Shown one piece after another: positions 1-64,000 of a DNA stretch of 64,000 nt; within the stretch, counting starts at the first letter, position 1, and the number at the start of each line of letters is the position of its first letter. The position numbers and the translations under genes were made by a program. The notes beneath the pieces were generated by a model. It ran no database searches and was not told where the DNA came from. It saw only the letters and a list, made by a program, of their open reading frames with translations. This DNA comes from a bacterium (GTDB taxonomy: Bacteria > Planctomycetota > Planctomycetia > Kolteriales > Kolteriaceae). Where the stretch lies: positions 1-64,000 of the forward strand of contig JAIELF010000011.1 of NCBI GenBank assembly GCA_019753235.1. The letters run 5' to 3'.

Positions 1-168
1 GACCAGCAGATGAACCCGTCCCTGCTTGAGCCGTTCGACCGCTTCCTCCCCGGAGGATAGACACTCCAATTTCCAATTTGAGCGCGAGAGGGCCTTGGCG
101 ACGAGCGGCGGCATGGCCGGGTCGTCATCGACGTAGAGCAGCGTCGCGGAAGATTCCGAACGGACCAT
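1..168 (-). CDS. Response regulator receiver domain, 3' part cut off by the window edge
   Basis: Reading leftwards from the ATG at 166-168, 56 codons are visible before the edge. They begin MVRSESSATLLYVDDDP, the first beta strand and acidic pocket (three Asp) of a CheY-type receiver, followed by the helix KALSRSNW and a second strand ending in SSGEEAVERL, then VHLLV entering the strand that normally carries the phospho-Asp. That Asp and any output domain lie outside the window. The fold is clear; the output function cannot be told. No good Shine-Dalgarno sequence is seen. Confidence 0.75.
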   Translation of the reverse strand, partial: MVRSESSATLLYVDDDPAMPPLVAKALSRSNWKLECLSSGEEAVERLKQGRVHLLV

Positions 169-407
169 TCAAAAACACCCTGGTTGTGATTGTTTTCGTC
201 GACGTGTTCTCTGTCACGCGGATGATCCCCGAATCGGATTCGGGGGGGCGAAAAGTAAAATGTCTGATCAATCGTAGCCCAGAATCGAGTCCCTGCGGAA
301 TCAATTTGCAAATCCAACAGCGCAGCTTGGTCGGTTCAACTCGATAAACTGTTCCGTGAGGTCACTAGGCCACCGAGTTGATGTGGAATCGCAAGGGGGG
401 AATTCTG

Positions 408-1430
408 ATGGGGTGGATCCATACGCGGGCGAGTTGTCTTTCAATCATGTTGATGGCTTGGTGGCTCGTGGGAGCCGTCGATGCCGACGATCGTTGGATC
501 GAGATCGCAGCACCGGGCGGGCAGGCGATCGGCAAGAAGGTCGTTCTGATCAGCGGCGATGAAGAGTACCGTTCCGAAGAGGCGTTGCCTCAATTAGCAA
601 AGATCCTTGCCCATCGTCACGGATTTGATGCCGTGGTTCTGTTCGCCCTTGATCCCAAGACCGGCGAGATCAACCCCAATCAAAACGACAACATCCCCGG
701 GCTTGAGAAGCTTGATGAAGCCGACCTGATGGTTCTCTTCACGCGGTTTCGCAAACTTCCGGATGATCAGATGGCCCATGTGGCGAAGTATCTGCAAGCA
801 GGAAAGCCGATCGTCGCGATGCGAACCGCCACACACGCTTTTCAGCTCCCCGCATCGAGCAAGTATGCTGGATATTCCTGGCAGAGCAAAGAGTGGGACG
901 GGGGGTTCGGTCGGCAAGTGCTCGGCGAGACCTGGATCACACATCACGGGCTGCACGGCGTTCAGAGCACTCGGGGGATTTTGGCGGAGGGAGCCAAGGA
1001 TCATCCTATCCTTCGCGGCATCGCCGATGGTGACATCTGGGGACCGACCGATGTTTACGGTGTTCGTCTCCCACTGCCCGGCGACAGTAAGCCGCTTGTT
1101 TTAGGTCAGGTTCTGAAGGGGATGAAGCCGACCGATCCACCCGTTACCAGCAAACAGAACGATCCGATGATGCCCGTCGCGTGGGTCAAGTCGTTCCAGA
1201 CCGATTCCGGCAAAACATCGCGCGTCTTTACCACGACGATGGGGGCGTCCCAGGATTTGCAAAGCGAAGGAGTTCGTCGCTTGCTGGTGAACGCTTGCTA
1301 TTGGGGTGTCGGCTTGGACGAGAAGATACCCGCCCATTCCGACGTGACTCTTGTCGGCGAATTCAAACCGACACCGTTCAAATTCGATGGTTACGTCCGA
1401 GGGAGAAAGCCGATCGATTACGCGAAGTGA
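408..1430 (+). CDS. Secreted ThuA-like domain protein
   Basis: The 340-residue product starts with a signal peptide (hydrophobic SIMLMAWWLVGAV, cut near VDADD), so it is probably exported. The rest matches the ThuA-like fold (glutamine-amidotransferase-like): KKVVLISGDEEYRSEE at the first strand, a long helix, LMVLFTRF, then AGKPIVAMRTATHAF. The elbow after the strand lacks a cysteine nucleophile, as is usual for ThuA-like proteins, so no amidotransferase activity is implied. I chose the ATG at 408 because AGGGGGG lies just upstream; a TTG at 378 would add ten residues that spoil the signal peptide. It faces the DUF1080 gene with only 10 bases between stops. Such proteins are abundant in planctomycetes, often linked to sugar use, but the substrate is unknown. 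Confidence 0.85.
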   Translation: MGWIHTRASCLSIMLMAWWLVGAVDADDRWIEIAAPGGQAIGKKVVLISGDEEYRSEEALPQLAKILAHRHGFDAVVLFALDPKTGEINPNQNDNIPGLEKLDEADLMVLFTRFRKLPDDQMAHVAKYLQAGKPIVAMRTATHAFQLPASSKYAGYSWQSKEWDGGFGRQVLGETWITHHGLHGVQSTRGILAEGAKDHPILRGIADGDIWGPTDVYGVRLPLPGDSKPLVLGQVLKGMKPTDPPVTSKQNDPMMPVAWVKSFQTDSGKTSRVFTTTMGASQDLQSEGVRRLLVNACYWGVGLDEKIPAHSDVTLVGEFKPTPFKFDGYVRGRKPIDYAK

Positions 1431-1440
1431 CGCTTAGGTG

Positions 1441-2148
1441 TCAGTTGGGATCCAGGTTCGCGAGTCGAATGTTTCGCCAGCGAACTTCGAGAGGTTCAGT
1501 CTTTGCTCCGACGCCGTGCACTTGGAGCGCGATGAACCCGCGCGGGGTCATGGCGTCGTGAATGTCGGCCCGGGGCTCGCCATCGAGAAACGTCTTCATG
1601 TTTTCGCCGCGAGCCTCGATCCGAATCCGATGCCATTGATCTGCGTTTGACAGTCGCCGGCCCTGCTCGGTAAATGCTTTTCCGTCGCCACCCAAAGGGC
1701 CCGGGAAGAGCCAGCCTCGCCGACTCTCGTCATAGATGCCGGCCGTCCACCAGCGATCCCGACTAGGCTCGTTATCAATTTCGCACTGGTACCCGTGAAC
1801 GCGTTTGGGAGGAATAACGGTCGGTTTACTCCCTTTGCGAACGACGGTGGTCGGCTCATCGAAAGCGTTTGATCGAAACTGAATTCCCGAATTCAATTCA
1901 CCATCGACTTTGAATTCGAGTTCGAGGATGAAATCGCCAAACGCTTTTTCCGTGCAGAGGAACGAGTTCGATGTGAGGGGCCGACTCGTTCCGACGATCG
2001 CCCCCTCTTCGACGCGGTAGTTTGCTTTTCCGCCACGCTGTACCCAACCGGTCAGCGTTTTACCATCGAAGATCGGCTCGAATCGTTCTTGTGTCGGCTC
2101 GGCTGACCACGCTGTTAGAACCAATCCGATCCAGATACTCGCGTTCAT
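1441..2148 (-). CDS. Secreted DUF1080 (3-keto-disaccharide hydrolase-like) protein
   Basis: The 235-residue protein has a short signal peptide (MNASIWIGLVLTAWSA) followed by the typical start of the DUF1080 jelly roll, FEPIFDGKTLTGW. Other family marks are GDFILELEFKVDGELNSGI, YQCEIDN in the middle and WHRIRIEARG with FLDGE near the end. The family folds like concanavalin-type glucanases, and some members hydrolyse 3-keto-glycosides. Length is normal for a single domain. It is convergent with the ThuA-like gene; these two families often occur together in planctomycetes. The substrate is not deducible. Confidence 0.88.
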   Translation of the reverse strand: MNASIWIGLVLTAWSAEPTQERFEPIFDGKTLTGWVQRGGKANYRVEEGAIVGTSRPLTSNSFLCTEKAFGDFILELEFKVDGELNSGIQFRSNAFDEPTTVVRKGSKPTVIPPKRVHGYQCEIDNEPSRDRWWTAGIYDESRRGWLFPGPLGGDGKAFTEQGRRLSNADQWHRIRIEARGENMKTFLDGEPRADIHDAMTPRGFIALQVHGVGAKTEPLEVRWRNIRLANLDPN

Positions 2149-2213
2149 GGCAGTCCTCTTGTTTTTAAGAAGGCTTCACTGTAACCGAGAAAAGAGGTTC
2201 CTGCCTCCTTCTA

Positions 2214-2260
2214 TTCAAAAAGGTACACGAAGGCGGGAACGATCCTTTCTCGTTCCGTGT
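2214..2260 (-). terminator. Probable Rho-independent terminator of the haem protein gene
   Basis: On the minus strand, about 30 bases after the stop codon at 2290, a hairpin forms from GGAACGA (2250-2256) and TCGTTCC (2236-2242), with a 7-base loop and possible outer ACAC/GTGT pairing. It is followed by a five-T run (the A run at 2217-2221 on the plus strand). The stem is perfect but short, so confidence is moderate. Confidence 0.5.
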
Positions 2261-2289
2261 GACAACAGCTTGACGCTGAATGGAGATCG

Positions 2290-2829
2290 CTACGGAATTG
2301 GAACCGTGTACCCGAGCATGCCGATGATTTTGCCTTCCTCTTTGAAGGACTTGTAGTGCTCGTGGCACATGATGCACTTGTCGAGGACCACGGGGATGGG
2401 CGTTGCCGCCCGCAGGTATCGCTTCTCTTTTACTCGTTCCACTTCTTCGAAGAAGGTAGAGCCCTTTTGTAACGCGGCCAGCGCACGGGTCTCAAAACCT
2501 TGTTGCGGAGAATTCACGTCGTCGATCGGCTTTCCCGTGGCATCAATCAGACGGACTTCGTGCCAGCCCTTCTGCTTCATCGCCTCGAACAGCTTCTTTG
2601 CCGCGGTACCGGCCGGCACGTCAGAATCTTCCTCGACATAACTCTGCGTGATCAAAACAACCGCCGTCTTATAAAGGTCGTCCAGCATTTTGACTTCCCG
2701 ACGAACCTGCTCAAGCGAGGGATCGTCGGTGACACCCGTCGAGACCGACGGACCTTGCCAGTACGCCATCCCTGTTGCCCCGAACCCCACCGCCAACCAC
2801 ACCCCAACCCACAACCGAGTCCTGCGCAT
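2290..2829 (-). CDS. DUF3365 (Tll0287-like) periplasmic haem protein
   Basis: The 179-residue product has an N-terminal signal or anchor (MRRTRLWVGVWLAVGFGATG) and a single haem c attachment motif, CIMCH, about 30 residues from the end, inside a region typical of the Tll0287-like/DUF3365 domain (TPIPV, then the Cys motif and GMLGYTV). Such domains bind haem c and act as redox or ligand sensors, alone or fused to kinases; here it stands alone. Haem attachment would need the ResB/CcsA pair encoded at 32-37 kb. The ATG at 2829 has GGAGGGG seven bases upstream, so I preferred it to the in-frame start 66 bases earlier. Confidence 0.85.
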   Translation of the reverse strand: MRRTRLWVGVWLAVGFGATGMAYWQGPSVSTGVTDDPSLEQVRREVKMLDDLYKTAVVLITQSYVEEDSDVPAGTAAKKLFEAMKQKGWHEVRLIDATGKPIDDVNSPQQGFETRALAALQKGSTFFEEVERVKEKRYLRAATPIPVVLDKCIMCHEHYKSFKEEGKIIGMLGYTVPIP

Positions 2830-2955
2830 CGAATCCCCTCCTCCAAGAGTCATTCCCACCGCGGCAAAATATACACCAACATATGAACAATTCAAGCGGG
2901 ATGATTTCGAGTTGTCCTTCTAGGGGAGAGTCGCGTGCGGGAAGTTCTTTTGGGC

Positions 2956-3201
2956 TTAGTCGGCACTTTCGAGGACGTGTCCGAGGAGGGTTCCGGGGAG
3001 GACTGCTTGGTCCACATGGACGCGGATGTCGGCCAGTTTGCCGGTCGCGGGGGCCGGGATGTCGAAGGTGATCTCGCCGATGAGAAGTTCGACGAGTCGA
3101 TCGCCGGTCACGACGGCTTCTCCTCGCCGCACGAGCCAGCAGCTAATCTGGATCGGCTCGTCGGCAGGAATACCGAGATCCGGAACGGTGATCGGCGTCA
3201 T
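2956..3201 (-). CDS. Lipoyl/biotinyl-domain-like protein lacking the acceptor lysine
   Basis: An 81-residue stand-alone domain starting MTPITVPDLGIPADE. It reads as one lipoyl domain: ISCWLVRRGEAVVTGDRLVEL, a hairpin, then FDIPAPATGKL and the closing strand. In lipoyl domains the hairpin tip is usually (E)TDKA with the modified Lys; aligning on PAPATG puts Glu of LLIGEITF at that place, so there is no lysine to modify. Its ATG overlaps the lipA stop (TAATG), so the two are translationally coupled. It is the last gene of lipB-lipA-X. It could be a non-modified scaffold or partner of the lipoylation enzymes. An in-frame start further upstream lies inside lipA and is less likely. Confidence 0.75.
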   Translation of the reverse strand: MTPITVPDLGIPADEPIQISCWLVRRGEAVVTGDRLVELLIGEITFDIPAPATGKLADIRVHVDQAVLPGTLLGHVLESAD

Positions 3202-4133
3202 TACTTCGGTTCCTCGGGAGAGGAACGGGTCGCCAGCAGCCAAGCTTCGTCGGCATGATAGCTGGACCGGACGAAGGGAGCACTCGCCACGTGCGCGAAA
3301 CCCATTTGCTCGGCCAGGTTGCCGATCTGTTGGAATTCATCGGGATGGACAAAACGTTCGACGGCCAAGTGCTTGGGACTTGGTTGCAGGTACTGGCCAA
3401 CGGTTAAGAGGTCGACGCCCGCCCCGCGCAGGTCGGCGAGTGTTTGGATGACTTCGTCGTTGGATTCGCCCAGACCCAGCATGATGCCGCTCTTGGTGAT
3501 CGTCTGGGGCGAAGCTTCTTTGACATACCGAAGGACAGCAAGACTCACTTCATAGCTCGAGCGTCGGCGAACAACTCGTTGCAAGCGAGCGACGGTTTCA
3601 ACGTTATGATTGAAGACATCAGGCTGGGCTTCGAGAACGATATCAATCAGTTCGCGTTTGCCGTCAAAATCGGGAGTGAGGACTTCGACCTTCGCTCCGG
3701 TCCGTTGGCGGACAGCGAGGATACATTGCCGAAAATGGTCGGCACCCCCATCAGACAAGTCGTCTCGCGTGACGCTGGTGATGACGACATGCTTGAGACC
3801 CAAGCGTTCGCAAGCTTCCGCAACTCGGCTGGGCTCGTCGAGGGCGAGTGGTTCGGGATGGCCTCTTTCGACGGCACAAAAGCCACAGGGCCGAGTGCAA
3901 ACACGACCGAGAATCATGAACGTGGCGGTTTGTCGGCTCCAGCATTCGCTTCGGTTGGGACACTTGGCTTCGGTGCAGACCGTTTCGAGTCCAAGATCGT
4001 CGATGGCCTTTTCGGTCTTCGCGAAATAGCCATCCGCCGGGATTCGGCGTTTGAGCCAAGTCGGGAGCCGACGGCGGAGGGGGCTCTCGTCGGCAGGAAC
4101 TTCAATAATGGGCAAAACCGGCATTGGCTGCAT
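3201..4133 (-). CDS. lipA: Lipoyl synthase
   Basis: Radical-SAM enzyme that inserts two sulfur atoms into protein-bound octanoyl groups. The 310-residue protein has the normal length and all cluster ligands: auxiliary 4Fe-4S cysteines C53, C58 and C64 (CTEAKCPNRSEC) and the radical-SAM triad C79-x3-C83-x2-C86 (CTRPCGFC). The C-terminal RSSYHA, whose Ser ligates the auxiliary cluster, is also present. Its start lies 32 bases inside the 3' end of lipB, and the next gene overlaps its stop, so the three form a tight operon. Confidence 0.97.
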   Translation of the reverse strand: MQPMPVLPIIEVPADESPLRRRLPTWLKRRIPADGYFAKTEKAIDDLGLETVCTEAKCPNRSECWSRQTATFMILGRVCTRPCGFCAVERGHPEPLALDEPSRVAEACERLGLKHVVITSVTRDDLSDGGADHFRQCILAVRQRTGAKVEVLTPDFDGKRELIDIVLEAQPDVFNHNVETVARLQRVVRRRSSYEVSLAVLRYVKEASPQTITKSGIMLGLGESNDEVIQTLADLRGAGVDLLTVGQYLQPSPKHLAVERFVHPDEFQQIGNLAEQMGFAHVASAPFVRSSYHADEAWLLATRSSPEEPK

Positions 4134-4866
4134 GAGTTCCTCTTTCGGGGCGAATCAGATTCGCGGGGGGGCTACCTAAATAATAGTGGCCAAAGCCGAA
4201 GTTACCGACGAAATGGCGAAGGAAGGCTTCGCGGACGGTGCCGACTCGAACGGGTATGCGGAGTTCGCGGAACATGCATGTCCCCGGATGCCGATAATCC
4301 GACCCCCCATTCACGAGCGGGCGCTGATCCAGCGGAATGCCGACGTTGATCACACATCCGTGATAACTCACCCACTGCTTCACGGCGATTCCGACCGCCG
4401 CGATCGGTCGGCCGCCGACCAAAACACTTGCCGATCGCCGATCGGCTTTCCCTTCAATACCGAACTCGGCCAGGACATCGACGATGGTCTGATAGAGAAC
4501 ATCGCGATACGTCGCCAGGCCGAATGATTCCGGTTGCAGCGGTAGTATCGGATAAACGACGAGTTGGCCCGGCTGTTGATGCCAGCAGCCCCCACCCCGA
4601 TTCGTCCACTTGATAGGGACTTGACCGGTGGTGATCTCGGTCGCTTCGTGCCGAACGTGCTGGTGACTTCCCTGTCGGCCGACGGTCACAATAGGGGCAT
4701 GCTCCCCTAGGATCAGCGCACCTTTTTGTCTGGGCTCTTCACTAATGTCGAAGACGAGGCGCTGCTGAAAGGTGAGTACTTCTTCCCAGCGGAGTTGGGG
4801 CAAAAAATAGGCCAGCAAACTCCGCCGACGAAAGTATCTCTTCGCTTCGTCGATGCTTGCTGACAT
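4102..4866 (-). CDS. lipB: Octanoyl-[acyl carrier protein]:protein octanoyltransferase
   Basis: Moves octanoate from ACP to lipoyl domains, the step before LipA. In the 254-residue product I see RGGGCWHQQPGQLVVYP (the RGG-x-HGPGQL motif with substitutions), AAVGIAVKQWVSYHG with the conserved Lys and His, INVGIPLD, and a Cys in GTCM that would be the catalytic thiol. The usual TYHGPGQ is CWHQQPGQ here, slightly divergent. The ATG at 4866 gives a normal N terminus (MSASIDEAKRY); an in-frame ATG at 4902 is possible. First gene of the lip operon. Confidence 0.92.
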   Translation of the reverse strand: MSASIDEAKRYFRRRSLLAYFLPQLRWEEVLTFQQRLVFDISEEPRQKGALILGEHAPIVTVGRQGSHQHVRHEATEITTGQVPIKWTNRGGGCWHQQPGQLVVYPILPLQPESFGLATYRDVLYQTIVDVLAEFGIEGKADRRSASVLVGGRPIAAVGIAVKQWVSYHGCVINVGIPLDQRPLVNGGSDYRHPGTCMFRELRIPVRVGTVREAFLRHFVGNFGFGHYYLGSPPANLIRPERGTHAANAGFAHY

Positions 4867-5103
4867 GGCCCACGTTCCTCGAATGAAACTGTTCCTCCAC
4901 ACTTCCGGTATTTTACGTACGCAGCCATTCGTGCCGAGGCCTATTTAAGTCTTCCTCGGACGAGTAAAGAAATGCTCTTGACTTCGATGGTGGTACCGGC
5001 CTTTCGTCCAGTTTGATACACCAGGAAAGATAGAGAAAACTTGCCATGCGTTCGATCAATCCCAACGCAGGCATCAAGAGGCAAAGTTGATCGGCAAGGA
5101 GTG

Positions 5104-6270
5104 ATGAGCGTGCCAAAGAGGCTTCACCTGGACTGCTTTAGTGGCATCAGCGGTGACATGACCCTGGCGGCGCTCCTCGACCTCGGTGTTCCCGAAGAGG
5201 TAGTTCAGTCGGCTGTCCATTCGCTTGGCTTGCCCGGCCAGCTTCGCGTCGAGCGAATTCGCAAAGCAGGCTTCGCCTCGGTCAAGATCTTCGTCGAAAC
5301 GCCACACGAGCATTCGCATCGACATCTTTCGCATATAGTCAAAATGATCGACCAAGCGACGATGACCGCAGGCGCGCGCGAGATTGCCAAGCGGATGTTT
5401 CAGAAGCTGGGCGAAGCCGAGGCAGCCAGCCACGGGATCGCGATCGAGAAGGTCCATTTTCACGAGGTCGGCGCTGTCGATAGCATTTTCGATTTCGTTG
5501 GAATCGCGGTCGCTATCGATTGGCTTCGTCCCGAACGAATCACGTCGTCCCCCGTCCCGACAGGGAGTGGCTTCGTTCGATGCGATCATGGGCTTCTTCC
5601 CGTCCCCGCCCCGGCGGTCGCTCGGCTACTGACCGGAATTCCCTTGGCCCCTTCCACGATCGAGTCGGAATTGACCACCCCCACGGGGGCGGCGGTTCTC
5701 GCCACGCTGGTCACCGAGTTTACGCGAACGGTTCCCTCCCTGATCGAGAAGGTTGGCATCGGCGCAGGGACAAAGGATTTTCCTGAACAGCCCAACATCC
5801 TGCGGGTCTTTCTCGGGGAGGAAGCCGCGGTCCCTTCCACCGACACCGTTTGGCAACTCGAAAGCAACATCGACGATATGCCGGGCGAGATTCTGGGCTA
5901 CACGATGGAACGGCTGCTTGAGATCGGGGCTCTCGATGCTTACTTGGTTCCGATCCACATGAAGAAGAATAGGCCGGCCGTCATTTTGTCGGTCCTCTGT
6001 ACGGAACAAAACAGATCGGCCATCGAACAAGTGATCTTTGCCGAGACCGCCACGCTAGGTATTCGGCGAACAAAGGTCGATCGAACCAAGCTTCAGCGAG
6101 AAAGTGTCACCGTCATGACACCCTGGGGAGCGATTGCCGGCAAAGTCGCGTGGAATGATTCCATGAAAGTCTTCACGCCCGAATACGAAGCGTGTGCCAA
6201 AGTCGCTCGGGAGAATCAGCTTCCGTTACGACAGGTTTATGATGCCGTCCGCGCGGGTTGGAAGCCATGA
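5104..6270 (+). CDS. larC: LarC-type nickel insertion protein (DUF111)
   Basis: LarC inserts nickel into the pincer cofactor of lactate racemase-type enzymes. The N terminus RLHLDCFSGISGDMTLAALLDLG is the family signature, followed by a His-rich stretch HEHSHRHLSHI suited to metal binding, HFHEVGAVDSIFD, and the C-terminal NIDDMPGEILGYTMERL. The 388-residue length is normal. AAGGAG at 5096-5101 fits a GTG at 5110 best (8 bases), while the ATG at 5104 sits only two bases from it; the difference is two residues. No larA, larB or larE is seen in the window, so its client enzyme is unknown. Confidence 0.9.
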   Translation: MSVPKRLHLDCFSGISGDMTLAALLDLGVPEEVVQSAVHSLGLPGQLRVERIRKAGFASVKIFVETPHEHSHRHLSHIVKMIDQATMTAGAREIAKRMFQKLGEAEAASHGIAIEKVHFHEVGAVDSIFDFVGIAVAIDWLRPERITSSPVPTGSGFVRCDHGLLPVPAPAVARLLTGIPLAPSTIESELTTPTGAAVLATLVTEFTRTVPSLIEKVGIGAGTKDFPEQPNILRVFLGEEAAVPSTDTVWQLESNIDDMPGEILGYTMERLLEIGALDAYLVPIHMKKNRPAVILSVLCTEQNRSAIEQVIFAETATLGIRRTKVDRTKLQRESVTVMTPWGAIAGKVAWNDSMKVFTPEYEACAKVARENQLPLRQVYDAVRAGWKP

Positions 6271-6388
6271 CATGGACCGATTCTGTGTCGACCCAAAGAT
6301 CTTCTAGCGATGTTCCGAGAACAAAAGCCGATGGCTCGCGAGGAAAGTCAGTCCTCGTCGTACGAACAGGGTTTACTCGGCGCGAGTA

Positions 6389-6817
6389 TTAGCGTGCTGG
6401 CGGGGTCGGGGTTCCCTCGCGAGAGGTGATTTCCGACGGAGCCGTGTCGCTGTGCGAGGGATCGACGCGGAAGATCCCCAGTGGAATGGTTTCGCCATCC
6501 CAGTCTTCTGCCGCGGCGCGGGATTTTTCGGTTCGCTGGGCGGAACTCATCCAAGGGGAAGGATGATTCATCTCGACCAGCGAGAAATCTTTCCGGCTGG
6601 CCGGTCGCGGTTGACCAGGAGCGGGCCGATCCAGAATGACCAGGCAAGCCGACTCGAGGTCATTGGTCATCGGGCAGACGTGGATCACTTCCCAACCAGC
6701 GGCAAGGAGCCGACGGAGTGGGTTGGTCGGCGTCGCTCCGACCGGGTCGACTTCAAAGCTGAAGACTCCCTCTTTGCCCGCCTCGATGGACGTCCGAACG
6801 ATCAGCGCCTTCTGCAT
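6389..6817 (-). CDS. Hypothetical protein, 142 residues
   Basis: I do not recognise a family. The N-terminal 65 residues look folded (MQKALIVRTS, NPLRRLLAAGWEVIHVCPM, SACLVILDRP), an alternating strand/helix pattern with no cysteine cluster. The C-terminal half is Pro/Ser/Thr-rich and probably disordered. No signal peptide or membrane segment. The ATG at 6817 is preceded by GGGGAC at seven bases; an in-frame ATG 30 bases earlier is possible. It is convergent with larC and divergent from the hydrolase gene. A real gene is likely because it fills the gap and ends normally. Confidence 0.6.
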   Translation of the reverse strand: MQKALIVRTSIEAGKEGVFSFEVDPVGATPTNPLRRLLAAGWEVIHVCPMTNDLESACLVILDRPAPGQPRPASRKDFSLVEMNHPSPWMSSAQRTEKSRAAAEDWDGETIPLGIFRVDPSHSDTAPSEITSREGTPTPPAR

Positions 6818-6975
6818 TCTGCCGGTCCCCGTTTGCCGAGCCACCATTCGACCTTGATGCTATCGGCCGAGCCGACCTTGAACTGTCAGAGTTTCGAGGA
6901 CGAAATCGGTTGCCAGCGGCCTCTCGGGTGTCGAAACTGACGAGGTTGCCGTCCCTTCACCCCGGGAGACTCCCC

Positions 6976-7992
6976 GTGAGCGAGAATAATTCTCCTAAGC
7001 CCCCCAGGTATCCTGACCACGAAAAGCTGCTCGAATGGCGCGACGAAACGGGATCGGTTCATCCCGTGCGGACCCCGGCCGATTGGGCCAAGCGATGGGA
7101 GCATCTTCGCCAGGGGATGATGGAGATCATGGGGCCCCTCCCCGAGGACCGCACACCGCTCGACGTTAAGACTCATTCAACCGACGATGCGGGTTCTCAT
7201 TGGCGATATCGCATCGATTACCAGCCCGAGCCCGGCGATCGCGTGCCGGCGTACTTGTTGGTTCCCAAACAGATTGTCGGGAAGTTACCCGCGATGATGT
7301 GCCTGCACCAAACGGTGCAGATCGGCAAAGACGAGCCCGCCGGTCTCGGGGGAAGTGCCAATCTGCACTATGCGAAGGAGCTCGCCGATCGAGGCTACGT
7401 CTGTCTGGTCCCTGACTATCCCACACTCGGCCAATACACCTACGACTTCGATAATGACCGCTACATCAGCGGCAGCATGAAGGGGATCTTTAATCATCTT
7501 CGAGGTGTTGACCTACTTTGTGCGGACGAGAGAGTCGATTCGAACCGGATCGGCTCCATCGGGCATTCGCTGGGGGGACACAACACCATGTTCCTGGCGA
7601 CTTTCGATACTCGCATCAAGGCAATGGTTTCATGCTGTGGGTGGACACCCCATTGTCATTACTACAACGGGGATATCACCGGTTGGACGGGGCCTCGTTA
7701 TTGCCCGAAGATGAAGGACTATCTGGGCCGCTGCGCGGACGTTCCCTTCGACTACTACGAGATCGTGGCAGGCTTTGCCCCCCGTGCTTTCTTGACGGTC
7801 TCGCCGATCCATGATTCCAATTTTGACGTGGAGGGGTGTCGAAAGGTAATGTCGGCGGCCAAGGCGATTTACGCGATGCACAATCTCCCCGAGAATCTGG
7901 TCGGCCGATTTCCCGATGCCAAACATGATTTTCCGCCCGATGACCGAAAGGCGGCCTACGACTTTCTGGATCGGCATTTGAAGAGAACCTAA
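6976..7992 (+). CDS. Alpha/beta hydrolase, acetyl-esterase/dienelactone-hydrolase type
   Basis: The 338-residue enzyme has the nucleophile elbow GHSLGG, an acid residue after SPIHDSNFD and the catalytic His in DAKHDFP, all in the normal order. The oxyanion strand region is PAMMCLHQTVQIGKDEPAG. Upstream lies an N-terminal helical region (WAKRWEHLRQGMMEIMGPLP) typical of planctomycete acetyl xylan esterase-like proteins. No signal peptide is obvious, so it is probably cytoplasmic. I used the GTG at 6976, which follows GGGAG; an ATG-like start 66 bases upstream would lie in unconserved sequence. The ester substrate is unknown. Confidence 0.85.
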   Translation: MSENNSPKPPRYPDHEKLLEWRDETGSVHPVRTPADWAKRWEHLRQGMMEIMGPLPEDRTPLDVKTHSTDDAGSHWRYRIDYQPEPGDRVPAYLLVPKQIVGKLPAMMCLHQTVQIGKDEPAGLGGSANLHYAKELADRGYVCLVPDYPTLGQYTYDFDNDRYISGSMKGIFNHLRGVDLLCADERVDSNRIGSIGHSLGGHNTMFLATFDTRIKAMVSCCGWTPHCHYYNGDITGWTGPRYCPKMKDYLGRCADVPFDYYEIVAGFAPRAFLTVSPIHDSNFDVEGCRKVMSAAKAIYAMHNLPENLVGRFPDAKHDFPPDDRKAAYDFLDRHLKRT

Positions 7993-8057
7993 ACTCCTCA
8001 GACCAAGTGGGCTCATGAAGAGGATCTTGTGAAAGCACTCTCTTGAAAGGACCGGAC

Positions 8058-9203
8058 GTGGCGGAGTGGTCTCCTGATCGGCAATCGCTGTTTCAACTCG
8101 CCCGGATCGACGGGTTGGGGCCGATCAAACTTCGACGTCTGCTCGATGTCTTCGGATCGGCAAGCTCGGTACTCTCTGCCAAGCGAGCAGATCTCTTAGC
8201 CACACCGGGCATCGGCCCCAAGTTGGCCAGCGCGATCCTCGATCGAACCGGCGCGGCCGACATCGATCAAGAACTCGTCGAGATGGCACGTGCCGGCGTG
8301 CGGGTCATCTTTGAAGATGATGCCGAGTACCCCCCCTCACTTCGCGAAATCTACGATAGCCCCGTGTTTTTGACGATTCGTGGAGAGATCGAGCCGCGTG
8401 ATCGGTGCGCGATCGCGATTGTCGGCTCGCGCCATGGAACACGTTATGGCATCGACCAAGCCGAGCGATTTGCCACCGCGCTTGCCGCTCGGGGGATCAC
8501 CATTGTCAGTGGGTTGGCACGCGGGATTGATGGGGCGGCCCATCGCGGAGCACTCGCCGTCGGCGGCAGGACGATCGCGGTACTCGCCTCGGGGATCGGC
8601 AACATCTATCCACCGGAACATGTTGAATTGGCCGAGCGCGTCAGCCAGCAAGGGGCCGTCATCAGCGAAGCAAGAATGGGTGGGGTTCCACTCGCGGGTT
8701 TGTTTCCCCTTCGCAATCGAATCATCAGCGGGATCAGTGTAGGAGTGTTGGTTGTAGAAGCAGCCGAGCGAAGCGGGGCTCTTTCAACAGCCCATCACGC
8801 GGTGGAACAAAATCGCGATGTCTTCGCCATCCCAGGACGTCTCACCGATCCTGCCAGCCGTGGCACCAACAAACTGATTCGCCTCGGAGCCACGCTGGTG
8901 ACCTCGCCGGAAGAAATCCTCGAACAGTTGGGGCCGATCGACGGGCTCGGCTCGGCGTCGTCGACTACCAACGGGTCGGCTATTGTTCCTGATGACGTTG
9001 TTCCGACAGGACTTTCCGAACCCGAACGACAAATCTGGGACGCGATGGCCGGCGAAGAACTTCCCGTTGATTTGTTGATTGAACGAACAGGCCTGGATGC
9101 TTCGACGGTCTCGGCATCACTCCTCACCATGGAACTCCGCCGGCTCGCCGAGCGATTGCCGGGAAGTCTGTTTCGTCGGCGTTCTTCGACTCCCGCGGGA
9201 TGA
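8058..9203 (+). CDS. dprA: DNA-processing protein DprA
   Basis: DprA/Smf loads RecA onto incoming single-stranded DNA in natural transformation. The 381-residue product has an N-terminal helix-hairpin-helix part (DGLGPIKLRRLLDVFG, TPGIGPKLASAI), then the Rossmann core with IVGSRHGTRYG, SGLARGIDGAAHRGAL, AVLASGIGNIYPPEH and PLRNRIISG. It ends in a winged-helix segment (DLLIERTGLDASTVSASLLTMEL). The GTG at 8058 has AAGGA six bases upstream; a TTG at 8043 is in frame but has no ribosome site. Its stop abuts the ptsP stop on the other strand with no base between. Confidence 0.95.
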   Translation: MAEWSPDRQSLFQLARIDGLGPIKLRRLLDVFGSASSVLSAKRADLLATPGIGPKLASAILDRTGAADIDQELVEMARAGVRVIFEDDAEYPPSLREIYDSPVFLTIRGEIEPRDRCAIAIVGSRHGTRYGIDQAERFATALAARGITIVSGLARGIDGAAHRGALAVGGRTIAVLASGIGNIYPPEHVELAERVSQQGAVISEARMGGVPLAGLFPLRNRIISGISVGVLVVEAAERSGALSTAHHAVEQNRDVFAIPGRLTDPASRGTNKLIRLGATLVTSPEEILEQLGPIDGLGSASSTTNGSAIVPDDVVPTGLSEPERQIWDAMAGEELPVDLLIERTGLDASTVSASLLTMELRRLAERLPGSLFRRRSSTPAG

Positions 9204-11606
9204 TCAGGGAGGCGTCATCAAGGGGAGTGTTGTTCGTTTCTCGATGCGAAGTGGAAAAGACTCGGCAATGATCTCGGCAACGTCCTGACTGCTTTGGCAT
9301 CGCACCAGACGTCGGGCGACGCTGCGCGGGTCGTCGGGCAAGATCACCGAATGAAAAAGTTTCCGGGCGCGAGGAATGTCATTGGGAGGAAGGCTGACGC
9401 CGTCCACGCCAAGAGCATAAAGCGCCAGCAGCGCCTCCTCATGATCGATCGCTTCGCCGCAAACGGTTACCTTTTTCCCCCAGCGATGGGCATGCCGAAC
9501 AATCTGCGATACGGTCATCAAGTAGACCGGGTCCAGCGGCGTTCGAAGACCTTCGAGCTGATTGTCTTCTCGCTGAATTCCGAGCAAAGAATGCAGCAGA
9601 TCGTTGGAGCCGATGCTGACAAAGTCGACAAGTTTCATCCAATCCTTCGCGAACATGGCAGCAGCAGGAACTTCGATCATGATTCCCACCGGGACGGGAT
9701 GGTCGGCCGATACGCCCTCTTGTTCCAAGCTCCGCCGAGCTTGATCGACCAGCTGAAGCGCGCAGCGAAGTTGTTTGTCCGAGACGATCATGGGGAACAA
9801 GATCCGAACCGGGCCGTCGAGCGCCGCTCGAATTGCGGCCCGAAGTTGAGAGCGCAACAGCGACTGCACATGAGGGAGCTCAGCGACCAGCCGCCAATCC
9901 CAAGTGTCTCGTTCAAACATCGGATCGCTGTTGATGCCGAAAAGCTTTGCTGGGCGAAGATCGAGTGTCCGAATGGTGATCGGCTTCCCCGCGAGAATAC
10001 CAATCATCTTCCGATACGTCTCAAGCTGCTCTTCTTCGGTCGGGAAGGATCGACACGCCAGCTCCAACAGTTCGCTTCGATAGAGCCCGACGCCGTCGGC
10101 CTTACGCGAAACCGTCAGCCCGAGTTCCGGAAGAAGATTGACAGTCGCCTCTAGTCGAATGGGAACTGGGACGTCGGCCATGTTGTCTTCGATCTCGCTC
10201 GAGCTGTCGGCCACTAACTTCTCGAGCGCTTGTCGCCGTTGGGGATCAGGATTGATGATCAGCGACGCCGACGCGGAGTCGACAAAGACGTCGTCGCCAT
10301 TATCGATCGACGCCAAAAGACCCCGAACATGCGTTAGCATGGGAATCCCCATACTCCGAGCGAGGATCGCGACGTGGCTATGGACTCCTCCCTTTTCCAC
10401 GGCAATTCCTCGAACACGACGAAGGTCCGAAGCGAAGAACTCCAGCAGCGACACCTCATGGGCGATCACCACCACGTTCTCGGCCAGTTCACTGGGAAGC
10501 GAACCTTCGGTCGCATGGATGAGAACACGCCGAAAGACATCTTTGATGTCGTAGATTCGCTCGTAAAAGAAGGGGTTTTTGAGTTTCTGAAACGCGCGAA
10601 GATACTGTTCACAGGAGGTGACCACGGCTCGCTCGACCGTCAATCCGCGCTCCACCATCCGCAGGAGATCGTTCTGTACCGATGAGTCTTCCAGCATCAG
10701 CCGCTGCGCCTGCATCAGCGCGCCGAACTGTTCGCCTAGAAGCTCGGCAAGATATTGAGCAGCATGGTCCAGATCTTCGCGAGCGCGATCGAGGGCCATC
10801 TGTAAGCGGGCGCGTTCTTCTTCAACCCCCTTGGGCTCTCGCTTGACCAGCTCGGGGTCGCTGAAGTTGAACTCTTCGAAACGGAGTGCCGTCCCCATCC
10901 CGCAACCTGGGCTTGAAGCGGTTCCATGAAATTCGCTGATGGTCGTCCGGCGTTTCTTGTCGCCGACCGATTCGGAATCTTTCCTCACAAATGCCGCGAG
11001 ATCGCGAGTCAGCTTCGCATTGGTGACCAGAATCGCCACCTGTGCCGCTACCCCAACCAGAAGGCGGTCTTCATTAGCGGTGTAGCGACGTGGGGCGCGG
11101 TGTTGAACCACCATCACCCCTTCGACACCTCCGCTCTGAATAAGCGGAACTCCGAGGAACGATCGGTATTGTTCTTCACCTGAATCGGGAAAGTAGCGAT
11201 AGCGTGGATGCGTCGGGGCATCTTCGACGCTGACATGCGAGCGCTGCTGCGCCACCAAGCCCACGAGCCCTTCATCAAGCTTCATGCGGACTTGGCCGAC
11301 CGATTCGGGCCGAAGGCCGACCGTCGCGCGAAGGACAAGCTCGTTGGTCTGCTCTTCCATCGCATAGATGGAACAGACGTCGGTGCTGTAACGACGCTGA
11401 ATCAAATGACAGATGTTCGACAGAGTTTCCGCTAGGTCGTGACTATTGGAAACGAGATCGCTGACCTCCCGAAGGGTGAGCAGCAACATCGATTGGGTCG
11501 GTCCAGACGCGTGACTCACCAGCGGCCTCGTCGCTCCTAGATCTTTCGTCAGATCGGCGCTAGACGAGACCCGCCCGATGGCTCCCACCTCGGCCGGCTC
11601 CATCAA
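9204..11606 (-). CDS. ptsP: PEP-protein phosphotransferase with GAF domain (enzyme I-Ntr type)
   Basis: The 800-residue protein has an N-terminal GAF domain (about residues 55-200), a helical HPr-binding region, the swivelling phosphohistidine domain with GGVHSHVAILARSMGIP (H411 by alignment to enzyme I) and the PEP-binding TIM barrel (SRKADGVGLYRSELL, FVSIGSNDLLHS, VCGEAI near the end). It would take phosphate from PEP and pass it to an HPr-like protein, a regulatory chain in PTS-Ntr. No HPr or EIIA gene is in the window. The first 40 residues are unconserved, so the true start may be further in. Convergent with dprA, stops touching at TGATCA. Confidence 0.93.
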   Translation of the reverse strand: MMEPAEVGAIGRVSSSADLTKDLGATRPLVSHASGPTQSMLLLTLREVSDLVSNSHDLAETLSNICHLIQRRYSTDVCSIYAMEEQTNELVLRATVGLRPESVGQVRMKLDEGLVGLVAQQRSHVSVEDAPTHPRYRYFPDSGEEQYRSFLGVPLIQSGGVEGVMVVQHRAPRRYTANEDRLLVGVAAQVAILVTNAKLTRDLAAFVRKDSESVGDKKRRTTISEFHGTASSPGCGMGTALRFEEFNFSDPELVKREPKGVEEERARLQMALDRAREDLDHAAQYLAELLGEQFGALMQAQRLMLEDSSVQNDLLRMVERGLTVERAVVTSCEQYLRAFQKLKNPFFYERIYDIKDVFRRVLIHATEGSLPSELAENVVVIAHEVSLLEFFASDLRRVRGIAVEKGGVHSHVAILARSMGIPMLTHVRGLLASIDNGDDVFVDSASASLIINPDPQRRQALEKLVADSSSEIEDNMADVPVPIRLEATVNLLPELGLTVSRKADGVGLYRSELLELACRSFPTEEEQLETYRKMIGILAGKPITIRTLDLRPAKLFGINSDPMFERDTWDWRLVAELPHVQSLLRSQLRAAIRAALDGPVRILFPMIVSDKQLRCALQLVDQARRSLEQEGVSADHPVPVGIMIEVPAAAMFAKDWMKLVDFVSIGSNDLLHSLLGIQREDNQLEGLRTPLDPVYLMTVSQIVRHAHRWGKKVTVCGEAIDHEEALLALYALGVDGVSLPPNDIPRARKLFHSVILPDDPRSVARRLVRCQSSQDVAEIIAESFPLRIEKRTTLPLMTPP

Positions 11607-11800
11607 TGAGGAAACAGGGCGAAGGGATGGTCGGTACGCTCGTTAGCCTGATCAGCCTCCTTTTAGAGGCAGTTCTCGTGCCACTATACGTAATCCGACC
11701 ACCCTTCCTCTCGGGCAACGCGAATGCAATCTCTAAATGATTTTAGGAAAACATTTTACGTCATTCGTCGGAGGTTGGCCCCAATCGGGTGTCGGCCTCC

Positions 11801-12553
11801 TTATTGTCCAACGGAGAAACGTCTTGCTCGCAAATTAAGCAGCAAGAGGCTGGTCCCCGCCACGGCAAGCAGGACGTAAGAATTGGCCTCGGGAACGACC
11901 GAAAAGGTGTACGTACCCGTTCCCGTCACGATTCCGCCGCCGACGAGCGTGCCCGTCGCTCGCAATGTCACTTCGTATGTCCCAGGCGCGGTGAAGCCGT
12001 AATTGAAGTGATCGTGAATCCCGGTGAAGAAATTGAACGAGTCAGGCAATCCGTCCGATGATGCCGCCTTGAACGAAGGTCCTGGAAACGCGTCTTGAAA
12101 GATCGAGAAGAACCCGGGACCAACAACGTTATCGATCGAGAGCGTGATCGCGTTGCCTACAAACGTCCCGTTGGGAATTTCCTCTGTGGCGATGCCCAGA
12201 AACGGAAGTTGCTCAGCGGTCGCTTCGCCCGCACCTTGAGGAAGCTTGTAGTAGTCGACGCCCGCTGCAACACCAATCGGATCGAAGTTCAGGAATCCAC
12301 CAAAGTTCGCAGGCCGGGCTTCGAGAGCGCTCGGGGATACAACGATGATGACTTCGTCGGCTTCAAACTCCTCATCGTCGTACTCGACGCCGTCTATAGT
12401 CGCTCCTTCGGCGTGAATGTGAATATCGAAGGCGCCATCTTTGAAGCCGATACCGAGATCCGCATGCCCCTTGGTGTAAAGAGCCGCCGCCTCTGATCGG
12501 CTTGAAGAAAAAGCCAGCGCCATGCAGGCCAGAAAAGTCACAACAGATCGCAT
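11801..12553 (-). CDS. Choice-of-anchor M domain protein with PEP-CTERM-like tail
   Basis: The 250-residue exported protein has a signal peptide (MRSVVTFLACMALAFSSSRSEA) and then ALYTKGHADLGIGFKDGAFDIHIH, the opening of the choice-of-anchor M fold; HDHFNYGFTAPGTYEVTLRATG follows near the end. The C terminus is VVPEANSYVLLAVAGTSLLLL followed by Arg-rich RARRF, a PEP-CTERM-like sorting signal (Pro-Glu, hydrophobic helix, basic tail). It would be exported and held at the surface or processed by an exosortase. The gene at 14104 is a divergent paralogue with the same architecture. A 15-base tandem repeat sits over its ribosome site. Confidence 0.8.
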   Translation of the reverse strand: MRSVVTFLACMALAFSSSRSEAAALYTKGHADLGIGFKDGAFDIHIHAEGATIDGVEYDDEEFEADEVIIVVSPSALEARPANFGGFLNFDPIGVAAGVDYYKLPQGAGEATAEQLPFLGIATEEIPNGTFVGNAITLSIDNVVGPGFFSIFQDAFPGPSFKAASSDGLPDSFNFFTGIHDHFNYGFTAPGTYEVTLRATGTLVGGGIVTGTGTYTFSVVPEANSYVLLAVAGTSLLLLNLRARRFSVGQ

Positions 12554-12561
12554 TCTGAAAC

Positions 12562-12591
12562 TCCTTTAGGTAGGTGTCCTTTAGGTAGGTG
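12562..12591 (-). repeat. Perfect 15-bp tandem repeat over a ribosome-binding site
   Basis: TCCTTTAGGTAGGTG occurs twice head to tail (12562-12576 and 12577-12591). Read on the minus strand, each copy ends in AAAGGA, so the Shine-Dalgarno sequence of the gene starting at 12553 is duplicated. The copy nearer the gene gives AAAGGAG eight bases from the ATG. Confidence 0.7.
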
Positions 12592-12649
12592 AGAACGAAC
12601 CAGAACAACGTTGCGGACGATCATCCCGGTCGACGTCTACCGACGACGA

Positions 12650-13873
12650 TCATCCGTTGGGGAGTCGGTTGGGGAGGGGGGCGTCGGTTTCGTTTCGCGA
12701 TCCGATCGCCCACCAGATGGCCATGTCCATTTTCTGATCGATAAAGTGAACCGAGCCGTCCCCCATCAGGGCGTGCACGCCGCCGGCGTGACCACTCGAT
12801 GGAGTGACGATGTTCTCTCCGTTCCATTGACCGTCGGCGAGATAGCCGCTGGCGCTATTGACTCGAAAAACGTGCATGTACAGCGGCGCGGTATAGGCCC
12901 ATCCGCTGATCCAGGCTCGGCCCTGATTCATGACGTAAAACGGGTCCACGTGGCCATGGGACGAAGTCGCGTTTCGAACGTAGTCCGGTTGCGATTGCGG
13001 CAACTGCCAACTGAACGAGCAAAACGAACGGAAACGAAAATCGCCACTGAAGCTTGAGTACGCGACCTCAGCGGTGCGAAAGTCTTCGCTCCGAAGAGGC
13101 GCTCGATGGGCGCGTCCGTCCCACACGGGGCTGATCAGTCGTTCGGATACCGCCACCACATGCGAAAGACCTCGGCTGCAATCCTGCTCACGGACAAAGC
13201 CAGGCAGGGTGACGCTCTTGTCGCGAAACATCTGTGTGGTGCCGGCATCCAGAGTTGCCGAGACGAAGAAGCCATTAGGGGGGGCCGGCACGGAACGTCG
13301 GCCGTCGATACCGGTCGAGAACATGGGCCAACCCATGTTTCCCGCATAACTCGTCGGAGCGGGCAGGGAAGATCCCATCGATGCATTGTTCTCGGCCCCG
13401 TCCTCGGGACAGAGAAAGGTATCGATTCGCGCGTTTGCGGCGGTCGCGTTGGGATGATCCGCGCTGATATACGCTTGCGCGACCGACGCTCGATCACATG
13501 TGTCCGCCATCGATCGATCAAAATTGATCAAATCGTAAACGGCCTGCTGCTCGAGGTAGGGAAGTAGTCGAGCATGCCAACTGAAGTAAGCCGTCGTGCA
13601 AGGAGCGTTCGAACGTGCTGACTCGAGCCGACCTGCCGACATATGGATGGGGAACATTCCATGCGTCGTGTGATACGCACGGAGTGCCAAGCCGATCTGC
13701 TTCAAGTTCGCCATGCACCGAGTCCGCCGGGCGGCCGAGACCACACTCGAAAGAGCCGGCAATAACAGCGCGACGAGCAAGCCAATCACGGCCACCACGA
13801 CCAGAAGCTCGATCAAAGTGAATCCCGCCCGACCTTTGCCCGGTCGACCGGTCCTCTGAATTCGCCATTTCAT
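12650..13873 (-). CDS. DUF1559 protein with prepilin-type N terminus
   Basis: Planctomycete-type secreted pseudopilin. The N terminus [27 protein letters not shown] is a type IV prepilin cleavage/methylation motif followed by its membrane helix, then [21 protein letters not shown] of the DUF1559 domain. Near the end [17 protein letters not shown] is the H-X9-DG motif of this family. The product is 407 residues, a normal length. I chose the ATG at 13873 (MKWRIQ), with AAGG about nine bases upstream, giving a short basic leader; an upstream in-frame start at 13903 also exists. It lies between the two choice-of-anchor paralogues. Confidence 0.92.
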
Positions 13874-14103
13874 CCGAAGTTGCCTTCTGAAGTATTCTTT
13901 CACAGGAGGGTTGAATATCGTTATACCATTAGTTATACTTTGTTTGATTAAGCGTCAAGAACGAAGTATAACAATTTGTTCTTAGACGTTGAGAGACTGG
14001 CCGCGGGACGGGCTCTGAGGAGACCCTCGCCGTCCTGCTGCCTCATGAATCGCTGCTTTTCCGGGCTGAACGGTCCGGGCCTACCTCAAAGAAAGGTGAA
14101 CCC
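13874..14103. promoter_or_regulatory. AT-rich divergent promoter region with three GTTATAC boxes
   Basis: The 230 bases between the DUF1559 gene and the divergent anchor-domain gene include an unusually AT-rich core at 13920-13980. GTTATAC occurs at 13920-13926 and 13932-13938 (12 bases apart, one helical turn) and inverted as GTATAAC at 13966-13972. GTTATACTT (13932-13940) and AAGTATAAC (13964-13972) form a 9-base perfect inverted repeat. This looks like binding sites for a shared regulator; no protein can be assigned. Confidence 0.4.
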
Positions 14104-14856
14104 ATGCGTCCCTTCGTGATCGCGATTTGTTTGTTCTTGGGGTGTGTTCGTCCGGGCGAAGCGGCCCGGGTCTATTCCGAGGGACATGCCGACATTGGCG
14201 TCCGATTCGTGGATGGCAAGCTTCAAGTCGGTTTGAACTTACTCGGAGCTGTCGTGGACGGAGCGAACGTTTCGGAATTCGCTCCCCTTTCGGACATCTT
14301 GCTTTTCGTGCCGGAAACGACGCTCGAAGATCGGCCGCCCAATGGGCCGGGACAAAACTTCGATCCGATCGGAGTGCCGACTGGATCGCCGATGTATCGT
14401 CTCTCGGCCTCGGGGACGGAGTCTTTCGTCAACGAAGCGCCGTACCTGGGTTTCGGCAGCTATCTGTTATCGAGCAGCGATTTCATCGGAAACGTCACCT
14501 TTCAACTCACCGGATTCTCTTCGAGCGAGGGGGGCGATCTTTCGATCTTTCAATACACGTTTCCGGGCCCGACCTATTATGTCACCACTGCCAACGGGCT
14601 GGGGCCCGCCGACTCCCTCACCCTATCTTTGGGGGCTCACGATCATTTCAATTGGGGGTTCACCAGGCCGGGCATGTATCGCATGGAGTGGACTGCCGAG
14701 GCGACACACCGGACGCTGGGGCGATTGACAGCGACCGGGACGATTTCGGCGGGGGTGACGACGGTCGTACCCGAAGTGTCGTCTTTGACCATGATCTTCG
14801 TCGCGATGCTCGCGGGGCTCTGCTCTTGCTATCGCCGTCCACACAAGATCGGTTGA
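14104..14856 (+). CDS. Choice-of-anchor M domain protein, paralogue of 11801-12553
   Basis: The 250-residue product has a signal peptide (IAICLFLGCVRPGEA) followed by ARVYSEGHADIGVRFVDGKLQV and, later, GAHDHFNWGFTRPGMYRMEW, matching the paralogue across its length. Both share the insert NFDPIG in mid-protein. The tail is VVPEVSSLTMIFVAMLAGL followed by CYRR, a PEP-CTERM-like anchor with a cysteine pair. AAAGG lies nine bases upstream of the ATG. The two copies flank the DUF1559 gene in opposite orientation. They have diverged a good deal, so the duplication is old. Confidence 0.8.
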   Translation: MRPFVIAICLFLGCVRPGEAARVYSEGHADIGVRFVDGKLQVGLNLLGAVVDGANVSEFAPLSDILLFVPETTLEDRPPNGPGQNFDPIGVPTGSPMYRLSASGTESFVNEAPYLGFGSYLLSSSDFIGNVTFQLTGFSSSEGGDLSIFQYTFPGPTYYVTTANGLGPADSLTLSLGAHDHFNWGFTRPGMYRMEWTAEATHRTLGRLTATGTISAGVTTVVPEVSSLTMIFVAMLAGLCSCYRRPHKIG

Positions 14857-14943
14857 GCTTTTCGCACGCAGGTCAACTTCAAGCGGGCGTACCGATGCTG
14901 TTTGAAATCGATGCACTCCATCGACGAATCCGATCAACATCTG

Positions 14944-15852
14944 TTACCGGATCAAGTCGTTCGTCGTCGATGGGTCGATGCGTGGGTCTTGTCCACGTAG
15001 GACGCTGTTCCCCATGAAGAGCGTCCGTTGATCGATGGGGGCGGGGCGAAGCCAATCTTCCTCTCGAATCTGTCCACTTTGTCCGTACGCGGCAAGCGCG
15101 TTGGCATAACAACTTGCGTGGACATCGCTCTCGGGGATGCCCCGCTCCAGCATCAGGCGAGCTGTCTTCGGGACGGCGAGAGGATCGGACACACCCCAGT
15201 CCGCCGACGAATCGACAATGATGCGGTTGCTGCCAAACTTTCGAACGACCTCCACCATCCGTTCGTTTCCCATCTTGGTCTTGGGATAGATGGTGAAGGC
15301 TGCCCAGTAACCTCGATCAAGTACCTCGCGCACGGTCTCTTCGTTGTTGTGATCGATGACGATTCTGCTCGGCGGAATGGAATGTTCTTCGCAGACATCC
15401 ATGCTCCGCGAGGTCCCTTCCTTTTTGTTTCGGTGCGGCGTGTGAATCATCACGGGCAAATCGAATTCTTCCGCCAGTGCCATCTGAGCGTGGAAGAATT
15501 TCTCCTCGGTCGATGTCATGTCATCGAAACCAATCTCACCGACGGCGACGACACCCTCTTTCCCGAGATAGAGAGGCAGTATGTCGATGACCTCTTGAGC
15601 GAGAGACTCGTTGTTGGCCTCTTTCGAGTTGAGGCCGATTGTGCAGTAATGCCGAATCCCGAACTGGGCCGCCCGAAATCGTTCAAAGCCAACCAGGCTT
15701 GAGTAGTAGTCCTGAAAAGTTCCAACACTCGTTCGAGGTTGTCCCAGCCAAAAGGCCGGCTCGATCACCGCCACCACGCCCGCTGCCGCCATTGCTTCGT
15801 AGTCGTCGGTGGTTCGGGCGCTCATGTGAATATGAGGATCGATGATTCGCAT
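14944..15852 (-). CDS. eboB: EboB-type TatD-family metal-dependent hydrolase
   Basis: The 302-residue amidohydrolase-fold enzyme starts MRIIDPHIHMSART (metal His at 7 and 9), then VGEIGFDD (bridging Glu), VMIHTPHR, RIVIDHNNEETV and VDSSADWG, so all metal ligands are there. The insertion pattern (FWLGQPRTSVGTFQDYY near residue 35) and the neighbour eboA point to the EboB branch rather than a general TatD nuclease. In cyanobacteria the Ebo set helps deliver scytonemin precursors to the periplasm; its reaction is not known. It follows eboA after 136 bases on the same strand. Confidence 0.82.
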   Translation of the reverse strand: MRIIDPHIHMSARTTDDYEAMAAAGVVAVIEPAFWLGQPRTSVGTFQDYYSSLVGFERFRAAQFGIRHYCTIGLNSKEANNESLAQEVIDILPLYLGKEGVVAVGEIGFDDMTSTEEKFFHAQMALAEEFDLPVMIHTPHRNKKEGTSRSMDVCEEHSIPPSRIVIDHNNEETVREVLDRGYWAAFTIYPKTKMGNERMVEVVRKFGSNRIIVDSSADWGVSDPLAVPKTARLMLERGIPESDVHASCYANALAAYGQSGQIREEDWLRPAPIDQRTLFMGNSVLRGQDPRIDPSTTNDLIR

Positions 15853-15988
15853 GTTCCTGCTCCCGCGAAAATGATTGCCCCGGTGGCTGAATCAATTTCC
15901 GCTCGCGTACGTTTCGAACAATTTCATCGACGAACCACTTCGTCCAGGAACCACTCCACGAACGAACGCGTTGCCGATGCTGGGCTGT

Positions 15989-16882
15989 TTACGAAGTTCC
16001 CTTTGACGAGCCCTCCGCGACCCCTTTCCAAGTCCATTCGCCCCGAGCAATCGCTTCGCGCGCGAGCGGATCCTCTACCAAAAGTCCTTGGGCCCGCGGA
16101 TGCGGATTGGCCGCCAGACAGAGAGCCGTCCCTTGTCGCTCGGGGAGGAAATCGCTCTTCAACCTTCGGGCGAGCTCGACGATCACGTCGTCTCCCAAGT
16201 CATCGAGGAACGGACCAACACATCGCCAAAGTTCGGGGCTAATCGATCGGCTGGCGGCTCGGCGCTCACGAGCATAATCCCAAAGCATTCGGGCCAACTC
16301 TCGGTTGGCTCGACGGTCGAGCCCGACGATCTGATCGAGTGTCGAGCCGATGAAAAGGGACTTCAGCACCATCTGGTTCCAGCATCCCGCATCCAGTTCA
16401 TCGGCGGGGTAAGGGTTTCGCAACGCGACCGCTTCAAAGATCGCTTTCATGTTGGTTCGAACGCCCTCGGCGGCCCGCCAACGATGGGCGGACGGCTCGG
16501 GGTAAAGAGGGAGTCCCTGATACAACGCGACGAGTTCACCCACGTCGCTGGCGGCAAAAAGGCGATCTAAGGGCGTGACAAAAGATGGGACGTCCCCCTT
16601 CCAAAGTGAGAGAACCAGAAGAACACGGGCTGACTGATCGATCGTCCAGAGAGAAGGATCCCATCCTGCCCTTGCCGCGTCGGCTTTCTTTAGGTCGGCT
16701 TCGGATAGGCGAAGATCCTCTTTTCCCACCCGTCGGCTGGCCATGCTGAATCCCAACGCCAGCGAGCGTCCGTCCCCCGCTTGGGCGGCGGCCATCTTCT
16801 CATGGAACCAATCCCAAGCTACCGAGGGGATTCGTTCGCGGAGCCAAAGCGAGAGAAGCTCGACGGCCGATCCGATGGGCAT
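15989..16882 (-). CDS. eboA: EboA-domain protein
   Basis: The 297-residue protein is all-helical in appearance and shows the EboA features I know: LDRLFAASDVGELVALYQGLPLYP, then AAEGVRTNMKAIFEAVALRNPYPADELD and WNQMVLKSLFIG. No catalytic motif, signal peptide or membrane helix is visible. The ATG at 16882 is preceded by GGAGAAAGAG. It leads eboA-eboB and is divergent from hisI. EboC, EboE and EboF do not appear in the window; an EboD-like gene is at 25055. Confidence 0.82.
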   Translation of the reverse strand: MPIGSAVELLSLWLRERIPSVAWDWFHEKMAAAQAGDGRSLALGFSMASRRVGKEDLRLSEADLKKADAARAGWDPSLWTIDQSARVLLVLSLWKGDVPSFVTPLDRLFAASDVGELVALYQGLPLYPEPSAHRWRAAEGVRTNMKAIFEAVALRNPYPADELDAGCWNQMVLKSLFIGSTLDQIVGLDRRANRELARMLWDYARERRAASRSISPELWRCVGPFLDDLGDDVIVELARRLKSDFLPERQGTALCLAANPHPRAQGLLVEDPLAREAIARGEWTWKGVAEGSSKGTS

Positions 16883-17194
16883 CTCTTTCTCCTATTGCGG
16901 ATATTCGCGACAGAAAAACCGAGGGTGATCTTACCCAAGAGACCAATTCGCCCGCGAATCCTGGCCTCTCGTATCCCCGGCAATCGTGCCATATTCTTGG
17001 AGCATCGACAGGTTGCCGATGCGCTGCCGAGACTTTCGGAATGAAACACCATCGCTCCTTGGGACTGTAATCTTTGGCTCACCTGACGGCAAGGAGTTGC
17101 CCTTGCGCGAACCTCTCCACAGGTGATTCGCTCTTCTTGATCCATAAAACAACCTGAAGAAACGTGGGTGACAAAAAGGGGCAGTTGGCACGTC
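16883..17194. other. Intergenic region between eboA and hisI
   Basis: 312 bases between divergent genes, so promoters for both are expected here. I see no convincing -35/-10 pair, hairpin or small gene. Open frames crossing it run into neighbouring genes in the wrong frame. Confidence 0.4.
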
Positions 17195-17662
17195 ATGGCC
17201 ATTGAATTCAAAGCACGCCAATCGGTCGAACAGGTCGAAGAGGGGAGCGAACTCGCTCCGAAGTTCGACGCGGATGGGCTCATTCCTGTCGTGACGACCG
17301 ATCACGAATCGGGCGAACTCCTAATGCATGCCTACATGAATGCCGAGGCCTTTCGGCGAACCATCGAACTCGGCGAAGCGGTCTACTGGAGCCGAAGCCG
17401 ACAGACTCTTTGGCACAAAGGGGCCACCAGCGGCCTGGTGCAAAAAGTGAAGGAAATCTTGATCGACGACGACCAAGATACAGTTTGGCTTCGTGTCGAT
17501 GTGCAGGGAGGCGCAAGCTGTCACGTTGGCTACCGATCTTGTTTTTATCGCAAGGTTCCCTTCGGACCTGAAGCGAACAAAGAACTTGTCTTCACCGAAA
17601 CGGAAAAGGTCTTCGATCCGCAAAAAGTCTACGGCGACGCCCCCAATCCTACCAAGCTGTAG
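17195..17662 (+). CDS. hisI: Phosphoribosyl-AMP cyclohydrolase
   Basis: Catalyses the third step of histidine synthesis, hydrolysing the adenine ring of PR-AMP. The 155-residue product contains [18 protein letters not shown], the core motif [17 protein letters not shown] and the metal-binding [13 protein letters not shown]. The family usually has W-x-KGE; here it is WHKGA. It is the cyclohydrolase domain only, with no HisE domain. The ATG at 17195 gives a normal N terminus, with AAAAAGGGG 14 bases upstream; a GTG at 17168 is an alternative. It stands apart from other his genes. Confidence 0.93.
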
Positions 17663-17677
17663 TGGAGGGAAGCGAAG

Positions 17678-19087
17678 TCAATCATTGACGTGGTAGGGGA
17701 GAGTCTGGCGAGCGAGCGGTCTAGTCGATGTTGGGGTTCCTTGGATTGTTGCGGTCGTCGCGGCGTACGCGCCGTGACGAACAATCACCACGTCGACCTG
17801 CTTGGCCACGTTCGGCGTGGACGAACGATTGGGATCTGCGCACGTACCAGATCTCTGATTTGTTTTCACGTCGTGCCTATGCTTGAAGTGGTTCGATCCT
17901 GGAGCAACGCATTGCACATCTGAAAGAGAATGATTCGGAGTGATCACTGTCTGACCGGTTTTTTCCTCGATTGCCTTGATGAGTAAAAGGGCGACAAGGC
18001 GGTTGAGGGCGTAGCACCTGTCGAAATGATCGCACTCCATGATCAAGTCGATCGTCGGTAAATCTGAGCGAAGCATTTGCTTGACGGCGTTCTTTAGAGC
18101 GGGATCTGCAAGAACGTTGTCGGCCAGTTCGTTTGTTTGCTTATGCATCCAGTCAAGAAGTGGATGGTCGTGCCTTTTTTCTCCTCCAATGGCGTACGCT
18201 CGCTGGCATTGGTCATCGAGGCTGTAAAGCTTCATTTCAATGGTGGAAAAGAAAGAAGGATCGGCGGATTTGATCGCGAGATAAACTTCTTTTGCCGTGT
18301 CTCTGCTTGTGGCCATCCGGATGAAATCCTGCAAGGCGCCGTCGCCGGCGCCCGAGATCACCGCAGTTGCCGGCGAACTGCTCGTTCCAAGGTGCAAGTC
18401 GGTGATGGAGTCTCTCGACCAAAAATTTGGTCCAGAATATTTCGCGATGTTTGTTCGTTCCGCTGCGATGCCGACGCAGTTGATGGCCATTCCAAAGTCT
18501 AACGGCCACAGAAAGGACTGCATGGTTTGGCCTTTGGTGATCGGAGCCGGAGCGACCGTAGCTTGAATCTTCTTGTCCGACGTCACATTGTAAGACGTTA
18601 CCTTGTGGCTTGGCGAAAAATGGAGGAGGCCATTCGCGGATCGAATCGCGGCATTGAGTTCCTTTCGCCAATCGGCAACAAGAAAATTACCAAAACCTTT
18701 CAGGTAAGTAAGTGGCATCGGCGGCGTACCAAGAGGTGGGAAACAACCCGCGTCCCAACCATCTCTCGGGAAGTCGTATTGAACCGGATCGACGTACCGA
18801 GTGAAGGCTTGGGCTTGAGCCACGAAAGCGTCGACCTCGCGTTCCAGAATCACTGTCTTGACTTTAAAGTCGACCGCTGCACGAATGGCTGCGGAAACAC
18901 CACCCGCGCCAGCACCAACAACGAGAAGATTCTTATCTTTATCGTTGATCAGTCCGTTTTCGAAACCACGGTCAACAAGCTTTCGCCCACGAATCATTTG
19001 ATCTCTGATCGAGATTGGATACTGGATGCCGGCGGTGTCAAATATGTTGTCGCGGAGATGATGAATGGAGAGAAACGGATCGACCAT
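17678..19087 (-). CDS. Two-Rossmann (FAD/NAD(P)-binding) protein of unknown function
   Basis: The 469-residue protein has a dinucleotide-binding start LLVVGAGAGGVSAAIRAA (GxGxxG at 58-63) with an acidic residue after the second strand (VILERE). A motif RYVDPVQYDFPRDGW (97-111) follows, then a second glycine-rich loop VISGAGDGALQDFIRMAT (243-260) and a C-terminal strand VVIVRHGA (433-440). The layout suits a flavin- or NAD-dependent protein, but I cannot name a characterised family. There is no signal peptide or membrane helix. Base composition is clearly more AT-rich than hisI or the gene at 20265. It follows the unknown gene at 19234 after 146 bases, probably as one transcript. Convergent with hisI, 15 bases between stops. 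Confidence 0.78.
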   Translation of the reverse strand: MVDPFLSIHHLRDNIFDTAGIQYPISIRDQMIRGRKLVDRGFENGLINDKDKNLLVVGAGAGGVSAAIRAAVDFKVKTVILEREVDAFVAQAQAFTRYVDPVQYDFPRDGWDAGCFPPLGTPPMPLTYLKGFGNFLVADWRKELNAAIRSANGLLHFSPSHKVTSYNVTSDKKIQATVAPAPITKGQTMQSFLWPLDFGMAINCVGIAAERTNIAKYSGPNFWSRDSITDLHLGTSSSPATAVISGAGDGALQDFIRMATSRDTAKEVYLAIKSADPSFFSTIEMKLYSLDDQCQRAYAIGGEKRHDHPLLDWMHKQTNELADNVLADPALKNAVKQMLRSDLPTIDLIMECDHFDRCYALNRLVALLLIKAIEEKTGQTVITPNHSLSDVQCVAPGSNHFKHRHDVKTNQRSGTCADPNRSSTPNVAKQVDVVIVRHGAYAATTATIQGTPTSTRPLARQTLPYHVND

Positions 19088-19233
19088 GGCGAATCATCCA
19101 GAGTTCACTCAGTAACGAAAAGGAATTGGTACAAGATGACACCCTCGAAATCAAAATATTTTCCTAATCAATGCGGTTTCACGGATGGTTGGCGACATCA
19201 TCGCCGGAGGACGGGACCTAGAAACGGAATGAC

Positions 19234-19881
19234 TTAACTCGATGGGCTCTTTGCTTCATCGGTGGGTTTGGCATCTTTATTCCAAATCGCTTCGAGCTCG
19301 TCTTTGCTCATCGTTGTTACTGCATCGGTCGGTTCGCTCGAACAACGAACAGGTAGTTTAGGCTGAACGCCTTGGGCTTGAATATCTGCGATCTCCGTTT
19401 CCCGCTGACCGAGTTGTTCGGCCAGGCGTTTGATGACTCCACGGCAGTCCAACTCCTTCAAGTCACTGTCAGAGGCAGGAAAGAAGATGGCGCCCCGTTG
19501 GATGGCGAGTGACAAACAATCGTCATCGATCTTGCGATGATCGCCAGTGAGATAAATGGCTGGCCGAATCGCTGTCCCGTCCATCCGCTGTTGACGACGA
19601 TTGATGAGCGTCTTCATCATGTCGCAAACGGACGGGATGACGTCTTGATCAACAAAGAGAACAACTTTGCTCGGTTGCTCTCTATTTAAAGCCTTTATCA
19701 ACATTCTTGCCGGAAGCTGGACGATTTCGAAGGTCTGATGAGGAGTCTGGATCCCGGCGAGGATTTTCTCGGTGGTCGGTGGCGGGTCTTGTTGCAGACC
19801 TCCCGTGTGCACCGGCTGCGGCAAGGCAGTGGGTTCGGTGAGAATGAGTCCCAGTATTTTGTTGAGGCGTCTCTCCGGCAT
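19234..19881 (-). CDS. Hypothetical protein, partner of the Rossmann protein
   Basis: I do not recognise this 215-residue protein. The middle (about 70-160) reads like an alpha/beta domain: KVVLFVDQDVIPSVCDMMKTL, RPAIYLTGDHRKIDDD, GAIFFPASDSDLKELDCRGVI. The first strand VVLFVDQD recalls a receiver, but the spacing does not fit one well. The N terminus and the tail (TTMSKDELEAIW then Lys/Ser-rich) look flexible. It heads the AT-richer two-gene unit; a perfect 18-base palindrome lies 27-44 bases upstream of its ATG. The ribosome site is weak, so the start is uncertain. Confidence 0.6.
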   Translation of the reverse strand: MPERRLNKILGLILTEPTALPQPVHTGGLQQDPPPTTEKILAGIQTPHQTFEIVQLPARMLIKALNREQPSKVVLFVDQDVIPSVCDMMKTLINRRQQRMDGTAIRPAIYLTGDHRKIDDDCLSLAIQRGAIFFPASDSDLKELDCRGVIKRLAEQLGQRETEIADIQAQGVQPKLPVRCSSEPTDAVTTMSKDELEAIWNKDAKPTDEAKSPSS

Positions 19882-20264
19882 AAGGCAGTTAACCTATTGA
19901 GATTCAGTTGCCACTCAAGTGGCAAGGTGAGCAATATTGCGGGTCGACCTAAAATGGTCAACCTCAAGCTTTCCTTGTTCAAGGGTATCGTCAATTTTCG
20001 AGGAAGGCTATCAAAGGATTCTCGTAGTTTCAAGCGTGCCCGCCCTGACGACGGCAACCGAATTGGAATGGTCGTCGTTTTCGGCTGTTTCGACCCAACT
20101 TACCCAAGACCACTTGCCCACAATCGCGGCGAAATCGGCAAATGGTTTCCGTAAGACTCGTTCCGCAAATCGAGAAATGGCGTTCTACGAGGAGCGAAGG
20201 TGGGTCGGCGAATACTGGCGCGAACTCTCATCGCAAATCGCTTGACACTCTGTGGACGCGAAAT
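19882..20264. other. Intergenic region upstream of the island
   Basis: 383 bases between the island and the end of the GT-C gene. It holds the palindrome described separately. Open frames here are short, overlap each other on both strands and lack ribosome sites; I see no gene. Confidence 0.4.
19908..19925. promoter_or_regulatory. Perfect palindrome, putative operator
   Basis: TTGCCACT and AGTGGCAA flank a two-base centre, making an 18-base site with exact dyad symmetry. The two-base centre is too tight for an RNA hairpin loop, so a protein-binding operator is the better reading. It sits 27-44 bases upstream of the gene at 19881, where a promoter would be expected. Confidence 0.45.
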
Positions 20265-22418
20265 CTACTCCTCTGACAGTCGAATCTCTGGGGCTATGAA
20301 AGGTTGGTGGTGGGTGTAGAGTTCGCGACGCTGCTGAATCTGCCTGGCCAGTTTATCGTCGGCCAGTTCACGAGATCGGCTCTCGGCTTGGCTGGCAACC
20401 TTGACGGCCTCTTCAAAAAAACCATTGGCCGCCAGTGCTGCTGCTAGGAGATCCAGATCAGAGGGCGTGACCGGACCTTGCCGAACGGTCAACTCGCGAG
20501 CCAGTTGGAGAGCTCGCTTCGCATGGCGAACCTCCGCCGGTCGAGCGCTTGCGAGAATCCACGCCAGTCTCCTTTTCGCGGCCCGGAATCCGCCATCGCG
20601 CCGAAGGAGCTCTTCATAGTGTCCGATGGCACGCGAGTACTCGCCGAACTGCTCTTCTATCTGGGCGATCGCCAACAAATCTTTGGGTGGATCAAGATCG
20701 TCGCCGACCGCCTCTTCGAGCAGACCAAGTGATGCACGATCAGGCTGAATCAGAATCCGTAGCCTTGCGACGTTCAAGCGATCCATCTCGGCATTCGAAC
20801 TGATCTGCGCCAGTCGCTCGGCCAGCGGCAGTGCCAGGCGATAGTCACGATCGCGTACGTGGATGGCCATAATCTTCTCGCAGGCCGAACGGTTGGCAGG
20901 CTCAAACGTGAGCACCTTTTCCAGATCCTCGATGGCAAGATTCTTTGAACCACTTTTGAGATAAGCTGCCGCCCGGTTGACGTATGCTTGAGTCAGCTTA
21001 GGAGCGTTTTCGATGGCTTTGGACGCACTCTCGATCGCTTCTGAATGATGGCCGACTTGAAGGAGAAGTGCCGACCGATTGCACCAAAAGGGACCACTCC
21101 GATCGTTGATCGCGAGGGCACGGTCGATGAGAGCCTCATCCGAAGACCAATGTTGGATCTGGTTCCATGTGGTTGCCGAGAGAGCGATCCCCAAGATCGG
21201 CCAGCTCAGTCCAAATAGCCGGGGCCAGCGCCGACAAAGCAGACCAAACGCAAGCGACAAAGCGATCATGGGAGAAAGAGCGTATCGGTCCGCAACGGTC
21301 GATATCTCCTGGAAGCCAAACGGGACCAGACCCAACATCGGCAAAAGGGCGGCAACATAAAGCATCACGCAGCAGAGAGCCGACCGACCACCAACGAGTC
21401 CTAGAAGAAGTAGCCCAGCCACCAAAAAAAAGTAGCCCGCGAAAACGTTCCGAACATCGCCGGCACGCAAGGAGGTAAAGAAGTTCTTTGTGGGCTCGGA
21501 GATAAGCGAGAGAACGAAAGAAGGATGTCGACCGTAATCGGGACCAAGGTCGCGCGGAGCCATCGCTAAGGGAAGATATGTTCCGAGCGCATCGAGCGCG
21601 ATCAGAGGGCGATCGACAGGAGCGACCTCGACACGAGAGACAGGTGCTTGCGCATAAGCGGTGATCGCCACGAAAGCAGCACCGAGGATGATCCACGGGC
21701 CCAGATAACGGATCACCTGCATGATCGGCCTTCGAAACCAGATGACATCAATGACCATCGCCATGAAGGGGATCGCGACGCTCCAAGGCTTGGCGAGAAG
21801 TGACAATAGATACAGCATCTGAGCCAGCGCGAACTGTCTTGATGATGTCGTGGGGGTGGCCATCGCGTCGAGGTGCCCATTGATTGCCCAAACTCCCAGC
21901 GCGAGCGCGAGGAGCCCCTTGGCTTCGCTCACCCATGCCACCGACTCGACGTGCAGCGGATGAACCAGCCAAAGAAGAGTTCCGGCCAATGGTGCCGACC
22001 CGATCGGAATGGATGGAAGAATCGACGATGTCCCAAGCATGCGACTCAACAGCCCGTAGACCGCCGTCGCCGACACCCAAAACAGAAGCAGATTGCCGGC
22101 ATGATAGATCGCGGGGCTCGGTTGAGTTTGAAAGAGCCCCAGGAGCAACCACCAAGTGTAAGTGAGGGGCATGTAGATACCGGCATGACCTTCGAGCCAG
22201 ATCTTCCGCAGGCCGGCAATGCTGGAGGGGTGTAGGTGCGGGTTGTCGACGATCAGAACCTGGTCGTCCCACTGCAACAACGGGAACGTCAGCACCCGGC
22301 CATACAGAACCAAAATGACAAGCAGAAAGAGAGTCGATGGCCAGACGAGCGACCGCCAAGCAAATCGGCTGGGCGTGGCCGGCACCGGGGGGAATGTCAT
22401 CATAGTCTCGGCCGGCAA
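20265..22418 (-). CDS. Multi-pass GT-C-like membrane protein with C-terminal TPR repeats
   Basis: The 717-residue protein begins with a membrane helix and the loop FPLLQWDDQVLIVDNPHL, the acidic first-loop motif (WDD) of GT-C/protein O-mannosyltransferase-like enzymes. About ten membrane spans follow to about residue 430. From there TPR units run to the end (SALLLQVGHHSEAIESASKAIENAP, AYLKSGSKNLAIEDLEKVL, FGEYSRAIGHYEEL). This resembles TMTC-like bacterial proteins that would transfer sugars outside the membrane; substrate and acceptor are unknown. AAAGGAATTCGATGG-like sequence precedes it, with no strong Shine-Dalgarno. Confidence 0.8.
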   Translation of the reverse strand: MPAETMMTFPPVPATPSRFAWRSLVWPSTLFLLVILVLYGRVLTFPLLQWDDQVLIVDNPHLHPSSIAGLRKIWLEGHAGIYMPLTYTWWLLLGLFQTQPSPAIYHAGNLLLFWVSATAVYGLLSRMLGTSSILPSIPIGSAPLAGTLLWLVHPLHVESVAWVSEAKGLLALALGVWAINGHLDAMATPTTSSRQFALAQMLYLLSLLAKPWSVAIPFMAMVIDVIWFRRPIMQVIRYLGPWIILGAAFVAITAYAQAPVSRVEVAPVDRPLIALDALGTYLPLAMAPRDLGPDYGRHPSFVLSLISEPTKNFFTSLRAGDVRNVFAGYFFLVAGLLLLGLVGGRSALCCVMLYVAALLPMLGLVPFGFQEISTVADRYALSPMIALSLAFGLLCRRWPRLFGLSWPILGIALSATTWNQIQHWSSDEALIDRALAINDRSGPFWCNRSALLLQVGHHSEAIESASKAIENAPKLTQAYVNRAAAYLKSGSKNLAIEDLEKVLTFEPANRSACEKIMAIHVRDRDYRLALPLAERLAQISSNAEMDRLNVARLRILIQPDRASLGLLEEAVGDDLDPPKDLLAIAQIEEQFGEYSRAIGHYEELLRRDGGFRAAKRRLAWILASARPAEVRHAKRALQLARELTVRQGPVTPSDLDLLAAALAANGFFEEAVKVASQAESRSRELADDKLARQIQQRRELYTHHQPFIAPEIRLSEE

Positions 22419-22607
22419 AGGAATTCGATGGAGACCGCTTCAACGCCTCCTCGACGGAAATGAACCGTCGTTCCCATATACTACACAACGGTTTGCGAGA
22501 AAACCTCGGCGATCTGGTCGGTGGCGGTCGACCGTCGGGGCCACCCGTCCGCTCGCGGTGTTCGCGACCGGTGGTGGTTTGCCGATCGGATGAGGGGAGA
22601 TTCTTCG

Positions 22608-23678
22608 TTGCATCGTACGCACAACATCAACATTAAGAGCATTCGCCCCCTCAGTTCTCCCAAGGATATCTTGGCGGAATACCCTCTCACGGAGGATGTC
22701 GCTCAGCATGTGGTTCTTCGGCGAGAAGAGGTCTGCCGAATTCTGTCGGGGGACGATACCCGTCTCTTAGTGGTGGTCGGGCCCTGTTCGATTCATGATC
22801 CCGAGTCGTGTCTGGAGTATGCTCGTCGACTGAAGGATTTGGCGTCCCAGGTGGCCGACCGAATGATGTTGGTGATGCGAGTTTATTTCGAGAAGCCGCG
22901 AACCACCGTCGGATGGAAGGGGCTCATCAACGATCCTCACTTGAACGATACGTTCGACATCGAGACCGGTCTGCGTCACGCTCGCAAGCTTCTTTTAGAA
23001 GTGAATCAGCTCGGCATCCCTGCCGCCACCGAAATGCTCGAGCCGATCACGCCGCAGTACATTGCGGACCTTTTGACGCTCGCTTCCATCGGCGCCCGCA
23101 CAACCGAGTCGCCGACGCATCGGCAAATGGCCAGCGGTCTATCGATGCCGATCGGCTTTAAGAATGGGACCGACGGAGAACTTCAAATTGCCATCGATGC
23201 GATGCAGGCGGCACGTCACCCTCATGCTTTTGTCGGTATTAATGACGAAGGTCGGACCAGCATCGTTCAAACAAGTGGCAATCCCTGGGGACATTTGATT
23301 CTTCGTGGCGGTCGATCCGGCACGAATTACTCTGCAGATCAGCTTCAAAAGGCCAAAGAAAGGCTTCAAGCAGTCGGGCTCTCGCCCAGAGTTCTTGTCG
23401 ATTGCAGTCATGCCAATTCAAATAAAGATTTTCGCAAACAATCGATCGCTTGGCAGGATGTTGTTCGTCAGCGGTTGCAAGGGGACGATGCCGCCATCGG
23501 CCTGATGTTGGAAAGCCATCTGCACGAAGGTGCTCAAAAACTCGAAGGAGACCCAGCCAAACTGAAGTATGGAGTTTCCATCACCGATGGTTGCATTGGA
23601 TGGGAAGAGACTCGCGACTTGATTTTAACGTCACATGAACAGCTCGCCGCCACCTCTGTCAGCACGACCGGGGCGTGA
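22608..23678 (+). CDS. aroF: 3-deoxy-7-phosphoheptulonate synthase (class I, AroF/G/H type)
   Basis: First enzyme of the shikimate pathway, joining PEP and erythrose-4-phosphate. The 356-residue product has VVGPCSIHDPESCLEYA, RVYFEKPRTTVGWKG, IGARTTESPTHRQMASG, PIGFKNGTDG, LRGGRSGTNY, DCSHANSNKD and ESHLHEG in family order. I chose the TTG at 22608, which follows GGGGAGA by seven bases and gives an N terminus like E. coli AroF (a short NIN strand before the barrel). An ATG at 22590 is in frame but lacks a ribosome site. Which amino acid feeds back on it cannot be read here. Its stop overlaps the sulfotransferase start. Confidence 0.94.
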   Translation: MHRTHNINIKSIRPLSSPKDILAEYPLTEDVAQHVVLRREEVCRILSGDDTRLLVVVGPCSIHDPESCLEYARRLKDLASQVADRMMLVMRVYFEKPRTTVGWKGLINDPHLNDTFDIETGLRHARKLLLEVNQLGIPAATEMLEPITPQYIADLLTLASIGARTTESPTHRQMASGLSMPIGFKNGTDGELQIAIDAMQAARHPHAFVGINDEGRTSIVQTSGNPWGHLILRGGRSGTNYSADQLQKAKERLQAVGLSPRVLVDCSHANSNKDFRKQSIAWQDVVRQRLQGDDAAIGLMLESHLHEGAQKLEGDPAKLKYGVSITDGCIGWEETRDLILTSHEQLAATSVSTTGA

Positions 23679-24844
23679 CGATGGACCCTTTGCCGGCCGA
23701 GCGGGATGGATGGGATCCTTGGCGCGAGTGGTTCTCGCTCCATTTCTTCACCACGCTTCAGGGAATCGCGGCTGACACCTGGTGGCAGCATCTTCGGCAG
23801 AATAGTTTTCGTGTCGGTTTCGGGCATTTGGCTCGCGTCGCGCTCATCAGTGTTTCGAGCCCCGTCAATTCTTCCTTCGCGAAGAAAGACCAACGAGTAT
23901 TCGGCGACGCGATCGCGAAGACCGAGATTCAGCCTCCCATCTTTCTTCTCGGCCACTGGCGCAGTGGGACCACGCTCTTGCAGCGATATTTCGCAATGGA
24001 TGAGAGGTTCTCTTACCCGAACTTCTACCAATGCGTTTTCCCTCGTGGGTTCTTGCATTCGCAAGAGAAGAACATGAAACGCTGGGCGGGAATGCTCCCC
24101 AAAACTCGGATCTTTGACCAGATGGACAATGATTTTGCCTCGGCCGCCGAGGATGAATTCGCTCTCTGCTCGCTGACGGGTTATTCACCCTACATGGGCT
24201 GGAGCTTTCCGCAGAACTGGGATCACTACTATCGCTATTTGACCTTTCGCAACGTACCGGCTTCAGAATTGAAAGAGTGGAAAGAGGCCTTTCTCTATTT
24301 CGTGCGTAAGGTTCAATTTCATACTGGCAAGCGTGTGGTGCTTAAAAGCCCCCCTCATACGTGTCGCATCAAACTCTTGCTGGATCTCTTTCCCGGAGCC
24401 AAGTTCGTTCACATCAGGCGACATCCTTTAGCGGTGTTCCCTTCGACAAAGAAAATGCTCACGACGTTTCTCAAGAGCACGCAACTGCAATCGTTCGATC
24501 CATCAACGCTCGATCAGCGGATCATTGACGTTTACCGCGAGCTCTACGATGCGTTTTTTGATGAGTTGAGTTTGATCCCGAAGAGCGATTTCTGCGACAT
24601 CGCTTATGAAACACTCGAACAAAACCCGGTCGAAACCCTCCGCGGGCTCTATGAGCAGCTTTCTCTGCCAGACTTTTCTGTCATCGAGCCGACGATCGAT
24701 CGATACGTGCGCTCGCTGGCGACCTATCAAAAGAATCAATTTCGACCGCTGCCGACAGAACTGGTGGATCGATTGGCTCGCGAGTGGGACCGATCGTTCA
24801 CGTCATGGGAATACTCGCTGGACCCGGCCGGCAGTCCTGCTTGA
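23675..24844 (+). CDS. Sulfotransferase-family protein
   Basis: The 389-residue protein carries the PAPS-binding signatures: 5'-phosphosulfate loop FLLGHWRSGTTLLQ and 3'-phosphate site KFVHIRRHPLAVFPS. The central KSPPHTCRI and the C-terminal helix region are also typical of bacterial stf0/sulfotransferase-3-like enzymes. No signal peptide. The GTG at 23675 overlaps the aroF stop (GTGA), so translation is coupled; the ATG at 23681 is the alternative. The acceptor is unknown. No PAPS synthesis genes are in the window. Confidence 0.86.
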   Translation: MTMDPLPAERDGWDPWREWFSLHFFTTLQGIAADTWWQHLRQNSFRVGFGHLARVALISVSSPVNSSFAKKDQRVFGDAIAKTEIQPPIFLLGHWRSGTTLLQRYFAMDERFSYPNFYQCVFPRGFLHSQEKNMKRWAGMLPKTRIFDQMDNDFASAAEDEFALCSLTGYSPYMGWSFPQNWDHYYRYLTFRNVPASELKEWKEAFLYFVRKVQFHTGKRVVLKSPPHTCRIKLLLDLFPGAKFVHIRRHPLAVFPSTKKMLTTFLKSTQLQSFDPSTLDQRIIDVYRELYDAFFDELSLIPKSDFCDIAYETLEQNPVETLRGLYEQLSLPDFSVIEPTIDRYVRSLATYQKNQFRPLPTELVDRLAREWDRSFTSWEYSLDPAGSPA

Positions 24845-25054
24845 TTTCTGTTCATCCGTCCGCTTGGCAAATTGATAGGTCGCCCGCCGTCCGATTCCTC
24901 TCTGCCTTGTGATGGATGTCCGGCAACCTTGCATTTCTTGAAAGATGAATGATAGGAAGGTGCGGAGGGGTCTCTTCCGCGGATAAGTTGTAGGTCTTCG
25001 CCCGGCCGATCCGGCATGCTCCCCCTATGCTAAAGGTATCAACAGGAGCCTTGT

Positions 25055-26242
25055 GTGAGCGACCGAATTCGGGATGATGATGTGACCATCGCCTTTTCGG
25101 TTCCTGCCGTTCATCGACTTCGCTTTACGGATGATGTCTTTGGTGCTGATCACGCCGTGCTCCACGACTTGCTCGAGCCCTCTGGCCCGCAGCCGGCACG
25201 TGTACAAATTTGGCTTGATGACGATGTTGATCAGGCCAATCCTTGGCTCCGCGAGGGGATTGATCGGGCGATGGCCCCCATTCTGCATCGAGCAGTCCGC
25301 GTCGGCAACTTTCAGGTCGTACCCGGTGGCGAATCGAGCAAGAACGACATTCATCTTTTAGAGCGAATGTTGAAAGTGATGAACGCGGCGGATCTGGATC
25401 GTCGAAGTTATGTCGCCGTCATCGGCGGCGGAGCCGTCCTAGATGTGGTGGGCTTTGCCGCTTCGATCGCGCATCGCGGCATTCGACTTGTTCGTTTTCC
25501 GACGACGACACTGGCGCAGGCCGATTCGGGCGTCGGTGTCAAAAATGGTGTCAATCTATTCGACAAGAAGAATTGGGTCGGAAGCTTTGCTATTCCATGG
25601 GGCGTGATCAACGATACTCGTCTGCTCGAGACTCTCTCCGATCGCGATTATCGGTGCGGCTTTGCCGAGGCGGTCAAGGTTTCGCTGCTGAAGGACCCGG
25701 CTGTTTGGCAGATGATCCTACGATCGACCGCCGGCATCGGTCGCCGAGACCCGGAACTTTGTCAGACCATCATTCGTGCGTCGGCCAAGCTTCATTTGCA
25801 ACACATCACGCAAGGGGGAGATCCCTTTGAAAGCGAAGAGGCTCGTCCGCTTGATTTCGGTCATTGGTCGGCGCACAAGTTAGAAAGTCTCTCACACTAT
25901 CGACTACGCCATGGTGAAGCGGTCGCGACCGGCTTGGCAATTGATGTTCTTTATTCATCGAAGAAGCTGGGCTTACCGATCGACGATGCTCGAGAGATCA
26001 TCTCTTGCCTCGTGAAGCTTGGTTTCTCATTCCAGATACCAGAACTTGCTGATGTCGAAACGCTGATGGGTGGGCTGGAAGAATTCCGCCAACACCTCGG
26101 GGGTCGGCTCACGTTGACCATGCTCCGCGCGATCGGCTCGCCCGTCGATGTCCACGAAGTCGACACGCAGGCGATGAAGGATTCGATTCGTCAAGTCTAT
26201 CAGTTGGTGAAGAGCCCTTCGCTGAAAGATGTACTCGCCTAG
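25055..26242 (+). CDS. eboD: EboD-type 3-dehydroquinate synthase homologue
   Basis: A 395-residue sugar-phosphate cyclase fold with NAD-binding [63 protein letters not shown], the zinc His in [11 protein letters not shown] and RHGEAVATG, so catalysis looks possible. The N-terminal extension ([16 protein letters not shown], then [12 protein letters not shown]) and overall length match the EboD branch better than housekeeping AroB. The GTG at 25055 has AGGAG six bases upstream. It lies 8 kb from eboA/eboB. An AroB role in shikimate synthesis is the alternative; the nearby aroF allows it. Confidence 0.78.
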
Positions 26243-26263
26243 CGCGACATCTCGGCGTCACGC

Positions 26264-27652
26264 TTAACGGAACACCACCATTCGCTTCTGTCGCTTGCCT
26301 CGCTTGACTTGCACTACCCTGCGACCGGCGAGACTCTCTTTTGTGATGGCGGCGCCGACGTCCGAAACAGGCTGCCCCCCCACGCGGAGCCCACCAGATT
26401 GAATTTCTCGGCGGACCTCGCTTTTCGATTGGAATAAGCCGATGTCGACGGCCAGATCAATGATCGGAAGACCACCTCCGTCGAGTTCCGCCCATGCCCG
26501 ATGCGCCACGGGCAACGTGGTGGGATCAAGATCGGTGGGCAACGTCGCGGGATCAAGCAGACCCAGTTCATCCGCATGCGTCTCGAACGAATCGACATCG
26601 TCTTCGTGCATGCTTCGCTCGAGTCCTTCGCATGCCAACGCGATGGCGGGGCTATGGACGATCGAGGTCAGTTCCAAAGCGATCCTCTTGGGGCCGACTC
26701 GCTTTTCCGGTGAGTTCGTTGTTTCCTTCGCGATCGCGATGATCTCTTCCATTGAAACAAAGGTTAAAAGTTTCAAGTAGCGATCGATATCCGCATCGGA
26801 CGTATCGAAGAAGTACTTGAAGAGAAAGTAAGGATGCGTCCGCTTCGGATCGAGATAGATGGCGCCGCGCTCGCTTTTGCCGAACTTCTGACCCGAAGAG
26901 GTTGTTAAGAGTGGAAACGTGCAGCCATGCGCGATCGATCCGTGATGTTTATGATGAATGAGGTCGATGCCCGCCGTGATGTTCCCCCATTGATCGCTGC
27001 CGCCACATTGAATTTGACATCCCAGCGACTCGTACAGATGCAGAAAGTCGTACGCCTGAAGAAGCATGTAGCTGAACTCGGTGTAGCTGATCCCTTGCTC
27101 GCGGTCCTCGAGTCGTGCGCGTACCGATTCCTTGGCCATCATGGCATTGACGGAGAAATGCTTTCCCACGTCGCGCAAGAATTGAATGTAGGTAAGGCCG
27201 TCAAACCATTCAGCATTGTTGACCAGAAGAAAGTCTTCGCCCGCCGATCCTTCGAAGAGTCGCTCGAGTTGTCCCCGAATTCCCTCGACGTTGCGACGGA
27301 TATCGTCGGGGCCTAGAAGCTGACGCTCTTGGGATTTGCCGCTGGGATCGCCGATCATCCCGGTCGCGCCGCCAACAACCGCGATCGGCAGGACACCGGC
27401 GTTTTTCAGCCGCCGAAGACCGAGGATCGCCAACAAGTTTCCCACGTGCAGGCTGGCTGCCGTCGGGTCGAAACCACAATAGGCTTTGACCGATTGCCGG
27501 GCCGAGAGCTGCTCGTCGATCCAGGTCCCCATGCTTTCGGAGGTTTTCTGAAAGATGACGCCACGCTCTTCGAGATCGGTCCAGAACTGGGGCTGACTCA
27601 CGTCGAGACTCTCCTTGCCGAGCGGGCTCTTTTTTCCATCATTGGAATTCAT
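26264..27652 (-). CDS. tyrS: Tyrosyl-tRNA synthetase
   Basis: Class I synthetase charging tRNA-Tyr. The 462-residue protein shows GFDPTAASLHVGNLLAI (HIGH as HVGN), GGATGMIGDPSGKSQER, the tyrosine-pocket LLQAYDFLHLY with GGSDQWGNITAG, and KFGKSE as the KMSKS loop. A C-terminal S4-like RNA-binding domain follows (VRREIQSGGLRVGGQPV). The frame stays open 91 codons further upstream, but that part overlaps the divergent DUF429 gene and is unlike tyrS, so I used the ATG at 27652. Convergent with eboD, 21 bases between. Confidence 0.96.
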   Translation of the reverse strand: MNSNDGKKSPLGKESLDVSQPQFWTDLEERGVIFQKTSESMGTWIDEQLSARQSVKAYCGFDPTAASLHVGNLLAILGLRRLKNAGVLPIAVVGGATGMIGDPSGKSQERQLLGPDDIRRNVEGIRGQLERLFEGSAGEDFLLVNNAEWFDGLTYIQFLRDVGKHFSVNAMMAKESVRARLEDREQGISYTEFSYMLLQAYDFLHLYESLGCQIQCGGSDQWGNITAGIDLIHHKHHGSIAHGCTFPLLTTSSGQKFGKSERGAIYLDPKRTHPYFLFKYFFDTSDADIDRYLKLLTFVSMEEIIAIAKETTNSPEKRVGPKRIALELTSIVHSPAIALACEGLERSMHEDDVDSFETHADELGLLDPATLPTDLDPTTLPVAHRAWAELDGGGLPIIDLAVDIGLFQSKSEVRREIQSGGLRVGGQPVSDVGAAITKESLAGRRVVQVKRGKRQKRMVVFR

Positions 27653-27754
27653 CTTACGCTGTCGGTGTCGTCTCGGCTTGATTAACGAGAGGCTAGATTC
27701 GCCCACCCGAGTCGGCCCACACGAGTCGCCAGCTCGGAGCGCCCGGAGGAGCAG

Positions 27755-28642
27755 ATGCCCACTTCCCAGCGATCGACGCATCAATCCTTCCGCTTGACCG
27801 ATGTCATCGGGCCGACCCAACCGGGGATCTACCGCGTGGCGGGCTTGGACTTCAGCGGCGCCAAACGGCCGGCAGCTCATCTTTACTGGGCGGAAGGTGA
27901 GTTCACCGTCACCCGCGCGCGTCAACGCCTGATGATTCGGTCGTGTATGTCCGGTGCAGAGCTCGACGATCGACCGACAATTTCGACGGATTGCTATCCG
28001 GTGCTGGTTGACAGGATGTTGTCACAAGGGGAGGCTTGGGTCGGCTGCGATTTTCCCTTTTCCGTTTCCCGCGAGGCGATCGACCCGCTGACTTGGAAAG
28101 AGTACTTGTTATCGCTCGACAAACAGTTTCGTGGTCCGACCGATTGGCAACATCACTGTCGGAAGAAGTTGGCAGGCGAGAAGAAGAGAGATGCCGACAA
28201 AGCGGCCCGAGCACCTTGGGCTCCGACCAATTTGCGGCTCTATCGGCAAACGTATTTTGGAATGTCGGTGATTCTCGCACCTCTGTTGAGGGAGAATCGA
28301 GCGGTTGCTTTACCCTTTATGTTGGATCGACCAGGGAAGCTGAAGCTGCTGGAAGTATGCCCTGCGTGTCGACTCAAAGAGGCAGGCCTATACGTTCCTT
28401 ATAAGGGTCGCACGCCTTCGCACCGGCGATCTCGAAAGAGGCTCGTGGATGAGTTGTCGGCAATCACGATGCTTGATGTACAAACGACGTCGAATGTTCG
28501 ACGACGAATGATCGATCAATCGGGGGGCGACGCGCTCGATGCTGTGCTGGCCACAGCGATCGTCGCAAGGTCCATTCGCTTTCGCCATGATCTGCTCCAC
28601 AAGGTCGAGCAAAATCGAATCGAGGGATTCGTCTATTCATGA
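27755..28642 (+). CDS. DUF429 family protein
   Basis: The 295-residue protein has the family opening VAGLDFSGAKRPAAHLYWAEG, an RNase-H-like first strand with an Asp, then WVGCDFPFSV and a C-terminal SGGDALDAVLATAIVAR with the second acidic motif. That fits the DUF429 ribonuclease H-like superfamily, whose function is not established. GGAGGAG precedes the ATG by four to six bases. No signal peptide or membrane helix. It is divergent from tyrS with a 102-base promoter region between. Confidence 0.82.
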   Translation: MPTSQRSTHQSFRLTDVIGPTQPGIYRVAGLDFSGAKRPAAHLYWAEGEFTVTRARQRLMIRSCMSGAELDDRPTISTDCYPVLVDRMLSQGEAWVGCDFPFSVSREAIDPLTWKEYLLSLDKQFRGPTDWQHHCRKKLAGEKKRDADKAARAPWAPTNLRLYRQTYFGMSVILAPLLRENRAVALPFMLDRPGKLKLLEVCPACRLKEAGLYVPYKGRTPSHRRSRKRLVDELSAITMLDVQTTSNVRRRMIDQSGGDALDAVLATAIVARSIRFRHDLLHKVEQNRIEGFVYS

Positions 28643-28669
28643 TGTGAGGGGGCATTTCCAAAGCCGTGA

Positions 28670-29404
28670 TTAAACGCCCCGGGCGTCCGCGCCCCAGATG
28701 ACTTTGTGCAGGGGGACCTGCTGGCGGATCGTCAATTCTGTCGACAAAATCCAGTCGGCAAGATCTCGCGAGTCAAGCTCTCCATGAACGGGCGAGAAGA
28801 GAACTGTTCGCGAATCTAAGGCAAATTGTCTTATCAGCTCGACCGACCAGTCGAAGTCCTCGCGATTGCCGACCACAAATTTGACTTCGTCATGGGAACG
28901 CAGTCGACGAAGATTCTCGTAGTCGTTGGAACCGCATTCGCCGCTTGAGGGACACTTCATATCGACGATCGCGATCACGCGCGAGTCGACCGATTCGATC
29001 GAGATCGCACCACTTGTTTCGAGCAGAATTTGTCGGCCGGTGTCGGCCAAAGCCGACAGAAGCCGATCGCATTCGGGATGGGCCAGTGGCTCGCCGCCGG
29101 TGACCTCGACCAGTCTCGGCGACAAGCGATCGACTTCGTCCAGGATCTGTTCGATAGAAAGAGGCTTTCCTTCGGTGAAGGCATGGGGAGTGTCACACCA
29201 ACGACACCGAAGCGGGCAACCCGTCAAGCGAATGAAAATGCAAGGCAAACCAACGTAGGTCGATTCCCCCTGAATACTGGCGTAGATCTCATGAACGACA
29301 AGCTGGCCTGCCGGCCGATTCAGAATCGGACGCATGCGCAATTCTTGTTGTCGCGCGATCGATTCGTCGGCAAGGACAGGGAGTCTCAAGTTTGATGCGG
29401 TCAT
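28670..29404 (-). CDS. queE: 7-carboxy-7-deazaguanine synthase
   Basis: Radical-SAM enzyme of queuosine synthesis that contracts carboxytetrahydropterin to CDG. The 244-residue protein has HEIYASIQGESTYVG, the cluster triad CPLRCRWC (Cx3Cx2C) followed by DTPHAF, VEVTGGEPLAHP, LLETSGA and VDMKCPSSGE, all in family order. AAGGA precedes the ATG at 29404 by six bases. The rest of the queuosine pathway (queC, queD, queF) is not in the window. Confidence 0.95.
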   Translation of the reverse strand: MTASNLRLPVLADESIARQQELRMRPILNRPAGQLVVHEIYASIQGESTYVGLPCIFIRLTGCPLRCRWCDTPHAFTEGKPLSIEQILDEVDRLSPRLVEVTGGEPLAHPECDRLLSALADTGRQILLETSGAISIESVDSRVIAIVDMKCPSSGECGSNDYENLRRLRSHDEVKFVVGNREDFDWSVELIRQFALDSRTVLFSPVHGELDSRDLADWILSTELTIRQQVPLHKVIWGADARGV

Positions 29405-29482
29405 GCTCGGTCCTTGCCGAGAAAGATCCCGGCGATCGATCGAGTCTTTCCGTTATGACAAAACATGCGAGGACTCTTTCGG

Positions 29483-30535
29483 CTAATGTCCTTGAGTGAT
29501 CTCGACGAGTCGTCGAAGTTGCAGGGCGGCCTTTCCCGAGGTGATGGCGGCTTGGGCCGTCCGCATCCCGTCGATGAGGGAACTCGCTTGATTCGCGACC
29601 CACAACAGAGCCGAGACGTTAGCGGCCACGACGTCCGCGGATCCTCCTGGTTTGCCCGCGAGAACATCCCGAATCATCTGCGCACTCTGTTTCGGAGAGG
29701 AGACGGCCAAGTCGGCCACATCACAATGAGCGACGCCGAAATCGGTCGGCTGCCAAAGGTGGGACGAGATCTCATTGCCGCAGATCAATCGAACATGCGT
29801 CGGTTTTGAAAGGCTCACTTCGTCGGTGCCATCCTCTCCCCAGACGACGGCCGCACGCGGAATGTTGAGTCGCTGAATCGCCTCGGCCAACGGATCGAGA
29901 AGCGTCGCCTGTCCGACACCAATAATCTGAGCAGCCAAGCCCACCGGATTGGCGAGCGGCCCGACCAAGTTGAAGATGGTACGAAAGCGAATCGCTTGCC
30001 GAACGGGGGCAGCATGCTTCATGGCCGGGTGCCAAAGAGGAGCAAAAAGAAAACCGAGCCCGATTTCTTCGAGTGATCGAGCGACGACTTCCGGCGGCGC
30101 CTGAACATTCACGCCGAGCGCGGTTAAGACATCGGCACTCCCGCTTGAACTCGAGAAACTTCGGTTGCCATGCTTGGCGACCGGCACTCCACAAGCACTG
30201 GCGACGATGGCGGCCGCGGTCGAAATGTTGAACGTCGAGACAGGCGAACCCCCTGTACCACAAGTATCGACCCAGGGACGATCTTTCAGTTGGACTCGGA
30301 CGGCATGTTCCCGCAGTGCCCGCGCGGTGCCGGCAAGTTCGGGGCCGGTTTCACCCAGGAGTCGAAGGGCCGTCAAATACGAAGAAACGACCGCCGGTTC
30401 CTCGGCCCCGGCAATGATGAGGCTGGTGGCGGAGTAAGCCTCGTCGGCCGACAAATGGCCCGACTCGATCAGCCGCTTGACGTGATCGATCAACACGGCT
30501 GGATTACCCTCGTTCGTTCCTGGCCCGCTGGTCAA
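29483..30535 (-). CDS. trpD: Anthranilate phosphoribosyltransferase
   Basis: Second step of tryptophan synthesis, joining anthranilate to PRPP. The 350-residue protein has the PRPP loop DTCGTGGSPVSTFNIST, VAKHGNRSFSSSSGSADVL, FLFAPLWHPAMKHAAPVR and RTIFNLVGPLANP, with GEDGTDEVSL later. The start is a TTG at 30535, nine bases after the stop of the membrane protein gene, with GAAGG upstream. No other trp gene is nearby, which is common in planctomycetes with scattered pathways. Confidence 0.95.
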   Translation of the reverse strand: MTSGPGTNEGNPAVLIDHVKRLIESGHLSADEAYSATSLIIAGAEEPAVVSSYLTALRLLGETGPELAGTARALREHAVRVQLKDRPWVDTCGTGGSPVSTFNISTAAAIVASACGVPVAKHGNRSFSSSSGSADVLTALGVNVQAPPEVVARSLEEIGLGFLFAPLWHPAMKHAAPVRQAIRFRTIFNLVGPLANPVGLAAQIIGVGQATLLDPLAEAIQRLNIPRAAVVWGEDGTDEVSLSKPTHVRLICGNEISSHLWQPTDFGVAHCDVADLAVSSPKQSAQMIRDVLAGKPGGSADVVAANVSALLWVANQASSLIDGMRTAQAAITSGKAALQLRRLVEITQGH

Positions 30536-30543
30536 CGAAGGGG

Positions 30544-31266
30544 TCAGCCTTCGACTTCGTCGGTCATGGTGGGGGCGGCCGACGCCTGAGCGACTGGCTC
30601 GAAGCGCACCTTGCGTGCTTCGAGGATTTCATCGACGCGACGGGTCACCTTTTTGATGCTGGGGACATTGTCGAGCACAATGGGTCGGGGCGAACCCTGT
30701 GGCGACATCACGATTGTCCCCGATCCCCAGAGGGCATACTCGAACACGTCGGTCAGCTCGCTATTGAGCTTGAGTCCCGCCGTGGTGAATCGCTCGACGT
30801 CGCCGAGGAATCCCTTGTGATGGATCAATTCGTTGGATGACAACTCCCAGTAGTCGAAGCGAGTGATGAAATACATCCCCGCAAAAAGAAGAAGCATGAC
30901 AGCAAAGAGGACATAGTAGAAGTGGGGCGATGCCGAGATCTTTAGCGAGCTGAAGAATTGTTCGAGCGCGGGGAAGATCTTGACGTATTGATTCAGAAGA
31001 ATCAGCCCCAGGACGACCGCGATGATCATGGCCGTGAAAGTGAGAGAGGTCGTTCTCGGGAAATCAAATGTCAGCACCAACAGGTTGACGCCGAGAACCG
31101 TCATGAACAAACTTCCCCAGAGAATTTGATTTTCGGGGTTAAACTGAGTTGCCAATCCCATCGCGATGCAGGCGAGGGTGGTTGGCCAAAGAAAGACCAT
31201 CTTCGGCCAAGATCGGAAGACAAATGTCGACGGAGCGCTCGTGGTTGTCTTAGCGGCCGTGGCCAT
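30544..31266 (-). CDS. Membrane protein with cytoplasmic C-terminal domain
   Basis: The 240-residue protein has about four membrane helices in residues 24-135 (FLWPTTLACIAMGLATQF, LFMTVLGVNLLVLTF, FTAMIIAVVLGLILLN, YYVLFAVMLLLFAGMYF). A beta-rich tail follows: YWELSSNELIHHKGFLGDVERF, GSGTIVMSP, then VPSIKKVTRRVDEILEARKV. The tail resembles bacterial PH-like domains, but I do not assign a family. AAAAGGAAG lies before the ATG. It is probably cotranscribed with trpD. Confidence 0.72.
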   Translation of the reverse strand: MATAAKTTTSAPSTFVFRSWPKMVFLWPTTLACIAMGLATQFNPENQILWGSLFMTVLGVNLLVLTFDFPRTTSLTFTAMIIAVVLGLILLNQYVKIFPALEQFFSSLKISASPHFYYVLFAVMLLLFAGMYFITRFDYWELSSNELIHHKGFLGDVERFTTAGLKLNSELTDVFEYALWGSGTIVMSPQGSPRPIVLDNVPSIKKVTRRVDEILEARKVRFEPVAQASAAPTMTDEVEG

Positions 31267-31528
31267 GGTAATATGCTTCCTTTTCGCAATCGGGTTTCAA
31301 GGGGGCCCGCGACCGAGCCCTACCAGAGGGTCATTCGCGGAATGTCCCTCCTCCTTGGAGGACGTTTTAAGTAAAGCGAATCGGCAGAAGATCGGCAACC
31401 CTTTTGCATTTAAGCGTCGAACGCGCGCGGTGATCCATGCGACGATGCTTCCCAACATCTGATCGGGTAGAGACTTGGCCTAATCGGTGCCGATCGAAAA
31501 GAAGAGTCGTCCAGCAAAGTAAAATCGC

Positions 31529-32086
31529 TCAAGGGCGAGATTCAATTCCCAGCAGTTCCCTCTTGAAGTCCAGACCCATGGGAGATGAGTAGCCTCCCAG
31601 TGATCCTCCCGATCCAACAACTCGGTGACACGGGACGACGATCGGCCAAGGATTGCGAGCCATGACCGAACCTGCTGCTCGCGCGCCGCGTGGAGCGCCG
31701 GCTTTCTCGGCCAGTTCGAGATAGGTCCATACTTGACCCGCCGGGATCGATCGGCACAGACGGGTAACCTCGGCGCGGAAGGTGGTCCAGTTTCCACCGG
31801 TGACATACCGCAGGTCGAGTTCGATATCGGTTAGGGAATCGCTTTCTCCCTCAACCACCTTCATCAATCGGCGAGCAATCTTAGACTTTCGTTCCACCGG
31901 TGGAACGCCTGCCAACTCGGTCAAGTCTTTGATGAGACTCTCCTCGTCCGGGTAACCAACGCGCGTTGCCACCAGGCCTCGGCTCGTCGTGACCAAACCC
32001 ATGAAACCAAGGCCGGTCGAAAAGAACGAAACCTCGATCCCGGGCTCGCACGCCAGCTTGTTTTCTTCCAGGACAATCGCCGACAT
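31529..32086 (-). CDS. ogt: Methylated-DNA-protein-cysteine methyltransferase
   Basis: Repairs O6-alkylguanine by suicidal transfer to its own cysteine. The 185-residue protein has VWTYLELAEKAGAPRGARAAGSV (helix-turn-helix with the Arg finger), then NPWPIVVPCHRVVGSGGSLGGYS with the acceptor C153 and the Asn hinge. There is an N-terminal Ogt-type domain but no Ada activator domain. Reading direction matches ccsA downstream, but the 67-base gap and lack of coupling suggest separate regulation. Confidence 0.94.
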   Translation of the reverse strand: MSAIVLEENKLACEPGIEVSFFSTGLGFMGLVTTSRGLVATRVGYPDEESLIKDLTELAGVPPVERKSKIARRLMKVVEGESDSLTDIELDLRYVTGGNWTTFRAEVTRLCRSIPAGQVWTYLELAEKAGAPRGARAAGSVMARNPWPIVVPCHRVVGSGGSLGGYSSPMGLDFKRELLGIESRP

Positions 32087-32153
32087 CCTTATCCCTTTCC
32101 CGGTTCGTTTCTTACCGGCCCGTGATCAAAGACAAGGTCGCTTGGACGCTGAG

Positions 32154-34793
32154 CTAAACCGTCTTTTGAGGGGTCATCGGCGAACTCACCGCCGACATGC
32201 CGGTCGATGAACGCCGCATCGAATGCACGCCCACAACGAGGGCAACATACGCGAGGTTCGCCAAAACGACGGCGAAAACGTACGGCTGTCCTCCGTCGCC
32301 GAACGCGTATGCATGCAGCCCCTCGCCGAGCACAAAGTTGACGCCGTACCAGCTCATCACGACACCAGAAAATGCAAGCACGCTCATCACGATCAGGCCA
32401 AAGGTCTTCAGCAGTCCCGCGAATCTAGCGTGTAAGACGGCGATATAACCGATGAACGCGATCAGCGCCCAGACTTCCTTCGGGTCCCATCCCCAAAATC
32501 GACCCCACGAGTACGCCGCCCACCATCCACCGAGCAACGTTCCCGCGCCGAGGAGGAGAACACCGACTTGAATCGACCGATAGATGTACTGAGCGATCGG
32601 CTTCATGGTGGTCGAGTTCGGCTTGCCCACCAGGTAGTAGGTTAGCCCCACGTTGCCGAGCATCCAAGCCAGCATGAAGGCGCCGTAGCTTGCGACAATC
32701 GTGAGGACGTGAATGACAAGCCAAAAGTTATCTCGAAGGACGGGAACAAGCGGGGATATCGAGTTACCAAACTCGGGGGGCATGACGTACGCCAGCAGTG
32801 TCGCGGGCGTGAGCGCCATCGCTCCGGTGGCAACGATGATTCGGTGCCCGTAGACGAGCCCGAGGACAATCGAAAGGGTCGCCATGATGAACGATGCCCA
32901 GATGATGGTTTCGTACATGTTGGTGACGGGGGGCCTGCCCGAGATCATGATTCGCAGAGTCGTCCCGTAGATCATAAATCCGACGGCGACCAATAACGTC
33001 ATGAAGCCTAGCCTATAAAGCCAAGGCCCCTCGATTCCGAGACTCAGAATCAGCATCACGAGTGCAAGTCCGCTGAAAACGACCGTCCAGAGGAAGGGTT
33101 GAAACTTGTTGTAATGAAGTTCTGTCTGGACAAGGTTGGCCGAGGGATAGAGGTAGGAGTCTTTCGACGCGGCAGACAAAAGGTCGGCCAATTGGGATGA
33201 AGCCGTGTTGAATGCCGCCGGGTCATCGGCGAGTAAGGCTGCTCGGGCTTGAGATAAGCTAGCGCGGATCGGTTCGATTTGTGATGACGAGTAACCTCGG
33301 CTCGGCCCGATCTCCGGGAGAGCGAGGATTTCGAGGATGTTCATCCAGCGAGCTTCATTCGCGATCGACTCGATCTTTAGTCGCTGCTGTTGCTCGAGAA
33401 GCTCTTGGGGATTGCCCCCTTTCTCTCCATCGGGAGTGACCCTCAATTCCTTGAGCAGGCGGTCGGCCACCTCTCGCAGGTCTGCCGCGAATGGATCGCT
33501 ATCGTTGATGCTCGCTTGCCAAGTCTCGACGACGGCAACGAATCCTTTTCCGTCCGCCGATGCAAGCTTGCTGGACAGATCCCCCAGCTTGCTTTCGATG
33601 GAGGTGATTCGATTTTTGATGTTCTGATCGGGAGCCAAAAAGATCGTCTGTCCGGTCCGAAGTTCGACAAAAGATCGATACGCCCTTAAGATCTCGACCG
33701 ACTTTTTGTCTGCCGTCGAGAGGTTTCTCTTTTCTGGCTTATCCTCTTCTAGCTTGGCGATGCGCAGAGCCCAATCGATAAACCATCGGTTCGCGTGGAT
33801 CGTCCGAATCGAAGCAGCGGAGGCCGTCTCTCCTTGAAGCTTCGGCGCGAGATCCTGAAATCGAGCATCAAGAATCGGCGCGGTATCCCAAGGATCGGGT
33901 TGATGAAAATCCCAGTAGATTCGATCGAAACCGATCGATCCGGGCCGGGACGACGTCAACAACTTCTTGACCTCTTCGGGCTTGTCCCATCCGCTCCAGG
34001 TGAGAACCAACGTGACCGCCAACTCCACCGGATCGTACTTTCGGTTCTCTCGGGCAAGCCCCTTCGCCGGGAACGCTTCCGCCGGCAGAGGCTTGATGGC
34101 GTCCCCTAAGATCGCTTCCAAGTGTTTGCGTCGAGCGACGGCCCGGTCGAGATCGGTAGCTTCCTTCGAGGCCGCCACCTCTTCCACAAGTTTCGCGGGT
34201 ACGATGGCCGACACCGCGGGGTTCTCGTTGAGGAAGTGAAGAATATCGACCTTGGTTCGACCGACCCCATCGATCTGAGCGAGAAGATCATCAAACTTCT
34301 TGAGGAGTTCTTTATCCTTGGTGTCGGTTGCCTCGGCACGGAACTCGGCAAGGGTCTTGTCGATGCCGATCTCTTTCACAAAAGCGTCGCGCCTCTTACG
34401 AATCTCCATGTCGATCGAGAGAAGCTCTTCTTCAAGCGGAGCGGTTTGCCAGTTGGTTTTCGGAAGGGTCTCTTTCCATTCGAAAGGGACAAGCTTGGCG
34501 AGCTCGGCCGCGGGCCCTTCCTTTTGCAGGAGCTTGTTCGCGAGTGCCGACCAATCTGGAATGTCGGCCACGCTGACGGTGGCGACGGTGCTGGGCTTCC
34601 ATTTGCTCTTGCCTGCAAATGAGTAGATTTGTTCCCACGCCAACGTATCCATCGGCTTGGCTCGACCATCATCCAGCACGACGATCTTTCGCCAGATATC
34701 CCAATCATATCCGACCGATTTCGGTTCCTCTCCCCGGGCCATGCCGGTCAGGACCAAGCCGATCCAAGCTACTTGCAACATTGTTCGATTCAT
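32154..34793 (-). CDS. ccsA: Cytochrome c biogenesis protein CcsA with long N-terminal extension
   Basis: The C-terminal third (about residues 590-860) is the CcsA haem-handling domain with eight membrane helices and the tryptophan-rich motif WGRFWGWDPKEVWAL, plus conserved His in HVLTIVASYGAFM and RFAGLLKTFG. A signal peptide and about 550 periplasmic residues precede it: RKIVVLDDGRAKPMDTLAWEQIYSFAGK, then a Lys/Glu/Leu-rich helical region. The LDDGRAKPMDT stretch is seen in planctomycete and Bacteroidetes CcsA proteins. The ATG at 34793 follows AAGGGA and starts a good signal peptide. It partners with ResB just upstream to attach haem c. Confidence 0.9.
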   Translation of the reverse strand: MNRTMLQVAWIGLVLTGMARGEEPKSVGYDWDIWRKIVVLDDGRAKPMDTLAWEQIYSFAGKSKWKPSTVATVSVADIPDWSALANKLLQKEGPAAELAKLVPFEWKETLPKTNWQTAPLEEELLSIDMEIRKRRDAFVKEIGIDKTLAEFRAEATDTKDKELLKKFDDLLAQIDGVGRTKVDILHFLNENPAVSAIVPAKLVEEVAASKEATDLDRAVARRKHLEAILGDAIKPLPAEAFPAKGLARENRKYDPVELAVTLVLTWSGWDKPEEVKKLLTSSRPGSIGFDRIYWDFHQPDPWDTAPILDARFQDLAPKLQGETASAASIRTIHANRWFIDWALRIAKLEEDKPEKRNLSTADKKSVEILRAYRSFVELRTGQTIFLAPDQNIKNRITSIESKLGDLSSKLASADGKGFVAVVETWQASINDSDPFAADLREVADRLLKELRVTPDGEKGGNPQELLEQQQRLKIESIANEARWMNILEILALPEIGPSRGYSSSQIEPIRASLSQARAALLADDPAAFNTASSQLADLLSAASKDSYLYPSANLVQTELHYNKFQPFLWTVVFSGLALVMLILSLGIEGPWLYRLGFMTLLVAVGFMIYGTTLRIMISGRPPVTNMYETIIWASFIMATLSIVLGLVYGHRIIVATGAMALTPATLLAYVMPPEFGNSISPLVPVLRDNFWLVIHVLTIVASYGAFMLAWMLGNVGLTYYLVGKPNSTTMKPIAQYIYRSIQVGVLLLGAGTLLGGWWAAYSWGRFWGWDPKEVWALIAFIGYIAVLHARFAGLLKTFGLIVMSVLAFSGVVMSWYGVNFVLGEGLHAYAFGDGGQPYVFAVVLANLAYVALVVGVHSMRRSSTGMSAVSSPMTPQKTV

Positions 34794-34837
34794 GATCCCA
34801 GTTCCCTTCTTCGACCCGAACGGCTTGTACAGGATGT

Positions 34838-36871
34838 TTATCCGCGTGACGCGGCGTCGGCAGCCCGCATGGGTTTCGTGCGGAAATATCCGCCCATGTA
34901 AAACATGAGGAAAATACCGACACAAAGAATGATCGCCCCGGCATACTTCATGATCAAACCAGGATCGTACGCGACGGTGTAGGTCGACACCGGGATACCC
35001 TGTTGTCGCGTGATGCCCGACTGATAAAGCGTGTACTCGTGCCCTGTCTCTCCCTTGAAGAACAAAGGATGGTTCATCTTAATCTCGGCTTTGCGGGTCT
35101 CTTCGAATGCAATGGCTTTCGACCCTCGCTTCGTCTGCAGGGGGTCATTCGGCTTGAGACTCTCGCTCGGGATATCCTTCTTTTTGAAGACGGTGACGAA
35201 GCTCTCGTACCGAGCAGCATTCATTGTGCCGGGCTGTTTCGGCTCGTTGAAGTCATCCAACCGAACCGCAAAGGGAAGCTCTTCTTCCTTTAGCTTGAAA
35301 CGAAGCGAAACGATCTTGCCATCGAGAACTCGGCGGGTCTCGGGGAGTTGCCGAACAAGTCGCGCGACGGTCTTTGTCCCGCTCGGAAGGGAGAACTCGA
35401 CTTCGATCGCAGGGAAGGTCTGCTCGCCCGGCGGGACCGGCTTGGGGGTGATTTCGACATCGGGTCGGCCACTGGCCAAGACCGCGCGGGGAATGAGTTC
35501 GAACATCCCGAACGATGGATATGCCTTGTTCAATTCCGCCACCACGCTGGCAACGCATGCTTGACTGCTGAAGGCTCGGTAGCCGAGTTGGTCCCCCGCG
35601 GTGACTAGGAATTGAACCTCGCTTGGATGGTCTGGTCGAAAGTAGGTCACAAAGGTCCCATCCGGAAGCCCTCCGCGCACGGCGAGTGGCCGAGCAAATT
35701 CGGGATTGTTGGCAAAAGCGATCGTTTCTCGCTGGAGATCACCCATCGAAAGCTTCAATCGAACGGCGGGATACTCGGGATCGGGGCCGGCGTTGCGCCA
35801 GGTTTTTTTCTCGGGATCAAGCTGAGCGTGCGGCATCTGTTCGATCAACTCGACGCGAAGGCCGATGGAAGGATCTTCGAACGGCTTTGCCTTAAGATCG
35901 TCCAGCGTCAGCAGGAAGTGTTTGCCAGCGTGAGAGAGCCCGATCTGTCCCAGCGTCCCGGCGATCTCGCCCTTGGGGGCTGCCGACACGAAATGATCAA
36001 GCTCGGCTTGAGAACCGGCTCGCCAAGTCCGAACGCGCACCGGCACACCGCCAACGCTAACTTGCTCGTCGCCGATGAAGCCGACCTCCGTCGGCCGAGC
36101 CGCCACCCACGCTGTCTGTTCAAAGTTGCCAATACTCGGAGCAGAGAGGGTGAAGGAGACTGCCGGGACGCCGACTTTGTCTGGCACATAAGTGTCATTC
36201 CAATCACAGTGGGCGATGAACTTCTTCACGCGAAGTTTTGCGCCCCGTTCGATCTCATCCAAAGCAAGAACTTCTTCGTGTCCCTTCCCCCAAGGGAAAA
36301 AACCGAGGATTTTCGATCCCCAAGTGAGGGGGCCAAACTGCACCGCGACCGCCTGATCCTTCTGCTTGCCGGTCCCCGGATCTTCCCAGCCGACACGAAC
36401 GATGTCTTGATCCGGGTGAATCATGGTGTCGGCAACTTCTCCCTGGCTGACGTTGAGAAGGGCATCGACGTGGGAGATGCTGGTGATCATCGAGCCGGCC
36501 AAAATCGTCAGCAGACCGACATGGGTAATGACAAACCCGGTCTGATACCTCTTCCAAGGAAATCGGATCAGCGCGGCCGACAACACGTTCAACGCCAAAA
36601 GCGCTAAGAGAATGTAAAACCGCGGGTTGCCGTAAACGAAGTACTTTGCCCCGGCGGCGTTGATCGTCGATTCGATCCGCGTCCCGATCGCACATTCGAT
36701 CATGAGCCAAACCATCAGCGTGATGGCGAGTTTCAGCGAAGAGGCGAACTCGAAGATTCGGTACAAGCCCCGTTCGATCGGATGGAGACTTTCAAGCTGT
36801 TCGCGCGGCGTCGGCGGACGAAGTACGGGGGCACGAGACTCTGCCGCGGACACCGAATCTGTACTGGCCAT
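34838..36871 (-). CDS. resB: Cytochrome c biogenesis protein ResB
   Basis: System II partner of CcsA, keeping apocytochrome thiols ready and helping haem delivery. The 677-residue protein has three N-terminal membrane helices (LAITLMVWLMIECAIGT, YILLALLALNVLSAALI, FVITHVGLLTILAGSMI), a large periplasmic part (including HPLFFKGETGHEYTLYQSGI) and a C-terminal helix YAGAIILCVGIFLMFYMGGYF ending in basic residues. The ATG at 36871 has GAGGA five bases upstream. It is 44 bases from ccsA and clearly in the same operon. Confidence 0.92.
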   Translation of the reverse strand: MASTDSVSAAESRAPVLRPPTPREQLESLHPIERGLYRIFEFASSLKLAITLMVWLMIECAIGTRIESTINAAGAKYFVYGNPRFYILLALLALNVLSAALIRFPWKRYQTGFVITHVGLLTILAGSMITSISHVDALLNVSQGEVADTMIHPDQDIVRVGWEDPGTGKQKDQAVAVQFGPLTWGSKILGFFPWGKGHEEVLALDEIERGAKLRVKKFIAHCDWNDTYVPDKVGVPAVSFTLSAPSIGNFEQTAWVAARPTEVGFIGDEQVSVGGVPVRVRTWRAGSQAELDHFVSAAPKGEIAGTLGQIGLSHAGKHFLLTLDDLKAKPFEDPSIGLRVELIEQMPHAQLDPEKKTWRNAGPDPEYPAVRLKLSMGDLQRETIAFANNPEFARPLAVRGGLPDGTFVTYFRPDHPSEVQFLVTAGDQLGYRAFSSQACVASVVAELNKAYPSFGMFELIPRAVLASGRPDVEITPKPVPPGEQTFPAIEVEFSLPSGTKTVARLVRQLPETRRVLDGKIVSLRFKLKEEELPFAVRLDDFNEPKQPGTMNAARYESFVTVFKKKDIPSESLKPNDPLQTKRGSKAIAFEETRKAEIKMNHPLFFKGETGHEYTLYQSGITRQQGIPVSTYTVAYDPGLIMKYAGAIILCVGIFLMFYMGGYFRTKPMRAADAASRG

Positions 36872-37282
36872 GCAATCCTCGCAGGGAGACATTGTTGTCA
36901 TCCCATTTTGCGGCTCAAATTGATTCTCTTGCCCTCGGTCCGCCGGCGGCAGTCGAGGGCTCTCCCCATCTCGTCGTACTCATTCTAGCGGTGGCGGGTG
37001 TCGCTCAAGTAGTCCCAATGGGTCCGGAAAGGTTCATCAGCGGCATTTTGTCCCGCCGTTGACTCGTCGAATTGGGGGGACAACCCCTATTTCTTGTTGG
37101 GTTTCCACTTTGCCAAGGAAGCCATCTCGCCGAGAGGGTAAAACTTCAAACCGTGACCTATCTTTTTCTCACCGGGTTACCTCATTCGCTTTGAAACTCT
37201 TTCCGTGGTGACCCACCTTGGATCGAACCGTCCGGTTATCGTCGGCGTAACAGAGATAACCGATCAGAGGATGGAATGCGTC
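36872..37282. other. Intergenic region between resB and the BLUF gene
   Basis: 411 bases between divergent genes. It must hold promoters for the resB-ccsA operon and the BLUF gene. I see only a weak GGGG/CCCC hairpin near 37075 and no gene or clear promoter boxes. Confidence 0.4.
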
Positions 37283-37702
37283 ATGACTCTCGTCGAATTG
37301 GTTTACACCAGCGAAGCAGCTTCTCACGTCACTTCGGACGATATTCATCAACTCGTCGAAAAGGCGCGCATTAAGAACCGAAGGCATGGATTAAGCGGAC
37401 TGCTCATTCACTCTGCCCCCTACTTCATTCAATTGATCGAGGGGAAAGCCGAGGCGGTGATCGAGACGTTCAATCGCGTTCAAGAAGACGCTCGTCACCA
37501 AAACATCCATATGCTGCAATTGGGCCTGATCGATCAGCGATCATTCCCGGAATGGGACATGGGATTGATCCACGCTGTCGGCGATTGGAACCTCGACAAC
37601 AAACAGATTGATCGCATCCTCCGTCGGCCCAGTCGGCAAGTATCGAAAGGTATCTTGGCGATCGAGCATTTTTACCAACAGGCGTCTGTTGTGCCTGTCT
37701 AA
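37283..37702 (+). CDS. Stand-alone BLUF-domain blue-light sensor
   Basis: The 139-residue protein is a full BLUF domain binding FAD. The photocycle residues are all present with AppA spacing: Y8 (LVYTS), N32 (KNRRHGLSG) and Q50 (FIQLIEG), which are 24 and 42 residues apart. Also seen are the RH turn and RSFPEWDMG with the conserved Trp-Met. The ATG at 37283 gives [10 protein letters not shown], the usual BLUF start. No output domain is fused, so it must act on a partner. Its stop overlaps that of the hybrid kinase gene by four bases, tail to tail. Confidence 0.93.
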
Positions 37703-40251
37703 GACGTCGGCAGGGTCGATTCGCTTATCCAGCCGTTCAGTTCGTCACGACTCTGTTGCAACATCTCTTTTAAGCTCTTCATGCGAGAAAGTTCGATCGG
37801 CATCCGACGATCCTTCGCGGCTGATTCGATTTGCCGAGCCAGCTCAACCACCTCTTGAAGCCTGAAATTTCCTGCCGAGCCTGCCAGTTGATGAGCGAGC
37901 CGAGCGACGTCGTCGCGCCGATCAAGCGTGACCGCTTCCTCGAGTGATGCAAAGAGACTTCTGGACTGTTCATCAAAGATCGGCACCAATTCTCGAAGCA
38001 AATCCGTCTGGCCACGTACCTGCCTAAGGACTGCTTCGCGATTGATAAGCAGGCCTGCGCCGACGTCGGCGGCATCGCGAACGTTGATCGAAGAGGATTG
38101 CTCCGCGACAAGCCGTTCGACCACCGCGAAGAGTTTCTCGTCACTGACAGGCTTAGAAAGATAATCATCCATTCCCGCGGCTTGGCAACGCTGTCGATCT
38201 TCGTTCATGGCATGGGCTGTCAGCGCGACGATGGGGACATGTCTGCCCGTCGACTTTTCCTCGTCTCTGATGCGAAGCGTCGCTTCCAGCCCGCTGAGTT
38301 CGGGCATCTGCAGGTCCATCAGAATCAAATCAACAGGAGTGTCTCGCCAGCGTTCGAGCACTTCGACGCCGTCGCACGCGATTAAAACCTGATGCCCCAT
38401 ATCGGACAGCGACGCCCGCGTCAGTCGGCGATTGATCTCGTTATCGTCGGCCACCAAGATCGACGAGGGGAACTTGGTTCTGGGCAGCGTCGGCGTCGGC
38501 GGCAATTCGCTGGGACTCATCATGGTCGACGAAGCATAAGTTACCGGAAGATTAAAGCTGAATCGGCTTCCCTTACCCTGCTGGCTTTCAACCGACAGGC
38601 GCCCTCCCATCATTCGGACAAGCTCCGATGAGATGGCCAGCCCCAGGCCCGTGCCACCAAACCGCCGAGTCGTCGAGCCATCCGCCTGCGAGAAGGCATC
38701 GAAAATGATCTGCTGTTTGTCCAATGGAATTCCGATACCGGTGTCGCGCACTTCAAATCGAATGACCGGGCAAGTCTGCGTCGAGAGGAGACTTTCCGAC
38801 ACGACGATCACCTCGACCTGACCGACTCGCGTGAACTTGATCGCGTTGCCGACAAGGTTGACAAGGACCTGTCGAAGTCGACGTCCGTCGCCGTGAATGG
38901 CGTCGGGGAGTTCGGGATCGATGCTGACCCGCAAAAGCAAGCCTTTGTCTTGCGCGGATGTCTGCAGCCCGCGGATCGAGCTTTCGACGCATTCGCGCAG
39001 GCTGAAGTCGGCAGCATCGATGGCGAACTTGCCCGCCTCCATCTTCGAGAAGTCAAGAATGTCATCAAGCAACGTCAGCAGCGACGATGCGGAATCATAA
39101 ACGGCTAAGAGCTGCTCGCGCTGTTCGGGATGAAGAGAAGTATGTAAGGTTCGTTGAGTCATCCCGAGAACACCGTTCATGGGCGTTCGAATCTCGTGAC
39201 TCATGTTGGCTAAGAATTCCGATTTCGCGCGTGCCGCCGCCAGAGCTTCTTCGCGGGCATGAATAAGATCGCGTCGATTGCGATCGTATTCGACGACCAC
39301 CATGATCTGATACAGAAAGAAACCGATGAGCGGGACCATGTAGCCGAGCGACTTGTACGCTAAGGCTGAGAAAAAATACAAATCGAACGGCCGTGGACTC
39401 AGCAACATCAATAACTGCCCGACCACGTTGATGGAGAGAGATGCCGTGATCCACCAATCGAGCATATCCCCCGTTCGATGATATCGAGCCAAGTAACCCA
39501 CAAAGGCCGACGCCAGGGAGACAAGCGCGACAAAATCGATCGGCTGCAAGGGCCTCGGCGCGCTCATCAACCGGGTTGGCACGGGGAGTTGGAGCAACAG
39601 GGCGGCCATTATCACGATTCCAAGAATCATGGCCGCCCCGCGAATGGTTTCTCGTCGGGCGCTGACGGCGGCTGGGACCCAAGACGGAAGAACCATGGCC
39701 AAAATGAGTGTCAGCCCCATGAGGAATCGGCCAGCAGCAAAGGTGAGTGGAATCAACTCTGTCGCGAAGGGCTCGGCCGTCCGAAAAAGGGGTGGGAAAA
39801 AGAAAACCGCGTAGACGAAATCTTGTACCCCGGTTACGAAAAAGCCCAAACCTATGAGCAGGTGAAATCGATTTCCCAGGGCGTAAAAACGAAGCACCAG
39901 AGCAAAGCCAGTAAACATTCCAAATAGCGAACCGACCACTTCCAGCGTGCCGTACAAATTCCGCGCCTGGGCCGCATCCAAGGGGGCTGTTGAATCGAAC
40001 AGCAGCATCGGGGGTAAGCCGGCGGCATCGCGCCAAGCGAACAGTATTGCCGGCGTCACCAGGGCCAGCATCAAAATCACCAGCCCGACTAAATAGGATC
40101 GCTGTTGCGAACGATTGTGCCGGGCCAAGCCCTCCTGCGTAAACTCCGCGCGCAGATCAGCAGGCGCCTCACGCGGATCGACTTGGGCCTTGGTGATTTC
40201 CAAAGGTTGCTCGCTTTCTGTTCTTCCTCCATCGTAAGGTGTACGCTGCAA
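37699..40251 (-). CDS. Membrane-bound hybrid histidine kinase with receiver and HPt domains
   Basis: The 850-residue protein has about eight membrane helices (52-320), a HisKA dimer ([19 protein letters not shown], phospho-His H352), and an ATPase domain with [20 protein letters not shown] and [11 protein letters not shown] receiver follows ([25 protein letters not shown]), then a C-terminal HPt with [12 protein letters not shown]. All phosphorelay residues are present. The sensor part is a membrane-integral MASE-like region of unknown ligand. The start at 40251 is a TTG with no clear ribosome site, and the first 40 residues are polar, so it is uncertain. Convergent with the BLUF gene. Confidence 0.92.
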
Positions 40252-40285
40252 ACACGGGAAGGGCAGAAGAAGGATTCAGCCGCCG

Positions 40286-41185
40286 ATGGGTTCTACCTTC
40301 GATGGACAGCGCGCCTGGGAAGATATCGATCGATTCTGCGCCTTGGGCCCGCGCATGTGTGGATCAAAGGAACTCGGGCTTCTCCGCGAAATGATCGCCC
40401 AACGCATCCATGATCTTGGCGGCGAGATCCGCCTCGAGCGATTCAGCGTTGAGCCACCCAGTTTGCAAGGGGATCGGCAAGAAGGAATCAACTTGATCGC
40501 GTCGCTGGGCCCGCGCGATGGAGAGCGGCTTCTACTCGCTACTCATTTCGATACCCGGCCTCGTGCGGAAGAAGAGACCCTTCTCGAACGGCAACAGATG
40601 CCGATCTTGGGCGCTAACGACGGGGCATCGGGCGTAGCGGTGCTTCTGGAAATCGGTCGGCTGTTGAGCCGGTCGGCCCCGACGATCGGTGTCGATCTGG
40701 CCTTCTTCGATGCGGAAGAATACGTCTTTGATCCCGAGACAGATCCGCTGGTCCTCGGTTCGATCCATTTCGCGAGTCAGATCTCGAACCCAGAGGTTTA
40801 CCAAGCGGCCGTGGTGGTCGATATTGTCGGTCGATCGGGACAAATCCTTTCGCCGGACATCGACTCCTGGTACCTGTCTCGTTCCTTGGTGCAAGAGTTG
40901 TGGGACGTTGCCGACCGTCTGGCTGAAAGCATGCAGGCAACATGGTTCGATCGAGAGGTTCGCTACGAAGTTCTCGATGATCACATTCCTTTGCTTAGCG
41001 TTGGAATTCCCTCTCTCTGTTTGATCGATGTCGACGACCCTCGTTGGCATACACTCGACGACCGCCCCGAACATTGCCATCCGCAAGCCCTCGCGGAGGT
41101 CGGTCAGGTGTTGTGGGAATGGCTTCTCGTCAGAATGAGAGCCCGCGCCGGCTCAGAATCTGGATCTGAATCGCCGACTTCCTAA
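40286..41185 (+). CDS. M28-family zinc peptidase, glutaminyl-cyclase-like
   Basis: The 299-residue protein has ATHFDTRP (H87), GANDGASGVAVLLEIGR (D112), FFDAEEYV (E144 and E145), VVDIVGR, DDHIPLLSVGIPSLCLID and the final WHTLDDRPEHCHPQAL with the last His ligand. Together these are the zinc and catalytic sites of M28 peptidases and glutaminyl-peptide cyclotransferases. DDRPEHCHP before the end favours the cyclase-like branch. No signal peptide is visible. It is divergent from the kinase gene. Confidence 0.88.
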   Translation: MGSTFDGQRAWEDIDRFCALGPRMCGSKELGLLREMIAQRIHDLGGEIRLERFSVEPPSLQGDRQEGINLIASLGPRDGERLLLATHFDTRPRAEEETLLERQQMPILGANDGASGVAVLLEIGRLLSRSAPTIGVDLAFFDAEEYVFDPETDPLVLGSIHFASQISNPEVYQAAVVVDIVGRSGQILSPDIDSWYLSRSLVQELWDVADRLAESMQATWFDREVRYEVLDDHIPLLSVGIPSLCLIDVDDPRWHTLDDRPEHCHPQALAEVGQVLWEWLLVRMRARAGSESGSESPTS

Positions 41186-41307
41186 CCGCTTTGTCATCTC
41201 GCGTGTGACCTAAGCTTACTCCGAGCTTCGCTGGATCCGTTGCCGACACTGTGTACAAGGTGCCAGCGGTCGGCTTTGCGCACCTCTCAGGAAAAGGTCC
41301 GTCTCTG

Positions 41308-42267
41308 ATGGAAACCCTTGAACTTATTCAGCACAACTTATTGTCGCCGATCGTCCTGGCATTTGTGTTGGGGATGATCGCGACATTGCTTCACAGCGAT
41401 CTTCGGATGCCCGACGACATTTACACGGCACTCTCGATATATCTCCTTTTTGCGATCGGTTTGAAAGGTGGCGCTGAACTCTCCGAGACGAGCGTCATGC
41501 AAGTGATTTGGCCAGCCCTGGCAACCGTGAGCATGGGAGTCTTTATCCCGGTTTGGTGTTACTTTGCTCTTCGCAAGATTGGTCGATTGAGCGCGATCGA
41601 CGCCGCGGCGATTGCGGCACACTATGGCTCGGTGTCGGCGGTGACATTCATTGCGACACTGAACTTTCTCGAACGTCAGAGCATCAGCTACGAAGGTTAC
41701 ATGCCTGCCCTGATGGCAATGCTCGAAGTCCCCGCGATCGTCGTCGCTCTGGGCTTGGCCAATGTCGCGACCGGTCGCGTTGCCTCCTGGAAGGGGGCCA
41801 TGCACGAGATTCTGACCGGCAAAAGCGTTCTGCTGTTGGTGGGCGGCGTGACGGTCGGCATGATTGCAGGGCATCACGGTTACGAACAGGTGGCCCCGTT
41901 CTTTCAGAAGCCGTTCAAGGGAATCCTCTGTTTGTTCCTGCTCGAAATGGGCATGGTGGCGGCTCGTCGGCTGAGCGATCTTAAGACCGCCGGCGTCTTT
42001 CTGATTGCCTTTGCCCTGATTGCTCCGGTGATCAACGGAATGATCGGCGTCGTTGCCGGCCATTACGCGGGACTGTCCGTCGGTGGAACGACCGTTTTCG
42101 GCGTCCTGTGTGCCAGCGCGAGCTACATCGCGGCGACGGCTGCCGTGAGAGTCTCACTCCCCGAAGCCAACCCGAGTTACTACCTGACCACTGCATTGGC
42201 GGTGACGTTCCCGTTCAATCTCACCATCGGGATTCCGCTGTTCCTGGCGACGGCGCAATCCCTTTAA
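41308..42267 (+). CDS. sbtA: SbtA-type sodium-dependent bicarbonate permease, first copy
   Basis: The 319-residue protein has about ten membrane helices, starting with LLSPIVLAFVLGMIATLLHSDLRMPDDIYTALS, a characteristic SbtA N terminus. GAELSE, then AAIAAHYGSVSAVTFIA, and near the end CASASYIAATAAVRVSLPEANPSYYL with FPFNLTIGIPL are also present. It lacks the long cytoplasmic loop of cyanobacterial SbtA. The ATG at 41308 follows AAAAGG. A second copy starts 39 bases after its stop; no PII-like SbtB is adjacent. Confidence 0.88.
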   Translation: METLELIQHNLLSPIVLAFVLGMIATLLHSDLRMPDDIYTALSIYLLFAIGLKGGAELSETSVMQVIWPALATVSMGVFIPVWCYFALRKIGRLSAIDAAAIAAHYGSVSAVTFIATLNFLERQSISYEGYMPALMAMLEVPAIVVALGLANVATGRVASWKGAMHEILTGKSVLLLVGGVTVGMIAGHHGYEQVAPFFQKPFKGILCLFLLEMGMVAARRLSDLKTAGVFLIAFALIAPVINGMIGVVAGHYAGLSVGGTTVFGVLCASASYIAATAAVRVSLPEANPSYYLTTALAVTFPFNLTIGIPLFLATAQSL

Positions 42268-42306
42268 CCCGACAGCCTCGATCTCTTGAATTTGGAAGCA
42301 GGCACC

Positions 42307-43272
42307 ATGCAAGACACTCTTCATCTTATTCGTGACAATATGGTGTCACCGATCGTCCTGGCCTTCGTGCTGGGAATCGTGGCAACGTTGATTAAAAGCG
42401 ATTTGAAGATCCCCGAGAGCATCTTCACGGCCCTGTCGATCTATTTCCTGTTTGGACTGGGGCTACAAGGGGGAGCACAATTGGTTTCGCTTCCCTTCGC
42501 GGATTTGGCGGTCCCGATCTTCGTGGCGGTGCTCGTGGGGGCGGCCATTCCAGTGGTTTGTTCCATGACGCTGACGAAGAAAGGAGAGTACAGCGCGACG
42601 TATGCCGCCGCCATCGCGGCTCATTACGGCTTCGTCTCGACCGTGACGCTTTATGCCGCCATGAGTTGGCTTTCGACCGAACAGATTCCTTTCGAAGGGT
42701 ATCTCCCCGCACTTGCGGCGGCGATGGAGCTTGCTTCCTTAATCGCCGTCGTCTTTACCGTTCGAACGAGGGCCTCCATGGGGCAATTCTGGGGACAGAT
42801 CGCGCGCGATATTCTCTTCGGAAAGACGATCCTTCTGGTCGTCGGTGGAACCATCATCGGGATCTGGTCCGGCAAAGATGGCTACAACATGGTCGCCCCC
42901 TGCTTCCTTGAACCGTTTCAAGGAATCGCATGCCTGTTCATGATGGAACTCGGGATCGTGGCAGCAAAGCGACTCGGGGATTTGCGGGATTTCGGCGTCC
43001 TACGGACCATCGCGACGGGAATCTTTGTCCCGATGGCGTGCGGTGTGATCGGGGTGATTCTGGGAGACTTCGCGAATCTTTCGCTGGGCGGGAGAATGGC
43101 GCTCGGTGTGATCTGTGCCAGTTCGTCCTATTTGGCGGCAGCCATCGCCGTCCGGGTCTCGATGCCCAAACTCAATCCCGATTATTATTTCACGACCGCG
43201 CTGGCCGTCTCGTTGCCGTTCAACCTGGTGGCGGGTTTTCCCATTTATCTCTACTTGGCACAGGTGATCTGA
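42307..43272 (+). CDS. sbtA: SbtA-type sodium-dependent bicarbonate permease, second copy
   Basis: The 321-residue protein is similar in plan to its neighbour: MVSPIVLAFVLGIVATLIKSDLKIPESIFTALS at the start, AAIAAHYGFVSTVTLYA, and CASSSYLAAAIAVRVSMPKLNPDYYF near the end. The copies are related but clearly diverged. The ATG at 42307 is preceded by GGAAGCAGG. The gene's 3' end overlaps the DTW/Tsr3-like gene on the minus strand by 53 bases. Together the pair could form a heteromeric or dual-affinity bicarbonate uptake system. Confidence 0.87.
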   Translation: MQDTLHLIRDNMVSPIVLAFVLGIVATLIKSDLKIPESIFTALSIYFLFGLGLQGGAQLVSLPFADLAVPIFVAVLVGAAIPVVCSMTLTKKGEYSATYAAAIAAHYGFVSTVTLYAAMSWLSTEQIPFEGYLPALAAAMELASLIAVVFTVRTRASMGQFWGQIARDILFGKTILLVVGGTIIGIWSGKDGYNMVAPCFLEPFQGIACLFMMELGIVAAKRLGDLRDFGVLRTIATGIFVPMACGVIGVILGDFANLSLGGRMALGVICASSSYLAAAIAVRVSMPKLNPDYYFTTALAVSLPFNLVAGFPIYLYLAQVI

Positions 43273-43729
43273 ACGACGGCGATGCCTCGTTGAGTTCCAG
43301 AAACCGATCGCGCCAGTGATAGTGTGCTAATAGTCCATCCACCGGTCGATTTAGAATTCGATAGGCCAAGTAGAGCGCCTCGACCGTTGCCAATCCTTGC
43401 ATCGGATCGGGACTCACCTTCGATTGCCTGGGATAAGCGGTCTTCCAAGCGGGCAGCGTTCTTTGCTCGACATTCTGAAATGTTTGGTCCATCTTCGCCG
43501 CCAATCGCCAAGTGGCATCGAGAAGCAAGAGTCCGCGCGGGGCATCGTCCATGGAAAGAGGAATCCCATCCAGTGCCAACTTGATGTAGCCGGTCGTTTC
43601 GATCGACTCGCGAATCGGATAGCGATGAAAAGTAATATCGGGTCTACCTCGCAGAGGCTCGACGGAACATTTTTCACGACGCTCTCGGTCATGGACGATG
43701 ATGATCGTCGGTGGGTAAGTAGTGGTCAT
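43220..43729 (-). CDS. DTW/Tsr3-like RNA aminocarboxypropyltransferase family protein
   Basis: The 169-residue protein has LLLLDATWRLAAKM, with a DTW-like motif (DATW), followed by RTLPAWKTAYPRQSK and GLATVEALYLAYRILNRP. This suits the DTW/TapT-Tsr3 family, which adds aminocarboxypropyl groups from SAM to tRNA or rRNA. Which RNA is modified cannot be told; Tsr3-like is favoured by the small size and LPAW motif. Its 3' end overlaps the second sbtA by 53 bases. Confidence 0.72.
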   Translation of the reverse strand: MTTTYPPTIIIVHDRERREKCSVEPLRGRPDITFHRYPIRESIETTGYIKLALDGIPLSMDDAPRGLLLLDATWRLAAKMDQTFQNVEQRTLPAWKTAYPRQSKVSPDPMQGLATVEALYLAYRILNRPVDGLLAHYHWRDRFLELNEASPSFRSPVPSRDKWENPPPG

Positions 43730-43759
43730 GGTGGACGGGAAACCTTTTCATGGATGAGT

Positions 43760-45598
43760 TCAGGCCTGGTCGCCGGCCGTGCCTCGCTTTTGTTCTCGGC
43801 TATAGATGAACTCACGCAGGGCGTTATCTTTCATACCGAGCAGCTTGGCCGCCTTGGCGGGGTTGCCGGTCTCGAAGACGACAAAGTATCGTAACAACTC
43901 GTCGAAGAGTTTGATGTCGCCCCCCTGTCCCGTGGCCGACTGATCCAGAACCAAAATGACTTCCTTCCAAACGCGAGGTAACTCTTTCTGAAAGAGTCCC
44001 TCTGCTTTTCGCCAAGCTTCCTCGGCCGGCAGTCCGATCTCATCGACCAATGCGGCGGCGGCCAGTCGCGCAATCCGCCCCTTCCATCCCGAATCATCAT
44101 CGAGACTCTTCCAACTGTCTGCCGATGCGACAGGCGCATCTTGAGGTGGAGAGACAGGACCAGAGCGAGAGGAGCCCCCGGTTGGGGGAGGCATCGAAAG
44201 ACGAATCTCCTGAGCGTACTCTTCCATCTCAGGCAGGTCGATGAAATCGGTGACTCGGGCGAAATGGCCGACGAGCCCCTTCACGAAATCACGAAGCTTG
44301 CGACTGTTCCCGCCAGGAAAACCCCGATCAACCAGCCAGGCGATGGCTTCTTCGGAGAGGTCCATCTCTTGGCCGACGGCTTTGGCGAAGTACTGGCTGT
44401 ACGTGCGAGCTTGCAGTTCGATGTCGTCGGGCCGGGCGGCCAGAGGAGGAATCCTGATGACCAGTTGCTCGGCTCGGTTGATGAAACTCTCGGAGAGTTT
44501 CTGCTTCGTCTTGATCTCCTCCCAGCGGGGCGTCTCCACCGTCGCCACGATGGCGCACGCAGCGCTGCGGCGGGTCTCGTCTTGCCCCAAATGAGAATAC
44601 TCGCCGTCGTCGAGAAACGAGTGCAAGATCACACTGCCGCCATCGGTCAGTTTGTGCAGATCATCAAGAAGCAGAATGCCGCGCCCTGCCGTCTCGACCA
44701 ATCCCGCGCGGTCCGCAGTCGCTCCAGAGAACGAACCACGGACATGCCCAAAGAGAACGCTTCGCAGAAACTGTTCGTCGGTCAACTGATTGCAGGTTGC
44801 CGAGACAAAAGGCTGCTGGCGACGATTGCTCATGGCATGGATCAGGCCCGCCAACTCGGTCTTGCCCGTTCCTGTTTCACCGTCAATCAGTAGCATCGGT
44901 CGGGGACGGCGGCGTCCATCGGGAGATGGTTCATCCAGTCCGAGGTAAAGCTGGGTCAAATCGTATGCTCGGCGAAGCATGCTGCCGAACTCGTCGGACT
45001 GATAGACCAAGCCGCGTCGGCTCAACTCGCGAGCCAACTGAGAAATGTCGGGCGAGTTCAAGTATCGCGCGATGCCGGCAATGATCTTGGCGAGGAGCTC
45101 CTCTCCTCCCAAGTTGGTCGGCGAGCCTTTGCGAACGAATCGCTCCGGAGGAAAGTCGTCGGGGCGATGATAGGCCGAGTAGAGAACCCCCGTCGTCTCG
45201 GGATGTCGACGAATGACATCATCGACGAAAAAACGACCCGCGCGCGAGCCGATCGAATCTTCCGAGAATCGCATATCCGACACAACGACGGCAAAGAACT
45301 GTTCTCGAAGTAGTCGCAGCGCGTGGCGAAACGAACCTCCCTTTTCGCAGCAAAGATGAACGTGAATGTGGGCAGGAGAATGGTACTTGTATTTTGCCAG
45401 GCGAGAACTCTCATAGCCGATGGCCGAGACCTTAACGTTCAGCGGTCGATCGGCTGGAAACGGCGACCCCGCCTTCAAATTGGCCGACTGAAAGTCTCGG
45501 CTCTTCGCCAAGCCTTCAGAAAGGTCTCGGAGAAATCCAGGGACGGGGGACTCGAGCACATCCTCTTCGTCGTCGACGATCAAGACATGCAGAATCAC
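43760..45598 (-). CDS. AAA+ response regulator with an expanded receiver domain
   Basis: The 612-residue protein begins MILHVLIVDDEEDV, a receiver start, but the phospho-Asp is D108 (VVVSDMRF), not near 54, because some 50 residues are inserted. S141 and K157 fit the later receiver marks. The AAA+ domain has GETGTGKTELAG (Walker A), FGHVRGSFSGATADRAG (GSFSGA where GAFTGA contacts sigma-54), and GILLLDDLH (Walker B). The C terminus has a helical stretch ending in GNPAKAAKLLGMKDNALREFIY, a Fis-like helix-turn-helix. It probably activates sigma-54 promoters; the altered loop makes this less certain. No cognate kinase is next to it. Confidence 0.85.
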   Translation of the reverse strand: MILHVLIVDDEEDVLESPVPGFLRDLSEGLAKSRDFQSANLKAGSPFPADRPLNVKVSAIGYESSRLAKYKYHSPAHIHVHLCCEKGGSFRHALRLLREQFFAVVVSDMRFSEDSIGSRAGRFFVDDVIRRHPETTGVLYSAYHRPDDFPPERFVRKGSPTNLGGEELLAKIIAGIARYLNSPDISQLARELSRRGLVYQSDEFGSMLRRAYDLTQLYLGLDEPSPDGRRRPRPMLLIDGETGTGKTELAGLIHAMSNRRQQPFVSATCNQLTDEQFLRSVLFGHVRGSFSGATADRAGLVETAGRGILLLDDLHKLTDGGSVILHSFLDDGEYSHLGQDETRRSAACAIVATVETPRWEEIKTKQKLSESFINRAEQLVIRIPPLAARPDDIELQARTYSQYFAKAVGQEMDLSEEAIAWLVDRGFPGGNSRKLRDFVKGLVGHFARVTDFIDLPEMEEYAQEIRLSMPPPTGGSSRSGPVSPPQDAPVASADSWKSLDDDSGWKGRIARLAAAALVDEIGLPAEEAWRKAEGLFQKELPRVWKEVILVLDQSATGQGGDIKLFDELLRYFVVFETGNPAKAAKLLGMKDNALREFIYSREQKRGTAGDQA

Positions 45599-45637
45599 GC
45601 GAAGAACCTTTCTTATCGGCAGGAGGTTTTGGCTGGG

Positions 45638-47842
45638 TTACCGGCCCGCCTCTGTCTTTGTGGGGGGCTGAATGATCCGAAAGTAACGAGCCATCCAATA
45701 GGGGAGCAAGTATTCCGAGCCACTCTCGGCCGAGCCTCCGCTGCCACCGCCGTCGAGGGTCATCTCGTTGCTATTCCATTTGTGAACATGCCGTTCATCC
45801 GGAGGCAAGACCGGCGAGGCTTCTGGGGGAACGAATGGTCTCTTCTCGATCGTGACATCTTGGCGATGCGAGTTGCGGGCTTTCCAATCGCGACTGTCCA
45901 TCGGAAATTGGCGAAGCCAAAAAGCGATCCCGTCCAGGTCCGCCGGCTTGCCCGATCGGCCGGAGTAGATGGTGGTCCAAAGTGGGTTGCGCTTGCGGGC
46001 GTTGGCGACATACTGCGCGTCGGCACTCTCCCGGAACCTTGCCGAAAGATCCTCGCGAATCGGGTACGAGAGCAAAACGTAATAACTCAGCCAATAGAGT
46101 TCATCATCCGAATGATTCCACGGCCCCATGGGATCGGGAAGATAACGAACCGTGTTGTTGGCGTATCCGTGCTTGTCGACCAGATCGTCGTAGGTCTTTT
46201 TGAATTTGTCGTCTTTGGTCAGATCGTAGGCCAACTGAAGGAAGGCAAGAATCTCGATCGAGTTCAAACGACGATCATGCAGCGCGATCGGCGTATTGAT
46301 GTTGGCCGGATTCCAGTATCCCCACCGGGTCGGCTTACCGTCGACATCGACGTAAAAGAGGTTGTGATCGACGATATGCGAGACGATCGATCCCACCAGG
46401 TCGGCAATTCTCGTTCGTAGCTTTTCATTCTCTTTGCCGAGCACATCGTAAACGACGCTGTAGAAGAAGATAGTCCCAACTAGTTCGTCGCTTGATGTTG
46501 TCCCTTTCCATTCGAAGTCTCTCTCGGTGCGTGTCCGCCAGGCGTCTTTGTCATGGACATGAAAGCCGTGCAGTTCAAAGGACCGAGCTTGGAAACCGGG
46601 GATACCGGTGATGGTGACGAGACGTTCGATCGCATCAAAGCCATCCTGCAGATTAAGAGAAGCATCCTCGGCCCCGGTGACCGCCAGTCGATATGCTTCG
46701 CTCGCCAAATACATGCTCGACCAGAGTCCGTCGTTATCGGAGTCGTGCATTTGGGCCTGCGCGTAGTCCCCATGGGGGACGACCAGATCGGAAACCAAGC
46801 CAAAGCGAATGTGATGATGACGCAGGTTCGAAAGGATCTTGTCCGCCTTGTTCTCGAGCGTCGTTTTTTCGAAGTGAATCTGCGATACGCCCCCTTTGGT
46901 GAGAACAAAAACATCACCCGCCTTGTCGAAAGTGAAGTCAAGGACATGGTTGTCAGGAAGCCAACGGCGACCCTCGTAATAGTCGGTCTTGCCGTCGGCC
47001 GTCTGACGAAAAAGGCCGTCGGTGGTGCCGGCCCAGATCCAGCCGCGATTTGGATCCTTGGCAACACACGTGATCGATGGGACCGGTATCTTTCTCGGGT
47101 AGGGTGTGGCGGCGGTTTGATTCACTTCGAAGAGTCCGGTCGTCGTGCCGACCAGTAGAGTGTCGGCCGACATCACGGCAGCGTCGGTGATCGTCGCAGA
47201 GGGACTCGGTAGTTCGTTCAGCTTGCCATTCCCTAAATAATCAAAGAGGGCTTTCGAAGACCAAGCTATCGTCCGCCCGGTACTGGGATCGAACTCTATC
47301 TCCGCAATCAGTTTTTCGGGATTGATGTAGTTCACCATTTGCCGTTTGTTGCCCTCGTATTTTGGCACAACAAACATCGAGCCTGCACGGTCGCTGCCAA
47401 GTGGCTCGAAGAGGGTGAACGACGTCGGGCCAGTCATGACAAATCGGCGGTAGCCAGACTGGGGCGGCGTCGGGACGAACTCTTTCCCTCCGCCCGTCAG
47501 AGGGAGAAAGAACTTATCCGTCAGGAGAACAAACTTGCCGCCGAAGACTTCTAAATCGTAAACGTTCGCACCTTCCAGACCGCGATAGGAACGATCCAGC
47601 ACCAGCCGACCGTCGATTGCTTTCAGCAAGCCCTTAGAAGTGTTGACGCAGACATTGCCGTCGCGGTCGGCACGGATGGTCCGGAGCTCGTATTCGTCGA
47701 GCTTGACCTCGTTGCGATAGTGAATGGCCGAATCTTGCCAGAATGGTTGATCGTCGAGAGAAACAAGCTCGGCCCCATGGACGAACGTTCCGCCGATCAG
47801 TTCCGCCAGCAACAGCAACACAAGTAGAGGCAATCGCATCAT
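45638..47842 (-). CDS. Secreted protein with propeller-like N-terminal half and alpha/alpha-toroid C-terminal half
   Basis: The 734-residue protein has a signal peptide (LLVLLLLAELIGGTFVHG). The first half has repeats of two-component-propeller type (TIRADRDGNVCVNTSKGLLKA, TLLVGTTTGLFEVN, GWIWAGTTDGLFRQ, DVFVLTKGGVSQI). The second half looks helical and toroidal (QMHDSDNDGLWSSMYLASEAYRLA, GYWNPANINTPIALHDRRLNSIEILAFLQLAYDLT), like glycosidase/lyase barrels. I cannot name a family or enzyme. AGGAC lies upstream of the ATG. Confidence 0.7.
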   Translation of the reverse strand: MMRLPLLVLLLLAELIGGTFVHGAELVSLDDQPFWQDSAIHYRNEVKLDEYELRTIRADRDGNVCVNTSKGLLKAIDGRLVLDRSYRGLEGANVYDLEVFGGKFVLLTDKFFLPLTGGGKEFVPTPPQSGYRRFVMTGPTSFTLFEPLGSDRAGSMFVVPKYEGNKRQMVNYINPEKLIAEIEFDPSTGRTIAWSSKALFDYLGNGKLNELPSPSATITDAAVMSADTLLVGTTTGLFEVNQTAATPYPRKIPVPSITCVAKDPNRGWIWAGTTDGLFRQTADGKTDYYEGRRWLPDNHVLDFTFDKAGDVFVLTKGGVSQIHFEKTTLENKADKILSNLRHHHIRFGLVSDLVVPHGDYAQAQMHDSDNDGLWSSMYLASEAYRLAVTGAEDASLNLQDGFDAIERLVTITGIPGFQARSFELHGFHVHDKDAWRTRTERDFEWKGTTSSDELVGTIFFYSVVYDVLGKENEKLRTRIADLVGSIVSHIVDHNLFYVDVDGKPTRWGYWNPANINTPIALHDRRLNSIEILAFLQLAYDLTKDDKFKKTYDDLVDKHGYANNTVRYLPDPMGPWNHSDDELYWLSYYVLLSYPIREDLSARFRESADAQYVANARKRNPLWTTIYSGRSGKPADLDGIAFWLRQFPMDSRDWKARNSHRQDVTIEKRPFVPPEASPVLPPDERHVHKWNSNEMTLDGGGSGGSAESGSEYLLPYWMARYFRIIQPPTKTEAGR

Positions 47843-47978
47843 TTTTCGTCCTCGGGGCTCTCTTTGCTCCGGGGGCTATTGCTATGGAGTTACGCTAGGC
47901 CGACTCAGCAGGACAGCGTATGCGATAAAGACTTCCCCGAAGTAACAAGGATGGGTCCGGGGGCAATCAGCGAGAGGA

Positions 47979-49268
47979 CTACTGCCGGTTGACGCTGGGG
48001 GATCGCGATGAGATCGACATCGTTCCCAAGCGAAGAGCCTCGATCGACCGGGCGGGCCCCAGGCATACCGTCGAGGGTCGAACCAGCGGATGCGTCGCCA
48101 GGAGCTCGGCGATATCCTCCATGGTTACCTGTTCTAGCCCGAGAACATCTTCGTCGAGGGTCTGATACTCTTGACGATAGATCCAGCTCGTGGTGAGGGG
48201 GAATATCCGATTGACCGGCCGTTCCCCGGAGATCACCAACCGGGCGATCAGTTTCGACTTCGCACGGGCCAGTTCGTCGACCGTGATCCCTTCTTTCGCG
48301 GTCATCTCGAGAATACGGTGAATCTCGGCTAGGTTCTCGCTGGCCGATTCAGGTTCGCAGGCGGCCCCGACCACGAAGGCACCCGCTTCCTCGTATTCGT
48401 GGTAGCTCATTTCAATGCTCTCTGCCCGGCCGGTATCGACCAGCGACCAATAGAACCGCGAGCCAGACTCATCCCCGATCACCGTGGCCAAGATGTCTGC
48501 CGCGAACCGAAGTCGGCTCCGCGATGAAGGGGCATCCATCATGAGATAGATCGCCTCCTGCAGAAACTCAGGCCGATGGACTAATTCGTCTGGCCCCTGT
48601 GCGGCCGAGGCGGACCGAAGCTCTCGGCGAACGGGACGATTCTCCCATTGGCCGCACTTTGCTTCGACTTGCCGAACCAGGGCGGGAAAGTCGACCTGCC
48701 CCACCACGGCCAAAACGATGTTCGACGGAGAGTAGCGCTCGCGATGGTATTGCTGCATCGCTTCGAGAGAGAGCTGAGCGATCGACTCACTGGTGCCGAG
48801 AATGCAGTTTCCCAGGGGGTGATCTTCGAAGTGATTCCGGATGACGCGGTCGTAGGCCGACCAAAGAGGAGAGTCGGCATACATCCGAATCTCCTCCATG
48901 ATGACGTCTCGCTCCGTTTCGAAATCAGCCCGACGAAGTGACGGTCGGATCAAATCCGCCAAAAGATCGATGCACGAAGGAAGGTACTCCGGGAGGACAG
49001 CCGCATGATAAACGGTTTGTTCCTCGGAAGTGTACGCGTTGTATTGCGCTCCGATATCGTCGAAGAGGCGATTGATATCGTCGGCCGATCGGGTTTCGGT
49101 CCCCTTGAAGGCCATGTGTTCGAGAAAGTGGCTGACGCCGGCCAGCTCGGGGGATTCATCGCGCGCCCCGGCTTGCACAAAGAAGCCGGCCGCGGTGCTG
49201 ACAGCGTTCGGATCAATCTCCGCTAAGATGTGCAGGCCGTTGGCGAGCTTGGTTTGTTCGAACTTCAT
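47979..49268 (-). CDS. M16 zinc peptidase, catalytic member of a pair
   Basis: The 429-residue insulinase-like protein has the inverted zinc motif HFLEH (GVSHFLEHMAFKG) and the downstream Glu region (ETERDVIMEEIRMY), so it should bind zinc and cleave peptides. The C-terminal half is degenerate: where the substrate-binding Arg/Tyr pair is expected it reads SGSRFYWSLVDTG. The ATG overlaps the stop of the preceding M16 gene (ATGA), with GGAGGTG inside that gene as ribosome site, so the two are made together. Cytoplasmic, no signal peptide. Confidence 0.93.
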   Translation of the reverse strand: MKFEQTKLANGLHILAEIDPNAVSTAAGFFVQAGARDESPELAGVSHFLEHMAFKGTETRSADDINRLFDDIGAQYNAYTSEEQTVYHAAVLPEYLPSCIDLLADLIRPSLRRADFETERDVIMEEIRMYADSPLWSAYDRVIRNHFEDHPLGNCILGTSESIAQLSLEAMQQYHRERYSPSNIVLAVVGQVDFPALVRQVEAKCGQWENRPVRRELRSASAAQGPDELVHRPEFLQEAIYLMMDAPSSRSRLRFAADILATVIGDESGSRFYWSLVDTGRAESIEMSYHEYEEAGAFVVGAACEPESASENLAEIHRILEMTAKEGITVDELARAKSKLIARLVISGERPVNRIFPLTTSWIYRQEYQTLDEDVLGLEQVTMEDIAELLATHPLVRPSTVCLGPARSIEALRLGTMSISSRSPSVNRQ

Positions 49269-50512
49269 GTCACCACCTCCAGGGGCTCGGGACCAAGTGT
49301 GACGATGCCGATCTCTTCGAGCGGATGTCGCTCGAGGTAGCGGGCAATGGATTCTGGGGTGAGTCGATCGATGGCGGCGGCAACCTCGTCCACGGGCCGA
49401 ACTCGGCCCAGGTTGTACCAGTGCCTAGCCAGCAACTGGGCTCGTGCCGACGTCGATTCCTGCTGCATCACCAACGAAGCCTTCAAGCCCGCCCGAACCC
49501 GGGCGACTTCGTCCTCGAAAATCCCTTCCCGAAGATTCCAAACCTCTCGCAACATCAAGTCGAGCGTCTCGGCGGCCCGGTCGGGACTAGTGGTGGCAGC
49601 GTAAAGAAGGAGCCGACCGAGTTCCTTAAACGGTGCAAACGACGCGCTGACGGTGTAACAGAGTCCTCGTTTCTCTCGAATCTCCGTCCAAAGCCGAGAA
49701 CTCATCCCGCCCGAAAGAACGTACGCCGCCGCGTGGGCCTCGAAATAGTCCGGGTCGGCATAGGGGATGCTTTTCATCGCCACGCCCAGATGCGTTTGCA
49801 CCTTTTCGGAAGCGACATGGTCTCGAATGTTGCGAGGCTCGGACGTATTCGTCACGACACGCGGCATTGGGGTCGACTTCCACGATCCGAAGTAACGCTC
49901 CACCAGCGATTCCACCTTCGCCAAGTCGACGGCCCCCGCGATTCCCAGAATCGCCTGCGTCGGTTGGTAATAGTCCCGATGGAAACGGCGAACGTCATCG
50001 ATCGTCAAGTTTTCCACACTCTCGCTTGTCCCTAAGAGTGGTCGACCGAGCTTTCCCGGTAACGATGCTTCACGCAGATGGACAAATAACTTCTGCCCTG
50101 GATCGTCTTCAATGGCATCAATCTCTTGAAGAATGCCCGCCTGACAGAGCTCTAACTCGTCCGCCGGCAGATGAGGCGCCTGAACGATGTCGGCCATTAA
50201 CTCAAGCGACGATTCCAAACGATCGGAGACCGATGCACACGAAAACGACGCGTGGGCCGTCTCCGCTCCCTCCATTCGCTGTAACCCAAGCGAATCCTGC
50301 CAATCGACCAGCGCGCGATTCGGACGATCCCCAGCACCGCGCGTCACCATCGCCACCGTCAGGTTCGCGAGCCCCGATTGATCATCGGGCTCATGAATCA
50401 AACCACCGGAGGTCAACAGCGTGACGGAAACGCTGCGCACGCCATGAACCGGCTCGATGAGAAGCTTCAAGCCGTTAGACAATTCGTACTCTTGATGTTT
50501 CGACATCGTCAC
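49265..50512 (-). CDS. M16 peptidase-like protein, non-catalytic partner
   Basis: The 415-residue protein is an M16 fold without the zinc motif: where HxxEH should be, it reads GLANLTVAMVTRGAG. It does have the C-terminal Arg/Tyr motif of the substrate-binding subunit (SGGMSSRLWTEIREKRGLCYTVSA). The pair thus splits the two functions as mitochondrial MPP does. AGAGG precedes a GTG at 50512 by seven bases; an ATG at 50506 is near but has a poorer distance. First gene of the two-gene operon. Confidence 0.92.
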   Translation of the reverse strand: MTMSKHQEYELSNGLKLLIEPVHGVRSVSVTLLTSGGLIHEPDDQSGLANLTVAMVTRGAGDRPNRALVDWQDSLGLQRMEGAETAHASFSCASVSDRLESSLELMADIVQAPHLPADELELCQAGILQEIDAIEDDPGQKLFVHLREASLPGKLGRPLLGTSESVENLTIDDVRRFHRDYYQPTQAILGIAGAVDLAKVESLVERYFGSWKSTPMPRVVTNTSEPRNIRDHVASEKVQTHLGVAMKSIPYADPDYFEAHAAAYVLSGGMSSRLWTEIREKRGLCYTVSASFAPFKELGRLLLYAATTSPDRAAETLDLMLREVWNLREGIFEDEVARVRAGLKASLVMQQESTSARAQLLARHWYNLGRVRPVDEVAAAIDRLTPESIARYLERHPLEEIGIVTLGPEPLEVVT

Positions 50513-50730
50513 GTTCGTACCTCTGCCCATCGTGAACTTCGAACCGGGCCGGCAATGTTGTGGTGGAATCGAGGTCAGGCAGGACGCCCGACCCCCACTA
50601 AGATCGTTGCACCCCTACCCCCGGCGTTCAAGCAAAACCCGTCTCTTGGATTGGGAGAGGGAAATAGGTATCGGAGATACCACTGACTTAGAATGAGGAA
50701 TGGTGCCGTAAATTATTTTCAATTAAGGAC

Positions 50731-51390
50731 TTATGGATTCGGTGGTAAGTCCGTCTGGGAGGCGGTCGTGATGAGAAGATAGTTCGTACCCCGGTACTCC
50801 GTCACCCGGCCACTCAGTCGCCAGGGGGTCTCGGTCGTCGGTCGGCCGGCCCCATCCTGGAATGATTCGATTCGTTCGAGGAGCTGATTCGCCAGGATGT
50901 TCATCGGAGGGGTGTTGTCCTTGGGGGTGAAGACAACATGGAGTCCCTGCTTGGAGATCGTTCCGACAAGATCCCGCACGATCGAACCTTCGCGTCTTAA
51001 GATCGTCGTTTTTCGCGGCCCGTTCTCGCTCGACTCAGCCGCCTCGCCCACGGCGCCGGCTCCAAGCTTGCTTACTTCGGGTTCGCTCAATGTTGTCGGC
51101 ATGCGAACGACAACCTCGTTCGTCGACGGGCTCGGCGTACTTCGCGGTGTGAGTTCATCGATCGTGGGAAGGGCGAGCGTTTGCGGCGGACGCTCGTTCC
51201 CAGTGGAATCACTCGTTTTTTGACCCTCTGCCGCCACTGGTGTCGCGATGTCGGAATCGAGCGGTTCCGCATCGCGAGAGCGGGGTTGCATCAGCGTCAT
51301 CTGTAACAATGATGCCAGCACCACCACCGGAGCCATCACCGCCATCATCATGGCCAGGGTTCGCCACCAAGATCGCATCGCGTTTGGCAT
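50731..51390 (-). CDS. Signal-anchored hypothetical protein
   Basis: The 219-residue protein has one N-terminal membrane helix (MMMAVMAPVVVLASLLQM), a Pro/Ser/Thr-rich linker to about residue 125, and a C-terminal folded part (IVRDLVGTISKQGLHVVFTPKD, WRLSGRVTEYRGTNYLLITTA). That tail recalls planctomycete proteins of unknown role. A starting ATG at 51378 is also possible. No enzyme motif. It is separated from the M16 pair by about 220 bases. Confidence 0.7.
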   Translation of the reverse strand: MPNAMRSWWRTLAMMMAVMAPVVVLASLLQMTLMQPRSRDAEPLDSDIATPVAAEGQKTSDSTGNERPPQTLALPTIDELTPRSTPSPSTNEVVVRMPTTLSEPEVSKLGAGAVGEAAESSENGPRKTTILRREGSIVRDLVGTISKQGLHVVFTPKDNTPPMNILANQLLERIESFQDGAGRPTTETPWRLSGRVTEYRGTNYLLITTASQTDLPPNP

Positions 51391-51460
51391 CCTTGCGGAA
51401 ATGAGTCGCCTATGTACCTGTCGAGATGTGCGAGCACTGAAATGTAACGCGCCGGTGGGG

Positions 51461-51510
51461 TAAAAAGCGAGACGGGCCGGCAGAACGCTGGGGACTGCCG
51501 GCCCGTGTCT
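51461..51510 (-). terminator. Strong Rho-independent terminator after the Cys-rich gene
   Basis: ACGGGCCGGCAG (51472-51483) and CTGCCGGCCCGT (51495-51506) form a perfect 12-base GC-rich stem with an 11-base loop. On the minus strand it is followed within six bases by a five-T run (A at 51462-51466 on plus). It lies about 50 bases after the stop at 51555. Confidence 0.85.
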
Positions 51511-51554
51511 CGGAGTAGTCTCATCGTTTGCCGTGATCCATCACGGCTCGCGAA

Positions 51555-52001
51555 CTAGATCTGGGGAGGAGACGGGGCCGGGGCTTCCGGAGCCGCGGGG
51601 GCGGCCGGAGCTTCCGGCGCGGCCGGGGCGGGGGCGGGCTTCAGATCGGAGGAAGCTGCCGGGGCTGCTTCGCCGGCCGGGGCCGCACATGAAGGCTCAC
51701 AAGCCGGGGCCGCTTCGCAGCAAGCAGGGGCGGGTTCGCAGCAAGCCGACGCATGGCACTTGTGCTTCTTCTTGAAAAGGTGCAATCCGCACTTCTTCTT
51801 CGCCTTGCCACAGCACGTTGCTTCGCAGACCGGAGCTGCTTCGCAAACAGGTGCCGCTTCGCAAACCGGAGCTGCTTCGCAAACCGGAGCTGCTTCGCAG
51901 CAGGTCGCCTTGGCCGGCTTGCAATGCTTCACCTTCCCACACTTGCCAAAACCCCCGATACCTCCTGTCAGGGCCAAAATTAGAATGACGGAATTCGTCA
52001 C
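51555..52001 (-). CDS. Small Cys/Ala-rich repeat protein with N-terminal helix
   Basis: The 148-residue product has a hydrophobic start (SVILILALTGGIGGFGKCG, helix or signal), then a Cys-rich middle with four tandem CEAAPV repeats, basic KKKCGLHLFKKKHKCHASACCEPAP, and a Pro/Ala-rich end with APEAPA repeats. About 19 cysteines suggest metal binding or disulfide cross-linking in an envelope-facing protein. The GTG at 52001 has AGGGAG seven bases upstream. I recognise no family. It has its own strong terminator. Confidence 0.72.
   Translation of the reverse strand: MTNSVILILALTGGIGGFGKCGKVKHCKPAKATCCEAAPVCEAAPVCEAAPVCEAAPVCEATCCGKAKKKCGLHLFKKKHKCHASACCEPAPACCEAAPACEPSCAAPAGEAAPAASSDLKPAPAPAAPEAPAAPAAPEAPAPSPPQI
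51820..51891 (-). repeat. Four tandem 18-bp repeats encoding the EAAPVC units
   Basis: Units start at 51820, 51838, 51856 and 51874; units 3 and 4 are identical, units 1 and 2 differ by a few bases. Unit length is a multiple of three, so copy changes keep the frame. Confidence 0.85.
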
Positions 52002-52131
52002 GACAACACTCCCTAAAGACACCACTTGTCCAGAGGCCGTCAAACCAAGTCTGACCGGCCGACTGCCCAAGTTCTATGGCAAAATGGGAACGAGTCTACC
52101 CTCTGAGTAGTCTGGGAGTTATGGATAATTT

Positions 52132-53076
52132 CTAATGCCGAACTCCTTGGTTGGGTCGACTTTGACGAAGCTGCTGAGCCCATTGGCGTTTCGTCCAGAG
52201 GTTCGGAATCTCCCCTAACAAAGAAGCCTTGCCAGCAAACCAGGGCCCGAACTCTCCCCGAAGACCCTTGTACGTGAGAAGTGCAAGAATGTAAGCCATT
52301 CTGGGAAAAGCCTTTAAGGCGAGTTCTTTGCTGGGAACGTTTGTCCAGAAGAATCGTTCGCTGTTGCGCGCAACTTGGTGCTGGGTCGATCGGCGGGCGT
52401 GGTAATGGCTTCGGCCAACCCAGTGCAGTACCTGCGATTCGGGAGCAAGAACGGAGCTCCACCCTGCCAAACGGAGCCGATAGCCCAAATCCACATCATC
52501 GAAATACGAGACATACTCTTCTGGAAATCCTCCAACCTCCTGTAAGGCGGATCGCCTGTAGAAAGCGGACGACGCACTTGCCGAGAAAACCTCCTGCCGA
52601 CAGAGTTCGACCGAGAGCCACGATCGTCCTTCAAATCGCTTGCGGGCCACCCCGATCAAATCCAACACGTCCCCCGCGCTGTCAATTCGACTCCGAAAAG
52701 GGAGTCGACGAACCAAAGGCGCCACCGAGCCAACGCGATTGTCGGCAAATTCTTGAAGAGCAGGAACTGCCCAACCCGAGGTCACCTCAGCATCATTGTT
52801 GAGCAGCTCCACGATCGGCGATCGAGCCGATCGCCAGCCAGCATTGGCGGCGGTGCAGAAACCCCGGTTGTTCGACAGTTCAATCAGGCGGACACTGGGA
52901 AACTCCGCGCGAACCATGGCCGGCGAACCATCCGCGGAGCCGTCATCGACGACAATGATCTCGGTTCCGTGCGGGGCATGTCGTTCGATACTCGCCAGGC
53001 ACCGGCGCAGCAGGTCGGCCTGGTTGAAGTTTGGGATAACAATCGAAAGGGAAGGTAAAACGCCAGCGTTTGGCAC
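52132..53076 (-). CDS. Family 2 glycosyltransferase (WbbL/rhamnosyltransferase-like)
   Basis: The 314-residue protein has the GT-A start LSIVIPNFNQADLLRRCLAS, VVDDGSADGS, SNNRGFCTAANAGW, ELLNNDAEVTSGW (DxD region) and GGFPEEYVSYFDDVDLGYRL, the family order of WbbL-like glycosyltransferases. It has no signal and would act on the inner membrane face, probably in surface polysaccharide. GGAGG precedes the GTG at 53076 by seven bases. It is not in a polysaccharide cluster here. Confidence 0.92.
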   Translation of the reverse strand: MPNAGVLPSLSIVIPNFNQADLLRRCLASIERHAPHGTEIIVVDDGSADGSPAMVRAEFPSVRLIELSNNRGFCTAANAGWRSARSPIVELLNNDAEVTSGWAVPALQEFADNRVGSVAPLVRRLPFRSRIDSAGDVLDLIGVARKRFEGRSWLSVELCRQEVFSASASSAFYRRSALQEVGGFPEEYVSYFDDVDLGYRLRLAGWSSVLAPESQVLHWVGRSHYHARRSTQHQVARNSERFFWTNVPSKELALKAFPRMAYILALLTYKGLRGEFGPWFAGKASLLGEIPNLWTKRQWAQQLRQSRPNQGVRH

Positions 53077-53734
53077 CAATGCTCCTCCCTGAGGCCGGCC
53101 TTCGTTGATCCAATTCTACCGATCGGCCGCCGTCTTCGCGCCTCGTTTCCTCACCCCTTTCGCATCAGCAATATCGATCAGAGCTGTTTACCCTACCTAG
53201 TAAGCGATCCGGTGTTCTTCGTCGACGAAAGAGAGGGGCTCCTGGGGAATGAGAGAAGTTTGTGCCGGAGGTTCCACGCTTTGGCACGCTCTCTGCAAAT
53301 AGACGGACGGTTCCCCTTCACCCCCCTCCCTAAATACTCCCGACCCAAGAAAGGTAACCCGCAGCCAGGGAGGGGGGCCCCCCCTTTTTCAACGAGTTCC
53401 CGTTGCGATTGCTCGTTTTGCTTGTTCCCACCAATTGCTCTTTGCAACACGCCGACCCCAAAAAATCATCCGAGAGAAAAGGTCGGCCCCGTTCAGACTC
53501 GATGCCAAGGTCATCTGCCGACTCTTTGCGCGTGGATGCAACATTGCTGCGCGGAAGCCGGGTCGGCTGCGGAAGCTGGAGTATGCCCCGAGACACGGGT
53601 TTGTCGATCGTCGGCCAAAGAGTCTGGTCCCCGTTTGCGCAGAACCGAAGACAAACGCTCAAGCGAATTGACCCTCATGACCGATCCACTTAGCATAACC
53701 GTTCACAAAGTTGGTAGACCAGGCTGACTTTGAC
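53077..53734. other. Long intergenic region before tRNA-Cys
   Basis: 658 bases without a supported gene. Open frames exist on both strands but overlap one another and lack ribosome sites. The only striking element is a perfect GGGGGGCCCCCC palindrome at 53372-53383 followed by T5. It could contain a small RNA, but I cannot show one. Confidence 0.4.
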
Positions 53735-53806
53735 GGCGCCGTAGCCAAGCGGTAAGGCAGCGGATTGCAAATCCGCTATTCCCCGGTTCGAATCCGGGCG
53801 GCGCCT
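53735..53806 (+). tRNA. tRNA-Cys (anticodon GCA)
   Basis: The 72-base gene folds into a full cloverleaf: acceptor GGCGCCG pairs with CGGCGCC at the end, D arm GCC/GGC, anticodon stem GCGGA/TCCGC around TTGCAAA (anticodon GCA), and T arm CCCGG/CCGGG with TTCGAAT. The discriminator base is T, as expected for tRNA-Cys. The CCA end is not encoded. A minus-strand open frame over it is a tRNA shadow. Confidence 0.97.
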
Positions 53807-54018
53807 CTCCATTCCCTCGCCCAACAACGGCGGCCGTTCGCGGGCTTGCCTTCGTGATGGCTCTTTCCTTTTCCGACGATCGAAATCGGACTCAATGAGC
53901 CGCAAGCAACGCACAAAGAAACTCTTACTGATCCCGACGTCCCGTTTTGACCGGAGTAGTATCCGTTTCTACGTGCACATATCGAGAGAAGGAGTCCGAG
54001 AGCAAGTAGGAGAGATTG

Positions 54019-54642
54019 ATGATTCCTCTGGACGGTGTTTCGCCCGAGAAATCCCAATCGTCGAACATTCAGAATGCCGTCAGCAACACTTCGGACCAGC
54101 AAGGTTCCACTGCACCTCAAAGGGTCAGACCTGTCGGCGTCACCCTCTTCGCTTTCTTGTTTGGCACCTCGGGCGTCGGTTGGTTGTTTGTGATGACTTT
54201 GTTTGTGTCGAAAGTCGACAAGTTCGAGGCGGCGGGAGAGCAAATAGGCATTCCCGCCTGGGCGGTGTTCGTAGGCATTCTATTTGTCGCGTTCCTGTAC
54301 ATTTCAGCAGCGATCGGAGCGTGGAAAGGGACGCTGTGGGGCTGGTGGATCACCGTCTTCGCCCTTGTGTACTCGATCGTTCGTGACCTATCGAGGATCA
54401 TCACTCTGCAATACTTGTCAGCCCAATTGGATGGGGATAACGATCGATTCAGTAAAGGCGTGGTCACAATCACGGTCCGAATTCTGTTGACGATCTTGAT
54501 CATCGCTTACTTCCAGCGGCGCCATGTGCTTCAATACTTTGGGCTGCAAAACCGGAGCATGTTCTGGGCGATCCCGCGCCTTGCCTCTGTCGCTCTTGGA
54601 GTCGCGATTGTGTTGGCCCTACAGATTGCGTTCTTCGGTTAG
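54019..54642 (+). CDS. Four-helix membrane protein of unknown function
   Basis: The 207-residue protein has a polar Ser/Gln-rich start and then about four membrane helices (GVTLFAFLFGTSGVGWLFVM, AVFVGILFVAFLYISAAIGAW, WWITVFALVYSIVRDL, ITVRILLTILIIAYF) and a further one at the end (LASVALGVAIVLALQIAF). No recognised motif. AGGAGAG lies four bases before the ATG at 54019. It stands alone between tRNA-Cys and acs. Confidence 0.72.
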   Translation: MIPLDGVSPEKSQSSNIQNAVSNTSDQQGSTAPQRVRPVGVTLFAFLFGTSGVGWLFVMTLFVSKVDKFEAAGEQIGIPAWAVFVGILFVAFLYISAAIGAWKGTLWGWWITVFALVYSIVRDLSRIITLQYLSAQLDGDNDRFSKGVVTITVRILLTILIIAYFQRRHVLQYFGLQNRSMFWAIPRLASVALGVAIVLALQIAFFG

Positions 54643-54967
54643 GGTTCTGGCCGGAACTGTTAATGCTCGCGCAGGAAAAGACGCTGACCAGGAGATCAAC
54701 GGGGCCGATTCCCAAGAGGCCCTGGGCGGCCGCAGGCCGGCGGCGTCGTGACGAACAGGGCAGAGAATGGAGCGAGCGGATGCGGTGCTGAGGACGATCC
54801 GTTGCGAGTAGGGCGGTTATCTGAGGGGAAACCGATGTTCTTCTCATTCGCTTGAGATAGGCTCGCGTAACAACTAAAATTGCCCCTTACCGATCGATGC
54901 AGATCGTAAAGGGGGGGGCTGTTCGATGACGGCGTGCCCACCCACGGGTTAGGAAGAAGGTGGGGCT
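54643..54967. other. Intergenic region upstream of acs
   Basis: 325 bases that hold no gene but include the hairpin at 54883-54914. The acs promoter and 5' leader should be here. Confidence 0.4.
54883..54914 (+). promoter_or_regulatory. Hairpin in the acs leader
   Basis: CCCCTTAC-C-GATC and GATC-GTAA-A-GGGG form a 12-base-pair stem with two single-base bulges and a GATGCA loop. It ends 53 bases before the acs ATG. On the minus strand it is followed by a short T-run, so it could also stop antisense transcription. The function is inferred only. Confidence 0.4.
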
Positions 54968-56926
54968 ATGTCGAACGATCAGAAGATCACCAGCGTCCTC
55001 AAAGAAAGCCGACTCTTCGATCCGCCGGCCGAGTTCGCTTCACAAGCACACATCGCCAATATTCAGACTTACGAAGAGACTTGGCGGCGAGCACAAGAGG
55101 ACCCGGTCGGCTTCTGGGGCGAGCAGGCCCGGAATCATCTGGAATGGTTCGAACCCTTTCAGCAAGTCCTTACCGGCCAAGCTCCCCATTATCAATGGTT
55201 CGACGGTGGGAAGATCAACGCCAGTTACAATTGCCTTGATCGCCATGTACGAACATGGCGAAAGAACAAGGCCGCCATTCTGTGGGAAGGGGAGCCAGGC
55301 GATACGCGCGTGTTGACCTACGGCGATCTCTTTCGCGAAGTCGGCAAGTTTGCTAATGCTCTGAAAAAGCTTGGGATCCAAAAGGGTGATCGGATCACGA
55401 TCTACATGCCGATGGTTCCGGAATTGGTGATCGCAGTGTTGGCTTGTGCTCGGATCGGCGCGATGCACAGTGTGGTCTTCGGCGGCTTTTCTGCCGAGGC
55501 GGTGGCCGACCGAAACAACGACGCGCAGGCGAAACTCGTCATCACGGCCGATGGGGGCTGGCGACGGGGAAAGATCGTCCCCCTGAAAGAAAACGTTGAC
55601 GCCGCTCTCGCGAAATCCCTTACCGTGAAACAGACGGTGGTCCTACGTCGCACCGGGCAAAAGATCTCGATGGTCCCTGGCCGAGATCATTGGTGGCATG
55701 AACTGGTTCCATTTCTCCCGGCGGATTGTCCGGCCGAGCCCATGGAGAGTGAAGACCCTCTGTTTCTGCTTTACACGTCCGGCAGCACGGGCAAGCCCAA
55801 AGGGATATTGCACACCACCGCGGGCTATCTGCTGGGGGCAACCTACTCGGCCAAGTATGTCTTTGACATGAAGGAAGAAGATACGTTCTGGTGCACGGCC
55901 GACGTGGGTTGGGTGACTGGTCACAGCTATGTCGTGTACGGACCTCTCTCGAACGGCATGACGCAGGTGATGTACGAGGGGGCTCCGAATTGGCCCGACG
56001 AAGGTCGCTTCTGGCAGATCATCGAAAAGTACAAAGTCAGCACCCTTTACACGGCACCGACCGCCATCCGAGCATTCATGAAATGGGGAGAACAATGGCC
56101 TAGGCGATACGATCTCTCGTCCCTTCGTCTCTTGGGGACCGTGGGAGAGCCCATCAATCCCGAAGCGTGGATGTGGTATCGCGAAGTGATCGGCGGCGGT
56201 CGATGCCCCATCGTCGACACTTGGTGGCAAACAGAAACGGGGAGCATCATGATCTCTCCCCTGCCCGGTGTCACCCCCACGATCCCCGGGACGGCAACTC
56301 GCCCTTTCTTCGGAGTTGTCCCCGAGATCGTCGATTCCGCTGGCCAGCCGGTCCCGACCAACGAGGGCGGTTTGCTCGTCATTAGTCAACCCTGGCCTAG
56401 CATGCTTCGAACCATTTGGGGCGATGACGATCGTTACGTGAAACAGTACTGGAGCCAAGTCCCAGGTAAGTACTTTACCGGCGACGGTGCTCGGCAAGAC
56501 GAGCACGGCAACTTCTGGATTCTGGGCCGAGTAGATGACGTCATCAACGTCTCGGGACATCGCCTTTCGACGATGGAAGTCGAGAGCGCTCTGGTCAGCT
56601 ACGAGGGTGTTGCCGAGGCGGCCGTTGTCGGTCGGCCGGACGATTTGAAGGGAGAAGCGATCACCTGTTTTGTGACACTGGAATCGGGCAAACATCCCAG
56701 CGAGCAACTTCGCAAAGCGCTCGCGCTCCATGTGGTCGAACAGATCGGTGCACTTGCTCGCCCCGACGAAATTCGCTTTACCGATGCCCTTCCCAAAACG
56801 CGATCGGGAAAAATCATGCGTCGGCTGCTTCGCGATGTGGCGGCGGGCAGGCAATCGACGGGCGACACCACCACTCTCGAAGACCTGACGGTCCTCGCAA
56901 AACTTCATGATGGTAAAGAAGAGTAA
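54968..56926 (+). CDS. acs: Acetyl-CoA synthetase
   Basis: The 652-residue AMP-forming enzyme activates acetate to acetyl-CoA. It has the P-loop [64 protein letters not shown] and the C-terminal [13 protein letters not shown] with the Lys that acetylation regulates. Length is standard. GAAGGTGGGG lies ahead of the ATG at 54968. Confidence 0.97.
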
Positions 56927-57177
56927 GGGATACGTTCTTTTCTCTCGCATTGAGAGACAACTCTGCGCGCTCGCTGCTTGAACCTGCCGAAGTTTTTTGG
57001 CATGATGTCGCACCTTGGCGCCGGTGAATCTCGCATGGACGCGATCGACGCTCTGTTTGGTCCAGATGGACAATTGAGAGTGCTTCGCAACCTTCTCCCC
57101 AGGCACGCCGAGGGTCGGCCCCCGCTTCCGTTGCCACCTTGCTCGATGAAATTCGTCAACATCAGGGAACAAGATCC

Positions 57178-60100
57178 ATGACACGTAAGCGCCTTGTCGA
57201 GTCGACCCCAGTCCAAATCGTTCGCAAGGACCAAGCGAACTCTTCGCGTCGGGGTTTGCGGTCGCGCAGGCCGTTGGGCCTGGAGATGCTCGAGCAGCGA
57301 ACGGTTCTGGCCAACGACCTTTTCATTGTCCCGGGGGTAGCAGGCGAAACCTATCGTCTCCTATTCGATTGGGTGTCGCGCGAAGCGGCCTTCAAGAATG
57401 AGATTGGTGTTTATCAGATAGACGATGCCCTTGGTCGTGTGGACGGGCTTGATCCTGGGGCGGCCGGCTACAGCGAGGCAGTCGCTCGAAGATCGCTTAA
57501 CATTTTTAAGGATTGCGAAAAGCCGGGCGACAAGAGCGAAATCACCGTCAACGCGGGCCAAAGGCTCGGCTTGATTTTGATCCAGAACGGCAAGATGGGG
57601 GCTTGGCAGCAACAGAATCCCAGCAACCGCGTTGGGGCCGGCCCGGTGGCGTTCTTCTCGTTCGATGCCGCCAATCCGGACCGGTTCGATCACGTTCGCG
57701 CGTCGGCGCTTACCAACAACACGCAGACGTTTTCGTTCGAGGATCAGCTCAACGGCGGTGATCAAGACTACAACGATGCGGTGATCCGAGTCAGCCTGGG
57801 AAGGAAAGATCCGCTTCGCACGCCGGGAACAACATCGCAAACGGTACCGACAACTTTTCTACTGGAATCGCGAAACGACCAACCGCGCGGCGAGGTCGGT
57901 GTGATCGTCGCGGACGATGCCGGCGGTCGAATCGGATCGCTTCTTCCTGGACAAGATGGCTACGTCGGGGCCGCCCTCGCGAGGAGGCAGACACTTTTTA
58001 CGCCGACTCAAAACGGGCCAGCGACACAGTCGGTCAATCTGCCCGCAGCAAGTCACCTGCTCTATTACATCATCGATCAAGGGACCGCGGCAAACTTCCT
58101 TCAGCAGAACCCCGCCAATAGGTTGGGAGCGGGCCCGCTTGCTCTGTTCTCGTCCTTTGCCGCCAGTCCCGATGGAATCGACCACGTCCGATTCCTGTCC
58201 GACAACCGCATCGGCTTCGAGAACAGCACCGACTGCGAAGATAAGGACTTTAACGATGTCGTCGTGACGTTCACGTTCGGCACGCCGATTTCCAATGATG
58301 CACCGCCGACCGTTACCGCTCGCTTAATCAACGACTCGGCGGGCGCCTCGGGGAACAATGCCGACCGGATCACCAACGATCCTTCCACCGAATTGACGGT
58401 CATCGATACCAATGCCCTATCGAGCATTCTCGTGGGGATCGACAATCTCCCCGAAGCATCTTTCGTTAATGTCACCTCTCGCCGAGGAACCGACGGAAAG
58501 ATCTTGCTTGATCGGGCATTCATCAATTCGTTGCCGGGCGGAAGCTCGCTGATCAATCAATTGAGCGAGGGCCCGCACACGATTCGTGTCATTGCGACCG
58601 ATGCCACTAATTTGACGACTCGTTTCAACTTCGATTTCAACTTTGACAGTCTGACGGCCACGCCAACGGCGGCGCTCGACCCGGCATCGGACACGGGTAC
58701 GCCAGGAGACTCGGTGACGAACTTGGCCCAGGTCATCATTCGGGGGACGGCCGAGGCAAACGCACTGGTGAGTATTGTGGGTGGCAACATACAGGCGACC
58801 GCCAACAGTTCCGGAAATTACGTCCTCAATAACGTCCCATTGAATCCAGGGCTGAACGCGCTTGTGATTCGTTCCACAGACATCGCGGGCAACGTCGCCA
58901 ATGTCAACTTGAACGTGACACGAGATTCAGACTTACCCAGCCTGGCCGCCCAGCTCGCCAACGATACCACCGGTCCGGGTGGTACGAATAGCGACCGCAT
59001 CTCCCGTGATCCGACGATCAATGCGACCGCGACCGACAATCGGACGATCACGAGTCTTCGTGCGGCTCTTGACCCCACCACGAACACGACGTTGACCGAT
59101 GTGCTCGCCCAGCTTCAACCGAATGGTTCGCTTGTCTTCACGACGACGCTGCTGAATCAACTCGCGGGAGGAACTCTTTCGCAAGGAGCCCACACGCTTC
59201 GTCTTGTCGCAGGGGATGCAGCGGGCAATTCTCGCACCCTCGATTTCACCTTCACGTTTGACAGCGAGATTGCCAACCCAACGGTAAGCCTCGACCCGGC
59301 ATCAGATACCGGGACGCCAGACGATCGAATCACCACTCTTCCGCTGGTCGTCCTTCGAGGGACCGCATCGCCTGGGTCACTGGTGGAAGTGGTTGGCCAG
59401 TTGATTCAGGCGACAGCCAACGACTCGGGGAACTACATCCTTACCAATGTCGCGCTGACGGCCGGCTCCAATACACTCGACGTTCGTTCCACTGACCGAG
59501 CCGGTAACACTGCGTCCACGAGTCTGGTGGTGACGTTGGATAATGCCCTTCCCGCGATCTCCGCGCAACTCGCCAACGATACCGGAGACTCAACGGAGAC
59601 ACGTGCCGATCGAATCACCAGTGACCCGACGATCAACGCGATCGTGACGGATGTCCCTGCGGTTACCAGTCTGAGGATTGCTCTAGACCCGGTGGGCAAT
59701 GGCACGCTGATCGATGTATTCAACCTGCTTCAGCCTGACGGAACGATCGTTTTTACGCAGGCCCAGCTCAATCAACTTGCGGGGGGGACGCTTTCGCAGG
59801 GGTCTCACACGCTTCGCATCGTGGCGGGCGATCTGGCGGGGAACACTCGTTCAGTCGATTTCACTTTCACGTTCGATAGCCAGATCGTCAAGCCAACCGG
59901 CTCGCTGGATCCATCGTTCGATTCGGGCACGATCGGTGACGGCATCACGAACTTCTCCCCGGTCACCATTCGGGGAACCGCAGAGCCAGGGAGCCTAGTC
60001 TTCATCACCGGCCTGACGAATCCGGTGCTGACCGATGGTTTGGGTAATTATGTCGCCAATGGTGTGCCGCTTGCTAGTGGCCTTAATACTCTTGTGATTC

Positions 60101-63100
60101 GTTCGACCGACGGGGCCGGCAACACCGATTCGATCAATCTCGAGATCATCCGCGATTCGGTTCGCCCGTCGATCTTGGCCGCCCTGGCTAACGATACCTT
60201 CGGAGCCAACGGCACCAACGCCGATCGCATCACCAGCGACCCGACCATCAATGCTACCATCACCGACAATCGCGCCGTAACGGACCTGCGAGCCGCCATC
60301 GATCCGGATAACAACACAACGCTCACGAGTCTCCTGTCACAGCTTCAACCCGACGGCACCATTGTCTTCACGACGTCGCTCTTGAATCAATTGGCGGGCG
60401 GTACTCTGTTGCAGGGGCCTCATACGCTGACGATTTTCGCACGCGATGCCGCCAACAATTTCGATCGCGTCGACTTCACCTTCACCTTCGACTCCGTCAC
60501 CACGACACCGACGATCGGGATCGATCCGAACTTCGATACTGGCCAAAAGGGCGACCTGCAAACAGCGATCACGCCGATCATTCTCATCGGCTCGGCAGAA
60601 CCCTTGTCACTGGTCAGTTTGGTGGGAATGTCGCGCACCACGAGCGCCTCGGCCAATGGTGAATTCTCGTTTGACAACATCACCTTGACCGTGGGGAACA
60701 ATCCGTTCATCGTCCGCTCGACCGACCTCGCGGGGAACGTCGCCCAGCAAGCCGTCAACGTCGTCGGGCTGCCGGCCCTTGGGGATATCGAGCTTCCAAC
60801 GGTGTCGGCACAGCTCGTCAATGACACGGCCGGCCCGAGCGGAAGCAGCACCGACAAGATAACCAGCGACCCGCGGATTCTCGTACAAGCGGCCGACAAC
60901 ACGGGCATCGTCAGCCTGTTGGTCGGTCTCGACAATCAAACACTTAATCAGTACCAGCAAATCGCATCTCAACTCTCCAGCGGCTCGGTGACTCTGTCGG
61001 CCGAGTTCCTGAATCAATTGGCGGGAGGAACACTTTCGCAGGGCCCGCATGTGCTGCGATTGATTGCCGCAGACGGTGCCGACAACAGCCGATCGCTGAA
61101 CTTCAGCTTTACTTTCGATTCCGTCCCCCCATCTTTGGTGGCAGGCTTGGCCCAGGACACCGCGGGTCCTGGCGGCACCACCAGCGACAGTATCACCAGC
61201 AACCCAACGATCAACGCCAGCTTTACCGACGACGTTGGAATCAGCGCGGCGCTGGCATCGCTTGATGGCGGGTTGGCAATCGACGTCAAGAATCTGCTGC
61301 AACCGGATGGGACGATCGTCTTCACTCGCGCCCTGCTCGATCAACTCGCCGGTGGAACACTTTCGCAAGGATCGCACACGCTTCAATTGGTAGGAACAGA
61401 TCAAGCATCGAATAGCAATTCCGTTTCGCTAACGTTCACCTTCGATTCTGTGACGCTGACGCCCACGGCAGAATTGCCCGCAGCGTTCGACAGCGGAACG
61501 CAGGGCGATCTCATTACGAATCAATTGACAGTCTCGATCACTGGTAACGCCGAACCGGGTGCGACCGTCAGTATTGTTGGGACCGGCCTCTCGGCCGTTG
61601 CCAATGGCACCGGCAATTACACATTGACCAACATCGCGCTCATTGAAGGGAACAACCTGCTCACCGTTCGTTCCACCGATTCAGCAGGGAACTCGGCTCA
61701 GACAGATATCACCATCGTCCGCGACTCACAAGGTCCGTCGGCGGTGGTTGGTCTTTCGAATGACACGGCCGGTCCTGGCGGAACAAACATCGATGGATTG
61801 AGCAGCGACCCTACCATCACCGGTACGTTTACCGATAGCACGTCGATTTCGAGTATTCGTGTCGGCCTCGATACCATGGCCGTCGATCAGTATCTCGAAC
61901 TTATTGGACAGTTGACCTCAGGCGGTGCTCTCACCGTCACGCCAGCGATCCTTAATCAACTGGCCGGTGGAACGCTGGCCCAGGGACCCCATCTGACAAA
62001 ATTCATCGTTCGTGATGTCGCTGGGAATCAGACCAACCGAGATCTAGCTTTCGCGTTCGATTCCGTCCTGGCCAACCCAAATCTGTCGCTGGACCGAGCG
62101 TCAGATGGTGGCGTGGTCGGCGACAACGTCACGAACTCGGCGACCATCACGATCAACGGAACGGCCGACCCCAATACGCAAGTGAGACTGATTCAAACGG
62201 GTGAGACGAGGGATGTCGGCAATGACGGAATCTTTTCGTTTACCAATGTCCCCTTGAGCCTCGACAATGATGGGAAGAATCCCCTGATCGTTGAAGTCCG
62301 CGATCGTGCCGGCAATCTTTCGAGCCGGGGAATCGAGATCATTCGTCAAAATACCGCCCCCACCCTGGTGGCGCCGATTGCCAATATCAACCGAGGGCCG
62401 GGGTCAGGCTCCACGCCGACGCAGATTGCCGTCGACCTGGCGGACAACTTCTTTGACAACGACATCAACAATAGCCTCGTCCGCTTCAACACGAACGAGG
62501 GGAGTTTCGACATGGAACTCTTCGACGCCCAGGCAGGCCGAACCGTGGCGAACTTCCTCAACTATGTCGAGCGAGGCGCCTACACCAACTCGTTCTTCCA
62601 TCGCCGACCGAACCCGATCTTTGTGCTGCAAGGGGGCGGCTTCCGCCTCGATGGCACCGCGCCGTCGGCCAGTGTCGCCCCCGTGGCAGCTGACCCGCCG
62701 GTTCGAAATCAGTTTGGTCCGTCGAATCTTGCGGGGACCGTGGCGATGGCCAAGCTCGGCACCGATCCCAATAGCGCGACCAATCAGTTCTTTGTGAACC
62801 TGGTCGACAACGTATCGCTGGACACCAATAACGGTGGCTTCTCTGTCTTCGGAAGGATCGTTCCAGAGACGCAGCCCACGATCAACAACCTTGTGGCCAT
62901 CCCGATTTCGAACCGAGGAACCCCGTTCAACGAGATTCCGCTCCGTAATTTCCCGTCCAACGGAACAGGGAGTCAGTTGACGCCCGCCAATCTGGCATTC
63001 GTCAACTCCGTCGACGTTGTTCGGCAAGTTGAGAAGCTGACCTACACCGCGAGTGTGGAGTCGACCACCAACGCGAATCTATTCACGCTGACAACGAACA

Positions 63101-63216
63101 ATCGACTGATTATCGCTCTCAACCCAGGGCAAACTGGGACCGCCACGATTCGCGTGACGGCGACCGACAGAGCGGGAGCTTCGGTCTCCAATACGTTTAC
63201 GGTGACGATCGCTTAA
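57178..63216 (+). CDS. Giant secreted protein: DUF4114 x2, Ig-like repeats, cyclophilin domain
   Basis: The 2,012-residue protein starts with the planctomycete export motif RRPLGLEMLEQRTVLAND. Two DUF4114 domains follow (about 62-210 and 226-368, each ending in a GDQDYNDAVI/DKDFNDVVV type motif). Seven repeat units then run to about residue 1725, each beginning near LANDTxGPGGT, with FTFDS at the end of the first half and GTAEPG and RSTDxAGN in the second. Residues about 1767-1915 are a cyclophilin-type prolyl isomerase (FFHRRPNPIFVLQGGGF, ATNQFFVNL, FGRIVPE), then a final cadherin-like domain. It is probably a cell-surface or adhesive protein. The ATG at 57178 follows AGGGA. Confidence 0.88.
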   Translation: MTRKRLVESTPVQIVRKDQANSSRRGLRSRRPLGLEMLEQRTVLANDLFIVPGVAGETYRLLFDWVSREAAFKNEIGVYQIDDALGRVDGLDPGAAGYSEAVARRSLNIFKDCEKPGDKSEITVNAGQRLGLILIQNGKMGAWQQQNPSNRVGAGPVAFFSFDAANPDRFDHVRASALTNNTQTFSFEDQLNGGDQDYNDAVIRVSLGRKDPLRTPGTTSQTVPTTFLLESRNDQPRGEVGVIVADDAGGRIGSLLPGQDGYVGAALARRQTLFTPTQNGPATQSVNLPAASHLLYYIIDQGTAANFLQQNPANRLGAGPLALFSSFAASPDGIDHVRFLSDNRIGFENSTDCEDKDFNDVVVTFTFGTPISNDAPPTVTARLINDSAGASGNNADRITNDPSTELTVIDTNALSSILVGIDNLPEASFVNVTSRRGTDGKILLDRAFINSLPGGSSLINQLSEGPHTIRVIATDATNLTTRFNFDFNFDSLTATPTAALDPASDTGTPGDSVTNLAQVIIRGTAEANALVSIVGGNIQATANSSGNYVLNNVPLNPGLNALVIRSTDIAGNVANVNLNVTRDSDLPSLAAQLANDTTGPGGTNSDRISRDPTINATATDNRTITSLRAALDPTTNTTLTDVLAQLQPNGSLVFTTTLLNQLAGGTLSQGAHTLRLVAGDAAGNSRTLDFTFTFDSEIANPTVSLDPASDTGTPDDRITTLPLVVLRGTASPGSLVEVVGQLIQATANDSGNYILTNVALTAGSNTLDVRSTDRAGNTASTSLVVTLDNALPAISAQLANDTGDSTETRADRITSDPTINAIVTDVPAVTSLRIALDPVGNGTLIDVFNLLQPDGTIVFTQAQLNQLAGGTLSQGSHTLRIVAGDLAGNTRSVDFTFTFDSQIVKPTGSLDPSFDSGTIGDGITNFSPVTIRGTAEPGSLVFITGLTNPVLTDGLGNYVANGVPLASGLNTLVIRSTDGAGNTDSINLEIIRDSVRPSILAALANDTFGANGTNADRITSDPTINATITDNRAVTDLRAAIDPDNNTTLTSLLSQLQPDGTIVFTTSLLNQLAGGTLLQGPHTLTIFARDAANNFDRVDFTFTFDSVTTTPTIGIDPNFDTGQKGDLQTAITPIILIGSAEPLSLVSLVGMSRTTSASANGEFSFDNITLTVGNNPFIVRSTDLAGNVAQQAVNVVGLPALGDIELPTVSAQLVNDTAGPSGSSTDKITSDPRILVQAADNTGIVSLLVGLDNQTLNQYQQIASQLSSGSVTLSAEFLNQLAGGTLSQGPHVLRLIAADGADNSRSLNFSFTFDSVPPSLVAGLAQDTAGPGGTTSDSITSNPTINASFTDDVGISAALASLDGGLAIDVKNLLQPDGTIVFTRALLDQLAGGTLSQGSHTLQLVGTDQASNSNSVSLTFTFDSVTLTPTAELPAAFDSGTQGDLITNQLTVSITGNAEPGATVSIVGTGLSAVANGTGNYTLTNIALIEGNNLLTVRSTDSAGNSAQTDITIVRDSQGPSAVVGLSNDTAGPGGTNIDGLSSDPTITGTFTDSTSISSIRVGLDTMAVDQYLELIGQLTSGGALTVTPAILNQLAGGTLAQGPHLTKFIVRDVAGNQTNRDLAFAFDSVLANPNLSLDRASDGGVVGDNVTNSATITINGTADPNTQVRLIQTGETRDVGNDGIFSFTNVPLSLDNDGKNPLIVEVRDRAGNLSSRGIEIIRQNTAPTLVAPIANINRGPGSGSTPTQIAVDLADNFFDNDINNSLVRFNTNEGSFDMELFDAQAGRTVANFLNYVERGAYTNSFFHRRPNPIFVLQGGGFRLDGTAPSASVAPVAADPPVRNQFGPSNLAGTVAMAKLGTDPNSATNQFFVNLVDNVSLDTNNGGFSVFGRIVPETQPTINNLVAIPISNRGTPFNEIPLRNFPSNGTGSQLTPANLAFVNSVDVVRQVEKLTYTASVESTTNANLFTLTTNNRLIIALNPGQTGTATIRVTATDRAGASVSNTFTVTIA
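58318..62080 (+). repeat. Array of about seven Ig-like repeat units in the giant gene
   Basis: Units begin near 58318, 58948, 59563, 60180, 60806, 61141 and 61747. Spacing is about 600-630 bases except the fifth unit, about 335 bases, which lacks the second (GTAEPG) half. The DNA is similar but not identical between units, so the array is not a recent expansion. Confidence 0.8.
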
Positions 63217-63319
63217 GTTAGGGCGATTCGGCCATCAAAGGAAGTCCGTACGCCGATGATCGGAGTACAGGATCTTCGCTCGGTATTGCCTAGCCGAACT
63301 CGTCGCACAGACGGGTTAG

Positions 63320-63868
63320 TTATGCTTCTGTTCGGCGGATGAAATCGACGAAGAGTCTTGCCTGTTCCGCAAGGCGATCCTTCAGGTCGTCTTGTTTGAG
63401 TTGGCCTGTTTCATCAAAGACATGATGAACTCCTTTGATGAAAACGCGGTACGGACAGATGAAGGCATTTCTGTAGCCGAAGACTTGTTGCAATTGTTCG
63501 ACAGGACGAAGCCCACCCCACTCCCCTGCCCCGATGCCGATGAAACAAACGGGTCGATTCTGAAATGACTGGGGGAAGGGCAACATGTCGATGAAATACT
63601 TGAGCGCCCCAGGGAAGCCGCCGTTGTATTCGGGGACAACCACGGCAATCCCGGCCGATTGCAAAATACGGTTGGTCCAAGTCTCAAGCGACGCGGGCTT
63701 CTTCGCATAAACGTCGGGGTGAAAAATCTCCATCGGCAAATCAGCAATGTCGAGAACTTGGGCCGAGACGCCCTGATCGCGGTAGATCGATTCGACCGCT
63801 GTCGCGACTTTTCGACTATTGCTGCCGGCACGATTCGTGCCTGAAATGATTTCGATCATACCGGTCAC
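63320..63868 (-). CDS. NADPH-dependent FMN reductase family protein
   Basis: The 182-residue flavodoxin-like protein has ISGTNRAGSNSRKVA (FMN phosphate loop) and VVPEYNGGFPGALKYFIDML (the PEYN motif binding the flavin ring), both standard for the family. AGGGAG precedes a GTG at 63868 by nine bases; an ATG at 63859 is the alternative. The electron acceptor is unknown. No neighbouring gene suggests its role. Confidence 0.9.
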   Translation of the reverse strand: MTGMIEIISGTNRAGSNSRKVATAVESIYRDQGVSAQVLDIADLPMEIFHPDVYAKKPASLETWTNRILQSAGIAVVVPEYNGGFPGALKYFIDMLPFPQSFQNRPVCFIGIGAGEWGGLRPVEQLQQVFGYRNAFICPYRVFIKGVHHVFDETGQLKQDDLKDRLAEQARLFVDFIRRTEA

Positions 63869-63941
63869 GCTTTGCGTCTCCCTCACGCGGATGTTGGAAT
63901 CTCCGCGTTATGGTAGAGAGCCGATCAGCTCCTGCGACTTG

Positions 63942-64000
63942 TCAAACCGCTTGAATTATCGATGCCGCCTTCTTGACGACCTGCAGACACTCTTTCACGT
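63942..64000 (-). CDS. 3' end of a gene cut by the window edge
   Basis: A minus-strand frame entering from the right edge reads VKECLQVVKKAASIIQAV and stops at a TGA (63942-63944). Amphipathic helical character suggests a real C terminus, but 19 codons are too few to be sure. Confidence 0.35.
   Translation of the reverse strand, partial: VKECLQVVKKAASIIQAV

Follow-up and report, generated by a model that had tools for sequence, protein, structure and literature searches.

A candidate horizontally acquired conflict module in a planctomycete that couples a stand-alone homologue of a Lamassu FAD effector with a small upstream partner

Within a 64-kb stretch of planctomycete DNA, which we refer to as the window, two consecutive minus-strand genes, designated here gene A and gene B, appear on balance to form a two-gene biological-conflict module that was acquired horizontally and is most likely directed against phages, and in which gene A would act as a redox effector and gene B as its regulator or sensor. 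This reading draws on sequence comparisons that place gene A in a family containing a known immune effector, reveal a recurrent partner gene upstream of its relatives, and uncover atypical base composition, an empty syntenic site in a related genome and defence genes in the neighbourhoods of several relatives. The features discussed below are as follows.

17678 to 19087, minus strand: gene A, encoding a 469-aa FAD/double-Rossmann protein from the family that includes the N-terminal effector of one LmuA kind
19234 to 19881, minus strand: gene B, encoding a 215-aa partner, upstream of gene A and outside any known family
19908 to 19925, no strand assigned: inverted repeat (8+2+8), TTGCCACT-CA-AGTGGCAA, upstream of gene B
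17663 to 22520, no strand assigned: segment that differs from the syntenic site, between hisI and a DAHP-synthase-like gene, holding gene A, gene B and a TPR gene (20265-22418)

Both open reading frames proposed in the first-pass annotation of this DNA are present, with gene B upstream of gene A and 146 nt between them, and the glycine-rich loops of gene A (GAGAGG, residues 58-63; GAGDGA, residues 246-251) and its RYVDPVQYD stretch (residues 97-105) lie exactly where they had been located. The same annotation described the DNA as clearly more AT-rich than hisI and the gene at 20265. The pair is indeed AT-richer: its GC values are 0.523 and 0.530, where the 46 predicted genes of the window average 0.571 (SD 0.024), and its GC3 values (0.569 and 0.572) are the two lowest of the set. 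'Clearly' is nevertheless too strong a word for a difference of roughly 4 GC points. Codon usage does not resemble that of the flanks: the two genes are the most deviant of the 46 (z of -4.65 and -3.56), followed by the gene at 20265 (z of -3.13). What had been reported as a perfect 18-base palindrome upstream of gene B, TTGCCACTCAAGTGGCAA, consists instead of two 8-bp arms around a non-palindromic CA centre that breaks the symmetry, and perfect palindromes of 14, 16 or 18 bases are absent from positions 17000-20600. This repeat is a possible operator, but it may be a chance occurrence, since 16 inverted repeats of the same kind (8-bp arms, spacer of 0-4) are found in the window.

Gene A is rare amongst planctomycetes: a search of 58 other genomes taken as close relatives did not find it, and only two other genomes of the 391 in the phylum have it. 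In a genome of the same family and a different genus, gene order is retained for the counterparts of the genes at 14944, 15989, hisI, 22521, 23675 and 25055, and the interval between hisI and the homologue of the gene at 22521 contains only an unrelated 137-aa ORF, the pair being absent. In the tree of the gene A family, phyla are intermixed on long branches with limited support, and stand-alone members form deep clades. The deviant codon usage, rarity in the phylum, empty syntenic site and phylum-mixing tree all bear out the earlier suggestion of transfer, and from these sequence data horizontal acquisition of the pair can be considered well supported. The adjoining minus-strand gene at 20265-22418, encoding a TPR membrane protein, is likewise missing from the syntenic site and may have arrived with the pair or independently; two paralogues with ~35% identity to it lie together on another contig (C43) of the same genome. 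Elsewhere in the window, paralogous genes in opposite orientations at 11801-12553 (minus strand) and 14104-14856 (plus strand) encode 250-aa secreted-looking proteins (YTKGHADLGIGF and YSEGHADIGVRF, respectively) and flank a gene for a DUF1559-like pseudopilin.

Lamassu systems combine LmuB, an SMC/Rad50-like ATPase encoded beside the effector, with LmuC in most cases and with an effector, LmuA, that carries a C-terminal docking domain. Searches of Pfam and NCBIfam with gene A returned only FAD-loop matches below threshold, and gene B matched no family in Pfam, NCBIfam or PADLOC, in agreement with the first-pass view that neither gene has a recognisable housekeeping role. The PADLOC LmuA model PDLC03858, by comparison, matched residues 30-409 of gene A with an E-value of 9.7e-22 over profile positions 34-389 of 827. 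A double-Rossmann dehydrogenase domain is named among the LmuA effectors in a review of SMC-based immunity (PMC10586767). When the LmuA model was searched against eight genomes containing relatives of gene A, the best match was a member of the gene A family in every one, and a search of a second phylum gave two high-scoring proteins, L050 and L051 (842 and 841 bits). The L050 LmuA gene is adjacent to genes for LmuC (E = 1e-74) and LmuB (E = 0), and the same three-gene layout is seen by eye for L051. The N-terminal halves of these LmuA proteins have in common with gene A the residues G58xG60xxG63, R97, P107, G206, E210, W223, GxGDG, D254 and RxG, all drawn from the invariant set of its family. 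Pairwise BLAST between gene A and LmuA proteins of this type is weak (E = 0.002). A reciprocal profile built from the stand-alone family nonetheless recovers both LmuA genes, with E-values of 1.2e-22 and 3.1e-23; no other flavoprotein of those genomes scores better than ~1e-8. The LmuA match, the common invariant residues and a reciprocal profile score above that of ordinary flavoproteins together indicate homology, and by these sequence criteria gene A belongs to one family with the N-terminal FAD/double-Rossmann effector of one kind of LmuA.

The pair is not itself a Lamassu system, since three components are missing from the window. No LmuB is encoded near the pair, the best match in the same genome being one of 23 bits on contig C23 with a model that also finds matches in 13 of 14 control genomes. 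The LmuA C-terminal domain is lacking from gene A, in which the match stops at position 389 of the 827-position profile and the protein ends at 469 aa. Nor was LmuC found at the pair: gene B is hit by none of the PADLOC models, and nothing else adjoining gene A is a candidate. The pair resembles Lamassu/ABC-3C systems with a double-Rossmann LmuA in its homologous effector and the invariant residues of that effector, but differs from them in having a small, unrelated-looking upstream gene in place of LmuB and LmuC. Two further variants of the LmuA FAD domain were observed with LmuB not in view: a form with a long C-terminal extension, GAF-like by eye (L052:5722-7875), and a 533-aa form (L053:5680-7281) whose neighbours are protease-like and PIN-like by eye, neither of which matches a PADLOC model.

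About thirty relatives of gene A were collected from six phyla (Planctomycetota, Pseudomonadota, Acidobacteriota, Myxococcota, Actinomycetota and Vulcanimicrobiota). An alignment of 29 members contains ~40 conserved positions, amongst which the invariant or nearly invariant residues are S26, D29, R33, G58xG60xxG63, R97, Y104 and P107 in the N-terminal part, G206, E210, W223, G246xG248-D249-G250-A-L-Q-D254 and R257 in the middle, and Y359, N362 and R437-x-G439 in the C-terminal part; P464, near the C-terminus, is also conserved. Over the RYVDPVQYD stretch the family consensus is R97-x3-P101-x2-Y104-x-W106-P107. No relatives were detected by sequence in viral and phage collections. Two significant structural matches in BFVD, both to Lactococcus phage proteins, have 9-11% identity and fail every sequence test of membership, and were rejected.

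Gene B has no credible relatives in the 391 planctomycete genomes; the sole match in the phylum, which by eye lies within translation initiation factor IF-2, was taken as chance. Its structure model is unusable (pLDDT 41.5), and we suspect, by eye only, that the protein has an alpha/beta core. A pattern reminiscent of a response-regulator receiver was also seen by eye, with no match in Pfam or the PDB and with a structure model too poor to bear on it either way. The case for gene B as a partner comes from comparison of loci. Of 26 loci tabulated, 24 have a short ORF on the same strand whose end falls somewhere from 11 nt into the FAD gene to 41 nt ahead of it; the 146-nt gap in the window is the largest among all loci. 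Around 31 loci the FAD gene alone is a widespread recurrent feature among the ORFs, and at the BLAST threshold used the gene directly upstream is common to groups of two or three loci. A more sensitive comparison unites all proteobacterial upstream genes, whose products are homologous to one another; they carry a linker rich in Gly and Pro and terminate in a conserved stretch of the type EVLxHPxLFSxxxxDF, which the partner at L034 has as well. Amongst the partners in the clade of the window gene, no similarity to each other is detectable by sequence comparison, and gene B matches none of the partners at other loci. A candidate C-terminal motif common to the window-type partners was dropped, since its leave-one-out score of 84.1 was not significant against shuffled sequences (76.6, SD 4.5, maximum 88.7). 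Gene B does have the position characteristic of these partners, being short, on the same strand and directly upstream of the FAD gene, and because it is without detectable relatives its assignment rests on position, orientation and atypical composition. Neither of the two findings that the first-pass annotation had named as grounds for rejecting its view was obtained: homologues lie repeatedly beside a short upstream gene, and the codon usage of the pair departs from that of the flanks.

The neighbourhoods of several relatives contain profile-verified defence genes. These comprise a CBASS cyclase and endonuclease effector (L009), Shango SngA and SngB (L014), a ThsB-type TIR with TIR_2 and SLOG (L035), an Eco29kI restriction enzyme with a cytosine methylase (L027), Avs1c with a Mokosh-like helicase (L006) and an AriA/OLD-like ATPase (L007); an integrase (L017) and a serine recombinase (L029) were verified in the same way. 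Seventy-six ORFs from eight loci gave matches to 70 PADLOC models (E<1e-20), compared with only two models, of ATPase type, for 101 ORFs from seven regions drawn at random from those genomes. Counted by locus, defence neighbours are present at four of the eight loci and at none of the seven random regions; with so small a sample this enrichment is a hint and not strong evidence. The choice of the eight loci followed an inspection of their gene lists by eye, and three of them, L023, L030 and L031 (the last from Massilia), looked ordinary. An eighth random region (L088) was excluded from the control because its genes had the appearance of a prophage or of a cluster of short, ribosomal-type genes. 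Neighbours are ordinary at about half of the relatives, and no defence genes lie near the pair in the window. NurA and HerA, noted by eye beside L017, were matched by no PADLOC model.

Three of these neighbourhoods merit description. In the nearest relative pair, from a member of the Blastocatellia (L012:9739-17464), the downstream ATPase gene, at first considered OLD-type, is called IetA-like by PADLOC, and contractile tail-sheath-like genes are visible by eye. On a plasmid of Undibacterium (L006:8240-11108), the same strand continues beyond the partner and FAD gene with a 112-aa ORF and the Avs1c homologue, and no Avs1 ATPase is evident beside that homologue. In Variovorax (L035:5389-11621), genes for SLOG, a ThsB-type TIR, the small partner, the FAD protein, a TIR_2 protein and another protein form a row that looks like a composite nucleotide-signalling immunity locus. 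The pair at this locus shares a same-strand row with genes typical of TIR/SLOG nucleotide-signalling conflict operons, but the likeness is one of neighbourhood at one locus, and TIR and SLOG genes are absent near the pair in the window.

The first-pass annotation had raised the possibility of a small redox or defence module. Homology to the LmuA effector and the defence neighbours of relatives strengthen that proposal as far as gene A is concerned, in which the defensive role itself is still something we infer. We envisage gene A as a free-standing version of the N-terminal FAD-binding double-Rossmann effector of LmuA, with gene B replacing LmuB and LmuC as a fast-diversifying partner that would interact with gene A to keep it inactive, sense infection, or both. 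On infection, gene B would release or activate gene A, whose presumed flavin chemistry (NAD(P)H oxidation, with loss of cofactor or production of peroxide) would bring the cell to a stop. We also propose, more tentatively, that a stand-alone FAD enzyme with a hypervariable upstream partner represents a distinct, undescribed anti-phage type in which exchangeable small partners, which in one clade have a linker rich in Gly and a conserved tail of LxHPxLF type, replace the SMC complex.

A less probable interpretation is that the two genes form a mobile toxin-antitoxin-like pair, with gene B as an antitoxin that masks gene A, maintained as an addiction module and not for phage defence. The small size, frequent overlap and fast evolution of the upstream gene would fit such an arrangement, as would the conserved short C-terminal tail of one clade's partners, which is suited to docking, and the mobile-element neighbours at some loci. 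However, homologues of gene A serve as effectors in an established immune system and, to our knowledge, no toxin-antitoxin pair with a flavoenzyme toxin is on record. This interpretation overlaps with that of a defence module, and sequence cannot separate the two.

It is also rather improbable that gene A is an ordinary accessory redox enzyme, for instance an N-hydroxylase or a relative of ferredoxin or thiol reductases, that spread with a small accessory protein for metabolic reasons. The AlphaFold2 model (pLDDT 88, pTM 0.89, from a 25-row alignment) finds as its best solved folds in Foldseek ferredoxin-NADP+ reductase (FNR), thioredoxin reductase, flavin-containing monooxygenase (FMO), cyclohexanone monooxygenase and the SidA ornithine hydroxylase, at E-values of 1e-8 to 1e-7 and low TM-scores of 0.21-0.40 by query length, and several loci have housekeeping neighbours. 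Gene A resembles these enzymes in having a fold with two dinucleotide-binding loops, but the CxxC of thioredoxin reductases is missing from gene A and from 27 of the 29 family members, the FMO motif FxGxxxHxxx(F/Y/K) occurs in none of the 29, and the model has a long helical run (residues 249-338) after the second loop, so that classical NAD(P)H binding is not to be assumed there. Moreover, the 31 loci have no recurrent biosynthetic neighbour, and the similarity to LmuA is specific and exceeds that to ordinary flavoproteins.

Decay of a Lamassu locus, with loss of LmuB, LmuC and the C-terminal domain of LmuA, would account for an alignment confined to the N-terminal half of the LmuA model and for the want of a convincing LmuB, but is very improbable, since stand-alone relatives of the same length class (440-530 aa) occur in many phyla and in deep clades of their own, and this equal length, together with the conserved C-terminal R437-x-G439 and P464, shows gene A to be an intact member of its family.

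The FAD effector domain of Lamassu is known, whereas its stand-alone two-gene form is, as far as the literature searched is concerned, undescribed: apart from the review that names the double-Rossmann dehydrogenase effector (PMC10586767), we found no description of an FAD/FMO-type Lamassu or of a receiver/FAD defence pair. The only PADLOC model covering this FAD domain is that of LmuA, so that annotation with it would overlook the stand-alone form or give it the wrong label. Should the pair prove protective, it would demonstrate that a single small partner can run a redox effector, and it would offer both a minimal two-gene system for learning how the flavoenzyme acts on the cell and a case in which to study the exchange of sensors by immune systems whose effector stays the same.

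Follow-up and report, generated by a model that had tools for sequence, protein, structure and literature searches.

The regulator examined here lies on the minus strand of a 64,000-nucleotide planctomycete contig (hereafter the window) and combines a receiver-like domain, an AAA+ domain and a C-terminal helix-turn-helix (HTH). A small Tsr3/DTW-like gene follows it directly, and a hybrid histidine kinase is encoded further along on the same strand (Table 1). The regulator is rare in planctomycetes. Full-length orthologues were found in two other genomes of the family that holds the window genome (f1; 69% and 60% identity to the window protein), and members from a second family of the same class (f6) bring the set to 14 orthologues, 3 from f1 and 11 from f6. 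A sigma-54 gene (PF04552) is present in all 17 genomes searched, 14 of which encode the regulator. When a phylum sample was searched with an N-terminal profile, the window protein was retrieved together with one weak partial match, G167 (E 1.1e-4, positions 93-149), which was read as a plain receiver segment and left out of the counts.

Table 1. Features of the regulator and neighbouring genes (positions in the window)
Feature	Residues	Positions	Strand	Basis or remark
Whole regulator ORF, receiver-like + AAA+ + C-terminal HTH	1-612	43760..45598	(-)	612 aa, GTG start
Receiver-like domain	1-182	45053..45598	(-)	Invariant site residues, receiver-profile scan, model and structure comparison
Approximate insertion, helix 1/strand 2	~24-77, edges uncertain	45368..45529	(-)	Excision scan, two models
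His/Cys run HSPAHIHVHLCCEKGG	73-88	45335..45382	(-)	Mostly predicted core strand 2 (78-84)
D108, proposed phospho-acceptor	108	45275..45277	(-)	14/14; immediately follows predicted strand 3
K157, putative receiver Lys following strand 5	157	45128..45130	(-)	14/14 orthologues, models
AAA+ (Sigma54_activat) domain	231-455	44234..44908	(-)	PF00158 103.9 bits, cut-off 20.2, E 9.6e-30
L1 loop GSFSGA	288-293	44720..44737	(-)	Orthologue alignment
Walker B LLLDD, Asp replacing catalytic Glu	309-313	44660..44674	(-)	D313 14/14; Glu 23/23 comparators
Degenerate RxDxxxR, SESFINR; without the first Arg and the Asp, with the last Arg	369-375	44474..44494	(-)	14/14 versus 0/23 comparators
FIS-like helix-turn-helix	562-605	43784..43915	(-)	Profile-profile match, three helices in model
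Downstream gene, Tsr3/DTW-like (DUF367), 169 aa		43220..43729	(-)	30 bp past regulator stop; profile matches all below curated cut-offs
Hybrid histidine kinase, receiver + Hpt, 850 aa		37699..40251	(-)	HisKA, HATPase_c, Response_reg, Hpt; 3.5 kb away

The N-terminal domain had been predicted to be a receiver with an acidic pair at D9/D10, a phospho-acceptor at D108 and an insertion of roughly 50 residues, and this description holds. D9, D10, D108, S141 and K157 are each invariant across the 14 orthologues, and the first three are the only invariant Asp residues in the domain. With S141 and K157 completing the site, D108 is the probable phospho-acceptor. The spacing from D10 to D108 is 98 residues, against 42 (D7-D49) in the first-listed sequence of 14 aligned NtrC receivers, a difference of 56. 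A profile built from those 14 receivers scored residues 1-190 of the window protein at 20.5 bits intact, with a peak of 30.1 bits when 54 residues were excised (cut starts 12-60, lengths in steps of 6); the best of 100 shuffles reached 0.4 bits intact and 1.6 bits with a 48-residue cut. When the cut was fixed at 48 residues, its best starting point fell at 19-45 in 13 of the 14 orthologues, with a tie between 113 and 47 in the remaining one (G456). Because 11 of the 14 profile receivers came from loci fetched by window-protein peptides (including IVDDEEDV), the scores of family f1 may be inflated; intact scores in f6 are lower, from 3.8 to 10.1. The insertion and D108 stand because the site residues are invariant and excision raises the profile score while shuffles stay near zero.

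At E <= 1, Pfam Response_reg did not match the window protein, and of the 14 N-termini it matched only one (E 0.082). Comparison with receivers by hhalign returned 96.6% with a 3-row alignment and 72.3% with a 14-row alignment, both covering approximately helix 2 to strand 4 only, and a PDB profile search at E <= 1 listed eight rows: six RuvB entries, and two receivers of which the better had E 0.023. Structure models were weak, with a mean pLDDT of 60.6 for the receiver and 45.6 for the full-length protein; the latter is poor across the AAA+ domain and was used solely for N- and C-terminal secondary structure. With the receiver model as query, 15 of the first 20 VIA-align rows carried names of response regulators or receivers, the top Z being 9.7 across 121 residues, and arginine decarboxylases also appeared within the first ten; Foldseek returned nothing at E <= 0.001, its first rows being mostly type II dehydroquinases. 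In the inserted stretch, both models predict an extra helix (34-42) and an extra strand (55-60), the latter followed by conserved G61 and S64 (14/14) and R66 (13/14). Helix 4 is not seen in the receiver model, at low pLDDT, and it looks shortened or absent because only 16 residues separate S141 from K157. A MAFFT alignment with NtrC receivers offered a Lys near residue 182 as the receiver Lys; K157 was preferred because it is invariant and follows predicted strand 5.

The original prediction also placed a His/Cys-rich patch, possibly metal-binding or redox-sensing, within the extra stretch. The run HSPAHIHVHLCCEKGG is indeed present. Its HxHxHLCC portion falls mainly in strand 2, predicted at 78-84 in both models and C-terminal to the insert, which puts H79, H81, C83 and C84 in a core strand; only H73-H77 may belong to the insert, as modeled. 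The proposed check, conservation of the His and Cys in homologues, went against the patch: among the 14 orthologues, H73 is kept in 3, H77 in 6, H79 in 12 and H81 in all, C83 in 3 and C84 in 4 (the pair in 3), and H92 in 3. Metal or redox sensing as a general function was rejected on these counts. A narrower version, in which the run binds metal or senses redox state in the three f1 proteins, could appeal to the invariance of H73, H77, H81, C83, C84 and H92 among them and to XibR, a member of the NtrC family for which binding of ferric iron is reported (PMC5130282). We consider it very improbable: C83, C84, H73 and H92 are sparsely kept across the 14, alternate side chains of a core strand should face opposite sides, and conservation within f1 is weak evidence because it concerns three proteins, two of them 69% and 60% identical to the third.

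At the opposite end of the protein, hhalign against 20 NtrC-type C-termini identified the HTH with 94.3% probability (E 9.8e-8); Pfam found no match in the last 143 residues at E <= 1. The full-length model, of low overall confidence, places extra helices ahead of the HTH.

The sigma-54-facing L1 loop reads GSFSGA in the window protein rather than GAFTGA, as had been pointed out, and it resembles ordinary natural variants. Two orthologues have GAFSGA and 11, all from f6, have GAFTDA; the G, F and A of GAFTGA are retained throughout, with S or T at position 4 (14/14). For comparison, 23 sigma-54 enhancer-binding proteins (bEBPs) were assembled, 6 from the window genome and 17 from loci fetched by window-protein peptides, some of them near copies by their C-termini (L023/L025, and the minus-strand gene of L020/L021). 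Eight of these 23 depart from GAFTGA, including two with GSFSGA and three with GAFTDA; the set was selected by the pattern G.F[TS][GD]A, so it holds none without a GAFTGA-like loop and leaves wider variants uncounted. GSFSGA was accordingly rejected as a sign of new function. GAFSGA and GSFTGA are reported among enhancer-binding proteins of Desulfovibrio vulgaris (PMC4641369), and a T-to-S change in the PspF loop reportedly lowered closed-complex affinity and remodelling efficiency with transcription still measurable (PMC7229158). A text search of a literature collection for GSFSGA found no paper with the motif, and one for GAFTDA found two.

Judged by its residues, the larger oddity of the regulator is an altered AAA+ ATPase site, which the original prediction overlooked. 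In a PF00158 scan of the genome, the regulator scored 107 bits, versus 220-247 for the seven top matches. All 14 orthologues carry D313 in Walker B, S, P or A at 369 and S or A at 371, where the 23 comparators uniformly have E, R and D. These three residues are also intact in 30 of 30 readable bEBPs from three host genomes, and 6 of these 30 genes also belong to the comparator set. The 30 were drawn from 42 loci after setting aside two family rows (L071, L101), one row with an unreadable Walker B (L104) and nine without a readable GAFTGA-like loop (L072-L075, L088, L098, L102, L103, L105), some of the nine probably read in the wrong frame; 12 of the 42 matches in the host-genome list lacked a locus and fell outside the comparison. 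A Walker B DD also occurs in L102, another divergent Sigma54_activat protein. Other parts of the site persist: the Walker A Lys, the sensor II Arg and the last Arg of RxDxxxR are retained in 14/14. The switch-Asn position is Ser or Thr in all members (Ser also in 2/23 comparators), and two extra residues (VE) follow the sensor I Thr in the regulator.

Mutants of PspF suggest what such changes might do. Changing R162, D164 or R168 reportedly reduced ATPase activity drastically and gave constitutive hexamers; R162A retained a reduced, unproductive interaction with sigma-54, and the D164 changes tested formed no stable sigma-54 complex (PMC3419264). PspF E108D is described as behaving like wild type on duplex DNA, yet with reduced ATPase in the same paper (PMC4132715), and the Walker B DD is therefore by itself no argument for inactivity.

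The E108D result also suits a reading that we regard as rather unlikely, namely that the regulator is a fully active sigma-54 activator which tolerates the Walker B Asp and whose arginine finger has moved, for example to position 363 together with the family-specific W359. Position 363 is K or R, and position 359 is W, in 14/14 orthologues, whereas the 23 comparators have L at 359 and one of V, M, I, S and A at 363; from its conservation, the basic residue at 363 could be a relocated finger. The three basic residues kept in the ATPase site and an L1 loop that is visibly constrained among orthologues fit an active enzyme as well. Against it, the genuine finger of PspF is reported to be R162, and RxDxxxR to be found throughout the bEBPs (PMC3419264); the Asp of that motif has been lost along with the Arg, and the placement of residue 363 at the nucleotide lacks structural support.

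The degenerate ATPase site also counts in favour of another reading, in which sigma-54 has been abandoned altogether and the regulator is a phospho-switched DNA-binding protein acting at sigma-70-type promoters, like the NtrC proteins of Rhodobacter capsulatus and Caulobacter. Some bEBPs lacking GAFTGA are reported at sigma-70 promoters, where they act without ATP hydrolysis (PMC10274813); the PspF D164 mutants formed no stable sigma-54 complex (PMC3419264), and VfmH, with a GAFTDA loop, is reported not to have pulled down sigma-54 (PMC10714721). We judge this unlikely because the R. capsulatus and Caulobacter NtrCs have deleted the GAFTGA loop (PMC10274813), whereas GAF[ST][GD]A or GSFSGA is retained in 14/14 orthologues, every regulator-bearing genome has sigma-54, and GAFTDA is functional in NorR, in which G266D is constitutive (PMC2941729). 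The border is not sharp, since Caulobacter NtrC mutants without the motif are reported to have still raised some sigma-54-dependent genes (PMC12421884). Scanning for sigma-54 promoters returned 64 matches versus 52 expected, a total that 4 of 100 shuffles also reached, and no conclusion was based on it.

The genes around the regulator were considered as a guide to its function and rejected as such, and no regulon was assigned from them. A Tsr3-like homologue lies downstream of the regulator in all three f1 genomes (the G002 copy without a profile match), with no blastp match at 1e-8 in the f6 loci. The upstream propeller gene adjoins the regulator also in G001 (56% identity); matches to it occur in 4 of the 17 genomes searched, one of which has no regulator, with none in G002. 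In f6, a divergent ComM-like gene, a label resting on Pfam runs for two f6 genes, lies just upstream of the regulator in 4 of 11 loci; its distance is 1.3 kb in G447 and about 5 kb in G406. The regulator has no kinase gene next to it. The hybrid kinase is the one found among 21 window proteins scanned with Pfam (regulator included) and is a possible, unproven phosphodonor route. Its near-full-length relatives lie on a contig other than the regulator's in G001 (57%) and 5.3 Mb from it in G002 (47%), and matches in f6 span chiefly the kinase core; since the relatives in G001 and G002 are not beside the regulator, the kinase is not claimed as its partner. With no adjacent kinase and the nearby hybrid unlinked in G002, the proposal of phosphorylation rests on the five site residues.

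We infer that the regulator is an NtrC-like protein, switched at D108, still facing sigma-54 and poor at ATP hydrolysis. In the explanation that accounts best for these features, a phosphorylation-gated, sigma-54-facing ring with slow or absent hydrolysis, to which as a whole we give even chances of being right, a phosphorelay or a small phosphodonor would phosphorylate D108 in the enlarged receiver, with the hybrid kinase and its Hpt domain as a candidate source. The receiver would probably contact the AAA+ ring by way of an altered surface, since an added helix and strand are predicted after helix 1 and before strand 2, and helix 4 looks shortened. With its Walker A Lys intact and its sigma-54-facing loop retained, the ring would bind ATP and most likely assemble readily, hydrolyzing ATP slowly or not at all. 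Delivered to DNA by the FIS-like HTH, the gated, ATP-bound ring would then control sigma-54 promoters by holding or licensing closed complexes in place of the usual power stroke. The reported failure of PspF D164 mutants to form a stable sigma-54 complex counts against the sigma-54 step. Of all this, the sequence features, how far they are conserved and the sigma-54 genes are observed, and phosphorylation, contact with sigma-54, poor hydrolysis and ready assembly are inferred.

Set beside NtrC-type regulators, the protein shares domain order, receiver residues, the PF00158 match, the L1 loop, the FIS-like HTH and, within the ATPase site, Walker A, the sensor II Arg and the last Arg of RxDxxxR. 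It differs in some 50 extra receiver residues, an apparently shortened helix 4, the VE after the sensor I Thr, the Walker B DD, the loss of the first R and the D of RxDxxxR, and the predicted pre-HTH helices. The positions altered in PspF R162A, D164A and E108D (PMC3419264, PMC4132715) are the ones changed here, with S, P or A at R162 and S or A at D164; in the sequences of this family the changes are natural, combined and shared by each of the 14 members. Eleven orthologues, all from f6, share the GAFTDA loop of the constitutively active NorR G266D mutant (PMC2941729), a loop that also occurs naturally, as reported for DVU2106 and VfmH (PMC4641369, PMC10714721); the window protein reads GSFSGA, and NorR has a GAF domain instead of a receiver. 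The non-canonical NtrCs of R. capsulatus and Caulobacter are likewise receiver-controlled with an atypical AAA+ domain (PMC10274813), but there the sigma-54 loop was deleted, whereas here the loop is kept and the ATPase site is changed.

A hydrolysis-deficient ring, if real, would be a natural counterpart of the PspF ATPase-site mutants. It is possible, if doubtful, that a lineage kept the sigma-54 loop and ATP binding while abandoning hydrolysis, its enlarged phospho-receiver switching an ATP-loaded ring that would act on sigma-54 polymerase with no power stroke. The receiver insertion is the smaller point: it adds to the domain between helix 1 and strand 2 and leaves the active residues in place. 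Proteins of this type could escape surveys that require a GAFTGA motif, as in PMC12316311, or a Response_reg match. If the reading of the ATPase site is true, this would be a natural family without residues considered necessary for sigma-54 activation and with the loop retained, and it would let one ask whether hydrolysis-free ATP binding or a moved finger controls sigma-54 promoters.

The regulator (coordinates in the table below) is recognized by Pfam only in part. Its Pfam matches are confined to the AAA+ region, where Sigma54_activat spans residues 236–364 (103.9 bits, cut-off 20.2) alongside weaker AAA-type matches. No Response_reg match appeared even at E ≤ 1, so the receiver is invisible to this Pfam scan. 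Taken together, the Pfam scans covered 21 proteins of the window, the regulator included. Pfam likewise reported no HTH at the C-terminus, although this region does align with profiles of the FIS-like HTH of NtrC-type proteins (94.3%, E 9.8e-8). Full-length orthologues occur in both other genomes examined from the window's own family, f1 (3/3): one from Planctomycetes bacterium Pan216 (60% identity to the window protein) and one from a metagenome-assembled genome, locus L009 (69%). When a profile of the three f1 N-termini was run on 397 genomes of the class, with at most eight candidates scored per genome, 14 proved to carry the regulator, 11 of them from a second family, f6 (E 1e-44 to 1e-63), and no further match appeared at E ≤ 1e-5. 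With every candidate scored, the f6 count was 11 of 45 genomes. Among 392 genomes sampled across the phylum, the N-terminal profile retrieved the window and one weak partial match, and the full-length regulator at E ≤ 1e-40 matched a single genome. The regulator family is thus rare among the sampled genomes, with a single match per genome, and no published description of it was found in the literature searched, where subscription journals were thinly covered.

Table. Coordinates of the regulator and other genes of the window
Feature	Position	Strand	Remarks
Regulator ORF	43760–45598	-	single ORF, 612 aa, GTG start
Tsr3/DTW-like (DUF367) gene	43220–43729	-	directly downstream of regulator; profile matches under curated cut-offs
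Propeller-like protein	45638–47842	-	734 aa; likely signal peptide by eye; sub-threshold Reg_prop match
Hybrid histidine kinase	37699–40251	-	HisKA, HATPase_c, Response_reg and Hpt matches
Tandem gene 1	41251–42267	+	Sbt_1 (Na+-dependent bicarbonate transporter family), 404 bits
Tandem gene 2	42286–43272	+	Sbt_1, 279 bits
Large ORF	57139–63216	+	2025 aa; bacterial Ig-like domains, DUF4114, cyclophilin-type peptidyl-prolyl isomerase domain
Two neighboring genes	32154–36901	-	Cytochrom_C_asm (cytochrome c assembly) and ResB-like matches

The original prediction of a receiver with an acidic pair at D9/D10, a putative phospho-acceptor at D108, and an insertion of roughly 50 residues was borne out. 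D9, D10, D108, S141, and K157 are invariant in all 14 aligned members, and the first three are the only invariant Asp residues of the receiver-like domain. For the insertion, stretches were excised from each N-terminal domain, which was then rescored against a profile of 14 NtrC receivers. For 13 of the 14 members, a 48-residue excision scored best when it began somewhere from residue 19 to residue 45; the exception, from genome G456, scored equally well with starts at 113 and 47. When lengths of 0 to 66 were scanned in steps of 6 with starts limited to 12–60, the score peaked at 54 residues, where the mean of the 14 members was 18.8 bits (9.7 intact) and the window protein reached 30.1 bits (20.5 intact); the best of 100 shuffled window sequences reached 1.6 bits with a 48-residue excision. 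Two AlphaFold2 runs on three-row alignments, both of low confidence (mean pLDDT 60.6 and 45.6), agree on the order strand 1 (3–9), helix 1, extra helix (34–42), extra strand (55 to 59/60), strand 2 (78–84), helix 2, strand 3 (to 106/107), helix 3, strand 4 (to 141/142), strand 5 (154–156), and helix 5. No clear helix 4 is predicted between S141 and K157, whose spacing is 16 residues versus 22 (T to K) in an NtrC receiver such as L004. Foldseek with the receiver model gave nothing at E ≤ 0.001, its top rows being mostly type II dehydroquinases. After realignment of its 1000 best chains, receivers ranked highest: 15 of the 20 leading rows carry names of response regulators or receivers, with Z of 9.7 for 3cu5 and 9.2 for HupR. 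The output itself cautions that unrelated proteins often reach Z of 7 to 8.

The His/Cys run at residues 73–88 had been placed in the extra stretch and proposed to bind metal or sense redox state. It falls mostly outside that stretch, since residues 78–84 form predicted strand 2. Across the 14 members, H73 is conserved in 3, H77 in 6, H79 in 12, H81 in 14, C83 in 3, C84 in 4, and H92 in 3, and a general metal or redox role is therefore unsupported. The Cys pair is an f1 feature, and a metal or redox role specific to f1 proteins is conceivable but improbable; XibR is reported to be an iron-binding NtrC-family regulator (PMC5130282).

No kinase gene adjoins the regulator. The hybrid histidine kinase shares the regulator's strand at a distance of 3.5 kb, with the Tsr3-like gene and three genes of the plus strand in between; its near-full-length relatives in the other two f1 genomes are, as best matches there, not beside the regulator, and it is simply a candidate partner. 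A Tsr3/DTW-like homologue closely follows the regulator in all three f1 genomes. The propeller-like gene ends ∼40 bp before the regulator, and a 56% identical gene adjoins the regulator in L009; this upstream arrangement is confined to these two genomes.

The more unusual feature of the regulator, which the original prediction did not include, is a consistent alteration of the ATPase site. In all 14 members, the Walker B Glu is replaced by Asp, the first Arg of RxDxxxR by P, S, or A, and its Asp by A or S, positions that are canonical in each of 23 comparator enhancer-binding proteins (bEBPs) and in all 30 readable bEBPs of three genomes hosting the regulator. Every member has S or T at the switch-Asn position (comparators: Asn in 17/23, Ser in 2), and R or T directly after the Walker A Lys (Glu in 21/23). 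The Walker A Lys, Walker B Asp, last Arg of RxDxxxR, and sensor II Arg are intact throughout. By motif, we take the PspF equivalents to be K42, E43, N64, E108, R162, D164, R168, and R227. Against PF00158, the window protein reaches 107 bits, whereas the seven best matches in its genome score 220 to 247. Outside the 30, a divergent Sigma54_activat protein of G456 (L102) carries Walker B DD, retains the finger-motif R and D, and has no aligned GAFTGA-like loop.

The sigma-54 loop reads GSFSGA in the window protein, as predicted, GAFSGA in two close orthologues, and GAFTDA in all 11 f6 members. The departure from GAFTGA is not distinctive: these variants are of natural kinds, 12 of 37 Desulfovibrio vulgaris EBPs deviating likewise, including GAFSGA, GSFTGA, and GAFTDA (PMC4641369). 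GAFTDA loops also occur naturally outside the regulator family, in three bEBPs (L020, L021, and L091). NorR G266D, which creates a GAFTDA loop, is constitutively active (PMC2941729), and sigma-54 was not pulled down with VfmH (GAFTDA; PMC10714721). The regulator might instead have switched to sigma-70 promoters, as have Rhodobacter and Caulobacter NtrC; in those proteins, however, the loop is reported to be deleted (PMC10274813), whereas the regulator family retains one. Sigma-54 is encoded in all 17 genomes searched, among them all 14 regulator hosts.

For the ring itself, PspF studies are the guide. R162 is established there as the finger within an RxDxxxR motif ubiquitous among bEBPs, and changes of R162, D164, or R168 drastically reduce ATPase activity while giving constitutive hexamers; sigma-54 interaction is reduced in R162A and R162K (productive in R162K only), fully retained in R168K, and not seen as a stable complex in the remaining variants, those of D164 included (PMC3419264). 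E108D behaves like wild type on duplex DNA, yet its ATPase is reduced (PMC4132715). The main alternative, that the arginine finger has moved elsewhere, draws on residue 363, which is K or R in all 14 members and basic in none of the 23 comparators. Taking the PspF mutants together with the altered ATPase site, we infer a ring that would bind ATP, assemble easily, and hydrolyze ATP poorly, with a sigma-54 loop that would remain under constraint. The weakest point of this reading is the PspF D164 result, which argues against sigma-54 contact. By descent and domain order, the protein is close to NtrC-type regulators; because RxDxxxR and the Walker B DE were both found altered, it is not classed as a canonical bEBP, although it may still act like one.
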